From Hyphomicrobiales bacterium (GTDB taxonomy: Bacteria; Pseudomonadota; Alphaproteobacteria; Rhizobiales; Rhizobiaceae), in the NCBI GenBank assembly GCA_900473805.1, contig UCMS01000008.1:62001-126000 (forward strand): a stretch of 64,000 nt of DNA, read 5' to 3'. A program made the position numbers and the translations under genes. Positions within the stretch are counted from its first letter, which is position 1, and each line of letters opens with the position of its first letter. Shown here in pieces: positions 1 to 64,000 of the stretch. A model generated the notes under the pieces. That model searched no databases. It saw nothing but the letters and a program-made list of their open reading frames with translations, and was not told the DNA's origin.

Positions 1-3000
1 AGACCGGCGATACCGGTCGCTCCAAGCGCTGCGATCTGATTCGTGGAGAAGGCTGCGATCATGGCCGTCGACAGACCGGAAATGGCGGACGAACTGATGG
101 CAGCCATGTCGGCGGTCGAGAAGGTCTCGATGGCGTCGATTGTCAAGACGGCAATCTGCGCCGAGGTGAGAACCGCCACCTGCCCCGACGTAAAGGCTTC
201 GATCTGATCGATGCTCAAGGCCGCGATCTGTGCGGTCGAGAGGTTGGCGACACCAGCTGTGGCGAGAGATGCGATCTTGGCGGTCGAGAGCACCGCGAGG
301 TCATCGGTTCCCAAGGCTGCGATTTGCCGCGAGCCGAGTGCTGCGACCTGGAGGGTGGTCAGCGCCTCGACCTGCAGGGTGCTCAAAGCCGCAATCTGCG
401 CTGTCGACAGACCGCTGACCCCTCCGGTGCCGAGGGCAGCAATCTGTTCGGTCGAAAGCGAGGCAATGGTACCCGTCGAGAAACCGGTCACCGCGCTTGA
501 GCTGATTGAGGCGATGTCGGCGGTCGAGAACATGTCGAGATCATCCGTCGTGAGAACGGAGATCTGGGCCGAGGTCAGAGCGGCCACCTGAGCCGTGGTC
601 AGCGCCTCCATCTGCTCGGAACTCAAAGCGACGAACTGCGTGGTGGTCAGCGCATTGATGGCAGCGGTGCTCAATGCAGCGACTTGCGCTGTGGTCAAGG
701 CGGACAGATCGTCGGTTCCCAGCACCGCGATCTGACGGGTTGTGAGAGCAGCAACCTGATCCGTGCTCATCGCACCGATCTGCAGCGTGCCCAAAGCGCT
801 TATCTGAAGCGTTGAGAGACCCGACATCGCAGCTGCGCTGAATGCCGAGATCTGGTCGGGGGAAAGCGCGACGAGCACCGCGGTCGGAATGCCCGCAATC
901 GCCCCCGTCGCGATTGCCGCGAGATCGGCATCGCTGAAGACACCGAAATCGGCCGTGTCGAAGGCTGCGATCTGGGTTGAGCTTAAGGCGGCGATCTGGC
1001 CTGGGGTCAAGGCTTCAACCTGATCCGACAGAAGCGCCTGTATTTGTGTGGCCGACAGTCCCGCCACACCCGTGGCGCTGATGGCGGCAATCTGTTCGGT
1101 CGACAGGACTGCCAGGTCATCTGTGCCGAGAACACCGATTTGGCGCGAGCCAAGCGCAGCGATCTGAGCCGTCGTCAAGGTATCGACCTGTGCGACACTC
1201 AGGGCTGCGACCTGGACGGTGGACAAACCGGCGACCACACCGGTGCTCAGCGCCATGATCTGGTCGGCAGAGAGAGCCGCGATCAGTCCGTTCGACAAGC
1301 CCGCGACGGCGGCCGTGTTGATTGCGGCGATGTCTGCGGTGGAGAAGACGGCGATGTCGTCGGACCCGAGTGCTGCAAGCTGGCGCGAGCTGAGAGCGGC
1401 GACCTGAGCCGTGGTCAGGGCTTCCACCTGACCGGTGCTCAAAGCGCCGATCAGGGCCGTGGACAGACCAGCAACGCCTTGGGCACTGATGGCAGCAATC
1501 TGCGTGGTGGAGAATGCGGCGATGCTCGTGGTTGTGATGGCCGCGATCTGGCCGGAACTCAGCGCTGCAATCTGCGCGGTGGTCAATTCCGCGACCTGGG
1601 CCGGCGTGAGGCCACTCAATTGGGTGGTCGACAGACCGCCGACGCCGCCAGCACTGAAGGCTGCGAGCTGGTCTGCCGAGAGTGCACCGATCAACTCCGA
1701 TGTCATGCCCGTCACAGCACTGGCACTGATGGCCGCGATATCGGCGGTCGAGAAGACTGCGATGTCATCCGTTCCAAGCGCGGCTATCTGTTTCGAGCTG
1801 AGCGCAGCGACCTGGGCCGTCGTCAAGGCTTCCACCTGGACCGTGTTCAATGCCACGATCTGCGTTGTGGAGAGGCCGCTGATGCCTGCAGCTGTGAGTG
1901 CCATGACCTGTCCCGTGGACAGTAGCGCGATCTTGTCAGTGCCGAGCGCTGCCACCTGAGACGAGGAGAGTGCTGCGATCTGCGGCGAGTTCAGAGCGGC
2001 GATCTGACCTGACGTCAGAGCTGCGACCTGCTGGGTCCGCAAGCCTCCGATGCCGCCTGCGGTGAGTGCCGCGATCTGGGCCGTCGAGAGCGAGGCAATG
2101 ACGGCCGGGGAAAGGCCGCCGATCGCGAGCGAACCGAGCGCGGCAATGTCCGCTGTCGAGAAGGTCGCAATGTCCTGGCTTGTCAGCATGGAGAGCTGCG
2201 CCGAGCTCAAGGACCCGACCTGGCTGCTGGTCAAGGCTTCGACCTGACTGGAATTCAAAGCATCGATCTGGCCCGATGTCAGTCCGGTCACGGTTCCCAC
2301 GCCGAGGGCTGCCACCTGGCTGGTCGAAAGTGTGGCGATCGTGCTGCTCGCGATGGCTCCGATCTGGGTCGAGGTCAGGGCTGCGACCTGGCTCGTGCTC
2401 ATGGCGGCGAACTGGCCGACCGCGAGCGCCGCCACCTGTTTGGTGGTCAAGCCGGCAATGCCGGTGTTGCTCAGGGCCGCCACCTGCGCTGTGGTCAGAG
2501 CCGCAATCGCGGCCGTCGACAGGCCGGAGATCGCGCCGGCAGAGATTGCCGCCACATCCTTCGTCGCGAAGGTCGCGATATCTTCCGTTCCGAGAACGCC
2601 AAGCTGCGTCGAATTGAGCGCAGCCACCTGAGCGGCACCCAGCGCCTCCATCTGTGCCGTGGTCATGGCATCAAGCTGCTTGGTCGAAAGACCGGTGATC
2701 GCGGCTGTGCTCAGAGCCTCGATCTGCGCGGTGGAGAGAGACGCCACGGCTTCGGTCGTCAGGCCACCCACGGCTGCGGAGCCGATTGCGGCGATGTCCT
2801 TTGTCGAGAACGTTGCCAGATCATCGGTACCAAACGCCGACAACTGCTGAGATGTCAGTGCTGCGACCTGAAGAGGCGTCAGCGCCTCCGCCTGCGCCGT
2901 CGTCAGGGCCGAGATCTGCGTCGTGCTGAGGGCGGCAATTGCGCCGGTGTTGAGCGATGCGACTTGCAGGGTCGAGAGCGCGGCAATCATCGCCGTGGTC

Positions 3001-6000
3001 AACGAACCGATTTGCAGCGTGCCGAGTGCTGCCATCTGCTTGCTTGTCAGCGCAGCGATCTGGTTGGTGCTCAAGGCTGTGACCTGATTCGCCGTCAAGC
3101 CAGCCACCGACTGGCTGCTCAAGGCTGCGATCTGATCCGTCGACAATGCGGCGATGACGGTGGGAGACAAACCTGGCAAAGCAGACGGAGCGATCGCGGC
3201 AACATCCTTGGTCGAAAAGACCGCAAGATCGTCCGTCCCGAAGGCTTCCAGCTGCGTCGAGCCGAGGGAGGCGACCTGCACCGGCAGAAGGGCTGACACC
3301 TGAACGGTGGTGAGCGTGTTCAATTGTGTTGTGGTGAGACCCGCAATACCACCACTGCTGAGGGCCTCGATCTGAGCTGTGCTCAAAGTGGCGATGTTGG
3401 CGGTCGAGAGGGAAGCGACCTGACCGGAGCTCAGCGCCGCGATTTGTTTCACCGTAAGGGCCGCAACCTGATCAGAGGTCAGCACCTCGACCAGATCGAC
3501 CGGAAGCTTGGCGATGGTGCCGACGCTGATCGCCACGATCTGCGCCGTCGAAAGGGATCTGAGGCCGGCTTCGGTCAACCCCGCAATGGCGTCACTTGTG
3601 AGCGCGGCGATTTCGGCCGTCGTGAAGGTTGCAAGATCGTCCGTCCCAAGGGCTGCCACCTGAGAGGATTTCAGCGCCTTGATCTGCTTGTCGGTCAGTG
3701 CCTGCACCTGGCCAGTGGACAAGGCCTGAACCTGCTCGGATGTCAGGCCGCCTACCCCCGCCACGCTCAGAGACGCAATCTGCTCGGTCGAGAGGCTTGC
3801 GAATGCCGTGGTGCCGATCGCGGCCAACTGGGTTGCCGTCAAGGCCGCGATCTGCCGGGTGGACATGGCCGCCAGTTGACCGATCGTCAGGGCCTCCACC
3901 TGATCCGTGGTCAGGGCGGAGACCGCCGACGTGGTGAGCGCGGCCAAGGTCGTTGTCGGGAGTGCCGCGAGGATGGTCGTGCTGATGCCGGCCACGGCCT
4001 TGTTCGTCAGTGCTGCGATCTCTTCCGTGGAGAAGGTCGCAAGATCTGCGCTGTCGAGGACAGAGACCTGAGCGGAATTGAGCGCCTTGATCTGGGCGGC
4101 CGTGAGAGCCTCCACCTGGGCGGTCGACAAAGTCTCCATGTGGTCGCTGGTCAGCCCAGCGATGCCGTTCGGGTTCAAAGCGGCGATCTGAGCTGTGGAA
4201 AGGACGGCTAGGGCTTCCGTGCTGAGCGCGCCCAACTGCTTGGCATTCAACAGCTTGATCTGAGAGGTCGCGAGGGCAGCGGCCTGCGCCGTGCTCAACG
4301 TCGCGACCTGCTGGGTGGTCAGGCTGGTGATTGCACCGGTGGCCAGTGCCGCAATCTGATCGGTCGTCAGGGCCGCGATGAGATCCGTGCCGAGGCCGGT
4401 GATCGAGGCGCTGCTGAGGACCCCGATTTCGGCGGTCGAGAACGTCGCGATGTCATCCGTTCCGAGCGCGGCAATCTGCTTGGCGCTCAGGACCTTCACC
4501 TGAGCGGTCGTCAGCGCTTCGACCTGGGCAGTCGAGAGGGCGTTGATCTGGTCCGTCGTCAGGTTCACCAGCGTTGTGGTGGAGAGTGCTGCGATCTGCG
4601 CCGTCGACAGGGCGGCGATGGCATCCGTTGTCAGACCCGCAACCGCCTTATTGACGATCGCGGCGATATCGGCGGTCGAGAACGTGACGATGTCGTCAGC
4701 CCCGAGAGCTGCCAGTTGGTCGGACCGCAGTGTTTTGACCTGGGCGGAGGACAATGCCTCGACCTGACCGGTCGAAAGAGCGCCAATCAGGGTGCTGGAA
4801 AGGCCAATGATGCCGGCGGTGGTGATGGCGCCGATCTGCGCCGAACTCAAGGCTGTGACATTGTCGGTGGTGAAGCCGGCGATCTGGCGTGAGCTCATCG
4901 CTCCGATCTGGGCTGTCGTCAGGGCGGCGATCTGCGCGGAGGTCAGGGCGGCGATCTGCTTGGTGGTGAAGCCGGTCACTGCACTTGTACCGAGGGCCGC
5001 AATCTGGTCGCTCGAGAGGGCCGCGACCAGGTCCGTCGACAGACCCGACACGGCCTTGTTGGTCAGAGCCGCGATATCGTCCGAAGAGAAGGTCGCGAGC
5101 GCGTCGGCCGAAAGAACCGCCATCTGTATCGACGTGAGTGCTTTCACCTGAATACTCGTCAGAGCCTCGGCCTGGGCGGTCGTCATGGCTCCGATCTGCG
5201 CTGTGGTGAGGCTTGCGACGGCACCCGTATTCAGGGCCGCGATCTTGTCGGTGGTCAGTGTCGCGAGAACGGCGGTCGTGATACCGGTCGCGGCCTTGCC
5301 CGACAGTGCGGCGATCTCCGCCGTTGTAAAGGTGGCCAAGTCGACGTCATCAAGGACCGCAACCTGGGCTGCGGACAAGACCTTGACCTGGATGCCCGTC
5401 AGAGCTTCGACCTGGGCCGTTGACAGAACCGCGATCTGGGTCGTGGAAAGACCGGTGATCGCGCCGGTGCTCAGCGCCGCGATCTGGGCGGTCGTCATTC
5501 CAGCGATGCTCTCTGTCTTTAGCGAAACGATCTGCTTCGCCGACAGAGCCTTGACCTGCTGCTCCGTGAGAGCCGCCGTCTGATCGGCAGACAGGGCGGA
5601 GAGCTGCTTCGTCGTCAGCTGGCTCACGCTCGCCGTGCTCAAGGCAGCGACCTGTTCCGTCGACAAGATCGCAATGGCCTGGTTCGTAAGGCCCGAAATG
5701 GCGCGAGCGGCGATAGCCGCCATGTCTGCCGTGGAGAAGCCCGCGATGTCTTCTGTGCCGAGCGCTGCGAGTTGCGCTGCGGTCAATGCGGATACTTGAC
5801 CGGGTGTCAGCGCGGCCGCCTGCGCACTCGACAATCCAGCAATCTGCCCGGTGGTCAGCTTACCGACCGCGGTGCTGTTCAGGCTTTCGATATCGTACTG
5901 GTCGAGGACCGCGAGTTGGTCGAGCGTGAGGCCGACGATTGCGGACTGCGAAATCGCCTTGAGCTGCTGGCTGCTCATGACGTCCACGTCTTCCGTGTCG

Positions 6001-6143
6001 AGCGCGGCAATCTGCACCGACGATAGGACGCCGATCTGCTGGGTGGTGAGCGAAGCCACGTCCTCTGTCGACCAGGCCGCGACCTGCGTCGTCGATGCTG
6101 CCCGGATCTGCGCGAGGCTGAGGGACGAAATCGTGGTGCTCAT
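1..6143 (-). CDS. Giant octapeptide-repeat protein A (3' end outside window)
   Basis: The reading frame starts at ATG 6143 and stays open to the left edge, giving at least 2,047 residues. The protein is built from 8-residue units of pattern [LF]-[ST]-[ST]-x-[QDA]-[IVL]-x-[AG], for example LTTAQVAA. Marker octads of the type FSTADIAA recur with plus-strand ends at 6000, 5736, 5328, 5088, 4680, 4440, 4032, 3624, 3216, 2808, 2568, 2160, 1752, 1344, 936, 528 and 120. The spacings are 264, 408 or 240 bp, all multiples of 24. The first 64 residues align octad by octad with protein B at 6442-11166, so the two are paralogues. No signal peptide is visible; the repeats begin almost at residue 1. The ribosome binding site is weak (GGA about 11 bases upstream). 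I do not recognise a named family. A solenoid-like extracellular or surface protein is inferred from the repetition and the sugar genes nearby. Coding status is very likely; function is unknown. Confidence 0.85.
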   Translation of the reverse strand, partial: MSTTISSLSLAQIRAASTTQVAAWSTEDVASLTTQQIGVLSSVQIAALDTEDVDVMSSQQLKAISQSAIVGLTLDQLAVLDQYDIESLNSTAVGKLTTGQIAGLSSAQAAALTPGQVSALTAAQLAALGTEDIAGFSTADMAAIAARAISGLTNQAIAILSTEQVAALSTASVSQLTTKQLSALSADQTAALTEQQVKALSAKQIVSLKTESIAGMTTAQIAALSTGAITGLSTTQIAVLSTAQVEALTGIQVKVLSAAQVAVLDDVDLATFTTAEIAALSGKAATGITTAVLATLTTDKIAALNTGAVASLTTAQIGAMTTAQAEALTSIQVKALTSIQMAVLSADALATFSSDDIAALTNKAVSGLSTDLVAALSSDQIAALGTSAVTGFTTKQIAALTSAQIAALTTAQIGAMSSRQIAGFTTDNVTALSSAQIGAITTAGIIGLSSTLIGALSTGQVEALSSAQVKTLRSDQLAALGADDIVTFSTADIAAIVNKAVAGLTTDAIAALSTAQIAALSTTTLVNLTTDQINALSTAQVEALTTAQVKVLSAKQIAALGTDDIATFSTAEIGVLSSASITGLGTDLIAALTTDQIAALATGAITSLTTQQVATLSTAQAAALATSQIKLLNAKQLGALSTEALAVLSTAQIAALNPNGIAGLTSDHMETLSTAQVEALTAAQIKALNSAQVSVLDSADLATFSTEEIAALTNKAVAGISTTILAALPTTTLAALTTSAVSALTTDQVEALTIGQLAAMSTRQIAALTATQLAAIGTTAFASLSTEQIASLSVAGVGGLTSEQVQALSTGQVQALTDKQIKALKSSQVAALGTDDLATFTTAEIAALTSDAIAGLTEAGLRSLSTAQIVAISVGTIAKLPVDLVEVLTSDQVAALTVKQIAALSSGQVASLSTANIATLSTAQIEALSSGGIAGLTTTQLNTLTTVQVSALLPVQVASLGSTQLEAFGTDDLAVFSTKDVAAIAPSALPGLSPTVIAALSTDQIAALSSQSVAGLTANQVTALSTNQIAALTSKQMAALGTLQIGSLTTAMIAALSTLQVASLNTGAIAALSTTQISALTTAQAEALTPLQVAALTSQQLSAFGTDDLATFSTKDIAAIGSAAVGGLTTEAVASLSTAQIEALSTAAITGLSTKQLDAMTTAQMEALGAAQVAALNSTQLGVLGTEDIATFATKDVAAISAGAISGLSTAAIAALTTAQVAALSNTGIAGLTTKQVAALAVGQFAAMSTSQVAALTSTQIGAIASSTIATLSTSQVAALGVGTVTGLTSGQIDALNSSQVEALTSSQVGSLSSAQLSMLTSQDIATFSTADIAALGSLAIGGLSPAVIASLSTAQIAALTAGGIGGLRTQQVAALTSGQIAALNSPQIAALSSSQVAALGTDKIALLSTGQVMALTAAGISGLSTTQIVALNTVQVEALTTAQVAALSSKQIAALGTDDIAVFSTADIAAISASAVTGMTSELIGALSADQLAAFSAGGVGGLSTTQLSGLTPAQVAELTTAQIAALSSGQIAAITTTSIAAFSTTQIAAISAQGVAGLSTALIGALSTGQVEALTTAQVAALSSRQLAALGSDDIAVFSTADIAAINTAAVAGLSNGLIAALSADQIMALSTGVVAGLSTVQVAALSVAQVDTLTTAQIAALGSRQIGVLGTDDLAVLSTEQIAAISATGVAGLSATQIQALLSDQVEALTPGQIAALSSTQIAAFDTADFGVFSDADLAAIATGAIAGIPTAVLVALSPDQISAFSAAAMSGLSTLQISALGTLQIGAMSTDQVAALTTRQIAVLGTDDLSALTTAQVAALSTAAINALTTTQFVALSSEQMEALTTAQVAALTSAQISVLTTDDLDMFSTADIASISSSAVTGFSTGTIASLSTEQIAALGTGGVSGLSTAQIAALSTLQVEALTTLQVAALGSRQIAALGTDDLAVLSTAKIASLATAGVANLSTAQIAALSIDQIEAFTSGQVAVLTSAQIAVLTIDAIETFSTADMAAISSSAISGLSTAMIAAFSTNQIAALGATGIAG

Positions 6144-6441
6144 ATACAAAATCCGTGATGCTATGTTGTCATCAAAATCAACGCCAACGCCACAACTGGG
6201 CCGATCGCGCACGTTCACCAATCGTGCCATTGTTAGGCAGTTGGGCTTGCCTGAGACTGGAGCGTGATCTGGAAAGGTGCGGCGCACGCATGGCGAGCGT
6301 TAGACGGCGCATTCAACAAGGGACCGGAGCGGCCGTGGTCCAGGACATGGGCACAAAGAAAAACGGCGCCTCCCTGGGGAGACGCCGTTTATCGATGGTC
6401 TTTCGATTTCATCGGCGCGGCCATGAGCCGCGCCGCAGTTC
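6144..6441. other. Intergenic region between giant genes B and A
   Basis: This 298-bp gap separates two same-strand repeat genes. It holds the terminator of gene B (about 6354-6390), so gene A most likely has its own promoter in 6144-6350. That part is more AT-rich than the flanking repeats near 6144-6190. I could not fix a clear -35/-10 pair. Reading frames on either strand here look like chance ORFs. Confidence 0.5.
6354..6390 (-). terminator. Rho-independent terminator of gene B
   Basis: A stem with arms 6361-6374 and 6377-6390 (AAACGGCG / CGCCGTTT ends, one mismatch, tight loop) is followed on the minus strand by TTTTTCTTTGT. It lies about 50 bp past the stop codon of gene B. Confidence 0.85.
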
Positions 6442-9400
6442 TTAGATCGCCTGGTAGGCTGCGACGATCGCAGTGACCTGATCGTCGGTCATTGCGCCGA
6501 TCTGCGTTGCCGTGAAGGCTGCGACCTGGGCCGTGGTGAGGCTGCCGAAGTCTCCGGTTTCGAGGCCGGCAATTGCCTTGGTGCTGATTGCGGCGATATC
6601 GGCGGTCGAGAAGGTGACCAGATCCGCCGTCGCCAGAGCAGCGATGGCAGCCGAGCCAAGAGAAGCGACCTGACCGGACGTCAGAGCTTCGACCTGGGCG
6701 GTGCTGAAGGCATCGATCTGCGCCGTGGACAGGGCGGAGACCGCTGCAGTGCCGAGGACCGCAACCTGACCGGTGGTCAGAGCCGCGACGCTGGCCGTGG
6801 TCAGAACCTTGACCTGCGACGAGGTGAGAGCCGCCGTCTGGGCCGTGCTCAGACCAGCCACCTGAGCCGTGGTCAGGACACCGATCTGGGCAGTGCCAAG
6901 CGCCGCGACCTGAGCGGTGGACAGACCAGCGGTCTGAGCCGTTGTCAGTGCCGCAATGTTCGCCGTCGACAGACCGGCCAGAGCCTTGGAGCTGATTGCC
7001 GCGATGTCCGCCGACGAGAAGGTCGCGAGGTCATCGGTGCCGAGTGCTGCCAAAGCCGTGGAGCTCAAACCAGCAATCTGCGTTGTCGTCAGTGCCGCAA
7101 CCTGGGCGGTTGTCAGCACACCGACCTGCGTCGAGGTCAGCGCTGCGAGCAGCGAGCTGCTGAGGCCAGCGACCTGGCCGGTGGTGAGAGCGGCGATGTT
7201 CGCCGTGCTCAGCGACGAGACCTGGGTCGCCTTCAGCGCGGAGAGCTGACCGGTGGTCAGTGCCGCCGCCTGGGTGGTGGTCAGAGCGCCCAACTGAGCG
7301 GTCGACAGAGACGACAGCTGAGTCGAGGTCAGACCGGCGAGCTGGGCGGTCGTCAGAGCCGCGACATTGGCGGTCGAGAGGCCAGCCAGTGCCTTGGTGC
7401 TGATTGCGGCGATGTCGGACGATGCGAAGAGCGCCAGATCATCGGTTCCAAGAGCACCGAGGGCAGCGGAGCCAAGAGCGCCGATCTGCGTGGAGGTCAG
7501 CACATCGACCTGTGCCGTGGTCAGGGCGGAGATCTGGGTCGACGACAGGGCGGCAACCGCCTTGCTGTTGAGCACTGCGACCTGCCCAGTGGTCAGAGCA
7601 GCGATGTTTGCCGTGTTCAGCGCCGTTACCTGGGTGGAGCCAAGGCCGCTCACCTGGAGGGTCGACAGACCTGCCACCTGAGCCGTGGTCAATGCACCGA
7701 CCTGCGTGGAGCTGAAGGCGCCGATCTGCGTCGTCGTCAGCGCGGCCGCCTGGGCGGTGGTGAGGGCAGCCACGTTGGCCGTGGAGAGGCCCGCAATGCT
7801 CTTGGAGTTGATCGCGGCGATCTCTGCAGTGGAGAAGGTTGCAAGATCGTCGGTACCGAGAGCAGCCAGAGCTGCCGAACCGAGGCCGGCGATCTGGGTG
7901 CTGTCCAGCGCGTTAACCTGGGCCGTGGTCAAGGCGCCGATCTGGGCCGAGGACATGGCGCCGAGCTGAGCCGAGCTGAAGGCTGCAACCTGGCCCGTGG
8001 TCAGGGCCGCGACATTGGCGGTGGACAGGCCGGAGATCGACTTGCTGGAGATTGCGGCGATGTCGAGCGTCGAGAAGAGCGCGATATCGTCGGTGCCGAG
8101 GGCGGCCAGATCTTCAGAGCCGAGAGCGGCAACCTGGGCCGGTGTCAGGGCTTCGACCTGAGCCGTCGTCATGGCCGTGAACTGGGCCGAAGACAGGGCG
8201 CCGACAGCGGCAGAGCCGAGAGCGGCGATCTGGCCGGTGGTCAGAACCGCGAGATTGGCGGTGCTCAAGCCAGCAACCTGCGTCGAGCTCAGGGCGCCGA
8301 CCTGCGTGGAGGTCAGAGCCGCTGCCTGGGCGGTCGTGAGCGCTCCGAGCTGCGCAGTGCTGAGGGCTGCGACCTGGGCGGTGGTGAACCCTGCTGTCTG
8401 GGCCGTGGTGAGGCCGGCGAGTGCTGCCGTGGACAGGCCGGAAATCGCCTTGCTGCTGATCAGAGCAATGTCAGCCGACGTGAAGGTCGCGAGGTCGTCC
8501 GTGCCAAGCGCGGCGACTGCTGCCGAGCTGAGGCCCGCGATCTGGCCGGTGGACAGGGCCGCAACCTGAGCGGTTGTCAGGGCCGCCATCTGCGTGCTGC
8601 TGAGCGAGGCCATAGCCTTGGAGCTCAGGGCGACAATCGCAGCGGTGGTGAGCGCGGCAATGTTAGCGGTGTTGAGGGCTGCGACCTGGGTAGAGCCAAG
8701 ACCGGCGACCTGCGCCGTCGTGAAGGCAGCAACCTGGGCCGTGGTGAGCGAACCAACCTGGGTCGAGGTCAAAGCGCCAACCTGAGCCGAGGTAAGGGCA
8801 GCAACCTGCGTGGTGTCGAAGGAGCCGAGGGCAGCGGTGGTCAGACCGGAGATCGCCTTCGAGCTCAGGGCAGCGACATCGTCCGTCGAGAAGGTATCGA
8901 TGTCATCAGCCATCAGAGCGCTGAGCTGTACCGAGCTCAGGAGAGCGAGCTGAGCGGGGCCGAAGCCGTTGATCTGTCCGGTGTTGAAGACATCCATCTG
9001 TGCCGAAGACAGGCCGGCGATTGCCTTGCTGCTAAGCGCACCGATCTGGGCGGTTGTCATGTTCTGCAGCTGGGTCGTGCCGAGCGCCGCAGCCTGGGTC
9101 GAGCCAAGGGCAGCAACCTGCGCCGTGGACAGCACAGCGACGCTGCCGGTGGTCAGCGAGGCGATCTGGGCCGTCGAGAGAGCAGCGACCATGGCAGTAC
9201 TGAGGGCCGTGGCCTGTGCCGTGGTAAGTGTCGCAAGTGCGGCGGTCGAAAGACCGGCGACCGCCTTGGTGCTGATGGCGGCAATTTCTGCCGTCGAGAA
9301 GGTCGCGATATCGTCGGTGCCGAGAGCAGCCAGAGCTGCCGAACCAAGGCCGGCGATCTGCGTGCTGCCCAGTGCGTTCACCTGGGCCGTGGTCAAGGCG

Positions 9401-11166
9401 CCGATCTGGGCCGAGGACATGGCGCCGAGCTGGGCCGAGCTGAGGGCTGCAACCTGGCCCGTGGTCAGGGCCGCGACGTTGGCGGTGGACAGGCCGGAGA
9501 TCGACTTGCTGGAGATTGCGGCGATGTCGAGCGTCGAGAAGAGCGCGATATCGTCGGTGCCGAGGGCGGCCAGATCTTCAGAGCCGAGAGCGGCAACCTG
9601 GGCCGGCGTCAGGGCTTCGACCTGAGCGGTCGTCAGCGCGGTGAACTGGGCCGAAGACAGGGCGCCGACAGCGGCAGAGCCGAGAGCGGCGATCTGGCCG
9701 GTGGAGAGAACCGCCAGATTGGCGGTGCTGAGCGCCGAGACCTGTGCAGACGTGAAGGCGCCGACCTGAGCCGTGGTCAAACCGGCGGCCTGGGCGGTCG
9801 TCAGCGCTGCGAGCTGCGCGGTGCTGAGGGCTGCGACCTGACCGGTGGTCAGGCCGACCGTCTGGGCCGTGGTGAGCGAGCCGATGGCCGCGGTGCCAAG
9901 ACCGCCGATGGACTTGCTGCTGATGACAGCGAGTTCGGCAGACGAAAGGGTTGCGAGGTCGTCGGTGCCGAGGGCTGCAATGGCTGCCGAGCTCAGACCT
10001 GCTAGCTGGCCGGTCGTCAGGGCAGCTACCTGAGCGGTCGTGAGAGCAGCAACTTGCGTGCTGGAGAGGGCGGCCATGGCCTTGGAGCTCAGGGCTGCAA
10101 CGGCTGCCGTGGAGAGTGCTGCGACGTTGGCCGTGTTCAGTCCGGCGATCTGGGCAGAACCGAGGCCAGCGGCCTGGGTGCCCGTGAGAGCGCCAATCTG
10201 AGCGGTGGACAGCGAGCCGACCTGCGTGGAGGTCAAGGCGCCGAGCTGGCCGGTCGTAAGAGCCGCCATCTGGGCGGTGTCGAGGGAAGCAAGTGCGTCG
10301 GTCCGCAGGCCGGCGATGCCCTTCACGTTGATCGCGGCAACCTCAGCGGTGGACAGGGTGTCGATATCGTCGCTCAGGATGACCGAGAACTGCGAAGAGG
10401 TCATCACAGCGAGGTGCGCGGTGGTCAGGCCGGCGACATTGGTGTTCAGGGTGTCGATCTGAGCGGTGCTGAAGCCCAAGATAGCCTTGGTGCTAAGCGC
10501 GCTCACCTGAGCTGTCGTCAGGCTCTGGATCTGCGTGCCGCCAAGGGCGGCAGCCTGGGTCGAGCCGAGAGCCGATACCTGGGTGGTGGTCAGAGCTGCG
10601 ACGTTTGCCGTCGTCAGGGCGCCGATCTGCGCCGTCGTCAGGGCCGCAACCTGCGCTGTCGAAAGTCCTGCCAGCTGTGCGGTGGTGAGGGCTGCGATGT
10701 TGGCGGTCGAAAGACCAGTGATGGCCTTGCTGCTGATGGCGGCGATGTCTGCGGAATCGAGCGTCGCAAAGTCGTCGGTCGCCAGGGATGCGATGGCAGC
10801 CGAGCTGAGGGCGCCGATCTGCGTGCTGCTCATTGCAGCGATCTGGGCGGAGGAGAGGTTGCCGACCTGAGCAGAGGAAAGAGCCGCGATCTGGCTGGTG
10901 CCGAGAGCGCTGATCTTGGCGGAGTCGATCACCGCGAGCTGACCGGCGCTGAGGCCGACCATGGAGGCGGCCGAAACAGCGCTGAGCTGGGCGGAGCTGA
11001 GGGCCGCAAGGTCAACCGTCTCAAGCGCTGCGATCTGCGCGGACGAAAGGACCTTGATCTGGGCAGAAGACAGGGCCGCCATGTCTTCGGTGTTGAGCGA
11101 GACAATGCTGGCCGTGGAGAGGGCCTTGATCTGAGTCGTGGTCAGAGATGTGATGATCGAGGTCAT
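6442..11166 (-). CDS. Giant octapeptide-repeat protein B
   Basis: This is a complete 1,574-residue protein made of about 197 tandem octads, each with roughly two Ser/Thr residues. It has no Cys or Trp and very few aromatic, Pro, Arg or His residues. A module begins with a four-octad signature of the type LGTDDLAT-FSSADIAA-ISSKALAG-LSTANIAA; most charged residues sit in these octads. Marker ends are at 10759, 10354, 9946, 9538, 9298, 8890, 8482, 8074, 7834, 7426, 7018 and 6610. The spacings run 405, 408, 408, 240, 408, 408, 408, 240, 408, 408, 408 bp. The 405 reflects a seven-residue octad near 10438-10452. The C-terminus departs from the repeat (MTDDQVTAIVAAYQAI). An AAAGG lies about 9 bases before the ATG. 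There is no signal peptide, so export by a type I or other system would be needed if it is extracellular. The family is not recognised, and any glycosylation is inference from the neighbouring operon. Confidence 0.88.
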   Translation of the reverse strand: MTSIITSLTTTQIKALSTASIVSLNTEDMAALSSAQIKVLSSAQIAALETVDLAALSSAQLSAVSAASMVGLSAGQLAVIDSAKISALGTSQIAALSSAQVGNLSSAQIAAMSSTQIGALSSAAIASLATDDFATLDSADIAAISSKAITGLSTANIAALTTAQLAGLSTAQVAALTTAQIGALTTANVAALTTTQVSALGSTQAAALGGTQIQSLTTAQVSALSTKAILGFSTAQIDTLNTNVAGLTTAHLAVMTSSQFSVILSDDIDTLSTAEVAAINVKGIAGLRTDALASLDTAQMAALTTGQLGALTSTQVGSLSTAQIGALTGTQAAGLGSAQIAGLNTANVAALSTAAVAALSSKAMAALSSTQVAALTTAQVAALTTGQLAGLSSAAIAALGTDDLATLSSAELAVISSKSIGGLGTAAIGSLTTAQTVGLTTGQVAALSTAQLAALTTAQAAGLTTAQVGAFTSAQVSALSTANLAVLSTGQIAALGSAAVGALSSAQFTALTTAQVEALTPAQVAALGSEDLAALGTDDIALFSTLDIAAISSKSISGLSTANVAALTTGQVAALSSAQLGAMSSAQIGALTTAQVNALGSTQIAGLGSAALAALGTDDIATFSTAEIAAISTKAVAGLSTAALATLTTAQATALSTAMVAALSTAQIASLTTGSVAVLSTAQVAALGSTQAAALGTTQLQNMTTAQIGALSSKAIAGLSSAQMDVFNTGQINGFGPAQLALLSSVQLSALMADDIDTFSTDDVAALSSKAISGLTTAALGSFDTTQVAALTSAQVGALTSTQVGSLTTAQVAAFTTAQVAGLGSTQVAALNTANIAALTTAAIVALSSKAMASLSSTQMAALTTAQVAALSTGQIAGLSSAAVAALGTDDLATFTSADIALISSKAISGLSTAALAGLTTAQTAGFTTAQVAALSTAQLGALTTAQAAALTSTQVGALSSTQVAGLSTANLAVLTTGQIAALGSAAVGALSSAQFTAMTTAQVEALTPAQVAALGSEDLAALGTDDIALFSTLDIAAISSKSISGLSTANVAALTTGQVAAFSSAQLGAMSSAQIGALTTAQVNALDSTQIAGLGSAALAALGTDDLATFSTAEIAAINSKSIAGLSTANVAALTTAQAAALTTTQIGAFSSTQVGALTTAQVAGLSTLQVSGLGSTQVTALNTANIAALTTGQVAVLNSKAVAALSSTQISALTTAQVDVLTSTQIGALGSAALGALGTDDLALFASSDIAAISTKALAGLSTANVAALTTAQLAGLTSTQLSSLSTAQLGALTTTQAAALTTGQLSALKATQVSSLSTANIAALTTGQVAGLSSSLLAALTSTQVGVLTTAQVAALTTTQIAGLSSTALAALGTDDLATFSSADIAAISSKALAGLSTANIAALTTAQTAGLSTAQVAALGTAQIGVLTTAQVAGLSTAQTAALTSSQVKVLTTASVAALTTGQVAVLGTAAVSALSTAQIDAFSTAQVEALTSGQVASLGSAAIAALATADLVTFSTADIAAISTKAIAGLETGDFGSLTTAQVAAFTATQIGAMTDDQVTAIVAAYQAI
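7835..8226 (-). repeat. Near-identical internal block, copy 1 (partner 9299-9690)
   Basis: By eye this 392-bp stretch of gene B matches 9299-9690 at about 95% of bases, with an offset of exactly 1,464 bp (61 octads). Other modules of the same gene are much more diverged, so this looks like a recent duplication or gene conversion. Confidence 0.75.
9299..9690 (-). repeat. Near-identical internal block, copy 2 (partner 7835-8226)
   Basis: Partner of the block at 7835-8226. The copies differ at roughly 20 positions. Both begin just after a marker octad and span one short 240-bp module plus the start of the next long module. Confidence 0.75.
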
Positions 11167-11828
11167 TTACGCGCGCCTTTGACGTTGCGATTTGCAGATG
11201 TCATTCCCCTGCCGCCGCACTGTGAAAGGGCCTGATCACCCTGACACCGCGGACCCAGGCGCATCCTGCACCTGCTGGCGATTTGGCCCCTCGATACGCA
11301 CCATCATCGGTCGTCGTCGAAAGGGTGTCCTAGCGGACTGAAAACTTGAGGTAAAACATGGCTCGCACTGGAGCCGGAACGCGGGAGGCATCATGCATTC
11401 GAGGCCCGGGCGGACCCCTAATCCTGCGCTTGTGAAGGTCGTGACATCCTTGCCTGAACAAGAACCTCTCACCCAGTTCTGCCAGTCTCACTCTAAATTG
11501 AGTCGGAGCCCAGCAGAAGCCTTGAGCCAACCTTGCATTTCAGATTCTAACATTCAGTTAATTGGCGATCTGGAAAGTCGCAAATTCTAATCAGACAATT
11601 TTTGCGCGTCGCTATTCTTCCAGGTCAGCGAAACGCCGGGAATCCGCAGTAATATTCCGCCGATATTTATAGTCTACAACAAAATAGACCCATTGATGGA
11701 CTTGGTGGTTCGCGTTCCACTCAGCGTGGCAAGCCCAAAGCAAGCTAGCGCCGCTAGATGAGACGACGCGCCATGGCGCCCGTGTCAATTCGAGCCTCTG
11801 GCTCCAAGCTTCGTGGAATGTCCAGATC
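11167..11828. other. Divergent intergenic region between gene B and the glycosyltransferase operon
   Basis: This 662-bp stretch holds no convincing gene; the short open frames lack homology-like features or good ribosome sites. It must hold the promoter of gene B on its left and that of the OGT-like gene on its right. Positions about 11530-11700 are clearly AT-richer than the surroundings. A weak sigma70-like candidate on the plus strand is TTGGCG (11562-11567), an 18-base spacer, and TCTAAT (11586-11591). It is unusually long for this compact window and may carry regulation shared by the repeat proteins and the glycosylation genes. Confidence 0.45.
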
Positions 11829-15081
<3,253 letters not shown>

Positions 15082-15146
15082 CGGGATGGCCGCATTGGAC
15101 GGAACCGGTTAATGATCCGGTTCTTCGATATTGAAAGCCCTGTTTG

Positions 15147-16133
15147 ATGACCGAAACCAAAATCCTCGTCACCGGCGGTGCCGGCTATATCGGCTCACAC
15201 ACCTGCCTCGCGCTGGCCGCCAAGGGATATGTACCGGTGGTCTACGACAATTTCTCAAGCGGCCACCGCGAGTTCGTGAAGTGGGGGCCTGCCGAAGAAG
15301 GCGATATCCGCGACCGGGCGCGACTGCGTGAGGTCCTGGCGCAACACAAGCCGGCGGCCGTGCTGCATTTCGCCGGGCTGATCGAGGTCGGGCAATCCTT
15401 CAAGGAGCCGGAAGCCTTCTACGACATCAATGTCGGCGGATCGCTCGCCCTGCTGCAGGCGATGATGGAGGCTGACATCCGTGCCTTCGTCTTTTCCTCC
15501 ACCTGCGCCACCTATGGCACGCCGACCTACATGCCGCTGGACGAGTCGCATCCGCAGGCGCCGATCAACCCTTACGGACGCACCAAGCATATCGTCGAAC
15601 AGGCTCTGCGTGACTTCGATCTGTGCGACCGCATGCGCTCGGTCATGCTGCGTTACTTCAATGCCGCCGGCGCCGATGCCGAGGGACGGATCGGCGAATG
15701 GCACACGCCCGAGACCCATGCCGTTCCGCTTCTGATCGAGGCGGCACTCGGACGAAGGGCAGGTTTCTCCATCTTCGGTGACGACTACGAGACACGCGAC
15801 GGCACCTGCATCCGTGACTATGTGCATGTCACTGACCTTGCCGATGCGCATGTGAGAGCCGTCGAATACCTGCTGAACGGCGGGGAAACGGTCGCGATCA
15901 ATCTCGGCACCGGCACCGGCACCAGCGTCCAGGAACTCATCTCTGCTGTCGAGACCGTGTCCGGACGCCCCCTGCCCGTCACCCGGGCCGAGCGGCGCGC
16001 AGGCGATCCGCCGCTTCTGGTGGCCAGCAACGAGACGGCACGCACCATCCTCGGATGGGAGCCGGAACACGAGATCGACGACATCATTCGCTCGGCCTGG
16101 ACCTGGCATTCGCGCTTCAACGGCTATTCCTGA
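15147..16133 (+). CDS. galE: UDP-glucose 4-epimerase
   Basis: An NAD-dependent short-chain dehydrogenase-type epimerase that converts UDP-Glc to UDP-Gal (some members also UDP-GlcNAc to UDP-GalNAc). The 328 residues carry the Rossmann motif GGAGYIG at 10-16, the catalytic serine region SSTCATYG near 117, the Tyr-x3-Lys pair (Y143, K147, in NPYGRTK) and RYFNAAGAD further on. ATG 15147 is the natural start; a TTG one codon earlier is less likely. As the last gene of the OGT-like/glf/galE set it makes the substrate for the mutase. Rhizobia often carry another galE for exopolysaccharide, so a copy here fits a dedicated supply for this locus. Confidence 0.95.
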   Translation: MTETKILVTGGAGYIGSHTCLALAAKGYVPVVYDNFSSGHREFVKWGPAEEGDIRDRARLREVLAQHKPAAVLHFAGLIEVGQSFKEPEAFYDINVGGSLALLQAMMEADIRAFVFSSTCATYGTPTYMPLDESHPQAPINPYGRTKHIVEQALRDFDLCDRMRSVMLRYFNAAGADAEGRIGEWHTPETHAVPLLIEAALGRRAGFSIFGDDYETRDGTCIRDYVHVTDLADAHVRAVEYLLNGGETVAINLGTGTGTSVQELISAVETVSGRPLPVTRAERRAGDPPLLVASNETARTILGWEPEHEIDDIIRSAWTWHSRFNGYS

Positions 16134-16168
16134 CGGACGGGCGACCGCGGCTCCTGGCTAGGCGCCTT

Positions 16169-16555
16169 CTACGCCTCTGGATCACTGGTCGTTTGCAAAC
16201 GTGGTCCCGGCCGTGTCAGCACGAAGGCTGCACAGGCGACCAGAATGGCGCCGACCAGCAGCTTGAGCCAGATTTGCGGCGGCCCCACGAACCAGACGAT
16301 GACATAACTCACAGCCATCAGCGAGACCGAGGCGATCTTGGCACGACTGGAAATGGCGCCTTCGCGGCGCCAGTCGATCAGGGGCTGGCCAAAGCGCGGA
16401 TGATCGAGCAGCCACTGCTCGAAGCGTGGCGAGGACCGCGCGAAGAGTGCTGCGGCCAGGATTATGAAGGGCGTCGTCGGCAGAAGCGGGAGGAAGACCC
16501 CGACCAGGCCAATCGCAACCAGCAGCCAGGCGGCGGCGAGAGTGAGAAGACGCAT
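16169..16555 (-). CDS. YbaN-type DUF454 inner-membrane protein
   Basis: A 128-residue membrane protein of the YbaN/DUF454 family. The N-terminus has a hydrophobic helix followed by the family pattern GLVGVFLPLLPTTPF. A cytoplasmic-looking segment follows (RSSPRFEQWLLDHPRFGQPL, then WRREGAIS), and then two more hydrophobic helices. The molecular function of the family is not established. It points towards galE and converges on it with 35 bp between the stops, so it belongs to a separate transcript. Confidence 0.85.
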   Translation of the reverse strand: MRLLTLAAAWLLVAIGLVGVFLPLLPTTPFIILAAALFARSSPRFEQWLLDHPRFGQPLIDWRREGAISSRAKIASVSLMAVSYVIVWFVGPPQIWLKLLVGAILVACAAFVLTRPGPRLQTTSDPEA

Positions 16556-16723
16556 TCGGGATCCTTCGCGGCAAAAGGTCGGTTCGGGTCAGAGATACCG
16601 CAAGTCGGCGCCCTGGCAAGGATGTTGAGGATCGGCCGAATTGCGGCAATTTTTCGTTTGCACCGCAACAGTGGACATGCATCCTTGGTGTCGCAATCTC
16701 GTCTGCAGGAATCCGCAAGTCTC

Positions 16724-17977
16724 ATGTCCAAGATCACGATCGTTCTCGGCGCCGGTATTATCGGTGTGTCCACTGCCATCCACCTTGCCCGTCGGGGGCG
16801 CTCCGTGGTGCTGCTGGACCGCCGCGGCGCGGGCGAGGAAACGTCCTTCGGCAATGCCGGTCTGATCCAGCGTGAAGGCGTCGTGCCCTACGGTTTCCCG
16901 CAGGATCTGGGCCTTCTGATCCGCTATGGATTGAACAACCGGATCGATGCGCATTACCATGCGAGCGCCATCCTGAAGCTCGTGCCGTTCCTGTCTCGCT
17001 ACTGGTGGCACTCCAACAAGAGCCGGCATGAGGCAATCGCGCGTACCTATGCACCGCTGATCGAAAGCTCGGTGACGGAACACAAGGACCTGATCGAGGC
17101 GTCCAATGCCGGGCATTTGATCCGCAAGGACGGATGGATGCAGGTCTTCCGGACTGCCGCGAAGCGGGACAAGGAAGTTGCGGAAGCGGAACGGCTGGCG
17201 CGCGAATACGGCATCAGCTATCGCGCTCTCGACCGGGACGATCTGGCCAAGGAGGAGCCGCATCTTCGGGGCGATCTGATCGGTGGCCTGAAGTGGAATG
17301 ATCCGTGGTCGGTAACGGATCCGCACGCGCTGACACAGGCCTATCTCAGCTATTTCCGGTCGCTCGGTGGCCGTTTCGTCACAGGCGATGCGCAGAGCCT
17401 GGAACAGGGCGCCACCGGCAAGGGCTGGCGCGTCAAATCCGATGAAGGGATGATCGAGGGTGACGAGGTGGTTCTCGCACTCGGTCCCTGGTCGGAAGAC
17501 GTCACCCGTAAATTCGGCTACAGCTTCCTGCTCGGCGTCAAACGTGGCTATCACATGCATTACGCGCCGGCCGGCAACGCCGTTCTCAACAACTGGACCT
17601 CGGACGTCGAACGGGGTTACTTCCTGGCACCCATGGACAAAGGCATCCGTCTGACGACGGGCGCGGAATTCGCCAACCGCGATGCGCCGAAGTCGCCAGT
17701 CCAACTCGGCCGCGCGGAGAAGGTCGCCCGCGAGATTTTCCCGCTCGCGGAACGGCTGGACGCAGAACCCTGGATGGGCGCACGCCCCTGCACACCCGAC
17801 ATGATGCCGGTGATCGGCAAAGCGCCGCGTCATGACGGCCTCTGGTTCGCCTTCGGCCATGCGCATCATGGCCTCACGCTTGGGCCGACGACCGGTCGAC
17901 TGATCGCGGAAATGATCACCGGTGAAAAGACTTTTATTGACGCAAGCGCTTGGAAACCCGAGCGATTTCGTCCCTGA
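16724..17977 (+). CDS. DadA-like FAD-dependent D-amino-acid dehydrogenase
   Basis: A 417-residue flavoprotein of the DAO/DadA family, which deaminates D-amino acids oxidatively at the membrane face. It has an N-terminal GAGIIGVSTAIHLA dinucleotide-binding motif ending in an acidic residue (VVLLDRR), then ETSFGNAGLIQ, and the C-terminal family block WMGARPCTPDMMPVIG plus GHAHHGLTLGPTTG. The start is ATG 16724; in-frame codons further upstream run through the antisense of the DUF454 gene and lack the fold. It lies just upstream of puuA-puuB and could feed the same amine/amino-acid catabolism, but a strong terminator separates it from them. The substrate cannot be read from the sequence. Confidence 0.85.
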   Translation: MSKITIVLGAGIIGVSTAIHLARRGRSVVLLDRRGAGEETSFGNAGLIQREGVVPYGFPQDLGLLIRYGLNNRIDAHYHASAILKLVPFLSRYWWHSNKSRHEAIARTYAPLIESSVTEHKDLIEASNAGHLIRKDGWMQVFRTAAKRDKEVAEAERLAREYGISYRALDRDDLAKEEPHLRGDLIGGLKWNDPWSVTDPHALTQAYLSYFRSLGGRFVTGDAQSLEQGATGKGWRVKSDEGMIEGDEVVLALGPWSEDVTRKFGYSFLLGVKRGYHMHYAPAGNAVLNNWTSDVERGYFLAPMDKGIRLTTGAEFANRDAPKSPVQLGRAEKVAREIFPLAERLDAEPWMGARPCTPDMMPVIGKAPRHDGLWFAFGHAHHGLTLGPTTGRLIAEMITGEKTFIDASAWKPERFRP

Positions 17978-17990
17978 CAACGAGATCTTC

Positions 17991-18024
17991 GCTAGCCCCC
18001 TTCTCAGGGGGCTAGCCTTTTTTG
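17991..18024 (+). terminator. Rho-independent terminator after the DadA-like gene
   Basis: A perfect 10-bp stem, GCTAGCCCCC / GGGGGCTAGC, with a six-base loop is followed by CTTTTTT. It sits 14 bp past the stop codon. Confidence 0.93.
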
Positions 18025-18257
18025 CGCCGAGGTGTTACTCAGTCCGCATAATTTGATCAAATTGTTTCCCAGTGGAAACAGGCCGGACGTTTCTTGCGTC
18101 GAAAGCACGCCGCCGGTTGAGGGGATCAGGAAGAGACGACAGTGGCATGCGCCGGTGTTTGATTCATAACGCGAAAAGCGTTTACCGTTAGCGGCTTGGC
18201 CGCTTGCGCGATCTTGCGCGCTCCGAAACTCAAACGACATCAGCCACACGGTGACCC

Positions 18258-19616
18258 ATGGACATGGCCGAAGAGGCACGCGAATTTTTCGCGGCAAATC
18301 CTGATATTGAAGTACTTGAAGCATTCGTCATCGACGTGAACGGCGTTCCGCGCGGTAAGTGGATCCCGCGCGAACGCGCCATCGACGTCTTGACCAAGGG
18401 CATGGCGATGCCGCGCTCGGTCTATGCGCTCGACGTCTGGGGCCGCGACGTGAATGCCGCCGGCCTCGCAGAAGGCACCGGCGACCCGGATGGTATCTGC
18501 TTTCCCGTTCCAGGCACCCTATCCCGCGTCACCTGGCTGTCTCGACCGACGGCTCAGGTCTTGCTGCAGATGCAGACGACCGAGGGCGAAAGCTTTTATG
18601 CCGACCCGCGCCAGGTTTTGGCCAATGTCATGGCGCGCTTTGCCGCCGCCAAGCTCACGCCCGTGGTTGCGACCGAACTCGAATTCTACCTGATCGACCC
18701 GGTGCGGTCGGCGCTCGATCCGGTGCGCCCGCCGAATACCCGCGATGGCCGCTGGCATACGGGGCAAACCCAGGTCCTCTCGATTTCCGAGCTGCAGGAC
18801 TTTGAGGAGGTGTTCCACGGGATCTCCTCCGCCGCTCGAGCCCAGAATGTGCCGGCCGATACGACGTTGCGCGAGAACGGCCCCGGCCAGTACGAGATCA
18901 ACCTCAATCACGTTCCCGATGCACTTGCCGCTGCCGATTATGCCGTGCTGCTGAAGCGCATCGTCAAGGGAGTGGCGCGCGCCAACGATCTCGACGCCAC
19001 GTTCATGGCAAAACCCTATGGCACGCAAGCCGGCAGCGGCATGCACGTGCATTTCTCGGTTCTCGACGAGAACGGCCGCAACATCTATGTCGGCGAGGAC
19101 GGCCCTTCGGAGGCCCTATTCCATTCGGTCGGCGGACTTCTGCAGAACATGGGCGAGAGCATGGCGATCTTTGCCCCGCACCAGAACTCCTATCGCCGCC
19201 TCAGACCTTCGGAACATGCACCGACCTACGCCTCCTGGGGCATCGACAACCGGTCTGCGGCCGTGCGTGTGATCACCGCATCGAAGCCGGCGACCCGCAT
19301 CGAACATCGCGTTGCAGGCGCCGACACCAACCCCTATCTCGTGCTGGCGATGATCCTTTCGGCTGCGCTTGCCGGCATGAAGGAAAAGCTGTCTCCGGGC
19401 GGCGCCATCTCGGGCGACGACCATGCGGTCAGTCATGAGCCGCTTCCGACCAACTGGGACTATTCGCTGCAACGCTTCGCCAAGTCGAGCTTTGCCTATG
19501 CTGCGCTCGGACCGAAGTATCGCGGTCTCTATACAGCCTGCAAATTCCAGGAACTTTCGGAGTTTTCGCTCCGCGTGACCGACGTCGAATACGACGCCTA
19601 TATCAGAACCGTTTGA
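18258..19616 (+). CDS. puuA: Gamma-glutamylputrescine synthetase
   Basis: A glutamine-synthetase-family enzyme (452 residues) that joins glutamate to putrescine with ATP, the first step of the Puu pathway. It has the GS N-terminal domain start (FVIDVNGVPRGKW), the glutamate/metal site TELEFYLID, ENGPGQYEINLNH, the catalytic core FMAKPYGTQAGSGMHVHFS, NSYRRL and GADTNPYLV. The C-terminal YTACKFQELSEF resembles that of E. coli PuuA, and the whole protein reads closer to PuuA than to GlnA. The start at ATG 18258 is plausible; ATG 18264 is an alternative. puuB follows after 10 bp, so the two form an operon. The upstream 230 bp is free and should hold the promoter. Confidence 0.9.
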   Translation: MDMAEEAREFFAANPDIEVLEAFVIDVNGVPRGKWIPRERAIDVLTKGMAMPRSVYALDVWGRDVNAAGLAEGTGDPDGICFPVPGTLSRVTWLSRPTAQVLLQMQTTEGESFYADPRQVLANVMARFAAAKLTPVVATELEFYLIDPVRSALDPVRPPNTRDGRWHTGQTQVLSISELQDFEEVFHGISSAARAQNVPADTTLRENGPGQYEINLNHVPDALAAADYAVLLKRIVKGVARANDLDATFMAKPYGTQAGSGMHVHFSVLDENGRNIYVGEDGPSEALFHSVGGLLQNMGESMAIFAPHQNSYRRLRPSEHAPTYASWGIDNRSAAVRVITASKPATRIEHRVAGADTNPYLVLAMILSAALAGMKEKLSPGGAISGDDHAVSHEPLPTNWDYSLQRFAKSSFAYAALGPKYRGLYTACKFQELSEFSLRVTDVEYDAYIRTV

Positions 19617-19626
19617 GGTAAGACCC

Positions 19627-20925
19627 ATGGAAAAGTCGATCGGACCCAATCCCGGCCATGCGGCCTCCTATTATGCAGCGTCTGCCCGTGACAAGCGCAT
19701 TCGCCCGTCGCTGGACGGCGAACACGCGGCCGATGTCTGCGTCATTGGCGCCGGCTTCACCGGCATTTCGGCGGCGCTGCAGCTTGCGGAAAACGGCTAC
19801 TCCGTGATCGTGCTGGAAGCCGATCGCATCGGCTTCGGTGCCTCTGGCCGCAACGGCGGACAGATCGTCAACGGCTATAGCCGCGATCTTGAAACGATTG
19901 CCCGGCGCTATGGACCTGACAGGGCCGCCCGGCTTGGCGAGATGTCGCTCGAGGGCGGCCAGATCATCCGGGAGCGCGTGGCGAAATACGGCATCGAATG
20001 CGATCTCGTCGATGGCGGCTTCTTCGCGGCCTTTACCGACAAGCAAGTCAAGGAAATGGCCGAAGTGCGGGCCAACTGGAAGAAGCACGGCCATGACGGA
20101 CTGGAAATGGTCTCCAAGGCGGACGTCGGCAAATATGTGAAAGCAGACCGCTATGTCGGTGGGATGATCGACCGCCAAGGCGGCCATATCCACCCGCTCG
20201 ATCTCGTGCTCGGCGAAGCTGCCGCCGCCGAAAGTCTCGGCGCGAAGATCTTTGAAAAGTCGAAGGTCGTGCATCTCGACACCGGACCGCAACCCTTCGT
20301 CTGCACCGAAGGCGGCATCGTCAAGGCCAAGCATATCCTGGTGTGCGGCAATGCCTACATGGCCGGCCTCGCCCCGAAGATCACCGAGAAGATGATGCCT
20401 GTGTCCTCGCAGGTCATGGCAACCGAGCCTCTCGATGCCAAGCTGATCGAAGAACTGCTGCCGGCCAATTACTGCGTCGAGGATGCCAATTACGTGCTCG
20501 ATTACTATCGCCGCACGGCCGACAACCGTTTGCTCTATGGCGGCGGGATCGGTTACGGCGGTCAGGATCCGAAAAACCTGACCGGCGTCATTCGCCCCAA
20601 CATGCTCAAGACCTTCCCGCAGCTCAAGGACGTGAAGATCGACTTTGCCTGGAGCGGCAACTTTGCTCTCACGCTGACCCGCATTCCGCATATGGGCAAG
20701 CTTTCCGACACCGTCTACTTCTCGCATGGCGACAGCGGCCATGGCGTAACGACGACCCATCTGCTCGGGAAAATCCTGGGTGAGGCCGTTCACGGCCAGA
20801 TGAGTCGCTTCGACGTCTGGTCATCGCTGCAGGCCTATCCCTTCCCGGGCGGGCGCATGTTCCGCGTTCCGTTCACCGTTCTGGGTGCGTGGTGGTATGG
20901 CCTTCGCGACAAGCTTGGCGTTTGA
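19627..20925 (+). CDS. puuB: Gamma-glutamylputrescine oxidase
   Basis: A 432-residue FAD oxidase that oxidises the terminal amine of gamma-glutamylputrescine to the aldehyde. Key features are SYYAAS at the N-terminus, GAGFTGISAALQLAENGY, the FAD-contact stretch RIGFGASGRNGGQIVNGYSR, GGHIHPL, YCVEDANYVLDYYRRTADN and the C-terminal YPFPGGRMFRVPF followed by GLRDKLGV. These match E. coli PuuB closely from end to end. It has a good ribosome site (GAGG) and begins 10 bp after puuA. No puuC or puuD homologue is beside it, so the later steps must be encoded elsewhere. Confidence 0.93.
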   Translation: MEKSIGPNPGHAASYYAASARDKRIRPSLDGEHAADVCVIGAGFTGISAALQLAENGYSVIVLEADRIGFGASGRNGGQIVNGYSRDLETIARRYGPDRAARLGEMSLEGGQIIRERVAKYGIECDLVDGGFFAAFTDKQVKEMAEVRANWKKHGHDGLEMVSKADVGKYVKADRYVGGMIDRQGGHIHPLDLVLGEAAAAESLGAKIFEKSKVVHLDTGPQPFVCTEGGIVKAKHILVCGNAYMAGLAPKITEKMMPVSSQVMATEPLDAKLIEELLPANYCVEDANYVLDYYRRTADNRLLYGGGIGYGGQDPKNLTGVIRPNMLKTFPQLKDVKIDFAWSGNFALTLTRIPHMGKLSDTVYFSHGDSGHGVTTTHLLGKILGEAVHGQMSRFDVWSSLQAYPFPGGRMFRVPFTVLGAWWYGLRDKLGV

Positions 20926-21081
20926 GCGAGGGGCCTGACCCGCACCGTTACCCTCGCCGCCATGAATAGGGCCTGCAGCTAGTCTCTCAAGGCAACAGTG
21001 GGGCGAGATCTGGGAAACCAAGACGCCACGATTGGCGTCGGCGCACCCGTGGGCTGCGCAAGCTGACCACGACCGGCGAGA

Positions 21082-21612
21082 TCAAAGGTCGGACAGGCCC
21101 TTGAGGGCGTCGTTGACGATGGCTGCAATGGGCTGATCGATCGAGACGGTCACGACGCCCGGCTCCCCCGTCGGCACCTCCAGCGTCGCGAGTTGGCTCT
21201 CCAGCAGGGCCGGCGGCATGAAATGTCCCGTGCGGGCGCCCATGCGGGCGCTCAACAGGGCATGGGCGCCCTCCAGAAAGATGAAAGCCAACCGTCCACC
21301 CGTCGCGCGGCGCAGGTGATCGCGATAAACCGCCTTCAGCGCCGAGCAGGAGACGACAATCCCGTCCCCCTTGGCCAAAGCGTTCGCCATCGTCTCGCCG
21401 ATGATCGTGAGCCACGGCCAGCGGTCCTCGTCGGTGAGGGGCGTGCCGGCTGCCATCTTGTCGACATTGGCCTGAGGATGCAGAACGTCGCCTTCGATGA
21501 AACTCAGTCCGAGAGTCTTAGCCAGTTCCGCGCCGATGGAGGATTTTCCGCAACCGCTCACGCCCATGACGACAATGGCAATGGGCGGCGGTGCGATCGG
21601 TTGGTCCTGCAT
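21082..21612 (-). CDS. gntK: Gluconokinase
   Basis: A 176-residue ATP-dependent kinase that makes 6-phosphogluconate for the Entner-Doudoroff and pentose phosphate routes. It has a P-loop GVSGCGKSS, the gluconokinase signature GDVLHPQANVDKMAAGTPLTDEDRWPWL (read in pieces), VVSCSALKAVYRDHLR and the C-terminal GHFMPPALLESQLATLE. I prefer ATG 21612 because AGGAAAATC lies directly before it; a longer frame up to 21651 exists without a better site. It stands alone here, between puuB and a GMC oxidoreductase, with no other gluconate gene nearby. Confidence 0.9.
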   Translation of the reverse strand: MQDQPIAPPPIAIVVMGVSGCGKSSIGAELAKTLGLSFIEGDVLHPQANVDKMAAGTPLTDEDRWPWLTIIGETMANALAKGDGIVVSCSALKAVYRDHLRRATGGRLAFIFLEGAHALLSARMGARTGHFMPPALLESQLATLEVPTGEPGVVTVSIDQPIAAIVNDALKGLSDL

Positions 21613-21660
21613 GATTTTCCTGTCGTGCGTTTTCCTTGGGAGGCGCGACAATAAGGGGGT

Positions 21661-23313
21661 TCAGACGAAATTCAATCCAGCTTCCGCACGCGGGGCCGGC
21701 TGTCGCGCGGCGCGGATCGCGGCAGCGGTCTTTTCCGCTATCATGATGACCGGGGCATTGGTGTTGCCGCCGATCAGGCGCGGCATGACGGAGGCGTCGA
21801 CCACCCGCAAACCTTCGATACCGTTGAATTTCAGCTCCGGATCGACGACAGCCTCTGCATCCGATCCCATGCGGCAGGTGCCGACGGGGTGATAGATCGT
21901 GTCGGCCCGGGCGCGGATGGCGGCGTTCAACTCGGCGTCGCTTTCGCCCGCCGGATAGAGTTCCCGCCCCCGGTAGCGCGCCATTGCCGGTGCCGACATG
22001 ATCTCACTCAGGCGCCGCGCGCCCTTGCGGAGCGTCGTCAGATCCCTGGGATCGCTGAGAAAGGCCGGGTCGATCAACGGAGCGATGAAAGGATCGGCAC
22101 TGGCGAGCCGCACCGTGCCGCGCGAATGAGGCCGCAGCGCACAGACATGCGCCGAATAGCCATATCCCCAATGCATCTTGCGGACGTGGTCGTCGACCAT
22201 CCCAACGAGGAAGTGCAGCTGGATGTCCGGCCTGTCGAGGGAAGGGTCGGTCTTGAGGAAACCGCCCGATTCGGCGCATGTCGAGCGGAGATGGCCCATG
22301 CGGTCGGTCCGCCACTCTCTTGCAGCACTGAGGAGATCCCCCGTCGCCGTCAGCCCCATACCGAAAAGGTCCTTGTCGGGCGATCGGAAGATCATGGTGT
22401 AATCCAGATGATCCTGAAGATTGGCACCGACACCCGGCTGATCGAGCACGACGGAAACCCCGTGCTGCCGCAAATGGTCTGCCGGGCCGATACCCGACAG
22501 CATCAGGATGTGGGGCGACTGAAGGGCGCCGGCGGACAGAATGACCTCGCGGCCAGCCCGGATCGTGCGCTCCTCCCCGGCATGGCGATAGACCACGCCC
22601 GTGGCCCTGCCACGCTCGACGAGGATGCGGACGACATGGGCATCCGTCGTAACCGTTAGATTTCGACGATGCATGACATCGTGGAGGTAGGCGGCGGCGG
22701 CCGAGCAACGCTCGCCCCGCTTCGGGCCATGCCAGAACTGCGTCGCCTGGTAGAGCCCGACGCCTTCCTGGCTCACGCCGTTGAAGTCCTCGTTGTGGCG
22801 GTAACCGCTTTGTTCTGACGCCTTGATGAAGGCGAGATTGATCGGCCGGGCCCAGTTCTGGTCACAGACCTGAAGCGGCCCACCGCGCCCATGCAGCGTA
22901 TCGGCCCCGCGAATATTGTCTTCGGCCTTGCGGAACCAGGGAAGAACGTCATCCCAGGACCAGCCCCGGCAACCGAGTTCCGCCCATTCGTCGTAATCCC
23001 GCTGATGCCCCCTGACGTAGAGCATGGCGTTGACGAGACTTGAGCCCCCTAGGCCGCGGCCTCGCGGCTGGTAACCGATGCGATTGTTGAGCGCCTTTTG
23101 CGGCACGGTGGAAAATCGCCAATTGCTGCTTTTTACGTAACCGGGAACGACGGCCGCCGCAGCCATGGGAACGCGGGCGAAAATTCCATCGCCTCGTCCA
23201 CCGGCTTCAAGGACATGCACCGTGACGGACGGATCTTCGCTGAGACGTGCGGCAAGGACAGCACCAGCCGAACCGCCTCCCACGATCACATAGTCGTCCA
23301 TTGCATCCCCCAC
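21661..23313 (-). CDS. GMC-family oxidoreductase (choline/alcohol dehydrogenase-like)
   Basis: A 550-residue flavoprotein of the glucose-methanol-choline family. It has the FAD motif VGGGSAGAVLAARLSED at the N-terminus, the GMC signature 1 region around RGRGLGGSSLVNAMLYVRG, signature 2 SAGALQSPHILMLSGIGP, and the C-terminal catalytic His in YHPVGTCRMG with GGNTNAPVIMIAEK. It resembles BetA-like choline dehydrogenases and AlkJ-like alcohol dehydrogenases equally by eye; no betB or betI gene is adjacent, so a generic alcohol dehydrogenase is as likely. ATG 23301 (MDDYVIVGG) is an alternative start. Confidence 0.85.
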   Translation of the reverse strand: MGDAMDDYVIVGGGSAGAVLAARLSEDPSVTVHVLEAGGRGDGIFARVPMAAAAVVPGYVKSSNWRFSTVPQKALNNRIGYQPRGRGLGGSSLVNAMLYVRGHQRDYDEWAELGCRGWSWDDVLPWFRKAEDNIRGADTLHGRGGPLQVCDQNWARPINLAFIKASEQSGYRHNEDFNGVSQEGVGLYQATQFWHGPKRGERCSAAAAYLHDVMHRRNLTVTTDAHVVRILVERGRATGVVYRHAGEERTIRAGREVILSAGALQSPHILMLSGIGPADHLRQHGVSVVLDQPGVGANLQDHLDYTMIFRSPDKDLFGMGLTATGDLLSAAREWRTDRMGHLRSTCAESGGFLKTDPSLDRPDIQLHFLVGMVDDHVRKMHWGYGYSAHVCALRPHSRGTVRLASADPFIAPLIDPAFLSDPRDLTTLRKGARRLSEIMSAPAMARYRGRELYPAGESDAELNAAIRARADTIYHPVGTCRMGSDAEAVVDPELKFNGIEGLRVVDASVMPRLIGGNTNAPVIMIAEKTAAAIRAARQPAPRAEAGLNFV

Positions 23314-23444
23314 ACGGCCTGTCCAACCACCGTTGGCGCTCCTGTCAATAATCTGACTTATTCTGCCGTGAACGTAAGCGTAGCATAGCCGACTGCCGAC
23401 GCAAGAGCTTTGCCCGAACGCATCTTGACGTGTCTCTTGCTGTC

Positions 23445-23477
23445 GCAGAAGCAGAAAGACCCGCCAGATAGCGGGTC
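23445..23477 (-). terminator. Terminator of rirA
   Basis: A 7-bp stem GACCCGC / GCGGGTC (23458-23477) is followed on the minus strand by TTTCTGCTT. It lies about 40 bp past the rirA stop codon. Confidence 0.75.
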
Positions 23478-23514
23478 TCGATCTCAGCTCAGATTTCGAC
23501 TGGCCTGTCGGGCG

Positions 23515-23997
23515 TCACGCGGCCGGGACTGCCACCGGTGCCACGCGGCGCGGGGCCAGATCGTCGATACCCAGAAGGAAGTTGATCTGCGGGCGCGCCT
23601 TCACCAGATCGTCGATCGTATATTCCGTCAACACGTCGAAGAAGGCATTCAGAGCCTTGCGCAGAGCCGAATTCAGGCCGCAGCTGTCGATTAAGGGGCA
23701 ATCGACATCACCGTCATCCTCGAAGCATTCCGCCATCGCGAAGCTGTCTTCGGTGACTTTCACCACATCAAACAGGGTGATCTTTTCGGCAGGACGGCCG
23801 AGGCGGACGCCGCCATTGCGGCCTCGCACGGTTTCGACCAATCCAGCCTTGTTCAGCGGCTGCAGGATCTTGAACAGGAAGAGTTCGGAAACGCCATAAG
23901 CCTTGGCAATCTCGGGAATCCGGCTCAACTGCTCGGTGTTCGCGGCGCAGTACATCAGCATGCGCACGGCGTAATTTGTCTGCTTTGTCAAACGCAT
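23515..23997 (-). CDS. rirA: Rhizobial iron regulator RirA (Rrf2 family)
   Basis: A 160-residue winged-helix repressor that senses iron through an Fe-S cluster and represses iron-uptake genes in rhizobia. The N-terminus MRLTKQTNYAVRMLMYCA is typical of RirA. A helix-turn-helix lies around residues 25-60 with the wing RGRNGGVRLGRP. The cluster ligands are Cys91, Cys100 and Cys106 (C-x8-C-x5-C). The first spacing is one residue longer than the C91/C99/C105 numbering reported for rhizobial RirA. It is divergent from a ferric-binding protein gene with two RirA-type operator sequences between them, which supports the assignment. Confidence 0.93.
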   Translation of the reverse strand: MRLTKQTNYAVRMLMYCAANTEQLSRIPEIAKAYGVSELFLFKILQPLNKAGLVETVRGRNGGVRLGRPAEKITLFDVVKVTEDSFAMAECFEDDGDVDCPLIDSCGLNSALRKALNAFFDVLTEYTIDDLVKARPQINFLLGIDDLAPRRVAPVAVPAA

Positions 23998-24109
23998 GCA
24001 CGATTCCTTTGGTTGTCCTGGCGGCTATATAGCGCTTTTTGCACTTTTGAACAATTCCAAAATACTCAAGTTCACGACTCACGTGTCCGTGATTAAAGTG
24101 GACTGGAAT

Positions 24110-24144
24110 TGACAGCTTAATTCAATTCATGAATATGCGCCTCA
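24110..24144 (+). promoter_or_regulatory. Two IRO-box-like RirA operators
   Basis: Two matches to the rhizobial iron-responsive consensus TGA-N9-TCA lie at 24110-24124 and 24130-24144, five bases apart, just upstream of the iron-binding protein gene. The consensus is known from rhizobial work; its use here is inferred. Confidence 0.6.
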
Positions 24145-24169
24145 ACTAAGTTAGATAGGGAGATTGAGG

Positions 24170-25213
24170 ATGACCTGCAACCCGCTGAGCCGCATTGCGT
24201 TCGGTGCCGTTTCGATGCTGGCCCTGACGGCCGGTTCGGCTTTGGCCGATGGCGAGGTCAACATTTATTCGTATCGCCAGCCGGAGCTGATCCAGCCGCT
24301 GATGGACCGCTTCACCGAGGAAACCGGCATCAAGACGAACATCCTCTTTTTGGACAAGGGACTGGTTGAGCGCATCGCCGCAGAAGGCGCCAATTCGCCG
24401 GCCGACGTCATTCTGACTGTCGACATCGCCCGTCTCACGGAAGCCAAGGAAGGCGGCGTGACCCAGCCGCTGAACGACGAGGACATCAACAAGCAGATCC
24501 CCGCCCAGTATCGCGACAGCGAAGGCAACTGGTTCGGCCTGACGACACGTGGCCGCGTGATCTATGCCTCCAAGGACCGCGTCTCCGAAGATGCGATCAC
24601 CTATGAAGAACTGGCCGATCCCAAGTGGAAGGGCCGCATCTGCATGCGTGATGGTCAGCACTCCTACAATATCGGCCTCTTTGCCTCGATGGTTGCCCAT
24701 CACGGCGCCGAATATACCGAGAAGTGGCTCGCCGGCCTGAAGCAGAATCTGGTGAAAAAGCCCGATGGCAACGATCGCAGCCAGGCTAAGGCGATCTTCG
24801 CCGGCGAATGCGATCTCGGTCTCGCCAATACCTATTACCTCGGCCTGATGAAGACGAACGAAAAGGACCCTGAGGAGAAGGACTGGGCTGCTGCGGTCAA
24901 GGTTCTGTTCCCGAACAGTGCCGATCGCGGCACCCACGTGAACATCTCCGGCATGGCACTCGCCAAGAACGCTCCCAACAAGGACAATGCCGTCAAGCTG
25001 ATGGAATTCCTCGCGTCCGACGAAGCGCAGACGATCTATGCCGAGAAGGTCTTCGAATATCCTGTAGGCCCGCATGCAAAGCCCTCGGAGATCGTGGCCG
25101 GCTTCGGCGCCATCAAGCCGGACACCCTGCCCCTGACCGAAATCGCAGCGAACCGGAAGATTGCCTCCGAACTGGTGGACAAGGTCGGCCTGAACGAAGG
25201 TCCCACGCAGTAA
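24170..25213 (+). CDS. Ferric-iron ABC transporter, periplasmic binding protein (FbpA/AfuA type)
   Basis: A 347-residue extracellular solute-binding protein of the ferric transferrin-like class. It has an N-terminal signal peptide ending near SALADG, then VNIYSYRQPELIQPLMDRF. Hallmarks are a family-type YNIGL region and the paired tyrosines in LANTYYLGLM, which bind ferric iron in FutA/FbpA proteins. The start is ATG 24170 with AGGGAG seven bases upstream. A terminator follows directly, so it is monocistronic. Its permease and ATPase are not adjacent; a matching two-domain permease lies at 48390-50069. Expression is probably repressed by RirA under iron sufficiency. Confidence 0.9.
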   Translation: MTCNPLSRIAFGAVSMLALTAGSALADGEVNIYSYRQPELIQPLMDRFTEETGIKTNILFLDKGLVERIAAEGANSPADVILTVDIARLTEAKEGGVTQPLNDEDINKQIPAQYRDSEGNWFGLTTRGRVIYASKDRVSEDAITYEELADPKWKGRICMRDGQHSYNIGLFASMVAHHGAEYTEKWLAGLKQNLVKKPDGNDRSQAKAIFAGECDLGLANTYYLGLMKTNEKDPEEKDWAAAVKVLFPNSADRGTHVNISGMALAKNAPNKDNAVKLMEFLASDEAQTIYAEKVFEYPVGPHAKPSEIVAGFGAIKPDTLPLTEIAANRKIASELVDKVGLNEGPTQ

Positions 25214-25240
25214 GCGATAATTGTCTTCAAAGACAGGAAA

Positions 25241-25272
25241 GGGGCGGCTCTCAGGGCCGCCCCTTCTTTATG
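25241..25272 (+). terminator. Terminator of the iron-binding protein gene
   Basis: An 8-bp stem GGGGCGGC / GCCGCCCC (25241-25263) is followed by TTCTTTAT. Confidence 0.85.
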
Positions 25273-25303
25273 CGCTCCTTCGGGAAGTCGCTTTCGGCCG
25301 CCG

Positions 25304-26362
25304 TCAACTTCCGCCCGGCATGAGTTTTTTCGCATAATCGTCGATTGCCTGGCGGCGTTCTGCAGTCCCGGGATGGGTCGAGATGAACGAGCTTTCGCTG
25401 TCGATGCCCAGCTTCTCCTCAAGTCGCGCGAAGAAGCGCCCGATGGCACGGGGATCGCGGCCCGCCTTTGTCATCAGTTCCACGGAGATCCGGTCCGCCT
25501 CGCTTTCGGCGTCACGCGAGTAGGAGAGTGCGACGAGCGCTGCACCATTGGTCAGAATATCTTCGCCTGCAGATCCGACATCGCCGGCAATCAGCATGAT
25601 GAGGCCTGCGGTACCCGCCGCGCGATAGAGTTGGCGCAGCGAGTGGTCTCGTTCGACGTGGCCGATCTCGTGGGCGAGGACACCGACGATCATGTCCAGA
25701 TCCCCCTCGGTCAGGGTGACCAACTCGTCCGTGATCACCAACGTCCCGTCGGGGAGAGCGAATGCGTTCGGGCCGATGACGCCGCCCTTGCGGAAGTTGA
25801 GATTGTAGGCCGAAGCCCCCCGCGCCGAGAAAGCCGCGACCTGATTGAACGCCGACCTGATCTCGTTCTTTTTTTCCTCCGGCAGGTCGCTGGGGCTGAA
25901 AACGGCCTTGTCGAGCGAAAGGAGCGTCCCGCTCGCCATCCAACCCGTCACTGCCGGCGGCGTGACAAGGACGGCGACCTCGACGAGAGCCGGGACAGCA
26001 TAACGGTAGATGCCGACCGACAGCAGGACGATGGCCGCGACGATCCCAAGCAGCCGCGGATGGAAGCGTTCCAGCTCGTGAATGAAACCGGTTCGGCCGA
26101 GACGCTTGAGCCATGTATCGACAGCGTCATTGTCGTCGGTCTCGAACATCGACCCGTCAGGAAAGCCGATCCTGCGGGGCACCCGGCCGATCCGCGTGGA
26201 AACCTCGACACGTTTGAGATCACCCACGGCAACCGGATCGCCACCCGCATCGAGACGGACGAAGAGCGTCTGGCCCTCGCCGAACAGGTCGGCGACCTCC
26301 GCCCGGCTGGAGCGGGGCGGATGCCAGCGGCCAGAGGTGATGCGCCTGTCATCAGAAGCCAA
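25304..26362 (-). CDS. M48-family membrane metalloprotease
   Basis: A 352-residue zinc protease. The first ~110 residues have no obvious catalytic motif (a beta-rich segment with VRLDAGGDPV), and a transmembrane helix follows near residues 105-135. The peptidase domain carries HEIGH with His231 and His235 as zinc ligands and the third ligand glutamate in SRDAESEAD. A C-terminal STHPGTAERRQAI is typical of M48C enzymes such as BepA/LoiP. The gene starts inside the end of the upstream DUF898 gene (11-bp overlap), so the two are translationally coupled. A role in envelope quality control is inferred from the family. Confidence 0.88.
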   Translation of the reverse strand: MASDDRRITSGRWHPPRSSRAEVADLFGEGQTLFVRLDAGGDPVAVGDLKRVEVSTRIGRVPRRIGFPDGSMFETDDNDAVDTWLKRLGRTGFIHELERFHPRLLGIVAAIVLLSVGIYRYAVPALVEVAVLVTPPAVTGWMASGTLLSLDKAVFSPSDLPEEKKNEIRSAFNQVAAFSARGASAYNLNFRKGGVIGPNAFALPDGTLVITDELVTLTEGDLDMIVGVLAHEIGHVERDHSLRQLYRAAGTAGLIMLIAGDVGSAGEDILTNGAALVALSYSRDAESEADRISVELMTKAGRDPRAIGRFFARLEEKLGIDSESSFISTHPGTAERRQAIDDYAKKLMPGGS

Positions 26363-27419
26363 AGTCGAACCCTTCGAGATCGAGATATTCCGCCGTGACG
26401 GCAGATCCTGAAGCCTGCATCGAAGATATCACATCGTCGAGTTCGCCATCGACCACGATTCCGGAATGCTCGATCACATAGCGGTGCTCGCGCACGGCGG
26501 CCCAAGGCCGCATCAGACCGAACGTGACCACCGAGACCACGAGATTGGACACCACGATCCAGAAATAACGCAACCGACCGAGGTCGGAGAACAGGCTGTG
26601 ACGCGCGTCGAACCGGGTCGCGTTCATGACCACGTTGCGAACGCCGATCCGGTAGAAGATCGCCGCAATGCCCCAGAGCAGGAAGGCGGGGATGAGAGCG
26701 CCATAGATCGCAAGGATCAACCGCATCTCCGGTTCCGCGGTTGCGTCTTCCAATCCCTCGGCCCCGTAGTAGCCGAAAATGCCGACCACGGCACCCACGG
26801 CGGCACCGACGATCATCAGAAGAAAGGCCGGCAACCAGACGCGATACAGCGCGCCGATCTTGGGATCCGTCTCGAAGGTGCGGTCGCCGTAACGCAGGTT
26901 GTTGAAGATGTAGCGGTAAAGCCAGCGGCTCGCGAAGGGCGCCAGAATGCCAAGCGAGAAGAAGGAGACGAGGCCGCCGACGATGATGGCAAAGAACGCA
27001 CCACCGGTCTTGCCGACGAAATCGAAGCGGATGTTGCGGTAGCTCGTGACACGCGCGTTGAAGCGCAGGCTGCGCATGACGATCCAGGGGAGCAGGACCA
27101 GCATAAGCAATGCCAGGATGCCGCCCGCAATCGGGCTGACGGTCAGCAGCACGTTGTAGGCGATGATGTAGCCGAATACGATGGCGCGGCCGATGAAGAT
27201 CTGCAGGCCTTTGGCGTGATAGTCAAAGGAGTGGCCATCGACAAATGAGTTGCCATAGAAATAGCGGTTGCGGCGGACCTTGGCCCAGGCCGAATAGATG
27301 CCAACCGTGATGATGGTCAGCAGGATGTTGACGATCCAGATGCCGAAATACTCGCCGGCGCTGCCGCGGAACTCACCGCGACGCAAAGCCTCCGCCCGGC
27401 CGAAAACTGCCTGTTGCAT
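26352..27419 (-). CDS. YjgN-type DUF898 membrane protein
   Basis: A 355-residue polytopic membrane protein of the DUF898/YjgN family. It shows repeated units with the family motif, such as GEYFGIWIVNILLTIITVGIYSAWAKVRRNRYFYGN (read in pieces) near the N-terminus and a second, similar block SDLGRLRYFWIVVSNLVVSVVTFGLMRPWA near residue 290, with about seven hydrophobic helices overall. The family function is unknown. Its end overlaps the start of the M48 protease gene, which suggests that the two act together at the inner membrane. Confidence 0.88.
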   Translation of the reverse strand: MQQAVFGRAEALRRGEFRGSAGEYFGIWIVNILLTIITVGIYSAWAKVRRNRYFYGNSFVDGHSFDYHAKGLQIFIGRAIVFGYIIAYNVLLTVSPIAGGILALLMLVLLPWIVMRSLRFNARVTSYRNIRFDFVGKTGGAFFAIIVGGLVSFFSLGILAPFASRWLYRYIFNNLRYGDRTFETDPKIGALYRVWLPAFLLMIVGAAVGAVVGIFGYYGAEGLEDATAEPEMRLILAIYGALIPAFLLWGIAAIFYRIGVRNVVMNATRFDARHSLFSDLGRLRYFWIVVSNLVVSVVTFGLMRPWAAVREHRYVIEHSGIVVDGELDDVISSMQASGSAVTAEYLDLEGFDFGF

Positions 27420-27532
27420 GAAATGTCCCTCATGAAATCACATCGCATGACGCTATCCCCCGCGTCATAACCGACATTGATCACGAGATCTTTACGTACT
27501 CAAGTGCGCTCGGACACTCGTAAAGCAGCGTC

Positions 27533-27925
27533 TCAGGCTTCGCGTATCTCGATGCACCACCATTTCGGCCGTCCGCCCTTGTAGGAATGATAGATGGGCT
27601 TGAGGTCGGCAGCACTGGTGCGATCGAAGGCGCCCAGCAGCAGTGCGACCGTCGGCTGATCATCGATAGCGCCGAGCGAGGAGCCGCAGGTCGAACAGAA
27701 GGCGCGAGAGGAGACGTCCGAGGAGCGCCAGGTGGCCGGGATACCGGCGGGGCCGACCCAGCGGACGGCGTCGCGCGGGAACTCGACCCAGGTTGCCGTG
27801 AGGCTTCCCGTATGGCGCTGGCACATCTTGCAGGAGCAGGTGTGCGGTTTGGCGGCCGGCGCATCGGCCTCGAAGCGGATCGCGCCACAAAGGCAACCGC
27901 CGGTATGGATCTTCTTCTTCGGCAT
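27533..27925 (-). CDS. GFA-family (CENP-V/GFA) zinc protein
   Basis: A 130-residue protein of the glutathione-dependent formaldehyde-activating enzyme-like family. The zinc-binding cysteines are visible as GGCLCGAIRFEA, CSCKMCQRHTG and FCSTCGSSLG. The length is normal. Members are widespread and mostly unassigned; despite the family name few are proven to act on formaldehyde. It appears to be a single-gene unit between the DUF898 gene and mmsA. Confidence 0.9.
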   Translation of the reverse strand: MPKKKIHTGGCLCGAIRFEADAPAAKPHTCSCKMCQRHTGSLTATWVEFPRDAVRWVGPAGIPATWRSSDVSSRAFCSTCGSSLGAIDDQPTVALLLGAFDRTSAADLKPIYHSYKGGRPKWWCIEIREA

Positions 27926-27977
27926 CGTCAGCCCTCCCGAACAGAAGCTATCGATTGGCCGGCGCCTGACAAGAGAA

Positions 27978-28006
27978 CGCCACCCCGTCTTTCGAGGGGG
28001 TGGCGC
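27978..28006 (-). terminator. Terminator of mmsA
   Basis: A 9-bp stem CGCCACCCC / GGGGTGGCG at 27978-28005 is followed on the minus strand by TTCTCTT. It lies 27 bp past the mmsA stop. Confidence 0.75.
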
Positions 28007-28031
28007 GAATGTGATCGAACTGCTGGTTCGC

Positions 28032-29528
28032 TTACTTCATCGTCGGCATGACGAATTCGGCACCGTCCTTGATGCCGGACGGCCAGCGCGAGGTGACCGT
28101 CTTGGTGCGGGTCCAGAATTTGATCGAGTCCGTGCCATGCTGGTTCAAGTCACCGAAGGACGAGGACTTCCAGCCACCGAAGGAGTGGTAGGCGAGCGGA
28201 ACCGGGATCGGCACGTTGATGCCGACCATGCCGATGTTGATGCGGGAAGCGAAGTCACGGGCGGCATCACCGTCGCGGGTGTAGATCGCGACGCCGTTGC
28301 CGTATTCGTGCTTCATCGGCAGGTCGAGAGCTTCTTCATAGGTCTTGGCGCGGACGACCGAGAGAACAGGCCCGAAGATTTCGGTCTTGTAGATGTCCAT
28401 GTCAGGCGTGACGTGGTCGAACAGGCAGCCACCGACGAAGTAGCCGTTCTCGTAGCCCTGGAGCTTGAAGTCGCGGCCGTCGACCACGAGCTTGGCGCCG
28501 GCTTCGACGCCGCTGTCGATCAGCGACTTGATGCGGGCCTGCGCTTCCTTGGTGACGACGGGGCCCATGTCGGCCTTGTCGTCGGTATAGGGACCGATGC
28601 GCAGGCTTTCGACCATGGGCGTCAGCTTTTCGATCAGACGGTTGGCGGTTTCTTCGCCGACCGGAACGGCCACGGAGATCGCCATGCAGCGTTCGCCGGC
28701 CGAACCGTAACCTGCACCCATCAGCGCCTGGGCGGCCTGGTCCAGGTCGGCATCGGGCATGATGATCATGTGGTTCTTGGCGCCGCCGAAGCACTGGGCG
28801 CGCTTGCCGTTCATGGCGGCCGTGCCATAAACGTAACGGGCGATCGGGGTCGAGCCGACGAAGGAGACGGCCGAGATATCAGGATGGGTCAGGATGCCGT
28901 CGACGGCGGACTTGTCGCCATTGACGACATTGAGGATACCGGCCGGGAGACCGGCTTCGATCATCAGTTCGGCAAGACGGATCGGAACGGAGGGATCGCG
29001 CTCGGAGGGCTTCAGGATGAAAGCGTTGCCGCAAGCGATCGCCGGCGCAAACATCCACATCGGGATCATGGCCGGGAAGTTGAACGGTGTGATGCCGGCG
29101 CCGATGCCGACGGCCTGGCGGATCGAATACATGTCGATGTTCGGGCCGGCCCCTTCGGTGAACTCGCTCTTCGACAGATGCGGGATGCCGATCACGAATT
29201 CGCAGACTTCGAGGCCGCGGACGATGTCGCCCTTGGCGTCTTCGATCGTCTTGCCGTGTTCGCGCGACAGGGTCTCGGCAAGGCTGTCCATGTTGTCGTT
29301 CAAGAGCTGGACGAACTTCATGAAGACGCGGGCGCGGCGCTGCGGATTGGTGGCCGCCCACTTGGCCTGGGCCGACTTGGCGTTCTCCACGGCCGCGTTC
29401 AGCTCTTCGGCGCTGGCGAGCGAGACTTCGCCCTGCACTTCGCCGGTGGCCGGATTGAAGATGGCCTGCTTGCGGCCCGACGTGCCGGCGACATGCTTGC
29501 CGCCGATGAAATGCCCGATCTGATACAT
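28032..29528 (-). CDS. mmsA: Methylmalonate-semialdehyde dehydrogenase (CoA-acylating)
   Basis: A 498-residue aldehyde dehydrogenase that converts methylmalonate semialdehyde to propionyl-CoA in valine and myo-inositol breakdown. It carries FIGGKHVAGTSGR, TPFNFPAMIPMWMF, KPSERDPSVP, SFVGSTPIARYVY and the catalytic Cys281 in GSAGERCMAI, all typical of MmsA/IolA. I start at ATG 29528 because AGGAGGAAACCC lies immediately upstream; the frame runs on 16 codons without a better site. No other valine or inositol gene flanks it. A LysR regulator lies 1.6 kb upstream across the Rrf2/flavoprotein pair and could be its regulator, but this is a guess. Confidence 0.93.
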   Translation of the reverse strand: MYQIGHFIGGKHVAGTSGRKQAIFNPATGEVQGEVSLASAEELNAAVENAKSAQAKWAATNPQRRARVFMKFVQLLNDNMDSLAETLSREHGKTIEDAKGDIVRGLEVCEFVIGIPHLSKSEFTEGAGPNIDMYSIRQAVGIGAGITPFNFPAMIPMWMFAPAIACGNAFILKPSERDPSVPIRLAELMIEAGLPAGILNVVNGDKSAVDGILTHPDISAVSFVGSTPIARYVYGTAAMNGKRAQCFGGAKNHMIIMPDADLDQAAQALMGAGYGSAGERCMAISVAVPVGEETANRLIEKLTPMVESLRIGPYTDDKADMGPVVTKEAQARIKSLIDSGVEAGAKLVVDGRDFKLQGYENGYFVGGCLFDHVTPDMDIYKTEIFGPVLSVVRAKTYEEALDLPMKHEYGNGVAIYTRDGDAARDFASRINIGMVGINVPIPVPLAYHSFGGWKSSSFGDLNQHGTDSIKFWTRTKTVTSRWPSGIKDGAEFVMPTMK

Positions 29529-29628
29529 GGGTTTCCTCCTGAATTCGGTGGAGGCAGTATGCGCTTCGATTTTCACAAATCAACAGGATGATATTCGCAT
29601 CCGTTGTGCGTAAATTGAAGCACGCAAT

Positions 29629-30549
29629 CTAGGACCAGAGCGATGCCTCAATCAGGGCGCGATGTGCCGAGATGCCGGCCATCACGCCGGAGGCACTGGC
29701 CAGCGTCGCATTGTGCATCGGACTGGCGGCATCACCGGCAGCAAAGACACCTTGCTTGCTGGTGCATCCCATCTGAACCTTGATGTGCATGCCCTGTGGC
29801 CCTTCTTCCATTTCAAGGCCGAGCTGGGATGCCAGCGGAGACGCAATCGACACCCTGGATTGGGCAAACAGCGCGTGAATTTCCACGAACCGCCCATCGG
29901 CGAGACGGACCGCCTCAAGCCGGTCACCTTCGCCGATGAGTTCTACCAGCCGTTCCGTCTCTATCATCACCCTGCGTGCAGCAAGCACCGCCAACTGCTC
30001 CTCGTCGAACGTCACTCCGGGTTCAACGAACATGGTGGTCCGGCCCCAATCCGGCAGGATGCTGCCCTGATGGGCGGCGAGCGGCGACGAGGCGAGGATG
30101 CCGATCGGGCCTCCACCGATTTCGTAGCCATGGCAATAGGGGCAATGCAGAACTGTGCGGCCCCAACGCTCGGCAAGACCTGGGATGGGCGGAAGCGTAT
30201 CGGCTACGCCAAGAGCGAGCACGAGCACCTGCGCTTCCACAAAGCGTCCGTCGGCCATGCCGACCGTGAACCCGCCTGGGCGGCGTTCGGCATCCGTCGC
30301 CTCCCCTTCCAGGAGCTGGAAATTCGGATAGTTCGTCAGTTGCTCCAGAGCCCGGCGACGAATTTCGGAAGGCGCTACTCCGTCTTGCCCGAGAAAGCCA
30401 TGAGACGCTTCGGCAAAGCGATTGCGCGGGTAGCCCGCATCGATCAGCAGCACATGGCGGCGAGTGCGGGCGAGCTGCATGGCGGCCGAGAGACCTGCAA
30501 AACTTCCACCCACGATAACGGCGTCATACTTCACGAGAGGCTCCTTCAT
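29629..30549 (-). CDS. Thioredoxin-reductase-like FAD/NAD(P) oxidoreductase
   Basis: A 306-residue flavoprotein of the TrxB fold: VGGSFAGLSAAMQLARTRR for FAD at the N-terminus, redox-active CPYCHGYE near residue 137, and the C-terminal FAAGDAASPMHNATLASASG for FAD. The CPYC pair suggests disulfide chemistry, but such stand-alone homologues are often not true thioredoxin reductases. It is divergent from an Rrf2-type regulator. The ATGTAACTT box overlapping its start codon suggests repression by that regulator. Confidence 0.85.
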   Translation of the reverse strand: MKEPLVKYDAVIVGGSFAGLSAAMQLARTRRHVLLIDAGYPRNRFAEASHGFLGQDGVAPSEIRRRALEQLTNYPNFQLLEGEATDAERRPGGFTVGMADGRFVEAQVLVLALGVADTLPPIPGLAERWGRTVLHCPYCHGYEIGGGPIGILASSPLAAHQGSILPDWGRTTMFVEPGVTFDEEQLAVLAARRVMIETERLVELIGEGDRLEAVRLADGRFVEIHALFAQSRVSIASPLASQLGLEMEEGPQGMHIKVQMGCTSKQGVFAAGDAASPMHNATLASASGVMAGISAHRALIEASLWS

Positions 30550-30612
30550 GTAACTTTTGATGTTATGTATCTTCTTAAGTTACATGATCAAACTCGTCAA
30601 GTGATGTAACTT
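30548..30612. promoter_or_regulatory. Three ATGTAACTT boxes (probable Rrf2 operators)
   Basis: ATGTAACTT occurs at 30548-30556 and 30604-30612, and its reverse complement AAGTTACAT at 30577-30585. The last two form an inverted pair, and the first overlaps the start codon of the flavoprotein. Their place between the divergent flavoprotein and Rrf2 genes makes them the likely binding sites. Confidence 0.7.
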
Positions 30613-30668
30613 GGCTTGTTGCATGACGCTCTCTGCGATACGCATCCGTCAACAATGGAGGATTGCCG

Positions 30669-31130
30669 ATGCGCGGCGATAGCCGTCTCTCCCGGATGCT
30701 GCACGTGCTGATCCATCTCGGGCGCCGCAAGGAACCGGCGACGTCGGAGATGATCGCCAGAATGCTCAACACCAATCCCGTGGTCGTTCGACGGACGATG
30801 GCGGGCCTGCGCGAACGCGGCTATGTCCAGTCGGAGAAAGGGCATGGTGGCGGTTGGAAGCTCACCAGAGGGCTGGACGAAATCAGCCTGCTTGATGTCT
30901 ACGAGGCGCTGGAGAGGCCGGAACTCTTTTGCCTCGTCAGCGCGTCCGACCATGCGGGGTGCCTCGTCGAGATATCCGTCAATGAAGCGCTCGAGGATGC
31001 GCGGCGCGAAGCGGAGGCGCTGTTGCTTTCGCGGTTTGCGACGCTCAAGCTCTCGGACATCGCCGGCGATTTCGACAGGCGGCTGGAGATGCTGGGCCTG
31101 AGCGGCGGCGCACATGGCCATGACATCTGA
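30669..31130 (+). CDS. Rrf2-family transcriptional regulator
   Basis: A 153-residue winged-helix regulator. It has an N-terminal helix-turn-helix (TSEMIARMLNTNPVVVRRTM) and a glycine-rich wing (KGHGGGWKLTRG). Only two cysteines are present (LFCLV and AGCLVE), so the three-Cys Fe-S cluster of RirA/IscR is lacking. It therefore resembles the YwnA-like group without a cluster, which senses thiol or electrophile stress in some bacteria. The start is ATG 30669 with GGAGG eight bases upstream. It is divergent from the thioredoxin-reductase-like gene and probably controls it and itself. Confidence 0.85.
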   Translation: MRGDSRLSRMLHVLIHLGRRKEPATSEMIARMLNTNPVVVRRTMAGLRERGYVQSEKGHGGGWKLTRGLDEISLLDVYEALERPELFCLVSASDHAGCLVEISVNEALEDARREAEALLLSRFATLKLSDIAGDFDRRLEMLGLSGGAHGHDI

Positions 31131-31163
31131 TGCCCGAAAACACGCAACAGGGGAGGTCTTGGC

Positions 31164-32045
31164 ATGAACTGGGATGACGTGCGCATCTTTCTTGCCGTGG
31201 CCCGCACAGGCCAGATTCTCGCTGCGTCCCGACGGCTGGGGCTCAACCATGCAACGCTGTCGCGGCGGCTGACATCGCTGGAAACCGCGCTGAAGACGCG
31301 CCTCTTCATTCGCCGTACCAATGGCTGCGAGCTGACTGCCGAGGGCGAAGCGTTTCTTTCCTCCGCCGAGCGGATGGAAACCGAGATGCTGGAGGTTCAG
31401 GCGCGGCTGGGACGCACCGATACGCAAGTCGCCGGCACGGTGCGGATCGGCGCACCCGACGGATTCGGCGTATTTTTCCTCGCCTCGCGGCTCGGCGCGC
31501 TGATTGCCCAGCATCCGGAACTCAAGATCCAGCTCGTGCCCGTGCCGCGCTCGTTCTCGCTGTCGCAGCGGGAGGCGGATATTGCGGTAACGCTTGAGAG
31601 GCCGGACCAGGGACGCCTGGTCTCGTCCAAGCTCGTCGACTACACGCTCGGGCTCTATGCTTCACGCGCCTATGTCGAGGCACATGGCCTGCCGTCGACG
31701 GCCGAAGACCTGAAGGCGCATCGCCGCATCGGCTATGTCGAAGACCTTATCTTCACACCGTCGCTCAATTTCACCGGCGAGGTCATGCGCGACTGGAATG
31801 CCGGCTTCGAGATTTCCTCGGCCATCGGCCAGACGGAAGCGGTGCTGGCGGGTGCGGGGATCGGTATCCTGCACAGCTATATCGCGCGGCAGCATGACAG
31901 TCTCGTGCGCGTGTTGCCGGAGATCGAGATCCGTCGCGCCTATTGGACGACCTATCACGAAAGTGCGCGGGAACTGGTGCGGGTGCGGGCGGTGGTGCAG
32001 TTCCTGCAGGACGCGGTGGAGAAAGATCGCGGGATCTTCGCTTGA
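31164..32045 (+). CDS. LysR-family transcriptional regulator
   Basis: A 293-residue LysR protein. It has an N-terminal winged helix (MNWDDVRIFLAVARTGQI, HATLSRRLTSLE) and a periplasmic-binding-like effector domain from about residue 90. It begins 33 bp after the Rrf2 gene on the same strand, so they may be cotranscribed. The effector is unknown. mmsA upstream on the other strand is a possible target. Confidence 0.87.
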   Translation: MNWDDVRIFLAVARTGQILAASRRLGLNHATLSRRLTSLETALKTRLFIRRTNGCELTAEGEAFLSSAERMETEMLEVQARLGRTDTQVAGTVRIGAPDGFGVFFLASRLGALIAQHPELKIQLVPVPRSFSLSQREADIAVTLERPDQGRLVSSKLVDYTLGLYASRAYVEAHGLPSTAEDLKAHRRIGYVEDLIFTPSLNFTGEVMRDWNAGFEISSAIGQTEAVLAGAGIGILHSYIARQHDSLVRVLPEIEIRRAYWTTYHESARELVRVRAVVQFLQDAVEKDRGIFA

Positions 32046-32141
32046 GCAGTCGTCCCCCGGTCCGCGACGGCTCAGGATATCAGCCCTCCGAAAGGTTCCC
32101 GATATTGCCTGGCAACGCAACTCGCGCTGCCGGCTGTGCCC

Positions 32142-32735
32142 TTATAGACACGTGAGCATCACTGCATCCGGCGTGACGAGGCCCCCGAAATAAGTCTCGT
32201 CAGGGCGTTGTTCGACCCGCGCAGTGCAAGCACCCGCTATGCCAGAGATGACGGGCGACACCTGGCTCAGGCTAAATGCGATGGTCAGGTCACGGTCGCG
32301 CAGGAGGACGCCAAGGGTCCGCCCCCGGAGGTCGAGCGGCGTGGACAAACGAAATGTGATCTGGAGCGCAAGATTGGCCCCGTCGAACCGCACGGCGACC
32401 TCTGCCGCCTCAGGAAGATCCAAGGGCGCCTTATCGAGCGAAAGCTCCGTGTAAAATGCGCGCGCGCGCAAGCGGTGCTGCAGCTCCGCAGAGAGTTCCG
32501 TCATTTCCCCCTGCGACAACAGACCATCGCCATCTGTATCGAACCGGCGGCTCACTCGCTGGCTCGTCGCGTCGTCGAAGACGATCCGCTCCGAGAGGGC
32601 AAGCATCTGCTCCTCCCTCACCTCGAAGGCCACTGCCACCGAGGCCGCGATATCCGGATGGGCCAATGCAGGGCCGGCGGTGCCGACCACAAACATTGCC
32701 AGCGCCAGCCGGCTTCCGAGAGAGCGGCGCGTCAC
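32142..32735 (-). CDS. DUF1007-like periplasmic protein with EF-hand
   Basis: A 197-residue secreted protein with a signal peptide (ALAMFVVGTAGPALA, then HPD), one clear EF-hand loop DTDGDGLLSQGE, and the family region PLDLRGRTLGVLLRDRDL. Proteins of the DUF1007 family usually accompany nickel/cobalt permeases. I start at GTG 32735, whose GTGA overlaps the stop codon of the upstream membrane gene by four bases; the longer open frame upstream is antisense-like and lacks a signal peptide. It is the third gene of a cluster with a HupE protein. A metal-delivery or metal-sensing role is inferred. Confidence 0.78.
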   Translation of the reverse strand: MTRRSLGSRLALAMFVVGTAGPALAHPDIAASVAVAFEVREEQMLALSERIVFDDATSQRVSRRFDTDGDGLLSQGEMTELSAELQHRLRARAFYTELSLDKAPLDLPEAAEVAVRFDGANLALQITFRLSTPLDLRGRTLGVLLRDRDLTIAFSLSQVSPVISGIAGACTARVEQRPDETYFGGLVTPDAVMLTCL

Positions 32736-33406
32736 GTCGACGGCTCCTGCAAGACCGGCAGTGGCGGAAATGGTGGCGGTGTGAGTGCATGTTCCCGGGT
32801 GGCCATGAAGGCGCCACCGTAGAGCAGTGCCACGGCCAGCATCCAACTGCCCGCAATCCGGGAGGCGATGCCAAGAACCGGATGGGCAAGTCGCGCGATG
32901 GGCCATCCGACTGCGACGACGATTGCCGTCTGAATGGCGAAGGCCGCCGGAAGATAGTGGGGCAAAAAGAGTGCAGGGTCGCTCAGCCGGGTTGCAACGG
33001 CAAGCGCCGCACCGGCGAGCGTGAGCATCAACGGCGCGATCCAAACGCGCCGTTCCGCAGGCAGCACCAGCGTGATGCCGACGGCAAGGCAGGCGATTGG
33101 CCCGGTGAGAAAGAGATGGGATGCAGCCCCGCGCACGGGGGCCATGAGTGCGTAAATGTCTTCCCGAACGAACAATCCCGCGACTGCGCCCGCCAGAAGT
33201 GTCACGGCGGATAACAGGCGCGGCCTGCGCGGCAGCTGGCCCAGAACGACGCCAGCCCCGACAACGGGCAAGAGCAGTTCAACACTCAGAATGCCCGTAA
33301 ACGCAGAGGTGCCAGCCTGAAGGCCGGGCAGCAGCAACCACGAGAAAAGCGCGATGCCCAAAGCCAGCGGCAGAAAGCACAAGGCACGGGATGGCATGCC
33401 TGCCAT
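32732..33406 (-). CDS. Unrecognised polytopic membrane protein of the HupE cluster
   Basis: A 224-residue protein with about seven hydrophobic helices, for example ALCFLPLALGIALFSWLLL at the start and GSWMLAVALLYGGAFM near the end. It has no motif I can name. ATG 33406 shares its A with the stop codon of the HupE gene (TGATG), and its end overlaps the DUF1007-like start, so the three genes are tightly coupled. It could be a membrane partner of the metal transport system; this rests on context only. Confidence 0.72.
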   Translation of the reverse strand: MAGMPSRALCFLPLALGIALFSWLLLPGLQAGTSAFTGILSVELLLPVVGAGVVLGQLPRRPRLLSAVTLLAGAVAGLFVREDIYALMAPVRGAASHLFLTGPIACLAVGITLVLPAERRVWIAPLMLTLAGAALAVATRLSDPALFLPHYLPAAFAIQTAIVVAVGWPIARLAHPVLGIASRIAGSWMLAVALLYGGAFMATREHALTPPPFPPLPVLQEPST

Positions 33407-33996
33407 CAGGCGACGAGGAAGTAGACGCCGCCGAGCCCGATCAGGCCTCCAAGCGCGCGGGCCATCTGGCCACCCTGCAAACGCTGGAAGCCGAGACCGA
33501 CCGCAATGCCGGCGAGATGGATAAGGCCGGTGGCGACGACGAAGCCGAAAGCGTAGTCGGCCGGATCGGCGGCATTCGGCAGTTCGGCACCATGGGCATA
33601 GCCGTGGAAGATGGCAAAGACACCGATGACAACGACAGCCAGCCATTCCGGCGGACGCCAGAGGCAGGCGATGGCCGCACCGAGCACGATGATCGACAGG
33701 GCAATCCCGCTTTCAACTGCCGGAAGCGGGATGCCGGCAATGCCCATCATGCCACCGACGACCATGATCAGCGGAAAGGCGATCGGCAGGCTCCAGACCG
33801 AGCGACCGCCCATCTGGGCACCCCACAGGCCGACGCAGAACATCGCCAGCATATGATCGAGGCCGGAAAGCGGATGCTCGAAGCCATGCAGGAAACCACC
33901 GCCCTCGCCCGCCAGCACATGCGCTTCCGCCATCGTAGGAACAGAAACCGCGAGAGCAGCGAGCGTGAGATACTGAAAGAGGCGGTTGGACGACAT
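33406..33996 (-). CDS. HupE/UreJ-family protein (copy 1)
   Basis: A 196-residue membrane protein with a signal-like N-terminus cleaved near AEA-HVLAG. It carries the family signature GFEHPLSGLDHMLAMFCVGLWGAQMGGR, with conserved His/Asp residues, and a second conserved FHGYAHGAELP. HupE/UreJ proteins are nickel (or cobalt) permeases associated with hydrogenase or urease. ATG 33996 is favoured by GGAG seven bases upstream; ATG 34002 is too close. It heads a three-gene operon and is divergent from a second HupE gene. No urease or hydrogenase gene is in the window. Confidence 0.88.
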   Translation of the reverse strand: MSSNRLFQYLTLAALAVSVPTMAEAHVLAGEGGGFLHGFEHPLSGLDHMLAMFCVGLWGAQMGGRSVWSLPIAFPLIMVVGGMMGIAGIPLPAVESGIALSIIVLGAAIACLWRPPEWLAVVVIGVFAIFHGYAHGAELPNAADPADYAFGFVVATGLIHLAGIAVGLGFQRLQGGQMARALGGLIGLGGVYFLVA

Positions 33997-34185
33997 GGAC
34001 ATTCTCCGGGGAAGATTGCGGGAGGCTGAAACCAGATTTGCGGCAAAATCGCGATCGGAACCACAGGTTGGTCCGCGCCGCCAACACTATATCCGAATCG
34101 CACGAAACTGTAGACGCAGAAGAAAGGCCCGGCCATAAGGGCACGACCGGCACCGCGAACGAGACAGACATCGGAGCCAAGGAAG

Positions 34186-34815
34186 ATGCGCAGAATTTCC
34201 GCAACGTTGATCCTCCCCCGCCAGCGCCTGGCTTCTGCGGCCGTGGCGCTTCTGTTTTTCCTGATACCCACGCTTGCCCAGGCGCATGTCATGGACGGAC
34301 CCCTCGGTGGCTTCGGCTCGGGTTTCGGACATCCGCTGGCGGGACCGGATCATTTTCTCGCGATGCTGGCCGTCGGGCTGTGGGGCGCACAAATGGGTGG
34401 GCGCTCGGTCTGGACCTTGCCGGCGACATTCCCCCTTGTGATGTGCATTGGCGGCGTCGCCGGCATGCTCGATATCCTGCCGACGGGCATCGTTCAGGCG
34501 GGCATAGCCATCTCGGTCCTTGCGCTCGGGGCGGCAATCGCTGTGGCCTGGAAGGCGCCGGAATGGGTGGCGCTGGGACTGATTTCCGCTTTTGCCATCC
34601 TGCATGGCATCCCCCACGGCGTGCTGGCCCCGAGGGCCAGTGACCCGGCCGCCTTTACCGTCGGCTTCGTCGTTTCGACCGGCGTCATTCACGTGGTCGG
34701 GATCGGGATCGGCGCTGCTCTCAAGCCCGTAGCCCACGGAAAACTGGTGCAGGCGCTCGGTGCTGCGATCGCACTCGCCGGCATGTGGTTCCTGCTCGCC
34801 CTCGTCCTTGGCTGA
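34186..34815 (+). CDS. HupE/UreJ-family protein (copy 2)
   Basis: A 209-residue paralogue of the divergent HupE gene. It has a signal peptide ending near LAQA-HVMDG, the signature GFGHPLAGPDHFLAMLAVGLWGAQMGGR, the second histidine motif LHGIPHGVLAP and about six hydrophobic helices. The two copies share much of their sequence and a 190-bp divergent promoter region. They may form one system or carry different metals. Confidence 0.88.
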   Translation: MRRISATLILPRQRLASAAVALLFFLIPTLAQAHVMDGPLGGFGSGFGHPLAGPDHFLAMLAVGLWGAQMGGRSVWTLPATFPLVMCIGGVAGMLDILPTGIVQAGIAISVLALGAAIAVAWKAPEWVALGLISAFAILHGIPHGVLAPRASDPAAFTVGFVVSTGVIHVVGIGIGAALKPVAHGKLVQALGAAIALAGMWFLLALVLG

Positions 34816-34988
34816 TCGGAGCGGTCCGAGCCACGGGAAGCCCTGCCAGCAACCGCATTTTGCTGCATTGCAGCCATACGGTTTCAGTTGACAAACGGGA
34901 GCGGAACCGCACAAACCACGGCATCGTCCGGCCGGAGAAGTTTCGGCCTGACACCGCGAAACCGTGAACATCCAGGCACAGGCTTTTC

Positions 34989-36092
34989 ATGACCACGAAT
35001 ACCGCAGAGCTCGACTTCCATATCGTACCGAATGCCGCTCCCATGCCGGAAGCCGAGCGGCTGGCGGCTTTTGAAAACCTGGGCTTCGGAACGCTGTTCA
35101 CCGACCACATGGTCGTGGTGCAATGGCATGCCGACAAGGGCTGGCATACGGCCGAAGTGAAGGCGCGCGGCCCATTCCAGATCGACCCGGCCGCCAGCGT
35201 GTTGCACTACGCCCAGGAAATTTTCGAGGGCATGAAGGCCTATAAGGGTGCGGACGGTCGCATCACCCTGTTCCGCCCGGAAGAGAATGCACGGCGCTTC
35301 AACAAGTCGGCCGAGCGTATGGCGATGCCGGAGATCCCGGAAGAACTGTTTCTCAAGGCGGTCGAGGAACTGGTCAAGATCGACGCGAAATGGGTGCCGG
35401 AAGGGGAAGGCAGCCTTTATCTTCGCCCGTTCATGTTTGCGAGCGAGACATTCCTCGGCGTTCGACCCTCACGCGAATACATCTTCAGCGTCATTGCCTC
35501 GCCGGTCGGCCCCTATTTCAAGGGCGGGAGCAAGCCGGTGACGCTCTGGGTCAGCGAACACTACACACGTGCGGCCCCCGGCGGTACGGGTGCAGCCAAA
35601 TGCGGCGGCAACTATGCTGCTAGCCTGCTCGCCCAGAAGGAAGCGTCCAGCCGCGGCTGCGACCAGGTCGTGTTCCTCGACGCTGCCGAGCACAAATGGA
35701 TCGAAGAATTGGGCGGCATGAACGTCTTCTTCGTCATGGATGACGGCACGGTCGTCACCCCGCCGCTCTCGGGCACCATCCTGCCCGGCATTACCCGCAA
35801 CTCGATCATCAAGCTTGCCGGCGACAATGGCCTGAAGGTCATCGAACGCCCCTACTCCTTCGATGAGTGGATGGCGGATGCCAAGAGCGGAAAGCTGCGT
35901 GAGGCCTTCGCCTGCGGCACGGCTGCCGTCGTTGCCGCCATTGGAACTGTACGCCATCCGGACGGCGAATTCGTCATCGGCAATGCCGGAACCGGCATGG
36001 AAACGGAGAAGCTGCGCAACCAGCTGACCGGCATCCAGCGCGGCACTGTGGCCGACCCTTACGGCTGGGTGAAGGATGTCACCCGCATCTAA
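34989..36092 (+). CDS. ilvE: Branched-chain amino acid aminotransferase
   Basis: A 367-residue PLP enzyme (fold type IV) that makes or degrades Leu, Ile and Val using 2-oxoglutarate/glutamate. It has HYAQEIFEGMKAYKG, LRPFMFASE, the PLP-binding Lys204 in GAAKCGGNYAAS and the family motif EELGGMNVFFV. The length is typical of the larger BCAT subfamily found in rhizobia and eukaryotes. It is a single-gene unit by spacing. Confidence 0.93.
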   Translation: MTTNTAELDFHIVPNAAPMPEAERLAAFENLGFGTLFTDHMVVVQWHADKGWHTAEVKARGPFQIDPAASVLHYAQEIFEGMKAYKGADGRITLFRPEENARRFNKSAERMAMPEIPEELFLKAVEELVKIDAKWVPEGEGSLYLRPFMFASETFLGVRPSREYIFSVIASPVGPYFKGGSKPVTLWVSEHYTRAAPGGTGAAKCGGNYAASLLAQKEASSRGCDQVVFLDAAEHKWIEELGGMNVFFVMDDGTVVTPPLSGTILPGITRNSIIKLAGDNGLKVIERPYSFDEWMADAKSGKLREAFACGTAAVVAAIGTVRHPDGEFVIGNAGTGMETEKLRNQLTGIQRGTVADPYGWVKDVTRI

Positions 36093-36100
36093 GGCCGCCG

Positions 36101-36153
36101 AACGAAAAAGCCGCACAGCAATCCACCTCCTCCCCGAGGCGATCGCTGTGCGG
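36101..36153 (-). terminator. Terminator of the small gene at 36201
   Basis: A 9-bp inverted repeat CCGCACAGC (36111-36119) / GCTGTGCGG (36145-36153) with a long loop is followed on the minus strand by CTTTTTCGTT. It may also stop ilvE transcripts on the plus strand, but there is no T-run on that side. Confidence 0.6.
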
Positions 36154-36200
36154 TACCAATCCGGAGGTCAGGACCGGATGGGGGATATTGGGCTGCGGGA

Positions 36201-36446
36201 TCAGGCCGCGTTTGCGCCCTGGGTCACGATAACGGGGATCAGCAGATCACCCCAATTGCCGTCGCCGCCATGGTGACGGGCCGAGCGGACGAGTTCGACC
36301 GAGACGCCGGCATCGACGGCCTTCATGATCGAATGATTGAGACGGTGCAGGTCGTTGGCCAGCATGCGGATCATCGCCTGCTGATCGGTGGACATGGCCG
36401 AGGACTGTTCTTCGGCGCGTTCCTTGACTCGGGTCTGGGGTGTCAT
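36201..36446 (-). CDS. Small hypothetical protein downstream of aceA
   Basis: An 81-residue soluble protein, not recognised. It begins MTPQTRVKERAEEQ, has a helical middle (MIRMLANDLHRLNHSIMKAV) and a C-terminal DAGVSVELVRSARHHGG, then GDLLIPVIV. ATG 36446 has GGAG seven to eight bases before it; a frame extension to 36485 has no such site and crosses into the palindromic repeat. It lies on the same strand as aceA, 160 bp downstream, with the palindromic pair between them. Confidence 0.7.
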   Translation of the reverse strand: MTPQTRVKERAEEQSSAMSTDQQAMIRMLANDLHRLNHSIMKAVDAGVSVELVRSARHHGGDGNWGDLLIPVIVTQGANAA

Positions 36447-36481
36447 GGCATTTCTCCTCTTGATGTCTGGGGTTTTTGAAG

Positions 36482-36604
36482 TCACCCCCCCTTAAGGGGG
36501 GAGGTCGCAGCGTAGCTGCGGGTGGGGGTGAGCCTCTGATGATTGCGGTGGTCACCCCACCCCGGCACTGCGTGCCGACCCTCCCCCTCAAGGGGAGGGT
36601 GCGA
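36482..36604. repeat. Inverted pair of palindromic intergenic elements (RIME/REP-like)
   Basis: Unit 1 (36482-36531) has outer arms TCACCCCC / GGGGGTGA enclosing two hairpins, CCCCCCTTAAGGGGGG (36486-36501) and CGCAGCGTAGCTGCG (36506-36520). Unit 2 (36552-36604) has the same layout in reverse orientation: TCACCCC, GGCACTGCGTGCC, then a CCCTCCCC..GGGGAGGG hairpin. The pair lies just 3' of aceA. Such elements are dispersed in rhizobial genomes; the exact class is not determined. Confidence 0.75.
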
Positions 36605-36607
36605 TCT

Positions 36608-37897
36608 TTACTCAGCCGCCGGCTTGAACTGCTCGGTTTCGGTCGATTCCTTCATCGCGGTCGTCGACGACTGGCCGGCGGTGATGGCAAGCGAGACGGC
36701 GTCGAAATAGCCGGTGCCGACTTCGCGCTGGTGCTTGGTCGCGGTATAACCGTTGACCTCGGCTGCGAATTCCGCCTCCTGCAGCTCCGAATAGGCCGCC
36801 ATCTGGCGATCCTTGTAGCCGCGGGCCAGTTCGAACATGCCGTAGTTCAGCTGGTGGAAACCGGCGAGCGTGATGAACTGGAACTTGTAGCCCATGGCAC
36901 CGAGTTCCTTCTGGAACTTGGCGATCGTCGCGTCGTCGAGGTGCTTCTTCCAGTTGAAAGAAGGCGAGCAGTTGTAGGCGAGCTTCTTGCCCGGATAGAC
37001 CTTGTGCACGGCTTCGGCGAACTTGCGGGCCTGTTCCAGATCCGGCTTGCCGGTCTCCATCCAGATCATGTCGCAGTAAGGCGCATAGGCGATCGCACGG
37101 GCGATGCAGGGTTCGATGCCGTTCTTGACCTGGTAGAAGCCTTCCGCAGTCCGACCCGCGTCATAGTCGACAAAGGGCTGGTCGCGCTCGTCGATGTCGG
37201 AGGTCAGGAGCTTTGCGGCTTCGGCGTCCGTACGGGCAACGATCAGCGTCGGGACGCCCATGACGTCAGCGGCGAGACGGGCGGCGGTCAGGTTGCGGAT
37301 ATGGGCCTGGGTCGGGATCAGGACCTTGCCGCCGAGATGGCCACACTTCTTTTCCGAGGCGAGCTGGTCTTCGAAGTGGACGCCGGCAGCACCGGCTTCG
37401 ATGAACGCCTTCATGATCTCGAAGGCATTGAGCGGTCCGCCGAAGCCGGCTTCTGCATCGGCAACGATCGGGGCGAACCAGGTGTCGACCGAAAGCCCCT
37501 TGCCTTCCTGCGTTTCGATCTGGTCGGCACGCTGCAAGGTCTTGTTGATGCGCTTGGCAAGTTCCGGTGCGGCATTGGCCGGATAGAGCGACTGATCCGG
37601 ATACATGGCGGAAGCCGTGTTGGCATCGGCAGCAACCTGCCAGCCGGACAGGTAGATAGCCTTCAGGCCAGCGCGGACCATCTGCATGGCCTGATTGCCG
37701 GAGAGCGCGCCGAGCGCGTTGATGAAGGGCTCTTCGTTGATCAGCTTCCACAGGCGGTTAGCGCCCATTTCTGCCAGCGTGTGCTTGATCTCGACCGATC
37801 CGCGCAGGCGCTTCACATCTTCGGCAGAGTAGGGACGATCGATGCCGTCATAGCGGCCCTTGGGTGCATTCGGAACGAGATTGTAAAATTCAGTCAT
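36608..37897 (-). CDS. aceA: Isocitrate lyase
   Basis: A 429-residue enzyme that splits isocitrate to glyoxylate and succinate, the entry to the glyoxylate shunt used on acetate and fatty acids. The active-site cysteine motif KKCGHLGG lies near residue 185. Also present are [16 protein letters not shown] (metal/substrate site), TDAEAAKLL and [12 protein letters not shown]. The C-terminal part is typical of short bacterial ICLs. It is divergent from an ScfR-type regulator across a 239-bp region with repeated TGTAAA motifs. Malate synthase is not in the window. Confidence 0.96.
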
Positions 37898-38066
37898 GTC
37901 GGATCTCCCTGTTCACTGCCAGATGCGGACCTTGCCGGAACTTCCGGTCCTCTACTCCGCTTCTGATGTGACTAGATTTACACCGCACTGCGAAAGACGC
38001 CTAGAAAATTCGATAAAACAACGAGATGAAAGAGGTTAGGCTGTCTTGCCTTTGACAGCTGCACCG

Positions 38067-38125
38067 TGTAAATTTGTAAATATTGTCAATACAGTTGCGG
38101 CATCGATGACGGTCATTTTTGTAAA
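38067..38125. promoter_or_regulatory. TGTAAA/TTTGTAAA repeats between aceA and its probable regulator
   Basis: TGTAAATTTGTAAA at 38067-38080 contains a direct repeat, and TTTGTAAA recurs at 38118-38125, just before the regulator start. A further TGTAAAA abuts the start codon. RamB-type regulators bind short AT-rich TTTGC/GCAAA-like half sites, so these are candidate operators; binding is inferred. Confidence 0.45.
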
Positions 38126-38136
38126 GGAGCTGTAAA

Positions 38137-39564
38137 ATGGCAGAGCGCAAGATCTTCGCCGGCCCCCGCGTCCGCCGCATCCGAAACGGCCTGGGGTTGA
38201 CCCAGACGGCCATGGCAGAGGCGCTGGAGATCTCGCCGTCCTATCTCAATCTGATCGAGCGCAATCAGCGCCCGTTGACGGTGCAGTTGCTGCTCAAGCT
38301 CGCGTCAGTTTACAAAGTCGACCTCGACGAACTGCAGGGCGAGGCTGGAGGCTCAACCAGCCAGCTCCGCGAGGTCTTTGCCGATCCGCTCCTGTCGGGC
38401 GAACTGCCTGGCGATCAGGAACTGATCGAAGTGGCGGAAGCAGCCCCCAATGCCGCAAGCGGCATCGTCAAGCTCTACCGCGCCTACCGCGAGCAAGTGG
38501 CGCGCCTTTCCGATCTCGCCGATCTTCTTGCCCGCGAGGGCCACGAGACCTTGCTTTCCGGTGCACGGCTGCCGATCGACGAGGTCCGCGAGGTCTTCGA
38601 ACGCCGCCCCAACTATTTTGCCAGCCTCGACGAGGCGGCCGAAAGTTTCCATGCCGGTCTCAACCTTTCAGCGGGGGATGACCTGGCGGTCGCCCTCAAG
38701 GCCTGGCTGCGGTCCACCCATGGCATCGTGGTTCGTGCCCTTCCTGTGCAGACCATGCCCTCACTGCGGCGACGCTATGACCGCCATTCCATGCGCCTCT
38801 TCCTCTCGGAGCGCCTGTCACCCTTTGACCAGCTGCGCGAGGTTGCCATGGAGGTGGTGCTTCTGGCGCTCGGCGAACATGTCCAGGCGGAGCTCGAGCT
38901 CCTGGAGCTCTCATCCGGCGAGGCGCGCCGCATCGCCCGTTTCGAGCTGGCGCGTTATGCCGCCCATGCGCTGATGATGCCCTACGGCGCCTTTCTGTCT
39001 GCCGCCATCCGCGCCCGTTACGATATCGATGTACTCCGTGCCCGCTTCAATGTGTCCTTCGAGCAGGCCGCCAATCGGTTGACCATGCTGCAGCGACCCG
39101 GCGCAACGGGCGTTGCCTTCTTTATGATGGAGATCGACAACGCGGGGAACCGCTTCCGGCGTGCCGGCGCAACCGGCTTCCCGCATGCGAGGTTCGGCGG
39201 CGGCTGTCCCAAGCTCAATGTCCATTCCGCCTTCGGCCAGCCGGGTCAGGTTCTGGTCGAGCAAGTCGAGATGCCCGATGGCGCCGCCTTTCTGACGATC
39301 TCGCGCACGCTGGAGGGGCCGCAGGCGAGTTTCGGTGAGCGCATCCGACGGACCGCACTCTTGGTCGGCTGCGATACGGCAAGTCGTGACGAGGTCGCCT
39401 ATTCAGCCGCTCTGCCGGACCGTTCGGTGCCGGCGATTGGTATCGGACCGGCATGCCGTCTGTGCGAACGTTCGGGCTGTCTTGCCCGCGCGGAGCCGCC
39501 TCTGACCCGCCCGCTCGGCCTCGACGAGATGGTGACCGGGCTTTCTGCCTTCGACTTCCAGTGA
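38137..39564 (+). CDS. ScfR/RamB-type XRE transcriptional regulator
   Basis: A 475-residue regulator of the short-chain fatty-acyl regulator family (XRE domain, then ImmA/IrrE-like DUF955 and DUF2083). The helix-turn-helix is at residues 10-60 (LTQTAMAEALEISPSYLNLIERNQRPLT, read in pieces). The C-terminal cysteine cluster RLCERSGCLARAEPPLTRP is typical of the family. Members such as RamB control isocitrate lyase and acetate or propionate genes in response to acyl-CoA. The divergent position to aceA supports that role here. Confidence 0.88.
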   Translation: MAERKIFAGPRVRRIRNGLGLTQTAMAEALEISPSYLNLIERNQRPLTVQLLLKLASVYKVDLDELQGEAGGSTSQLREVFADPLLSGELPGDQELIEVAEAAPNAASGIVKLYRAYREQVARLSDLADLLAREGHETLLSGARLPIDEVREVFERRPNYFASLDEAAESFHAGLNLSAGDDLAVALKAWLRSTHGIVVRALPVQTMPSLRRRYDRHSMRLFLSERLSPFDQLREVAMEVVLLALGEHVQAELELLELSSGEARRIARFELARYAAHALMMPYGAFLSAAIRARYDIDVLRARFNVSFEQAANRLTMLQRPGATGVAFFMMEIDNAGNRFRRAGATGFPHARFGGGCPKLNVHSAFGQPGQVLVEQVEMPDGAAFLTISRTLEGPQASFGERIRRTALLVGCDTASRDEVAYSAALPDRSVPAIGIGPACRLCERSGCLARAEPPLTRPLGLDEMVTGLSAFDFQ

Positions 39565-39702
39565 CCGAGATGCACCCGATAAAGCATTCGCGACTGCGAA
39601 GAATTTTGCTTGTCGCCCGTCCAAATCCTTTCTAGTCTCTTAAAAAACAACGGGAATGGCATCGGGGGCACCTCGCTCCCAAAGGCTGGAACAGGAGAAA
39701 AA

Positions 39703-40803
39703 ATGAAGGCTCATTTCATCCGTACGGCGTCAGTGGCCCTGGCGACGATCTTCATCGCATCGGCTGTTCATGCGCAGGAACGCGTCGTCCACGTCTACAA
39801 CTGGTCCGACTACATCGACGAGTCGGTGCTCGAGGAGTTTACCAAGGAGACCGGCATCAAGGTCGTCTATGACGTGTTCGATTCCAACGAACTGCTGGAA
39901 ACCAAGCTGCTTGCAGGCGGGTCGGGCTACGACGTGGTGGTGCCCACCGCTCCTTTCCTCGCTCGCCAAATCCAGGCAGGCGTTTTTCAGAAGCTCGACA
40001 AGTCGAAGCTGCCGAACCTGAAGAACCTTTGGCCGGAAGTTTCCGAGCGCCTGGCAAAATATGATCCCGGCAACGAATATGCCGTGAACTACATGTGGGG
40101 CACCACCGGCATCGGCTACAATGTCGCCAAGGTCAAGGAAGCGCTCGGCGCCGACTTCAAGGTTGACAGCTGGGATGCGATCTTCAAGCCTGAAAATGCC
40201 GAGAAGCTGGCCGGCTGCGGCATCAACATCCTCGATGCGTCGGACGAGACTTTCGCTATCGCCCTGAACTATGCCGGCAAGAACCCTGACAGCAAGGAAA
40301 CGGCCGATCTGGAAGCAGGCGGCGAGGTCTATTCCAAGATCCGGCCATCGGTGCGTACATTCAATTCGTCGGCCTATATCGACGATCTGGCAAATGGCGA
40401 CATCTGCGTGACGATCGGCTGGTCGGGCGACATCCTGCAGGCCAAGGCGCGGGCGGAAGAGGCCAAGAACGGGGTCGAGATCAACTACGTGATCCCGAAG
40501 GAAGGCACTTATATGTGGTTCGACAACATGGCCATCCCCGCGGATGCCCAGAACGTTGCCGAAGCGCATGAGTTCATCAACTTCCTGATGAAGCCGGATG
40601 TCATCGCCAAGGCTTCCAATTACGTCCAGTACGCGAATGGCAACCTCGCCTCGCAGGCGCTGCTCGATCCGGCGGTCAAGGACAATCCGTCCGTCTATCC
40701 GCCAGCCGAAGTCATGGCAAAACTCTTCACCATCTCGCCCTACGGCCCCAAGGAACAGCGCGTGCTGAACCGGGTCTGGACACAAATCAAGACCGGCAGC
40801 TGA
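39703..40803 (+). CDS. potF: Putrescine-binding periplasmic protein
   Basis: A 366-residue solute-binding protein for polyamine uptake. A signal peptide ends near AVHAQE, followed by the family start VVHVYNWSDYIDESVLEEF. Polyamine-binding features include WGTTGIGYN, ANGDICVTIGWSGD and EGTYMWFDNMAIPADA. ATG 39703 follows AGGAGAAAA. It leads the potFGHI set; a hairpin with a T-run lies between it and potG. Confidence 0.94.
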   Translation: MKAHFIRTASVALATIFIASAVHAQERVVHVYNWSDYIDESVLEEFTKETGIKVVYDVFDSNELLETKLLAGGSGYDVVVPTAPFLARQIQAGVFQKLDKSKLPNLKNLWPEVSERLAKYDPGNEYAVNYMWGTTGIGYNVAKVKEALGADFKVDSWDAIFKPENAEKLAGCGINILDASDETFAIALNYAGKNPDSKETADLEAGGEVYSKIRPSVRTFNSSAYIDDLANGDICVTIGWSGDILQAKARAEEAKNGVEINYVIPKEGTYMWFDNMAIPADAQNVAEAHEFINFLMKPDVIAKASNYVQYANGNLASQALLDPAVKDNPSVYPPAEVMAKLFTISPYGPKEQRVLNRVWTQIKTGS

Positions 40804-40819
40804 CGGTCGACACACCTAC

Positions 40820-40852
40820 CGCCGGGCGCATCAAGCGTCCGGCGTTTTTCTT
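40820..40852 (+). terminator. Intra-operon terminator/attenuator between potF and potG
   Basis: A stem CGCCGGGCG / CGTCCGGCG (40820-40844, near perfect) is followed by TTTTTCTTCC. It would let the binding protein be made in excess over the membrane complex. Confidence 0.85.
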
Positions 40853-40892
40853 CCTATCGGGGCAATAATCATTTCACGTCTGGGATCGGGTA

Positions 40893-42047
40893 ATGGCGAA
40901 GTCATTGGGGCCTGTTAAACGCAAATTTTCTCCTTGGACCGAAGCGGACGCCGTACCGTTCATCCGGTTCGAGAACGTGACCAAGCGCTTTGGCGATTTC
41001 GTCGCCGTCGACAACCTGACGCTCGACATTTACGAGCGTGAATTCTTCTCCCTGCTTGGTCCGTCAGGCTGCGGTAAGACGACGCTGATGCGCATGCTGG
41101 CGGGCTTCGAACAGCCGACAACCGGTCGCATCCTCCTGCAGGGCAAGGACCTGGCGGGCACACCGCCCTACAAGCGCCCCACCAACATGATGTTCCAGTC
41201 CTACGCGCTCTTCCCGCACATGACGGTGGAGAAGAACATCGCCTTTGGTCTTGAACAGGACAACCTTCCGAAGGGCGAGATCGACGCACGGGTTCAGGAA
41301 ATGCTGAAGCTGGTGAAACTGGAGAGCTTTGCCAAGCGCAAGCCGAACCAGCTTTCCGGTGGCCAACGCCAGCGCGTGGCGCTCGCCCGGTCTCTCGCCA
41401 AACGTCCGAAGGTGCTGCTGCTCGACGAACCGCTCGGCGCGCTCGACCGCAAACTGCGCGAAGAAACCCAATTCGAGCTCATGGATATCCAGACGAAGCT
41501 CGGCCTGACATTCCTGATCGTGACCCACGACCAGGAAGAGGCAATGACCGTGTCAGACCGCATCGCGGTCATGGACAAAGGTATTCTTGTGCAAGTAGCG
41601 ACACCGGCGGAAATCTACGAAGCGCCGAATTCCCGCTACGTGGCGGACTTCATCGGCGACATCAACATTCTCGAAGGCAAGGTCGCCGCCAAGGAAGCAG
41701 GTGCTGCCGGAGAGATGGTGAAGGTGGACTGCGAGGGGGCGGCAATCACCGTCGACCAAACCTGCGACGCCAAGGTAGGCGACAGCGTCGCATTTGCCAT
41801 CCGGCCGGAGAAGGTGCGGATCTCAACCTCCAAGCCCGAAGATGCCTCCGCCAACGCCCTGCACGGCGAAGTGTGGGACATCGGCTATCTTGGCGACTTC
41901 TCCGTTTTCATCGTCAAACTGGACGACGGGCGCATGTTCCGGGCGGCCCAGGCCAACGTCTCGCGCCTGGTCGACCGGCCCATCACCTTTGGCGACATGG
42001 TCTGGCTCTCCTGGCCGACCGATGCCGGCCTCGTACTGACACGCTGA
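40893..42047 (+). CDS. potG: Putrescine ABC transporter, ATP-binding protein
   Basis: A 384-residue ATPase of the PotA/PotG class. It has Walker A GPSGCGKTT near residue 57, the Q-loop FQSYALFPHMTVEKN, signature LSGGQRQRVALARSLA and Walker B VLLLDEPLGALD. A C-terminal TOBE domain starts around residue 280 (VAFAIRPEKVRIS). It sits 89 bp after potF past a terminator hairpin, and 10 bp before potH. Confidence 0.95.
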   Translation: MAKSLGPVKRKFSPWTEADAVPFIRFENVTKRFGDFVAVDNLTLDIYEREFFSLLGPSGCGKTTLMRMLAGFEQPTTGRILLQGKDLAGTPPYKRPTNMMFQSYALFPHMTVEKNIAFGLEQDNLPKGEIDARVQEMLKLVKLESFAKRKPNQLSGGQRQRVALARSLAKRPKVLLLDEPLGALDRKLREETQFELMDIQTKLGLTFLIVTHDQEEAMTVSDRIAVMDKGILVQVATPAEIYEAPNSRYVADFIGDINILEGKVAAKEAGAAGEMVKVDCEGAAITVDQTCDAKVGDSVAFAIRPEKVRISTSKPEDASANALHGEVWDIGYLGDFSVFIVKLDDGRMFRAAQANVSRLVDRPITFGDMVWLSWPTDAGLVLTR

Positions 42048-42057
42048 GGAGGGCGAC

Positions 42058-42966
42058 ATGGCCGAACCCGTCGCCGCCGCCACCAAATCCGGGCCAGCCC
42101 GCTGGCTCGTCGTCATCATCCCCTACTTCTGGATGGTGCTGTTCTTCGTGGCCCCCTTCCTGATCATCGTGAAGATCTCGCTGTCGGATACGGCGATCGC
42201 CATGCCGCCCTACACGCCCGTGCTCGATGGGCTGTCGGCGCTCGGTGATTTCTTCAGCCAGCTGGATTTCGAGAACTACACGTTCCTCACGGAAGACCCG
42301 CTCTATTTCAACGCCTATGTCTCGTCGTTGCGGATCGCGCTGATCTCGACCTTCCTGCTGCTGTTGATCGGCTATCCGATGGCGCTTGCCATGGCGCGCG
42401 CGTCGGTCACGATCCGGCCGACGCTCGTCATGCTGGTAATCCTGCCGTTCTGGACGTCGTTTCTGATCCGCGTCTATGCCTGGATCGGCATCCTGAAGCC
42501 GGAAGGGCTTCTGACAGTCCTTCTGCACTCGCTCGGTCTGATGGACGAAGGCAACCAGGTCCAGATCTTCCGAACCGAGATCGCCGTCTTCATCGGCATT
42601 GTCTATTCCTACCTGCCCTTCATGGTTCTTCCACTTTACTCGGCACTGGAGAAGATGGACGGCACGCTTCTGGAAGCAGCAAGCGACCTCGGCTGCCCGC
42701 CATGGAAAGCGTTCTGGAAGATCACCTTCCCGCTGTCGATCCCGGGTGTGATTGCCGGCGCGATGATCTGCTTCATTCCGATCACCGGAGAATTCGTCAT
42801 TCCGGACCTTCTGGGCGGCGCCCAGACGCTGATGATCGGCAAGACCTTGTGGACCGAGTTTTTCGGCAACCGCGACTGGCCACTCGCCTCGGCCGTGGCA
42901 GTCCTGCTCCTGTTGCTTCTGGTCGTGCCCATCGCGATCTTCCAGAACCAGCAGCAGAAAGCGTGA
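42058..42966 (+). CDS. potH: Putrescine ABC transporter, permease
   Basis: A 302-residue inner-membrane permease with about six helices and the EAA loop LLEAASDLGCPPWKAFWKITFPLS, which contacts the ATPase. An N-terminal helix (LVVIIPYFWMVLFFVAPFLI) and a large first periplasmic loop are as in PotH. It starts 10 bp after potG and ends 10 bp before potI. Confidence 0.94.
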   Translation: MAEPVAAATKSGPARWLVVIIPYFWMVLFFVAPFLIIVKISLSDTAIAMPPYTPVLDGLSALGDFFSQLDFENYTFLTEDPLYFNAYVSSLRIALISTFLLLLIGYPMALAMARASVTIRPTLVMLVILPFWTSFLIRVYAWIGILKPEGLLTVLLHSLGLMDEGNQVQIFRTEIAVFIGIVYSYLPFMVLPLYSALEKMDGTLLEAASDLGCPPWKAFWKITFPLSIPGVIAGAMICFIPITGEFVIPDLLGGAQTLMIGKTLWTEFFGNRDWPLASAVAVLLLLLLVVPIAIFQNQQQKA

Positions 42967-42976
42967 GGTCGGACCG

Positions 42977-43798
42977 ATGAAACCTGGAAAATTCGACGCA
43001 ACGATTCTCACGATCGGTTTCGCTTTTCTCTACATCCCGATCCTGATCCTGGTGATCTACTCGTTCAACGATTCCAAACTGGTCACAGTCTGGGGCGGAT
43101 TTTCGCTGAAATGGTATGGCGAGATGTGGCGCAACGAGGGCCTGATGAGTGCTGCCTGGGTCACGCTGCGGGTCGGTCTGCTCAGCGCCACGCTCGGCAC
43201 CATACTCGGCACGCTGACGGCGCTGGCGCTTGTCCGCTACGGGCGCTTTCCGGGGCGCCTGCTTTTCTCCGGCATGGTTTATGCACCGCTCGTCATGCCT
43301 GAGGTGATTACCGGGCTGTCGCTGCTGCTGCTGTTCGTGGCCATCGGCGTGGATCGAGGTCTGATGACGGTGGTCATTGCTCATACGACCTTCACGATGT
43401 GCTACGTGGCAATCGTCGTGCAGTCGCGGCTCCTGACCTTCGACACCAGCCTTGAAGAGGCGGCACACGATCTAGGCTGCCCACCGGTCAAGACCTTCTT
43501 CAAGATTACCCTGCCGCTCATCCTGCCTGCCGTCATTTCCGGCTGGATGCTCGCGTTCACCCTGTCGCTGGACGACCTGGTGATCGCCAGCTTCACGACG
43601 GGTCCCGGCGCAACGACCCTGCCGATCAAGATCTACTCACAGGTTCGTCTCGGCGTGACGCCTGAGATCAATGCGGTCTGTACCATCCTGATCGGCATTG
43701 TCACGATCGGCGTGATCATCGCGTCGATCAGCACAAAGCAGCGCGAGCTGCAGCGCCAGCGCGACGAACACGTCGCGGCCCGTGGGACGACGAGCTGA
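42977..43798 (+). CDS. potI: Putrescine ABC transporter, permease
   Basis: A 273-residue permease, partner of PotH. It has six hydrophobic helices and the EAA loop LEEAAHDLGCPPVKTFFKITLPLI. Typical PotI features are YSFNDSKLVTVWGGFSLKWY near the N-terminus and SLDDLVIASFTTGPGATTLP. It is the last gene of the operon. The amines imported would feed the gamma-glutamylation modules at 18258-20925 and 61572-64000. Confidence 0.94.
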   Translation: MKPGKFDATILTIGFAFLYIPILILVIYSFNDSKLVTVWGGFSLKWYGEMWRNEGLMSAAWVTLRVGLLSATLGTILGTLTALALVRYGRFPGRLLFSGMVYAPLVMPEVITGLSLLLLFVAIGVDRGLMTVVIAHTTFTMCYVAIVVQSRLLTFDTSLEEAAHDLGCPPVKTFFKITLPLILPAVISGWMLAFTLSLDDLVIASFTTGPGATTLPIKIYSQVRLGVTPEINAVCTILIGIVTIGVIIASISTKQRELQRQRDEHVAARGTTS

Positions 43799-43827
43799 GA
43801 GGCGAAATCCCGGCTCTTGCCGTCCTG

Positions 43828-44106
43828 CTATCCGCGGGGCGGCAGGAGTATGTAGGTGACGAACCAGAGCGGGATGATCACGATCGCCCCCATCAGCATG
43901 CGCGGGGCGGTCCAGGCAAAGGCGGAAACCAGTCCGTCCTGAATATCTTGCGCCGTCACGCCGAGACCGTCGAGCACGGTTCGTGGCGTCAGTCCAAAAA
44001 AGGATAGAAGCGTGCCCGCGATCAGCGAGGCCAGCGCCATCTTGATCAAGCCGGAAAGGAACACCTGCACCGTCCGCGCCCCCAGACGTTCATCGATTCG
44101 ACACAT
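43828..44106 (-). CDS. DUF6460-like small membrane protein
   Basis: A 92-residue protein with two hydrophobic segments (ALASLIAGTLLSFFGL and MLMGAIVIIPLWFVTYILL) and an amphipathic middle. It resembles the small rhizobial DUF6460 proteins I know; function unknown. It lies between potI and the AsmA-like gene, transcribed against potI. Confidence 0.7.
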   Translation of the reverse strand: MCRIDERLGARTVQVFLSGLIKMALASLIAGTLLSFFGLTPRTVLDGLGVTAQDIQDGLVSAFAWTAPRMLMGAIVIIPLWFVTYILLPPRG

Positions 44107-44160
44107 AGTAGCGTGTGCAGGGCCGATGTGAACTGTCCAGAAGGCGCAAAACCCTGCAGT

Positions 44161-46032
44161 TTATGGGGTTTTGACCGTCGGGTACGGGATCGGCGATATT
44201 ACCGGATCGGCAAAGCCACCGCCCGTGAAGAAACGGACGTCACTCGACACCGACCCGGCTGAGGGCGAGGACAACTCGCCGATCATCGCCAGCGCCCTGC
44301 GGCTATAGGGAATGATGCCGGAGAAAGACAGCGTCTGATCGGACCCGACGAAATTGCAACGCTCGATCTCTGCGGATCCGTCTGCGAAACGCACGGACAT
44401 GTCGAAGCGTTCGAAATCGAACTTGCCGGCACCTGCCGCACTCAACTGGAAGTAAGACCGGTCGAGCGCAAGGCGCCTGATCCCGTCCGGATCGAAGCCT
44501 TGCAGCTGCCCCTCGTTGGCCGAGACCCGAAGGGTTCCCGACATGGTCTCGACATTGCGGCGCCAGCCAGACCCGGTCAGGCGGGCATTGAGATCGATGG
44601 TGCCGGTTCCAGTGACAACGGGCCCCTCGAGAGCGAGCCCCTTGGCCAGATCACCGAGGCGGGCGCCGCCGATCATGACCGCGAGTTCCGCGCCTTCACT
44701 GAAGCCGTCGCCGCTCCCGCTGATCCGGGCACTGAGCGAGCCGCCGAGGAATTCGCTGTCGGCGATCACCAGCTTCAGCTGGTCACCACGGCCGATCAGG
44801 CTCGCGCCGACATCGGCCAGTTCGAAAGGCGCCAAGGTTGCGGTAGCCGCCGAGAGGCGCAGGTCAAAATCGATCCAGCGAGTGAGGCTCGGCAGACGGA
44901 CGTCCGCGCGGTCGCCAATCTCGATCGACAGCGACTGCAGCAGGTTCTCGAGGTCGAGTTGGTCCAGCGCCAGCGTTCCGCTCAAGATCGGCCGGCTGTC
45001 TGGCGCCCGCCTGAGGGCCATGAAACCCTGCCCCTTGCCGTCATTTATCCCGAAACTCAGATCTTCCAGACGCCATTCATCCTCGGCCTTGATCAGCCGG
45101 GTCTTCAGCGAGGCCTTCTTCCAGCTCTCGGTGCCGGCGACCCTCATTCGGGCGAGCGCCGCGACCGCCGGGACATCCGTCAACGAAAGCTCGATGTCAC
45201 TGCTGCCCGCAAAACCATGGCGCAGGTTCACGACACCGGCAAACTTGCCCGCCATGCCTGGTATGTCCGAAGAGGCCTTGATGAAGGAATCTTGGCCACC
45301 AATCAGAAGCAGCGGTGCGCCTGTCTCCAGCTTGAGGGTGACGGGAACTCCCTTGTAGACGAGAGTGGCCGTGCCTGAGAGCGCGGCCGAAAGCCGAGGC
45401 CAGTCGACTTCGGCGTTGACGCCGCGTGCCTCGAACTGACGGCCGCTCGCCGCATCGACGAGCAGGATGCTTCCATCGATGACTTCAACCGAACCCACGT
45501 CGGCGTCAGCATCGGCATCGATCTGCTGCCCGTCAGTGCCGTTCGGCATAACCGAACGGACAGCTTCGCTGAGACGGCCCTCGTTGCTCCAATCCAGTCC
45601 ACCGTCGACGCCCCGTTCGATGCGGATCGTCGGACGGACGAATTCGAAGGCGTTGAAGCGGGGTTCACCGACCAGGGCGGAGATCAGGCTGAAACTGGCG
45701 GACAAGGCTTGGATTTCGCCAAGGACCTGACGGGACGTGCCATCGTCCCTGCTCACGGTGATCCCGGTCAGGGTCACTTGCGGCGCGGGCCAGAAGGTCA
45801 GTTTGGAAACTCCGTCGATCGTGACATCGTGCCCGGTCCAGCGGGAAACGGCCGAGGCGAGTGCGGAGCGAACCAAGGCGCTGGAAACAAGATGGGGAGC
45901 CGCCAGCCGCAACCCGATGGATCCGAGAACGAGGACCACAATCGGGACGACGATGAGCTTGAGCAGCCGGCGCAACTTCATTCTGCGCGCTTCTCCATCA
46001 TCCTGTCGCGAGGGGCGATCGGCTTCTGACAT
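44161..46032 (-). CDS. AsmA-family envelope protein
   Basis: A 623-residue protein with a cytoplasmic N-terminal stretch, one transmembrane helix ([18 protein letters not shown], near residue 25) and a long periplasmic beta-rich part. The start of that part, [29 protein letters not shown], is the typical AsmA N-terminal domain. The AsmA C-terminal repeat-like region lies near residues 430-580. Family members are thought to move lipids between membranes. ATG at about 45981 (MKLRRLLK) is an alternative start. Confidence 0.85.
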
Positions 46033-46197
46033 TCGCTTTCCTTTGTCGGGACTTCAGAACCGGTTGGCGACCTTTCTGCGCGATACAGGATTTGGCCGTC
46101 GGCTGCAAATCCAGTTGCTCCAATTCCTGCCGCAAATCCGGCTTCATGTCGCAGTGCAATATGCTATAAGCCTCAGCCATCTGCGGAGGAGAGTTTG

Positions 46198-48147
<1,950 letters not shown>

Positions 48148-48356
48148 CGCGATTGTGTCCCGAATTCTGTCGGCCCAAGAACATACACCTCAATTCTAGG
48201 GTATCCGGCATGGGGCGGCGGTAAGGATCTGTTAATTGGGATTTGGCAAGACTGTCGGCAACTTGGAGACGCACAATGATGTGCGGGCAGAGCCGGCTCC
48301 GGCTCCGAAGACATGATGTTGATCGCATTCTTCTCCGGTTCGACAGCATCCACTGC

Positions 48357-48382
48357 GGGCGGCTTCGGCCGCCCATTTTTTT
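48357..48382 (+). terminator. Rho-independent terminator, plus strand
   Basis: A perfect GGGCGGC-TTCG-GCCGCCC stem-loop (48357-48374) is followed by ATTTTTTTT. It lies about 210 bp past aacS and just before the converging permease stop. It ends either a long aacS 3' UTR or an independent small transcript. Confidence 0.9.
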
Positions 48383-48389
48383 TGCGCTG

Positions 48390-50069
48390 TCAGCGCGTGT
48401 CGTCGAGCGAGCGCGACACCAGCAGCACAGGGACCAATCCAGCGAGAATGATGATGATCGCAGCGACGGCGGCATCCTGTGCCATGCCGCGTGAGGCGTC
48501 TTCGTAGACCAGGGTCGCGAGCGTGTTGAAATTGAAGGGCCGCAGCAGGATCGTGGCGGACAGTTCCTTCAGCGTTTCGATGAACACCAGCAATCCAGCC
48601 GTGAGAACCGCCGGGCGAAGGTTGGGCAACAGGACCTGACGCAACGTCTGTGGCCCCGAGCGCCCAAGCGTGCGGGCTGCCATGTCGAGATGCGGGGATA
48701 GCTTCTGGAAGCCGGCGTCGATCGTGCCTTCCGCCATAGTGAGGAAGCGGACCGTGTAGGCATAGACGATGGCAAACCCCGTCCCTGACAACAACAAGCC
48801 GCTCGACACCCCGAAGACCTGCCGCAGAAAGCCGTCGAAGGCGTTATCGAATGCCGCGAGCGGGATCAGCACTCCGATGCCAAGCACGGTCCCGGGAATG
48901 CCGTAGCCGAGTGCGGCGAAGCGGCTAGCGCCGCGCGCCAAGCGGGAACGCTCGGTGCGCGCGGCATAGGCGAGCACGAAAGCAAGCAATACCGTGATCA
49001 GCGCTGCCGAGGCGGAAACGAGGGTCGAGTGCCACAGGGCATCGAGCAGCCGGGGTTCGAGGAAATCGCCCATCCGCCGCAGGGCAAAACCACCGAGCAC
49101 GCTTACCGGCACCACGAAACCGAACAGGATCGGCAAAAGACAAAACACGGCGGCCAAGGCGCCTTTCATGCCCTGCAATCTGAGACCCACGGCATCGGCC
49201 ACGACAGCCGTCGTCTTGTGGGTGGCAAAGCGCTGCCGCTTGCGCGCGCGACGTTCGACGAAGAGCAGCAAAGCGACGAGAGCGAGCATCACGCAGGCAA
49301 TCTGCGCGGCACCGGCAAGGCTGCCACGGTTGAGCCACGTGTCGTAGATCGAAAAGGTCAGTGTCTGAACCCCGAGATATTCGACGGCTCCGATGTCGTT
49401 CAGCGTTTCCATCATCACGAGCGTCAAGCCGATCATGATCGCTGGTTTGGCCATGGGCACCTGGATCCGGGCGAAGACACGCAAGGGACCGGCGCCTAAG
49501 GTACGGGCCACATCAGCGGCCGCACGCCCCTGCATGAGGAACATCGAGCGGCAGGCGAGGTAGATGTAAGGATAGAGAACCGACGACATGACGAGAACGG
49601 CGCCGCCGAGAGAACGGATCTCGAAGAATCCATAATCGCGCGAGGAGGTGTAGCCGAAGACTGCACGGTAGAGCGTCTGCACCGGACCGGTGAAATCAAA
49701 GAACTCGCCAAAGGCATAAGCGGCGAGGTAGGACGGGATTGCGAGCGGCAGTACGAGAGCCGGCGACAGGAAGCGACGGAAGGGAAAATCGCAGGCGGCA
49801 ACCAGCCACGCGGTCCCGATGCCGAAGGCCGCGGTGACCAGACCGGTGAAGAGCAGCAGCCAGAACGTGCGAAGCCCTGCCCTCGGGATGACGTTGGTCA
49901 TCATGTGTTGCCAGTTGCCCGGATCGGACGACAGGCCGATGACAAAGATCGCGATGATCGGCATCAGCACCACGAGAGCCACGACCATCGCTGCCCGGGT
50001 GGCCGTGCCGATACGTGTGCGAACGGGAATGATCAGGGCGGCGGTGCCCGCGCTTTCGTCTGAGTACAA
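48390..50069 (-). CDS. Ferric-iron ABC transporter, two-domain permease (FbpB type)
   Basis: A 559-residue inner-membrane protein with two fused permease domains (about 12 helices), as in FbpB/FutB. Each half has an EAA-type loop: DVARTLGAGPLRVFARIQVPMAKPA in the first and MAARTLGRSGPQTLRQVLLPNLRPA in the second. It matches the ferric-binding protein at 24170-25213 in type, yet the genes lie 23 kb apart and no ATPase of this class is beside either. I see no TGA-N9-TCA box in the 70 bp upstream. Confidence 0.88.
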   Translation of the reverse strand: MYSDESAGTAALIIPVRTRIGTATRAAMVVALVVLMPIIAIFVIGLSSDPGNWQHMMTNVIPRAGLRTFWLLLFTGLVTAAFGIGTAWLVAACDFPFRRFLSPALVLPLAIPSYLAAYAFGEFFDFTGPVQTLYRAVFGYTSSRDYGFFEIRSLGGAVLVMSSVLYPYIYLACRSMFLMQGRAAADVARTLGAGPLRVFARIQVPMAKPAIMIGLTLVMMETLNDIGAVEYLGVQTLTFSIYDTWLNRGSLAGAAQIACVMLALVALLLFVERRARKRQRFATHKTTAVVADAVGLRLQGMKGALAAVFCLLPILFGFVVPVSVLGGFALRRMGDFLEPRLLDALWHSTLVSASAALITVLLAFVLAYAARTERSRLARGASRFAALGYGIPGTVLGIGVLIPLAAFDNAFDGFLRQVFGVSSGLLLSGTGFAIVYAYTVRFLTMAEGTIDAGFQKLSPHLDMAARTLGRSGPQTLRQVLLPNLRPAVLTAGLLVFIETLKELSATILLRPFNFNTLATLVYEDASRGMAQDAAVAAIIIILAGLVPVLLVSRSLDDTR

Positions 50070-50139
50070 GCTGTCGGCCCTAGCGGATGCGGAGTGGACT
50101 TCCTCTAGCGCAAAGACCGGCCGAAGAAAACCGTGCGGA

Positions 50140-50799
50140 TCATCGCAGGGTCAGACGGGAGGCCGATGATACCGTCTCGGCGGCGAGCCGAAGACCGAGC
50201 CCGCCGATCACGAGCGCCGCCAGCCGATCTACCGCAGTCTTCCAGCGCAGGTAGACACGCTGCGAATGTTGTGCAGAAAACGCGAGCGCCACGACGGCAT
50301 ACCAGGCCGCCTCGACCACGAAGATCGCGGGCGGCAGGACGAGCAAAAGGGCAAGCGGTGGCGAAGGCGGCATCAAGGCCGCAAAGATGCTGGCATAAAC
50401 AACCGCTGTCTTCGGATTGCTGATCTGAGTCACGAAAGCGAGACCAAGACTTCGCAGGGGTGAAGCGCCCGCTCCGGGCTCGTTGCCAACTGCCGCAGAG
50501 CCCAACGGAGCCTTCGCGCCCTGCCAGATCCGGATACCGAGATGAACGAGGTAAAGGCCGCCGGCGAATTTCAGCGCCAGATAGAGCCACTCGACCTGTT
50601 GAAGGAGCGCAACGAGCCCGAGCAGCGCCAGCGTTGCGAAAAAGGCGCCTCCGAGCCCCATGCCGATGGCCGATGCCAGACCGTGGACGCGGGAATGCGA
50701 AATGGAGATGCGGGAGACAAGAACGAAACTCGGCCCCGGGCTCATGGCCCCGATTGCGATTGCAAAGAGAATGCCTGCGAGTACGCCGAGCGTGGTCAT
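50140..50799 (-). CDS. LysE-family amino-acid exporter
   Basis: A 219-residue membrane protein of the LysE/RhtB family with about six helices. The N-terminal signature is GAMSPGPSFVLVSRISIS followed by GLASAIGMGLGGAFF. It also has ALKFAGGLYLVHLGIRIWQG and FVTQISNPKTAVVYASIFAAL. The substrate is unknown, most likely an amino acid or homoserine lactone. It lies 70 bp upstream of the permease gene on the same strand. Confidence 0.9.
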   Translation of the reverse strand: MTTLGVLAGILFAIAIGAMSPGPSFVLVSRISISHSRVHGLASAIGMGLGGAFFATLALLGLVALLQQVEWLYLALKFAGGLYLVHLGIRIWQGAKAPLGSAAVGNEPGAGASPLRSLGLAFVTQISNPKTAVVYASIFAALMPPSPPLALLLVLPPAIFVVEAAWYAVVALAFSAQHSQRVYLRWKTAVDRLAALVIGGLGLRLAAETVSSASRLTLR

Positions 50800-50936
50800 G
50801 GTCGATTCACCTGGTTCTTCGTGTCATTGCGCGGACACGTCTTGACACGGACCCGATGACTCAAAGCATATCGAGCCTGCGTGCCCCGTCTCAAGCCTCA
50901 CGATTTGAGGGGCAACTGACCTCGGGTCGCCGGACG

Positions 50937-53900
50937 TCAATCCGCCAAGACCCGCGGCGACGGAAAGGTCACCTCGACCAGGGTGCCTTCGTTCGGCGTG
51001 GACGAAATGGCGAACTGGGCGCGATTGGCATCAACCATGGCTTTGGTCAACGGCAGACCGAGACCCGTCCCGTCCCCACGATTGCGCGGCGTCCCCGTCG
51101 AGACCTGGCGGAAGGGCTTCATTGCCTGCTCCAGTTCGCTTCTCGACATGCCGATACCGGTGTCGCGGATCCGCAGGGTGACGCTGCCATTCGCCTCGTA
51201 GGACGTCGATACGATGATCTGCCCGCCAGCCGGTGTATAGCGAATGGCGTTTGCGAGGATGTTGAGCGCGATCTGCTTGATCGAGCGACCATCGGCCACG
51301 ACATTCGGAACGGCCTGGGACAGGGCGGTGCGGATAATCACACGCTGGCTGTTGGCCTGGGGCTGAACAATCGAAACCGCAGCCTGGACCATATCGTTTA
51401 ACCCGACAGAGGCGAAATCGAGTTCCATCTCGCCCGCTTCGATCTTTGAGATATCGAGCAGGTCATTGACGATATCGAGGACATGCCGTCCGGAACGGAC
51501 GATGTCATGGGCGTATTCGCCGTAGCGCGGGTGACCAACCGGACCGAAGTGCTCATTCGCCATCATATCGGCAAAACCGATGATGGCATTGAGCGGGGTG
51601 CGGATCTCGTGGCTGACGCGGGCGAGGAAGTCGGTCTTGTGAGCGTTGGCGGTCTCGGCGGCGCGCTTGGCGTTGCGCAGTTCCTCCTCGGTCCGCTTCC
51701 ACTGGGTGATGTCCCGGATCACCGCGCAAAACCCATTCGACGAGTTGAGGCGGCCAATGGTCATGAACAGCGGCAAGAAGCCGCCGGAGGCCTCGCGACC
51801 GATGACTTCGCGCCCGTCGTTGAGAACGCTCGCCACGCCGTGGCCGGATAGGCCGTTCAGATAGTCGAGGATCGACTTCTGGCTCTCATGGGCAAAGAGC
51901 ATGACGAAAGGCTTGCCGCGTGTCTCCATGTCATCGAAGTTGAACAGGGCACTCGCGGCCCGGTTCATCGACCGGATGTCGCCGTCCGAATCGAGAATGA
52001 CAACGCCATCGGTCGCGGTTTCCAGGATCGAGCGCAGTTCATCCACCTCGACCTTGAGGCGCGCCATTTCGGCGCGCTGGGCCTGTTCCGCAGCCGGCGC
52101 CTCGCTTCGGATATCGACCTGTTGCGGGCCGGTCGCGGCGTCGCCCGGCTGGGCGATCAAAGCCAGCATCAAGGCGCTTGCTTCGTCAAAGCGGACAGAC
52201 TGCAGACGGGCTGTAACCGGTACCAGGCGGTCATCGGCACAGACGGCCACGACACGGCCGGACTGGCCGTCGTTCTCGTCCGAATCCTGGCGCTGAATCA
52301 GCGCATCAAGCCCGCCGACGGCGTCCAGTTCGTCGAGCGAGGCGTATCCGGTCAGTGCAAAGAATTCTGGATTGGCGTGGATGAGCCTGTCGCCAACATG
52401 GACCAGAAGAGCAACGGGCATGAGATCGACGATCTCGGCAGTGAGGCAGCGGTCGCGACGCGACGGCAGGCCGTCGAGCGTGGGCGCCGTTGAAGGCTCA
52501 GCCAAGGCTGCGGCTGCAATTTCGGGTTCCGACGGTGTGGGCTCGGCCGGCGCATCGACCCGCGCCGCGTCCTCGGTCGAGGACGCACTGGCGGATGTGG
52601 CGGTCGTGTCGGCAGCGGTGATGGGCCCGGACGGCGGAGACATGCTGAGCGCCGGCGGAGGTGCGGATGCGGGGTTCAGCGATTCTTCCACGCGCGCGCG
52701 AAGACCGAGAGGATCGAGCTTTCGGGCAATCTCGCGGAAAGCTGCCTGTTCGCCCGGGGTCAGGTTCTCACGGCTGCGGCTTCGGTGCTCTTCGAGCTGG
52801 ACGATCTTGTCCGGCTGGTTGGGCTTTTGCGGCTGCATGATGCGAAGCACCGGCGGCTCATAGGTATTAGCCGGGCGGGGCCCTTCATCATTCGCCGGCT
52901 TGGCGGAGGATGCTGTCTCTGCGTCATTGGCAAGAGGTGAGCCTGCATCGGCCGCCGTGGCGGCGCCGATATCGGAAGCCGCGTCCTGCGAGACGAAAGC
53001 TCCATCGTCATCACCCACCACCCAGCGGTCGACGTCATCGAGCTCCGGATGATGCAGTTGCTCTTCTTCGAAATCCTCCGGCGGGTGTTCTTCGCCTTCA
53101 CGCAGTTCGGACAGGAACTCTTCGAGATCTTCCTCTCGCGAGCTGTCGGACAGATTCTCATCGGCCGGATCGTCTGCAGTTTCAACCGTCGACACGAAGG
53201 TCAGACCTGTCGCATTCGGATCTTCCTGGGCATCGGCTGAACGGACGATGCCGAAGCCGCGGAACCCGTCGAAATCCCGGTTGCGGGTATAGGTTGGCAA
53301 AGCCGCGAGATCGACGGGCACCACCAGGCTCGTTCCCTCGACCGGCCACAAAATGGTCTTTCCGGACCAGGTGTCGCGCTTCTTCAGAAGCTCACCGATC
53401 TTGCCATCCGGATCGAGGTTGAACAGGGCGGCGAGATCGGAAAAGGCGACGCCATTGATATCTGCGGCCCGAGGACCGACAGCCTGGGCGAATTCCGCGG
53501 AGACTTCGCTGAAACGGCCTTCGGCATCGATCTTCCAAACGAAACGGGTGGCACGGCGCCCCGGTTCGAAGACAAAGGGATTGCTCCCATCGGCCACAGG
53601 GGTATCGAACATCCGGACCGTGGTCGCGGCCGCGACAGACCGGTCGATGGATGCCTCGACGGTTTCGGGTGTGGTCGCGACGACCGCATCAGAGGATGCC
53701 TTCTCGCCAGTCTCGTCGGTCGCCTCTGTATCAGTCTCCGCCTCCGCCTCCGACAGGTCCGATGCCTCGTGATCGCGATTTGCGGCCGTGCCTTCAGCCT
53801 CTCCGGAAGAGGACGGCCCTGCGGCGATTGCGTCGGAACCACTTACACTATCTTCGCCTACCGTATCGCGCGCCTGCTCGGAGGCAGCACCGGTTTCGAC

Positions 53901-54872
53901 GTCGCGCCCACCCTCTGGGGCGAAGGTTTCCTGATCCGAATCAGCAAGACCTGCATCGTCTTCCGCAACAGGCTCGATCTCTTCGATGGCACCGATTGCC
54001 TCGATGACGTCGGAGAAAGCTTCGGGGCTCTCGTTTGCGTCCGGCTCCCGCTCAGAAACGGCATGGCCTCCCGCAGCCGCAGGCGCATCTTGATGATCGA
54101 CACGAACCGGCTCGGCGATCGCCGCGGCACGGTCTTCGTCTGCCGCGTCAAGCATGTCCGCCGATTCGGTCGGTTGCGCGAAATCGTCGCTCGGGTCCAT
54201 CTGGCCGAGGATGGTCTCCACGGCAAACAGGAGATGCAGCGAAGGATCATCGGAGATTTTACCGATGGCGGCCGGGAGGTAACCACGACCTGTCGGGATG
54301 GGGCGCTTCACCAGGCGATCGGCATCAGCCTCGACCAGATTGACCAGCATGCGGGCCGTCTGGGGCGTCACGCCGAGTTTCGAAAATTCGGACGAGCCCG
54401 CAATCACGGTCCCCTCCCCATCCAACACGGCCATGTGCGTGTCCGGATCATCGAAGCCGCTCATCAGGTCGCGCGCACGCTCATCAACGCCCGGACGCCC
54501 CTTGCCGAGGGCGGGCACCGCCAGAAGCACGACGGCTTCACCGGGGCGAATCTCGATTCGCTCTGCAGTCGCCGTCACGGGCACCTTCTGGAAACCGGCA
54601 GTCACCCGCAGCATCAGGCTGCGGCTGTCACCGGTTGCATGCAGCTGGCGGGCGACAGCGTCGATCTGGCGGAAGGTGACATCGGCCCGATCGGGCCCCT
54701 CTTCAAGGAAATCGTAGATCAAGGGCTGGCCAAAGAATCGGGCGCCCGCACCATTGCACCACAACACCCGCTCCAGCGCCTTCGAAAACAGCACGAGAGC
54801 CTCGCCCCGGGCAAGCCTGGGGCGGATCAGATCATGCACGGCGACATCGATGAAGGGGTATTGGGCGGGCAT
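50937..54872 (-). CDS. Very large PAS sensor histidine kinase (PdhS/PleC/DivJ type)
   Basis: A 1,311-residue hybrid-free histidine kinase. The N-terminal ~220 residues look like degenerate PAS or sensory domains (LARGEALVLFSKALERVLWCNGAGARFFG). From about 230 to 430 it is acidic and low in complexity (many Glu, Asp, Ala), then another PAS-like block (FVWKIDAEGRFSEVS), a second low-complexity part, and two PAS domains near residues 830-890 and 945-1070. The DHp motif HEIRTPLNAIIGFADMM has its phospho-acceptor His near residue 1088. The ATPase domain shows NILANAIRYTP, DTGIGM and GDGTGLGLPL. DHp and HFGPVGHPRYGEYAHDI features are those of the kinases that control DivK and cell polarity in rhizobia. 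It has no transmembrane helix. I chose ATG 54872 over a GTG five codons upstream. Confidence 0.85.
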   Translation of the reverse strand: MPAQYPFIDVAVHDLIRPRLARGEALVLFSKALERVLWCNGAGARFFGQPLIYDFLEEGPDRADVTFRQIDAVARQLHATGDSRSLMLRVTAGFQKVPVTATAERIEIRPGEAVVLLAVPALGKGRPGVDERARDLMSGFDDPDTHMAVLDGEGTVIAGSSEFSKLGVTPQTARMLVNLVEADADRLVKRPIPTGRGYLPAAIGKISDDPSLHLLFAVETILGQMDPSDDFAQPTESADMLDAADEDRAAAIAEPVRVDHQDAPAAAGGHAVSEREPDANESPEAFSDVIEAIGAIEEIEPVAEDDAGLADSDQETFAPEGGRDVETGAASEQARDTVGEDSVSGSDAIAAGPSSSGEAEGTAANRDHEASDLSEAEAETDTEATDETGEKASSDAVVATTPETVEASIDRSVAAATTVRMFDTPVADGSNPFVFEPGRRATRFVWKIDAEGRFSEVSAEFAQAVGPRAADINGVAFSDLAALFNLDPDGKIGELLKKRDTWSGKTILWPVEGTSLVVPVDLAALPTYTRNRDFDGFRGFGIVRSADAQEDPNATGLTFVSTVETADDPADENLSDSSREEDLEEFLSELREGEEHPPEDFEEEQLHHPELDDVDRWVVGDDDGAFVSQDAASDIGAATAADAGSPLANDAETASSAKPANDEGPRPANTYEPPVLRIMQPQKPNQPDKIVQLEEHRSRSRENLTPGEQAAFREIARKLDPLGLRARVEESLNPASAPPPALSMSPPSGPITAADTTATSASASSTEDAARVDAPAEPTPSEPEIAAAALAEPSTAPTLDGLPSRRDRCLTAEIVDLMPVALLVHVGDRLIHANPEFFALTGYASLDELDAVGGLDALIQRQDSDENDGQSGRVVAVCADDRLVPVTARLQSVRFDEASALMLALIAQPGDAATGPQQVDIRSEAPAAEQAQRAEMARLKVEVDELRSILETATDGVVILDSDGDIRSMNRAASALFNFDDMETRGKPFVMLFAHESQKSILDYLNGLSGHGVASVLNDGREVIGREASGGFLPLFMTIGRLNSSNGFCAVIRDITQWKRTEEELRNAKRAAETANAHKTDFLARVSHEIRTPLNAIIGFADMMANEHFGPVGHPRYGEYAHDIVRSGRHVLDIVNDLLDISKIEAGEMELDFASVGLNDMVQAAVSIVQPQANSQRVIIRTALSQAVPNVVADGRSIKQIALNILANAIRYTPAGGQIIVSTSYEANGSVTLRIRDTGIGMSRSELEQAMKPFRQVSTGTPRNRGDGTGLGLPLTKAMVDANRAQFAISSTPNEGTLVEVTFPSPRVLAD

Positions 54873-55012
54873 TGCTGAACCTGTCACGTCATGGCCTCGA
54901 AAGGCAAATTAACAGATTTTTAATAGCTAGGGAGGGGCTTGGGGTCCAGAAAGTGGCCCTTGTTTCGGTCGATAAGGTTAATCGCCCTGAATTTCCACAT
55001 GCAGGAATTCTA

Positions 55013-55062
55013 ATTGTGCGCCGCACAATGATATTGCAATGCACAATAATCGGTGCTATATA
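55013..55062 (+). promoter_or_regulatory. Phasin promoter with palindromic operators
   Basis: A perfect palindrome ATTGTGCG-C-CGCACAAT lies at 55013-55029 and a related ATTGCAATGCACAAT at 55033-55047. A sigma70-like pair TTGCAA (55034-55039), 17-base spacer, TATATA (55057-55062) overlaps the second box. The TGC/GCA-rich palindromes resemble sites of PHB regulators of the PhaR class; this assignment is inferred. Confidence 0.65.
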
Positions 55063-55121
55063 CTCCTCATCAGAGACACAATGAGGGTCCGCAACACCCT
55101 CCCCAAAAGAGGAAATGCATC

Positions 55122-55559
55122 ATGACCAAGGATATCTTCTCGTTCTCCAGCTTCGACCCTTCCAAGCTGCAGGAAAGCTTCCGTGACTTCGCCGAAAAGG
55201 GCGCTGCCCAGTCGAAGGAAGCCTATGCCAAGATGAAGAGCGCCACCGAAGAAGCCACCAAGACCGTCGAAGCCACTGTGCAGACGGCCCAGGCAGGCAC
55301 TGTCGAACTGGGCCTCAAGGCAATCGACGCGCTGCGCACCAACACCGAGCATTCGCTCTCGCACCTCGAAGCCCTGCTCGGCGTGAAGTCGGTTGCCGAA
55401 CTCGTCGAACTGCAGACCTCCTTCATCCGCAAGCAGGCTGAAGTGACGATCGAGCAGGCCAAGGCAATTCAGGAAACCGCCAAGAAGGTTGCCGAATCCG
55501 TCGCAAAGCCGGGCAAGGAAGCCGCAGAAAAGGTCGTTTCGACCTTCAAGGCCGCCTGA
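55122..55559 (+). CDS. Phasin-family protein
   Basis: A 145-residue, almost wholly helical protein that coats polyhydroxybutyrate granules. It has the phasin region from about residue 10 to 120, including AYAKMKSATEEATKTVEATV and ALLGVKSVAELVELQTSFIRKQ. An Ala/Lys-rich tail (KKVAESVAKPGKEAAEKV) is typical. ATG 55122 is preceded by GAGGA at suitable distance. The 250 bp upstream carries a strong promoter with palindromic operators, as expected for a highly expressed, PHB-regulated gene. Confidence 0.9.
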   Translation: MTKDIFSFSSFDPSKLQESFRDFAEKGAAQSKEAYAKMKSATEEATKTVEATVQTAQAGTVELGLKAIDALRTNTEHSLSHLEALLGVKSVAELVELQTSFIRKQAEVTIEQAKAIQETAKKVAESVAKPGKEAAEKVVSTFKAA

Positions 55560-55590
55560 TCCGTCTTCGAGAGACAAGATCCTCCCAGAT

Positions 55591-55627
55591 CAAGGGGCCG
55601 GGCTTTCGAGCGCGGCCCTTCTTCATT
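55591..55627 (+). terminator. Terminator of the phasin gene
   Basis: AAGGGGCCG (55592-55600) pairs with CGGCCCTT (about 55613-55620) and is followed by CTTCATTC. The T-run is modest. Confidence 0.6.
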
Positions 55628-55720
55628 CAAGCGCATTTTGCATCATCCGCAGAAAGGGCTTGAAAAAAAATCCGACTGCTCGTATGTGACCCCTCGACGG
55701 CGTCAGCGACGCAGTCATGT

Positions 55721-55797
55721 GCGGTTGTAGCTCAGTTGGTTAGAGCGCAGGTTTGTGGCACCTGAGGTCGGAGGTTCGAGACCCCCCAACCGTACCA
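55721..55797 (+). tRNA. tRNA-His (GTG)
   Basis: A 77-nt cloverleaf including encoded CCA. Acceptor arms are GCGGTTG / CAACCGT, the D arm contains AGTTGGTTA, and the anticodon stem CAGGT / ACCTG encloses TTGTGGC with anticodon GTG at 55755-55757. The T arm GGAGG / CCCCC has one A-C mismatch. The base before position 1 is T and the discriminator is A, so no G-1:C73 pair is encoded. This is the form known in many Alphaproteobacteria. Confidence 0.95.
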
Positions 55798-55859
55798 TTT
55801 CTCTTCATCTCCATGATATTCACATGTTCGACGCGGCGATGCTGCGTTTTTTTGTGCTG

Positions 55860-56735
55860 TCACGCGGTCTTGCTCGGCCGGCGGCCTGCCAGAAGGTCCT
55901 TATGGGCGGCAAGCAGTTTTGCCATCCGATCGACGACGGTGCGGATCTCCCGACGATGGCGGTCATCGTTGTTCATGACGATCCACTGGCGGTGACGGAG
56001 CGGGTCGATTTCCTCCCCCGTGCGTTCCAGCGTCGGATCGAGATCGCCCACGAAGCAGGGTAGGACAGCCATTCCCGCGCCCGCCCGCACCAGATCGAGC
56101 AGCGAGCGCGGACGGTTGACCGTGACGACGATGCGATCCGGCTTGTTTTCATGCGGCCAACGCAGATAGTTCGACACGGCGTTTTCCGTATCCACCGCCA
56201 GCCATGGCTCGGCCCCGATCCAATCCCGATTGCGGGCACGATAGGCGGCGTAGGCCACCTCTCCTGCCGCCACTGCGGCGAGATTGGGTTCCTCCGGCTC
56301 GAAGGCCCGGATGCCGATATCGCTTTCCCGATGCGCGAGGCGGGCTCGCTGTTCGGCGATGTGCATGTCAATCCTGAAGGGGTCACGCTCACTGCGAACG
56401 GCATGCATGTTCTGCGCCACCAGCCACGCAATCCAGGTGCCGAGGCTGACGCGCACCAAAGCCTGACCGCCGGTTCCGCGGCGCCATTCCTCGACCTTGC
56501 GGCTCGCCGCCTCCAACTCGGACAGTTGCTCCAGCAACTGGCCGCCATCCGGCGTCAGGCGATAGCCTGTCTGACTGCGCAGGAAGAGTTCCCGCCCCAG
56601 GCGCTGTTCAAGCTCCACCATTCGCCGACCGAGCGTGGCGGGGCTCAGTCCGATCATCTCAGCCGCTGCCGTCAACCCGCCCTGACGCGCGACGACGATA
56701 AAGAGTTGGTACGCATCCCAGGCAATGTCTTTCAT
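55860..56735 (-). CDS. LysR-family transcriptional regulator
   Basis: A 291-residue LysR regulator. It has an N-terminal winged helix (YQLFIVVARQGGLTAAAEMIG, SPATLGRRMVELEQRLG) and an effector domain from about residue 90 with GAGMAVLPCFVGD near its end. It points towards the tRNA-His gene. No divergent target gene follows upstream; the next 380 bp are empty. Confidence 0.87.
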   Translation of the reverse strand: MKDIAWDAYQLFIVVARQGGLTAAAEMIGLSPATLGRRMVELEQRLGRELFLRSQTGYRLTPDGGQLLEQLSELEAASRKVEEWRRGTGGQALVRVSLGTWIAWLVAQNMHAVRSERDPFRIDMHIAEQRARLAHRESDIGIRAFEPEEPNLAAVAAGEVAYAAYRARNRDWIGAEPWLAVDTENAVSNYLRWPHENKPDRIVVTVNRPRSLLDLVRAGAGMAVLPCFVGDLDPTLERTGEEIDPLRHRQWIVMNNDDRHRREIRTVVDRMAKLLAAHKDLLAGRRPSKTA

Positions 56736-57116
56736 AGATGAAATAGATAGTGCATTCAGCGGCGTTTATACAGCCAAATATGAGCGATATTGTCCTCGTA
56801 TCGCAAACATCAACGGGAGGACCGATTTGGTGACCGAACCTTCGATAATGATGGCATTCGTCCTGCTGCGCAGAGAACCAAGGATGCGCAGTCTGAGGGA
56901 TGAGGATGCGTTCTACCGGCAATATTCGGAGCCTCTGTCTCTTCGGCTCCACCGCAAATGGCTCCGTCTCCTTGGATGGATCTCCAGGTCGCGAACCGTC
57001 CTTTCCGGGACGATGGTACGGCACGGGACCTGTGTTCAAACGGATCCTTGCTGATCAATGCAGAAGAGCCCGGTAACGACACCGGGCTCTTCTGGTCTTG
57101 TTGTGGAACTCTCGGG
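56736..57116. other. Gene-free stretch upstream of the LysR gene
   Basis: This 381-bp stretch holds no supported gene; short plus-strand frames lack good start sites and family features. It contains the LysR promoter at its left and the chemoreceptor terminator at its right. It may include decayed coding sequence, but I cannot name it. Confidence 0.4.
57062..57093. terminator. Bidirectional hairpin after the chemoreceptor gene
   Basis: AGAAGAGCCCGGT / ACCGGGCTCTTCT is a perfect 13-bp inverted repeat with a six-base loop, 24 bp past the chemoreceptor stop. T-runs are weak on both sides (TCTTGTTG on the plus side). Confidence 0.7.
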
Positions 57117-59642
57117 TCAAGCTGCCCGAGCCGCCCCCTGCCCGCGATCCGCCTCGATGCGGAACTGTTGCAGCAAGTCGCGTAGCGCATCGGTCTGCAT
57201 CGACAGGTCCTGTGTTGCAGCCGTTGCCTCTTCCACCATGGCGGCGTTCTGCTGGGTCATCTGATCCATGCGGTTGACCGCCCCATTGACCTCCTGCAAG
57301 GCGCCAGACTGTTCGCGGCTCGTTGCTGCGATCTTTTCGACGTGGTCGCTGATTGCTGCGATCTGGGTACCGATGCGGGAGAGGACTTCGCCCGTCTGCT
57401 GGACATGGGTCGAGCCGCTCGCCACTTCCGTTGCGGAGCGGTTGATCAGGCTCTTGATCTCCTTGGCCGCATTGGCCGAGCGCTGGGCGAGTTCGCGCAC
57501 TTCCTGAGCCACAACGGCAAAACCCTTGCCGGCTTCGCCCGCGCGGGCGGCTTCGACGCCTGCGTTGAGGGCCAGAAGATTCGTCTGGAAGGCGATTTCA
57601 TCAATGACGCCGATGATGTTGGAGATCTGTCGCGAGGCGTCTTCGATCCGACCCATAGCCGAGATCGCACTGCCGACCACGACGGCGGATTCGTCGGCGT
57701 TCTTCTTGGCTTCGCGCACGACACCGTTCACCTGTTCCGCGCGCTCCGAGGAGGAGCGAACGGCCGCCGTGATCTCGTCAACGGCCGCTGCAGTTTCCTC
57801 AAGCGAGGCGGCCTGCTGTTCCGTGCGACGGGCGAGGTCGAGGGCCGACTGCGCCATCTGCCGACCATTGTTCTGAATCTGATCCACGTTGCCGGAGATC
57901 TGGTGCATCGTGTCGCGCAGGCGGGCGAGCGAGAGATTGAAATCGGTGCGCAGCTGTTCGAGGCGGCCGTGGAAGCGGCCTTCGATCTCGAAGGAGATGT
58001 CGCCCACCGCAAGACGCTCCAGCGCCTGGGCGAGCTTGCCGACGGCATGCTCGATCTGGCGGTCGAGGGCCTGCTTCTCCTCGTCGTTGCGCCGGCGTTC
58101 GGCCTCGGCTTCGATCTGCTCGCGCTGGCGCTCGGCTTCAATCTCGATCTTGCTGCGGGCGTTTGTCTTGAAGACAGCCAGCGCGCGCGCCATGGCGCCA
58201 ATCTCGTCACCGCGCTTGTCGCCGGCAATACCGGCTTCGAGATCGCCTTCGGCGAGGCGCTGCATGGTGGCGGTGATGTGAGCGATCGGGCGCTGCAGTG
58301 TCAGCACAAGGGCAAAACCACCGATGATGGCGAGGATGACACCGGCGATCGTTGTGCCGATCGACAGGCGATTTGCTTCCTGACGCTCGGTGCCGGCCGC
58401 ATCCTTTTGCAGGTCGGCGAAGGATGTGAGCGATGCCCAGATCGAGTCCATGGTGCGGCTAGCATCGGCAAAGCTCTCGGCACGCGCGGTGCTCGTCTGG
58501 ACCAAGGTTTCGGAATCGCTGGCGAGTGCTGCGAGGAGCGGCTGGATCGCGGCGGTGAGGCTCTCATAGAAAGCCTTGTCGGCGATGCTGCCGCCGAGCA
58601 CGACGAGATTGTCACCGACCAGCTTGATCTGGCGCAGCAGCGGCTCGCGAGCCTTTTCGTCCTTGACGGTCAGGAAGTTGGCGGCGACCAGACGCAGGTC
58701 GTAGACATCCGAGACCAGCATGCGGCTGCCGACCTGCACGTCATCGGCCTGAACGGCGCCCGTTTCGACGGCGGCGAATTTCTCCACCGACAGGGCGTAT
58801 TTCTCCTTCGCACCCTGCTCGAGCGTTGCCGCGAACCCACGGAAACGAGCAACGATGGAGCCGAGCGCACGACCGGCATCAAGGCTGGTGTCTCCGGTCG
58901 CGATCTGGGTCTTGATTTCACCGATCGCGGCCTGGAACTCCTTGCCCATTGGCTTCAGCTTTGCCGGCAGGGCATTGGCGATCTTGCGCTGGGTCTTGAC
59001 CAGTTCAGGGATCTGCTTCTGCAGATAGGGGATCTGCGCTTCCGGCAGACCGGCGGCGAAATAGCCGCGGATGAATTCGGAGAGCTGTGAACCGGCCGCT
59101 GCGAGACGCTCAGCCTCGCGTAGCGCCGCCTTGGCGTCACCTTCGCCGCTCACGACGGCGCGCTGCAGCTTCTGCGCTTCGTCGGCCACGCGGATCTGCT
59201 GGGCCATCAGGCCTTTCAGATGCTCCTGGATGGCGGCGGCGGTCTCAACCTCCGACTGATGCAACTGCCACAGCACGTCGATCTTCTGGTTGATCGCTCC
59301 GGTTCCGGCAATCGCTTCATCCAGGAAATTTCGGCCCATGCCGCCTTCACCAATCTCGGCGATATTGTCCTGCAGGGTGGCCTGCTGGGCATCGAGCTGG
59401 GAAAGCACGGCGGTGCGGGTCTCTTCGGACGTTTCACCCAGGAAACGGGTCATTGCTGCGCTGGCCGTGCGGAAACCGTTGAGCGAACGCATAGTGCCGT
59501 TGGAGATTTCCATGCGCTGCTGCAGCAGACCGGAAGCATAAAGACCCATCAGGCCGACGGCCGTAATGGACAGGACAAAGGGAAGCACGAAGGCGACAAC
59601 CTTTGTCGAAATTGAAAATCGGGACAAAATCTGATCAATCAA
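57117..59642 (-). CDS. Methyl-accepting chemotaxis protein with HBM-like sensor domain
   Basis: An 841-residue chemoreceptor. An N-terminal transmembrane helix ([21 protein letters not shown]) leads into a long helical periplasmic domain of about 390 residues that looks like the helical bimodular (HBM) type. A second transmembrane helix lies near 425-450 ([20 protein letters not shown]), followed by HAMP and a coiled coil rich in Glu and Arg. The signalling hairpin core is [37 protein letters not shown] (read in pieces). HBM receptors sense small organic acids in other bacteria. No CheR-docking pentapeptide is visible at the C-terminus (ends GQGAARAA). Confidence 0.9.
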
Positions 59643-59952
59643 AACACGTCCTCCACGCGGCGGAGACGGGACTCCTCCGACAATTCAATGCCACGCAGAC
59701 GGGTCTGCGACGACATCACTCCACTCCGTGGACCAGCATGACAGCAAAAGTATCAAGGTGAGGTTAAGCGCTGCATTGGGGCGGGGGCAGCTGCGTCGGT
59801 TTCTGTGCCGTCGCGGCGCAAACGAGACCGTCTCCACACGAGAACGCCACGTTTCAAGTGTCGACCACGTTTAGTCGAGGTCGATCAGGCGATCCACGGC
59901 CAAGTGAATGCACGGGCCGAGGCCCGCTGAGGTCGAATTTCGGGCGTTTGCT
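59643..59952. other. Gene-free stretch upstream of the chemoreceptor
   Basis: This 310-bp stretch must hold the chemoreceptor promoter at its left. I see no gene, RNA or clear repeat in it. Confidence 0.4.
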
Positions 59953-60105
59953 TCAGCCGAGGATATAGCCGGCGGCGAGGGTCGCCAACATGCTTGCGCC
60001 AAACAGACTGCTGATGACCAGCGCGCGGAGGGTGTTGCGCTCTTCGTCCTGCCGGCGGCTGACGGCGATGGCAATGGCGCGGGGCTTGCGGTTCTCAGAG
60101 GTCAT
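59953..60105 (-). CDS. Small single-pass membrane protein
   Basis: A 50-residue protein below usual annotation cut-offs. It starts MTSENRKPRAIAIAV with a basic, cytoplasmic-looking N-terminal half (SRRQDEERNTLRAL) and ends with one hydrophobic helix (VISSLFGASMLATLAAGYILG). AAGGA lies about ten bases before the ATG. The positive-then-hydrophobic layout and biased third-base GC suggest a real gene. Function unknown. Confidence 0.6.
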   Translation of the reverse strand: MTSENRKPRAIAIAVSRRQDEERNTLRALVISSLFGASMLATLAAGYILG

Positions 60106-60269
60106 CCATGCAATCCTTGAAAAGGTCGTGACGAGAACATGCCTAACGGCTGCCGACCAGACCTCATGTCACGCCCACGGCTGGCGCGCCGGCATTCTGT
60201 CAGGATGGCTGAGGCATGTTAACAAGTCCTGAATTACAATGCAAAGCTTGCCCGTAACCGGCGAAAACT

Positions 60270-61451
60270 TCAGAGGCTTTCGCCAACTGCATGGCCCGAG
60301 GCCCAGGCCCATTGAAAATTGAAACCGCCGAGCCAGCCGGTGACGTCGACGCATTCTCCGATAAAGAAGAGGCCCGGGACCTCCCTCGCCTGCAGGGTGC
60401 GGCTGTCGAGATGGCGGGTTTCCACACCGCCCAGGGTGACTTCGGCGGTCCGATAACCTTCCGATCCGGCCGGTTTCAGGCGCCAGGCGCTGATCTGCGC
60501 GGCCAGCGCCACGAGAGCCTTGTCGGAAAGGTCGGCAAGCGGGCGTTCCAGTCGATGCGTTTCCGCGAGATATTGGGCGAGACGCTTCGGCAGATGCTGC
60601 GACAGCACGGTCTGGACCTGCTGCCGGCCGTTTTCGCGCTTGGCGGACTTCAGGATTTCGACGAAATCCCGGTTCGGTTCCAGCGACAGGACGATCTCAT
60701 CGCCCTCACGCCAATAGCTCGATATCTGCAGGATAGCCGGCCCGGAGAGACCGCGATGGGTGAAGAGCATAGCCTCGCGGAAATGCGTCTTGCCGTGGGC
60801 GATGTCGGCCTCGACGGCGACGCCGGATAGTTCGGACAGGGACGAAAGCAGATTGGGTTCCAGCGTCAAGGGCACCAGTGCGGGTCTGGTCTCCGTAACC
60901 GATAAACCAAACTGTTCTGCAATCCGGTAGGCGAAGCCCGTTGCGCCCATCTTCGGGATCGACTTTCCGCCGCAGGCGACCACGAGATTGCGAGCGCGGA
61001 CGGGTCCCTCACTCGTCTGCAGCCCGAATCCGTCCAAATTTTTGCTCACCTCGGAAATCTCACAGGACAGTCGCAATTCGACATGGGCGGCACGCATCTC
61101 CTCCAGGAGCATGCGGATGATATCCTTTGCGCTATCGTCGCAGAAAAGCTGGCCGAGGGTCTTTTCGTGCCATGCGATCTTGTGGCGGTCGACCAAGGAA
61201 ATGAAGTCGGCGGGGGTGTATCGGGCAAGCGCGGACTTTGCGAAATGCGGATTTTCGGAGAGGTAATTCTTCGGGCCGGCGTGGATATTGGTGAAATTGC
61301 AGCGACCACCGCCGGAGATCCGGATCTTTTCGCCCGGCGCTTTGGCGTGGTCGAGCACGATGACAGAGCGCCCCCGCCGTCCGGCGGTGAAGGCCGCCAT
61401 CATGCCGGCGGCGCCGGCGCCGATAATGGCGACGTCATAGGTCATGGCCAT
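60270..61451 (-). CDS. HI0933/BaiN-type NAD(P)/FAD-dependent oxidoreductase
   Basis: A 393-residue flavoprotein of the HI0933/YhiN family. It has an N-terminal GAGAAGMMAAFTAGRRG, the family hallmark KIRISGGGRCNFTN, VACGGKSIPKMGATGFAY in the middle, and the C-terminal GLFFIGECVDVTGWLGGFNFQWAWASG. Physiological substrates are unknown for most members. It is divergent from the second glutamine-synthetase-like gene. ATG 61445 (MTYDVAIIG) is an alternative start. Confidence 0.9.
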   Translation of the reverse strand: MAMTYDVAIIGAGAAGMMAAFTAGRRGRSVIVLDHAKAPGEKIRISGGGRCNFTNIHAGPKNYLSENPHFAKSALARYTPADFISLVDRHKIAWHEKTLGQLFCDDSAKDIIRMLLEEMRAAHVELRLSCEISEVSKNLDGFGLQTSEGPVRARNLVVACGGKSIPKMGATGFAYRIAEQFGLSVTETRPALVPLTLEPNLLSSLSELSGVAVEADIAHGKTHFREAMLFTHRGLSGPAILQISSYWREGDEIVLSLEPNRDFVEILKSAKRENGRQQVQTVLSQHLPKRLAQYLAETHRLERPLADLSDKALVALAAQISAWRLKPAGSEGYRTAEVTLGGVETRHLDSRTLQAREVPGLFFIGECVDVTGWLGGFNFQWAWASGHAVGESL

Positions 61452-61571
61452 GGCAACTCTCCTGTCAAATCCGCGTCTGTCGGCAAACTTTGATCAAACT
61501 CGCCGGTTACCCCCTCGCCATTAAGGAAAGTCCGGCTATGATGGAACCCATCAACAACCAACCGGTGAGAC

Positions 61572-63008
61572 ATGCCCGCGAAGAAATCCATGCTGAGACC
61601 CCAGAGCGCGCCCTCCAAAAAAGCGGTCATTCCGCCGGATCCCGGATCGAAGCGTGGTGTCTCCAACTGGAAGGAAGCGGCAACCTGGCTTCGCGCGCGC
61701 GGCATCGAGGACATCGAATGCATCACGCCCGACCTCGCCGGTGTCCCGCGCGGCAAAATGATGCCGTCCTCAAAGTTCACCTCGAACACGTCGCTGGCGC
61801 TGCCTTCGGCGCTCTATCGCCATACGATTTCGGGCGAATATCCGGATGAAACCGAAAATTTCCGTTACGAGCCGCGCGATAGCGACCTGAAGCTGGTGCC
61901 CGATCTCTCGACGCTATCCGTCGTGCCCTGGGAAACCGATCCGACGGCACAGGTCATTTGCGACATCGTCAATGTCGACGGCGAGAACGTCTCCTATACG
62001 CCTCGCAACGTGCTCAAAAACGTATTGAAGCTCTACGAGAACAAGGGCTGGAAGCCGGTCGTGGCGCCGGAAATCGAGTTCTATCTCGTCGCGATGAACG
62101 ACGATCCGGACTATCCGCTGCATCCGCCGAAGGGGCGGTCTGGCCGCTCGATCGTCGGCGGTCAGGGCTATTCGATCGCCGGCATCAACGAGTTCGACGA
62201 GTTGATCGACGACATCTACCACTTCTCTGAAAAGCAGGGGCTGGAGATCGACACGCTGATCCATGAAGAGGGGCCGGCCCAACTCGAGATCAACCTGCGT
62301 CACGGAAATCCGATCGAGCTTGCCGACCAGGTCTTCATGTTCAAGCGCACGATCCGCGAGGCGGCGCTGAAGCACGGGATCTACGCGACCTTCATGGCGA
62401 AGCCCATGCAGGGCCAGCCGGGCTCTGCGATGCACATCCATCAGTCGGTGGTGGACATCAAGACCGGCAAGAACGTGTTCTCCAATCCCGACGGCTCGGC
62501 ATCGGCGGAGTTCTTCCACTTCATCGGTGGCATGCAGAAATACGTGCCGAGTTCGCTAGTGATGCTGGCCCCCTATGTGAATTCCTATCGCCGCCTGACG
62601 CCGGACATGGCAGCTCCCGTCAACAATGCCTGGGGCTACGACAACCGTACGACGGCGTTCCGTGTCCCGGTTTCGGATGCTGCCGCCCGTCGTGTCGAAA
62701 ACCGTCTGCCGAGTTCGGATGCCAATCCCTATCTCGCGCTGGCAGCCTCGCTCGCCTGCGGTTATCTGGGCATCGTCAAACAGATCGAGCCGACGGCCGC
62801 TGCCGAAGGTTCGGCCAACGAAGGCTCCGTCGATCTGCCGCGAGGCCTGCTCGAAGCAGTCGCACTGCTTGAAGGTGAACCCGACTTCAACGAGGTCTTC
62901 GGCGCCGAGTTCGTCGGCCTCTATGCCGGTGTGAAGCGCGGCGAGTTCGAGACCTTCATGCAGGTTATCAGCCCATGGGAACGCGAATTCCTCCTGCTCA
63001 ACGTGTGA
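61572..63008 (+). CDS. Glutamine-synthetase-family gamma-glutamylpolyamine synthetase (second copy)
   Basis: A 478-residue ligase of the GS family. It has PDLAGVPRGKMMPSSKF at the N-terminal domain, the metal site PEIEFYLVA, HEEGPAQLEINLRHG, the core FMAKPMQGQPGSAMHIHQS, NSYRRLTPDMAAP, WGYDNRTTAFR and SSDANPYLALA. It differs clearly from the PuuA-like gene at 18258 and has its own C-terminal ending (VISPWEREFLLLNV). An oxidase of the PuuB type follows after 13 bp, so it most likely gamma-glutamylates a polyamine or other amine. ATG 61590 is a possible alternative start. Confidence 0.87.
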   Translation: MPAKKSMLRPQSAPSKKAVIPPDPGSKRGVSNWKEAATWLRARGIEDIECITPDLAGVPRGKMMPSSKFTSNTSLALPSALYRHTISGEYPDETENFRYEPRDSDLKLVPDLSTLSVVPWETDPTAQVICDIVNVDGENVSYTPRNVLKNVLKLYENKGWKPVVAPEIEFYLVAMNDDPDYPLHPPKGRSGRSIVGGQGYSIAGINEFDELIDDIYHFSEKQGLEIDTLIHEEGPAQLEINLRHGNPIELADQVFMFKRTIREAALKHGIYATFMAKPMQGQPGSAMHIHQSVVDIKTGKNVFSNPDGSASAEFFHFIGGMQKYVPSSLVMLAPYVNSYRRLTPDMAAPVNNAWGYDNRTTAFRVPVSDAAARRVENRLPSSDANPYLALAASLACGYLGIVKQIEPTAAAEGSANEGSVDLPRGLLEAVALLEGEPDFNEVFGAEFVGLYAGVKRGEFETFMQVISPWEREFLLLNV

Positions 63009-63021
63009 GGATGACAAAACC

Positions 63022-64000
63022 ATGACCTGGCAAAGCCCCATCGCACCGGGAATCTCCTGGTATCAGGCCAGCGTCGGCGATCGACCGGAATATCCGGCGC
63101 TCGACGGCTCGGTCTCAGCAGACGTTGCCATCATCGGCGGCGGCTATACAGGCCTGCAGGCGGCCTTCAATCTCTCCCGTCTTGGAGCCTCCGTCGTTCT
63201 CATCGAAGGCAGCCGTTTCGGGGACGGCGCATCCGGCCGCAATGGCGGACAGTTGGGCACCGGGCAGCGCGCCTGGCCGACCGAACTGGAGGCGGAACTC
63301 GGCTATGAGCGGTCGAAGGCACTGTTCGACCTTGCAGAAAATGCCAAGCATTATCTGCTCGACTTCGCCGAGCAGCACGGCATCGACATCGACTACATAC
63401 CTGGGCAGATGAATGTCGCGCACAAACGCGGCTGGGAGAAGGATTACCGCCACGACGCCGAAGTGATGGCCACTCGCTACGGTTATCCGCATGTCTCGTT
63501 CATGGACCGCGAAGAGACCGGGCAACGGGTGGGGTCGACCCGCTTTCACTATGGAGTGAGAGATACGGGCACCGGGCACATCCATCCCTTGAAGCTTCTT
63601 GTCGGTCTGGCGCGGGTTGCGGCCTCTGCAGGGGCAAAGATCCACGAGATGACGCCGGCCAGCGCGATCCGGCAGGCCGGTGGCAAGACGGTGATCGATA
63701 CGCCGAGGGGCACCATCACCGCGGATCGGGTGCTCATCGCCACCAATGCCTATATCGGCAATCTTGAGCCGGTGACGGCCGCGCATGTCATGCCGATCCG
63801 TTCCTTTATCGGGGCGACCGTGCCGCTCGACAAATTCCCGGACGTGCTCCCGGGCTCGGAGGCGGTTGCCGACAGTCGTTTCGTGGTGCGATATTTCCGC
63901 AAGACGCGGGACGGGCGGCTGCTGTTCGGGGGCCGCGAAGCTTACACTTCGGACAGTCCGCGCGACATATCGAGCCATATCCGCCGGCAGATCGCAGAGA
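63022..64000 (+). CDS. PuuB-like FAD-dependent oxidase (3' end outside window)
   Basis: At least 326 residues of a gamma-glutamylamine oxidase-type flavoprotein. It has SWYQASV near the start, GGGYTGLQAAFNLSRLG for FAD, RFGDGASGRNGGQLGTGQR, and GTGHIHPLKLLVGLARVA. These are the same blocks as in PuuB at 19627, with moderate divergence. It starts 13 bp after the GS-like gene and is clearly in its operon. The C-terminal part is missing because the window ends. Confidence 0.88.
   Translation, partial: MTWQSPIAPGISWYQASVGDRPEYPALDGSVSADVAIIGGGYTGLQAAFNLSRLGASVVLIEGSRFGDGASGRNGGQLGTGQRAWPTELEAELGYERSKALFDLAENAKHYLLDFAEQHGIDIDYIPGQMNVAHKRGWEKDYRHDAEVMATRYGYPHVSFMDREETGQRVGSTRFHYGVRDTGTGHIHPLKLLVGLARVAASAGAKIHEMTPASAIRQAGGKTVIDTPRGTITADRVLIATNAYIGNLEPVTAAHVMPIRSFIGATVPLDKFPDVLPGSEAVADSRFVVRYFRKTRDGRLLFGGREAYTSDSPRDISSHIRRQIAE

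Follow-up and report, generated by a model that had tools for sequence, protein, structure and literature searches.

The first 16 kb of the stretch analysed here (the window, 64,000 nucleotides from a Rhizobiaceae genome) carry two adjacent giant genes, A and B, both on the minus strand and both made of octad repeats throughout. Which family do these proteins belong to, how do they fold and what might they serve for?

Genes A and B consist of octads

The features of the repeat genes are as follows.

1..6143, minus strand: gene A, giant ALTTAQ octad-repeat protein (open reading frame, reading of the contig, PF20080, single octad phase)
6442..11166, minus strand: gene B, giant ALTTAQ octad-repeat protein of 1,574 aa (open reading frame, PF20080, models of both ends)
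10429..10449, minus strand: single 7-residue unit of B, approximately residues 240-246, the 405-bp exception (Viterbi scan, 405-bp spacing)
6448..6486, minus strand: conserved C-terminal helix of B (model helix 227-239 of 240, tails of relatives)

Gene A crosses the window start and ends at contig position 60,647, so that its final 1.35 kb are found on the contig outside the window, to its left. It may start at window position 6143 (Met, residue 49 of the longest open reading frame) or at 6287 (GTG). Counted from the Met (MSTTISSLS) the protein has 2,498 aa. A contains ~311 octads with the consensus L-(S/T)-(T/S)-x-Q-(I/V)-A-A, and B ~196. Ser and Thr together account for 24.5% of the residues in A and for 27% in B. 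Cys is absent from both, and Lys/Arg amount to 51 residues in A and 23 in B.

Relative to the Rhizobium wuzhouense orthologues, dN/dS (Nei-Gojobori) amounts to 0.10 in B and to 0.11 in A. Judged by these ratios, both genes are under purifying selection. Comparing B with its R. wuzhouense orthologue, Ser/Thr is kept as Ser/Thr in 182 of 183 sites at octad position 3 and in 135 of 143 at position 2. Retention at positions 2-3 is lower in a distant pair of relatives, L068 and L102 (214/287 and 217/261). These conserved residues may be nothing but helix N-caps; the exchange pattern is as would be expected of acceptor sites or helix caps alike. At the other end of the molecule, a motif like the C-terminal helix of B is retained in relatives whose final octads are replaced by Ser/Thr-rich linkers.

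Octad register and spacing of the marker octads

The initial annotation described both genes as built of 8-residue units in strict octad phase, with marker octads recurring at 408, 240 or 264 bp and a single 405-bp exception. Octads indeed run end to end in A and B. All 136 strict octad matches of full-length A are in one phase, and a Viterbi phase scan places slips solely at its two ends. B has 16 strict matches in one phase, 103 in the next and 1 outside both; here the scan indicates one 7-residue unit near residue 243, plus the C-terminal end. Orthologues at three loci (L050, L053, L054) slip at the same residue. Several relatives contain 7-residue units as well, and the scan counts 15 slips in L059, 9 in L060, 7 in L075, 9 in L080 and 13 in L107. 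Hence the phase is held without internal slip in A, but "strict" is too strong a term for B, which slips once, and for relatives, which slip more often.

The repeat spacings in the DNA of B are 408, 408, 240, 408, 408, 408, 240, 408, 408 and 405 bp. On the protein level the marker pattern recurs in A and B after 17 or 10 octads, equal to 136 or 80 residues, apart from a single interval of 216 (17+10) in A. Thus the spacings of 408 and 240 bp and the lone 405 bp are found again, whereas 264 bp (11 octads or 88 residues) is represented by none of 547 marker intervals in 71 scanned proteins. The quantised spacing, which the annotation had suggested looking for in relatives, is present there: in these 71 proteins, some of them near-identical, 517 of the 547 intervals are multiples of eight residues, with 206 of 136 and 120 of 80 residues. 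Recombination between octads combined with selection would give in-phase change, so that quantised lengths alone need no special mechanism.

The repeats belong to the ALTTAQ family

Both proteins match the Pfam family PF20080 (ALTTAQ repeat) at E = 0 with a cut-off of 26.4 bits. The score is 1,136.3 bits in 86 stretches for A, covering its in-window part, and 1,005.6 bits in 68 stretches for B. The initial annotation could not place the repeats in a named family and gave a confident match to a described one as a result that would refute its reading; PF20080 is such a match. A and B are members by repeat sequence and octad register, the family name being silent on fold or function. ALTTAQ is named in none of the literature searched, and within those searches no published function was found.

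In this genome 134 PF20080 matches were counted among the matches listed (150 of 193 candidates scored), all of them at this locus. PF20080-positive genomes make up 6/289 in the class of the window and 20/121 in its family, the window's own genome being included in both counts; two of the positive family genomes (G355, G371) have two weak matches each. A Caulobacter control also gave a match in the profile search. A scan of named genomes yielded 283 matching stretches, 80 of which were kept, equivalent to 77 loci. Among others, these include Rhizobiaceae, Rhodobacterales, Roseomonas, Methylocystis, Burkholderiales and Pseudomonas. Complete repeat proteins reach up to 6,267 aa. Lengths are stable: 2,630 or 2,631 residues are common to seven proteins of Rhizobium records that share 52-98% identity in ungapped pairwise comparison, and the length of B, 1,574, is seen in three records at 67-86% identity.

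Some further matches were rejected. The repeat unit of TAL effectors comprises 33-35 residues. It is thus not the 8-residue unit of A and B, and the TAL matches, based on a similarity to LTPxQV helices, are at E 5.8e-7 or weaker and scattered over insignificant stretches. LRR_EndoS, Sigma70_r4_2 and CAAP1 exceed their cut-offs, but none has an individually matched stretch; they were taken as matches to repeat composition.

Predicted fold

Both ends of B were modelled using AlphaFold2. Residues 1-280 (57 sequences) gave a pLDDT of 95.5 and a pTM of 0.87, the last 240 residues (35 sequences) a pLDDT of 95.0 and a pTM of 0.87. In both models nearly each octad forms one helix of 4-6 residues followed by a short turn. 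Two helices of 13 residues are exceptions: one (234-246) spans the slip of 7 residues, the other (227-239) closes the second piece. No beta strand is present in the 280 + 240 modelled residues of B (pLDDT ~95). The initial annotation had proposed a structural solenoid with the octad as one fixed step, made of either short helical turns or a beta-solenoid. The solenoid and the short helical turns agree with the models, with about one helix per octad, while the beta-solenoid is dropped. According to these models, the fold of A and B would be an all-helical solenoid with approximately one short helix per octad.

The models were compared with known structures using Foldseek and VIA-align. The top Foldseek match of both is mesothelin (E 4.7e-5 and 5.7e-4), with low TM-scores to 8cx3 (0.36-0.40 and 0.31-0.32) and Z values of 6.5 and 7.9 for the best mesothelin rows of VIA-align. 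The best VIA-align row is in both cases 7qlr, a phage receptor-binding protein (Z 8.5, rmsd 7.9, 271 aligned residues; Z 9.9, rmsd 4.3, 237 aligned). Subsequent rows are between 7 and 8, and ARM-type folds fill the lists. We set the VIA-align matches including 7qlr aside as generic for repeats. In one relative (L079) the Pfam family Mesothelin (PF06060) reaches 38.4 bits at a cut-off of 25.8, yet without its own matched stretch; for B and in-window A it is not listed at E <= 1.

The likeness to mesothelin, stereocilin and otoancorin would be that of a spiral of short helices. According to the excerpted text of PMC10035497, the solenoid of mesothelin is right-handed and stacks 24 short helices into nine layers, mostly three per turn. 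By the same excerpt it has disulphides and irregular units, in contrast to A and B with no Cys, near-exact octads and ~300 and ~200 helices instead of 24. HeliScrew4 (PDB 9zem, a 120-residue chain) matches B by sequence at 5.6e-16 over 104 residues. Its octads are of the LTPEQIAA type, but it is short, and this comparison is one of sequence only. HeliScrew4 is named in none of the literature searched; 9zem is absent from the Foldseek matches listed, an absence to which we attach no weight.

Proposed number of octads per turn of the screw

Charge at octad position 4 varies periodically along the modules. Over 200 modules with a length of exactly 17 octads, five cycles give a Fourier power of 2.4 and any other number of cycles ≤ 0.67. 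After the marker the charge is highest at octads 3, 9, 13 and 16 with smaller rises at 1 and 6. Among 14 proteins scanned, 12 further ones allowed the computation; 11 of them peak at 0.293-0.296 cycles per octad, L112 being the exception. Two Roseomonas-type proteins show a peak of Gly at position 8 at 0.291-0.292 cycles per octad; one of the two, L099, has its strongest lags at 48 and 24 octads, not at 17.

This periodicity suggests ~3.4 octads per turn of the screw, a value we infer from sequence. Seventeen octads would then equal 5.0 turns and 10 octads 2.95 turns, and since these are five and about three full turns, marker octads would stay on one face. The whole-protein spectrum depends on the 10/17 spacing itself, as its lags can be composed by adding or subtracting 10 and 17. 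Taken by itself, gene B lacks a significant peak: its power of 8.4 at 0.18 is below the 10.7 reached by shuffles. Hence the screw reading is based on the charge profile inside modules and on the Roseomonas-type proteins. Besides, the Gly signal at position 8 is weak in 21 of 68 proteins, and position 5 within modules follows other harmonics.

A GT41 clade is coupled to the repeat genes

Beyond the start of B, three genes for sugar enzymes follow on the plus strand.

11829..13868, plus strand: predicted protein glycosyltransferase with TPR and GT41 (OGT-like) regions, divergent from B and belonging to the GT41 clade linked to ALTTAQ genes (PF13844, TPR, tree, co-occurrence)
13813..15081, plus strand: glf, UDP-galactopyranose mutase (PF03275, 2.2e-75; the longest open reading frame overlaps the end of the GT41 gene)
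15144..16133, plus strand: galE-like NAD-dependent sugar epimerase (PF01370, 1.9e-51)

The first enzyme matches PF13844 at 1e-74 (252 bits, cut-off 25). Its TPR region gives weaker family matches, TPR_14 being barely over the cut-off. Based on these matches it is assigned to the GT41 family with a TPR region, and transfer of sugar to Ser/Thr of proteins is predicted.

A GT41 relative is located ≤ 2.4 kb from the repeat gene at 48 of 77 named loci. Among the 29 loci without one, 15 have at least 2.5 kb of flank on each side. Within the family, GT41 is found in 13/20 repeat-positive versus 16/101 repeat-negative genomes (p = 1.9e-5). The association is closer for the window enzyme itself: with its own sequence counted, 12 proteins of the 121 family genomes match it over the full length at an identity of 63% or higher, followed by a next best of 42%. 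These occur in 12/20 repeat-positive and 0/101 repeat-negative genomes (Fisher 1.1e-11), always on the contig of the repeat. The closest repeat match listed is less than 3 kb away for 11 of them and 8.8 kb away for the other (G379). The remaining 8 of the 20 repeat-positive genomes lack the dedicated enzyme. As both they and the 29 of 77 loci do without it, a GT41 enzyme is not obligatory.

In a quick tree of 86 GT41 proteins (SH-aLRT only, midpoint root, all unlinked-labelled rows from the family of the window), 57 of 60 linked-labelled rows form one group with an SH-aLRT of 98, which includes alpha-, beta- and gammaproteobacteria. The three linked rows outside are second copies near fliF in L081, L088 and L114. 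They group with L144 (G304), which is labelled unlinked, yet lies ~4 kb from a repeat match and is a fourth copy of this kind. In terms of phylogeny and gene linkage, a distinct GT41 clade is genetically coupled to the ALTTAQ genes. The repeat family being already named, this dedicated partner clade is apparently the new part. The glf gene is present at 18 of 78 loci, a figure that stands without a background rate, and at all 18 together with GT41.

One alternative is that GT41, glf and the epimerase constitute an island for polysaccharide or flagellin glycosylation which the repeat genes merely adjoin. In its favour, GT41 is also present without the repeat in 16 of the 101 repeat-negative family genomes. 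However, GT41 rows taken from elsewhere than the repeat loci lie outside the linked group, no match to the window enzyme above 42% is found in the 101 repeat-negative genomes, and the linked GT41 adjoins the repeat in three proteobacterial classes, where no other neighbour cluster exceeds 18 of 78 loci. We regard this explanation as very improbable.

Localisation and possible routes of export

Neither Pfam nor NCBIfam recognises a secretion domain in A or B. By eye there is no N-terminal signal peptide, the proteins starting directly with an octad. RTX nonapeptide repeats (GGxGxDxxx) are not among the Pfam matches of B and in-window A at E <= 1. A module like the calcium-binding, self-processing one of FrpC is found in relatives: the motif opening this domain is detected by pattern search near the C-terminus of 12 beta- and gammaproteobacterial relatives, and the two tested match 6sjw (FrpC) at 8.8e-40 and 2.7e-38. 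By the same pattern the motif is absent from A and B, which consist of octads to the end, and a complete betaproteobacterial relative (L108) ends without the domain too. FrpC is a type I-secreted protein as described in excerpts of PMC5233953 and PMC7078468, the latter stating that its cleavage acts on Asp-Pro. The residue preceding the first Pro of the domain is Ser or Thr in 12/12 relatives, so cleavage of the FrpC type is not predicted for them. On the basis of this domain, the data suggest that these relatives act outside the cell.

How the rhizobial proteins would leave the cell can be viewed in two ways. By type I secretion, the C-terminal motif would be an uncleaved signal for an ABC exporter and the adhesins would be secreted like FrpC and other RTX proteins. 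The FrpC-module-like domain of the relatives (12 by motif, two of them tested) is in line with this. A C-terminal motif of the type QIAAVISAYLxx is found in 51 of 79 proteins using one pattern, and it persists after Ser/Thr-rich linkers (e.g. L079, L084, L115), but it is equally no more than the last helix of the solenoid. A PrtD-type exporter exceeds the cut-off in 17 of 20 repeat-positive family genomes, not significantly different from 72 of 101 repeat-negative ones (p = 0.16). Moreover, three repeat-positive genomes (G290, G390, G401) have neither a PrtD-type ABC protein nor a type I HlyD above curated cut-offs, and B and in-window A are devoid of RTX repeats. Type I secretion hence does not look universal in rhizobia, and we rate this route as possible but on the unlikely side. 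Alternatively, the proteins of Rhizobiaceae could leave through the flagellar type III apparatus like flagellins after glycosylation in the cytoplasm, and may coat or accompany the flagellum. FlhA is encoded in all 25 repeat-positive genomes tested; within the family the ratio is 20/20 versus 82/101 repeat-negative genomes (p = 0.024, a modest value that ignores phylogeny). The fliF gene is ≤ 6 kb away at 7 of 78 loci, with a distance of 109-112 bp at three Agrobacterium-type loci, and 5 of 20 genomes have flhA on one contig with a repeat, the closest repeat match listed being 14-76 kb away; most repeat loci, however, are not close to flagellar genes. The start MTSI is shared by 37 of 71 repeat proteins and 3 of the 5 flagellins with a readable N-terminus in this genome (8 Flagellin_N matches), compared to 2 of 683 neighbour proteins, for which the start is merely the first start codon of the open reading frame. 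Yet MTSI could also arise from a truncated octad, B and in-window A have no match to Flagellin domains with the flagellins of this genome located elsewhere, and the 12 relatives with the FrpC-like motif indicate another route. A precedent for the order of events is FlmG, a related TPR-OGT that glycosylates flagellins in the cytoplasm before export (PMC7591256, in the excerpted part). All in all, we consider the flagellar route improbable. The R. leguminosarum secretome paper, in its excerpted part, lists PrsDE substrates as well as flagellar and periplasmic proteins.

OGT-type enzymes act on cytosolic proteins. A and B could also remain inside as a cytoplasmic solenoid which binds partners like ARM/HEAT proteins and is regulated by GT41 as by OGT in eukaryotes. 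The lack of a recognised export domain in A and B and the ARM-type folds that fill the VIA-align lists are compatible with such a scaffold. Against it stand the fusion to a calcium-binding exoprotein domain, which the motif indicates for 12 relatives, as well as the giant size, the few Lys/Arg and the lack of Cys, which would better fit surface fibres. We therefore hold an intracellular scaffold to be quite improbable.

A proposed model of octad solenoids as glycosylated fibres

Predicted from sequences and models, A and B could be giant glycosylated extracellular solenoid fibres, a reading that we prefer to the others and to which we give an even chance. The FrpC-like domain of the 12 beta/gamma relatives supports secretion. 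Mesothelin is a cell-surface adhesion protein, and we count it as top Foldseek match in favour of a fibre. For glycosylation we count the linked GT41 clade, the retention of Ser/Thr and the constant company of glf by GT41.

What we infer on substrate, residues and sugar, on export and its route and on adhesion is the following. The repeat protein would be made in the cytoplasm as a giant rigid solenoid whose unit is one short helix plus a turn. There it would be O-glycosylated by the divergently encoded TPR-GT41 enzyme, the probable acceptor sites being the ladder of Ser/Thr in positions 2-3 of the octads. The sugar is perhaps derived from galactose and supplied via GalE and Glf. The glycosylated solenoid would then be exported to become a long, adhesin-like fibre of the surface or matrix. 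In its most specific form the model proposes an undescribed class of exported glycoproteins: all-helical octad solenoids of probably tens of nm (estimated), whose ladder of Ser/Thr N-caps would be both docking and acceptor track of a GT41 clade co-travelling with them through three proteobacterial classes. In rhizobia the sugar would be galactose-derived (GalE/Glf) and export flagellar, in beta- and gammaproteobacteria secretion would be type I. With all parts taken at once, this version is tentative and rather unlikely.

Several known systems share parts of this arrangement. HMW1C is a GT41-type enzyme co-encoded with HMW1. The likeness is that of an adhesin with its own GT41-type enzyme, the difference that sugars added by HMW1C are N-linked; the window enzyme, with 29.3 bits against the NCBIfam NGTferase equivalog, is far below the cut-off of 1,000. 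Excerpts of PMC2877744 and PMC3012730 describe glycosylation of the HMW1 adhesin by the cytoplasmic HMW1C enzyme. FlmG and flagellin of Caulobacter (PMC7591256, in excerpt) resemble our model in that a TPR protein with a glycosyltransferase acts in the cytoplasm on an exported filament protein, whereas the substrate here would be an octad solenoid. In a tree which is without FlmG, the GT41 group of the window is separate from those copies of the family that were taken from places other than the repeat loci. FrpC-type RTX exoproteins have a domain like that of the 12 relatives which is not found in A and B; Ser/Thr before the first Pro in 12/12 relatives differs from the Asp of FrpC (PMC7078468, in excerpt).

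The octad screw, perhaps with 17 octads per five turns, would be a very regular natural solenoid of short helices, comparable with mesothelin and HeliScrew4. As a candidate substrate it presents a repeating Ser/Thr lattice of fixed geometry and would suit studies on how OGT-type enzymes choose their sites. Coupling to GT41 gives the PF20080 family a testable biochemical role, and the GT41 clade a candidate substrate.

Structure and regularity of the octad repeats

VIA-align comparison with two AlphaFold models of B (residues 1-280 and the last 240 residues), one of the two giant ALTTAQ octad-repeat genes A and B, ranked highest a phage receptor-binding protein with a helical coil, that of CDHS-1 (7qlr), with Z 8.5 and 9.9. 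Among the ALTTAQ loci of the named-genome scan, L059 (8318-12469) and L060 are repeat variants with many phase slips, those of L059 being mostly equal in size; these variants show that regular breaks in the octad frame are possible.

C-terminal motifs

In L079, L080, L084, L092, L098, L107 and L115 Ser/Thr-rich linkers take the place of the last octads, whereby the final VAxxIxSYL-type motif is retained. Its retention despite these linkers suggests a role besides capping.

The giant beta/gamma repeat proteins L094, L095, L100, L104, L105, L106, L109, L112, L113, L116, L120 and L124 contain the motif that opens a calcium domain resembling the FrpC module, in which the conserved Pro is preceded by Ser or Thr. 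They include proteins ending in PLI (L094, L109, L113, L120) or VLI (L112).

Antisense frames and other genes in the window

10054-11235, +, long antisense open frame over the repeats
50937-54887, -, PAS/histidine kinase, 1,316 residues, ordinary
57117-59642, -, methyl-accepting chemotaxis protein, 841 residues, ordinary

Further long open frames of the + strand lie antisense to the repeats of A and B. At other loci, antisense frames masked real genes for GT41 (TPR plus OGT-like glycosyltransferase) in the first gene calls.

GT41 genes near ALTTAQ frames or flagellar genes

A GT41 gene is flanked by two or more ALTTAQ frames in L072, L076 and L103. A DUF1217 gene is close to this group in all three, as is fliF in L076 and L103.

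In six genomes of the family without an ALTTAQ repeat match (G316, G332, G339, G356, G377, G382), flhA is located ~14-19 kb from a GT41 gene. Owing to this proximity, the products of these GT41 genes are candidates for flagellin glycosylation, as counterparts of FlmG.
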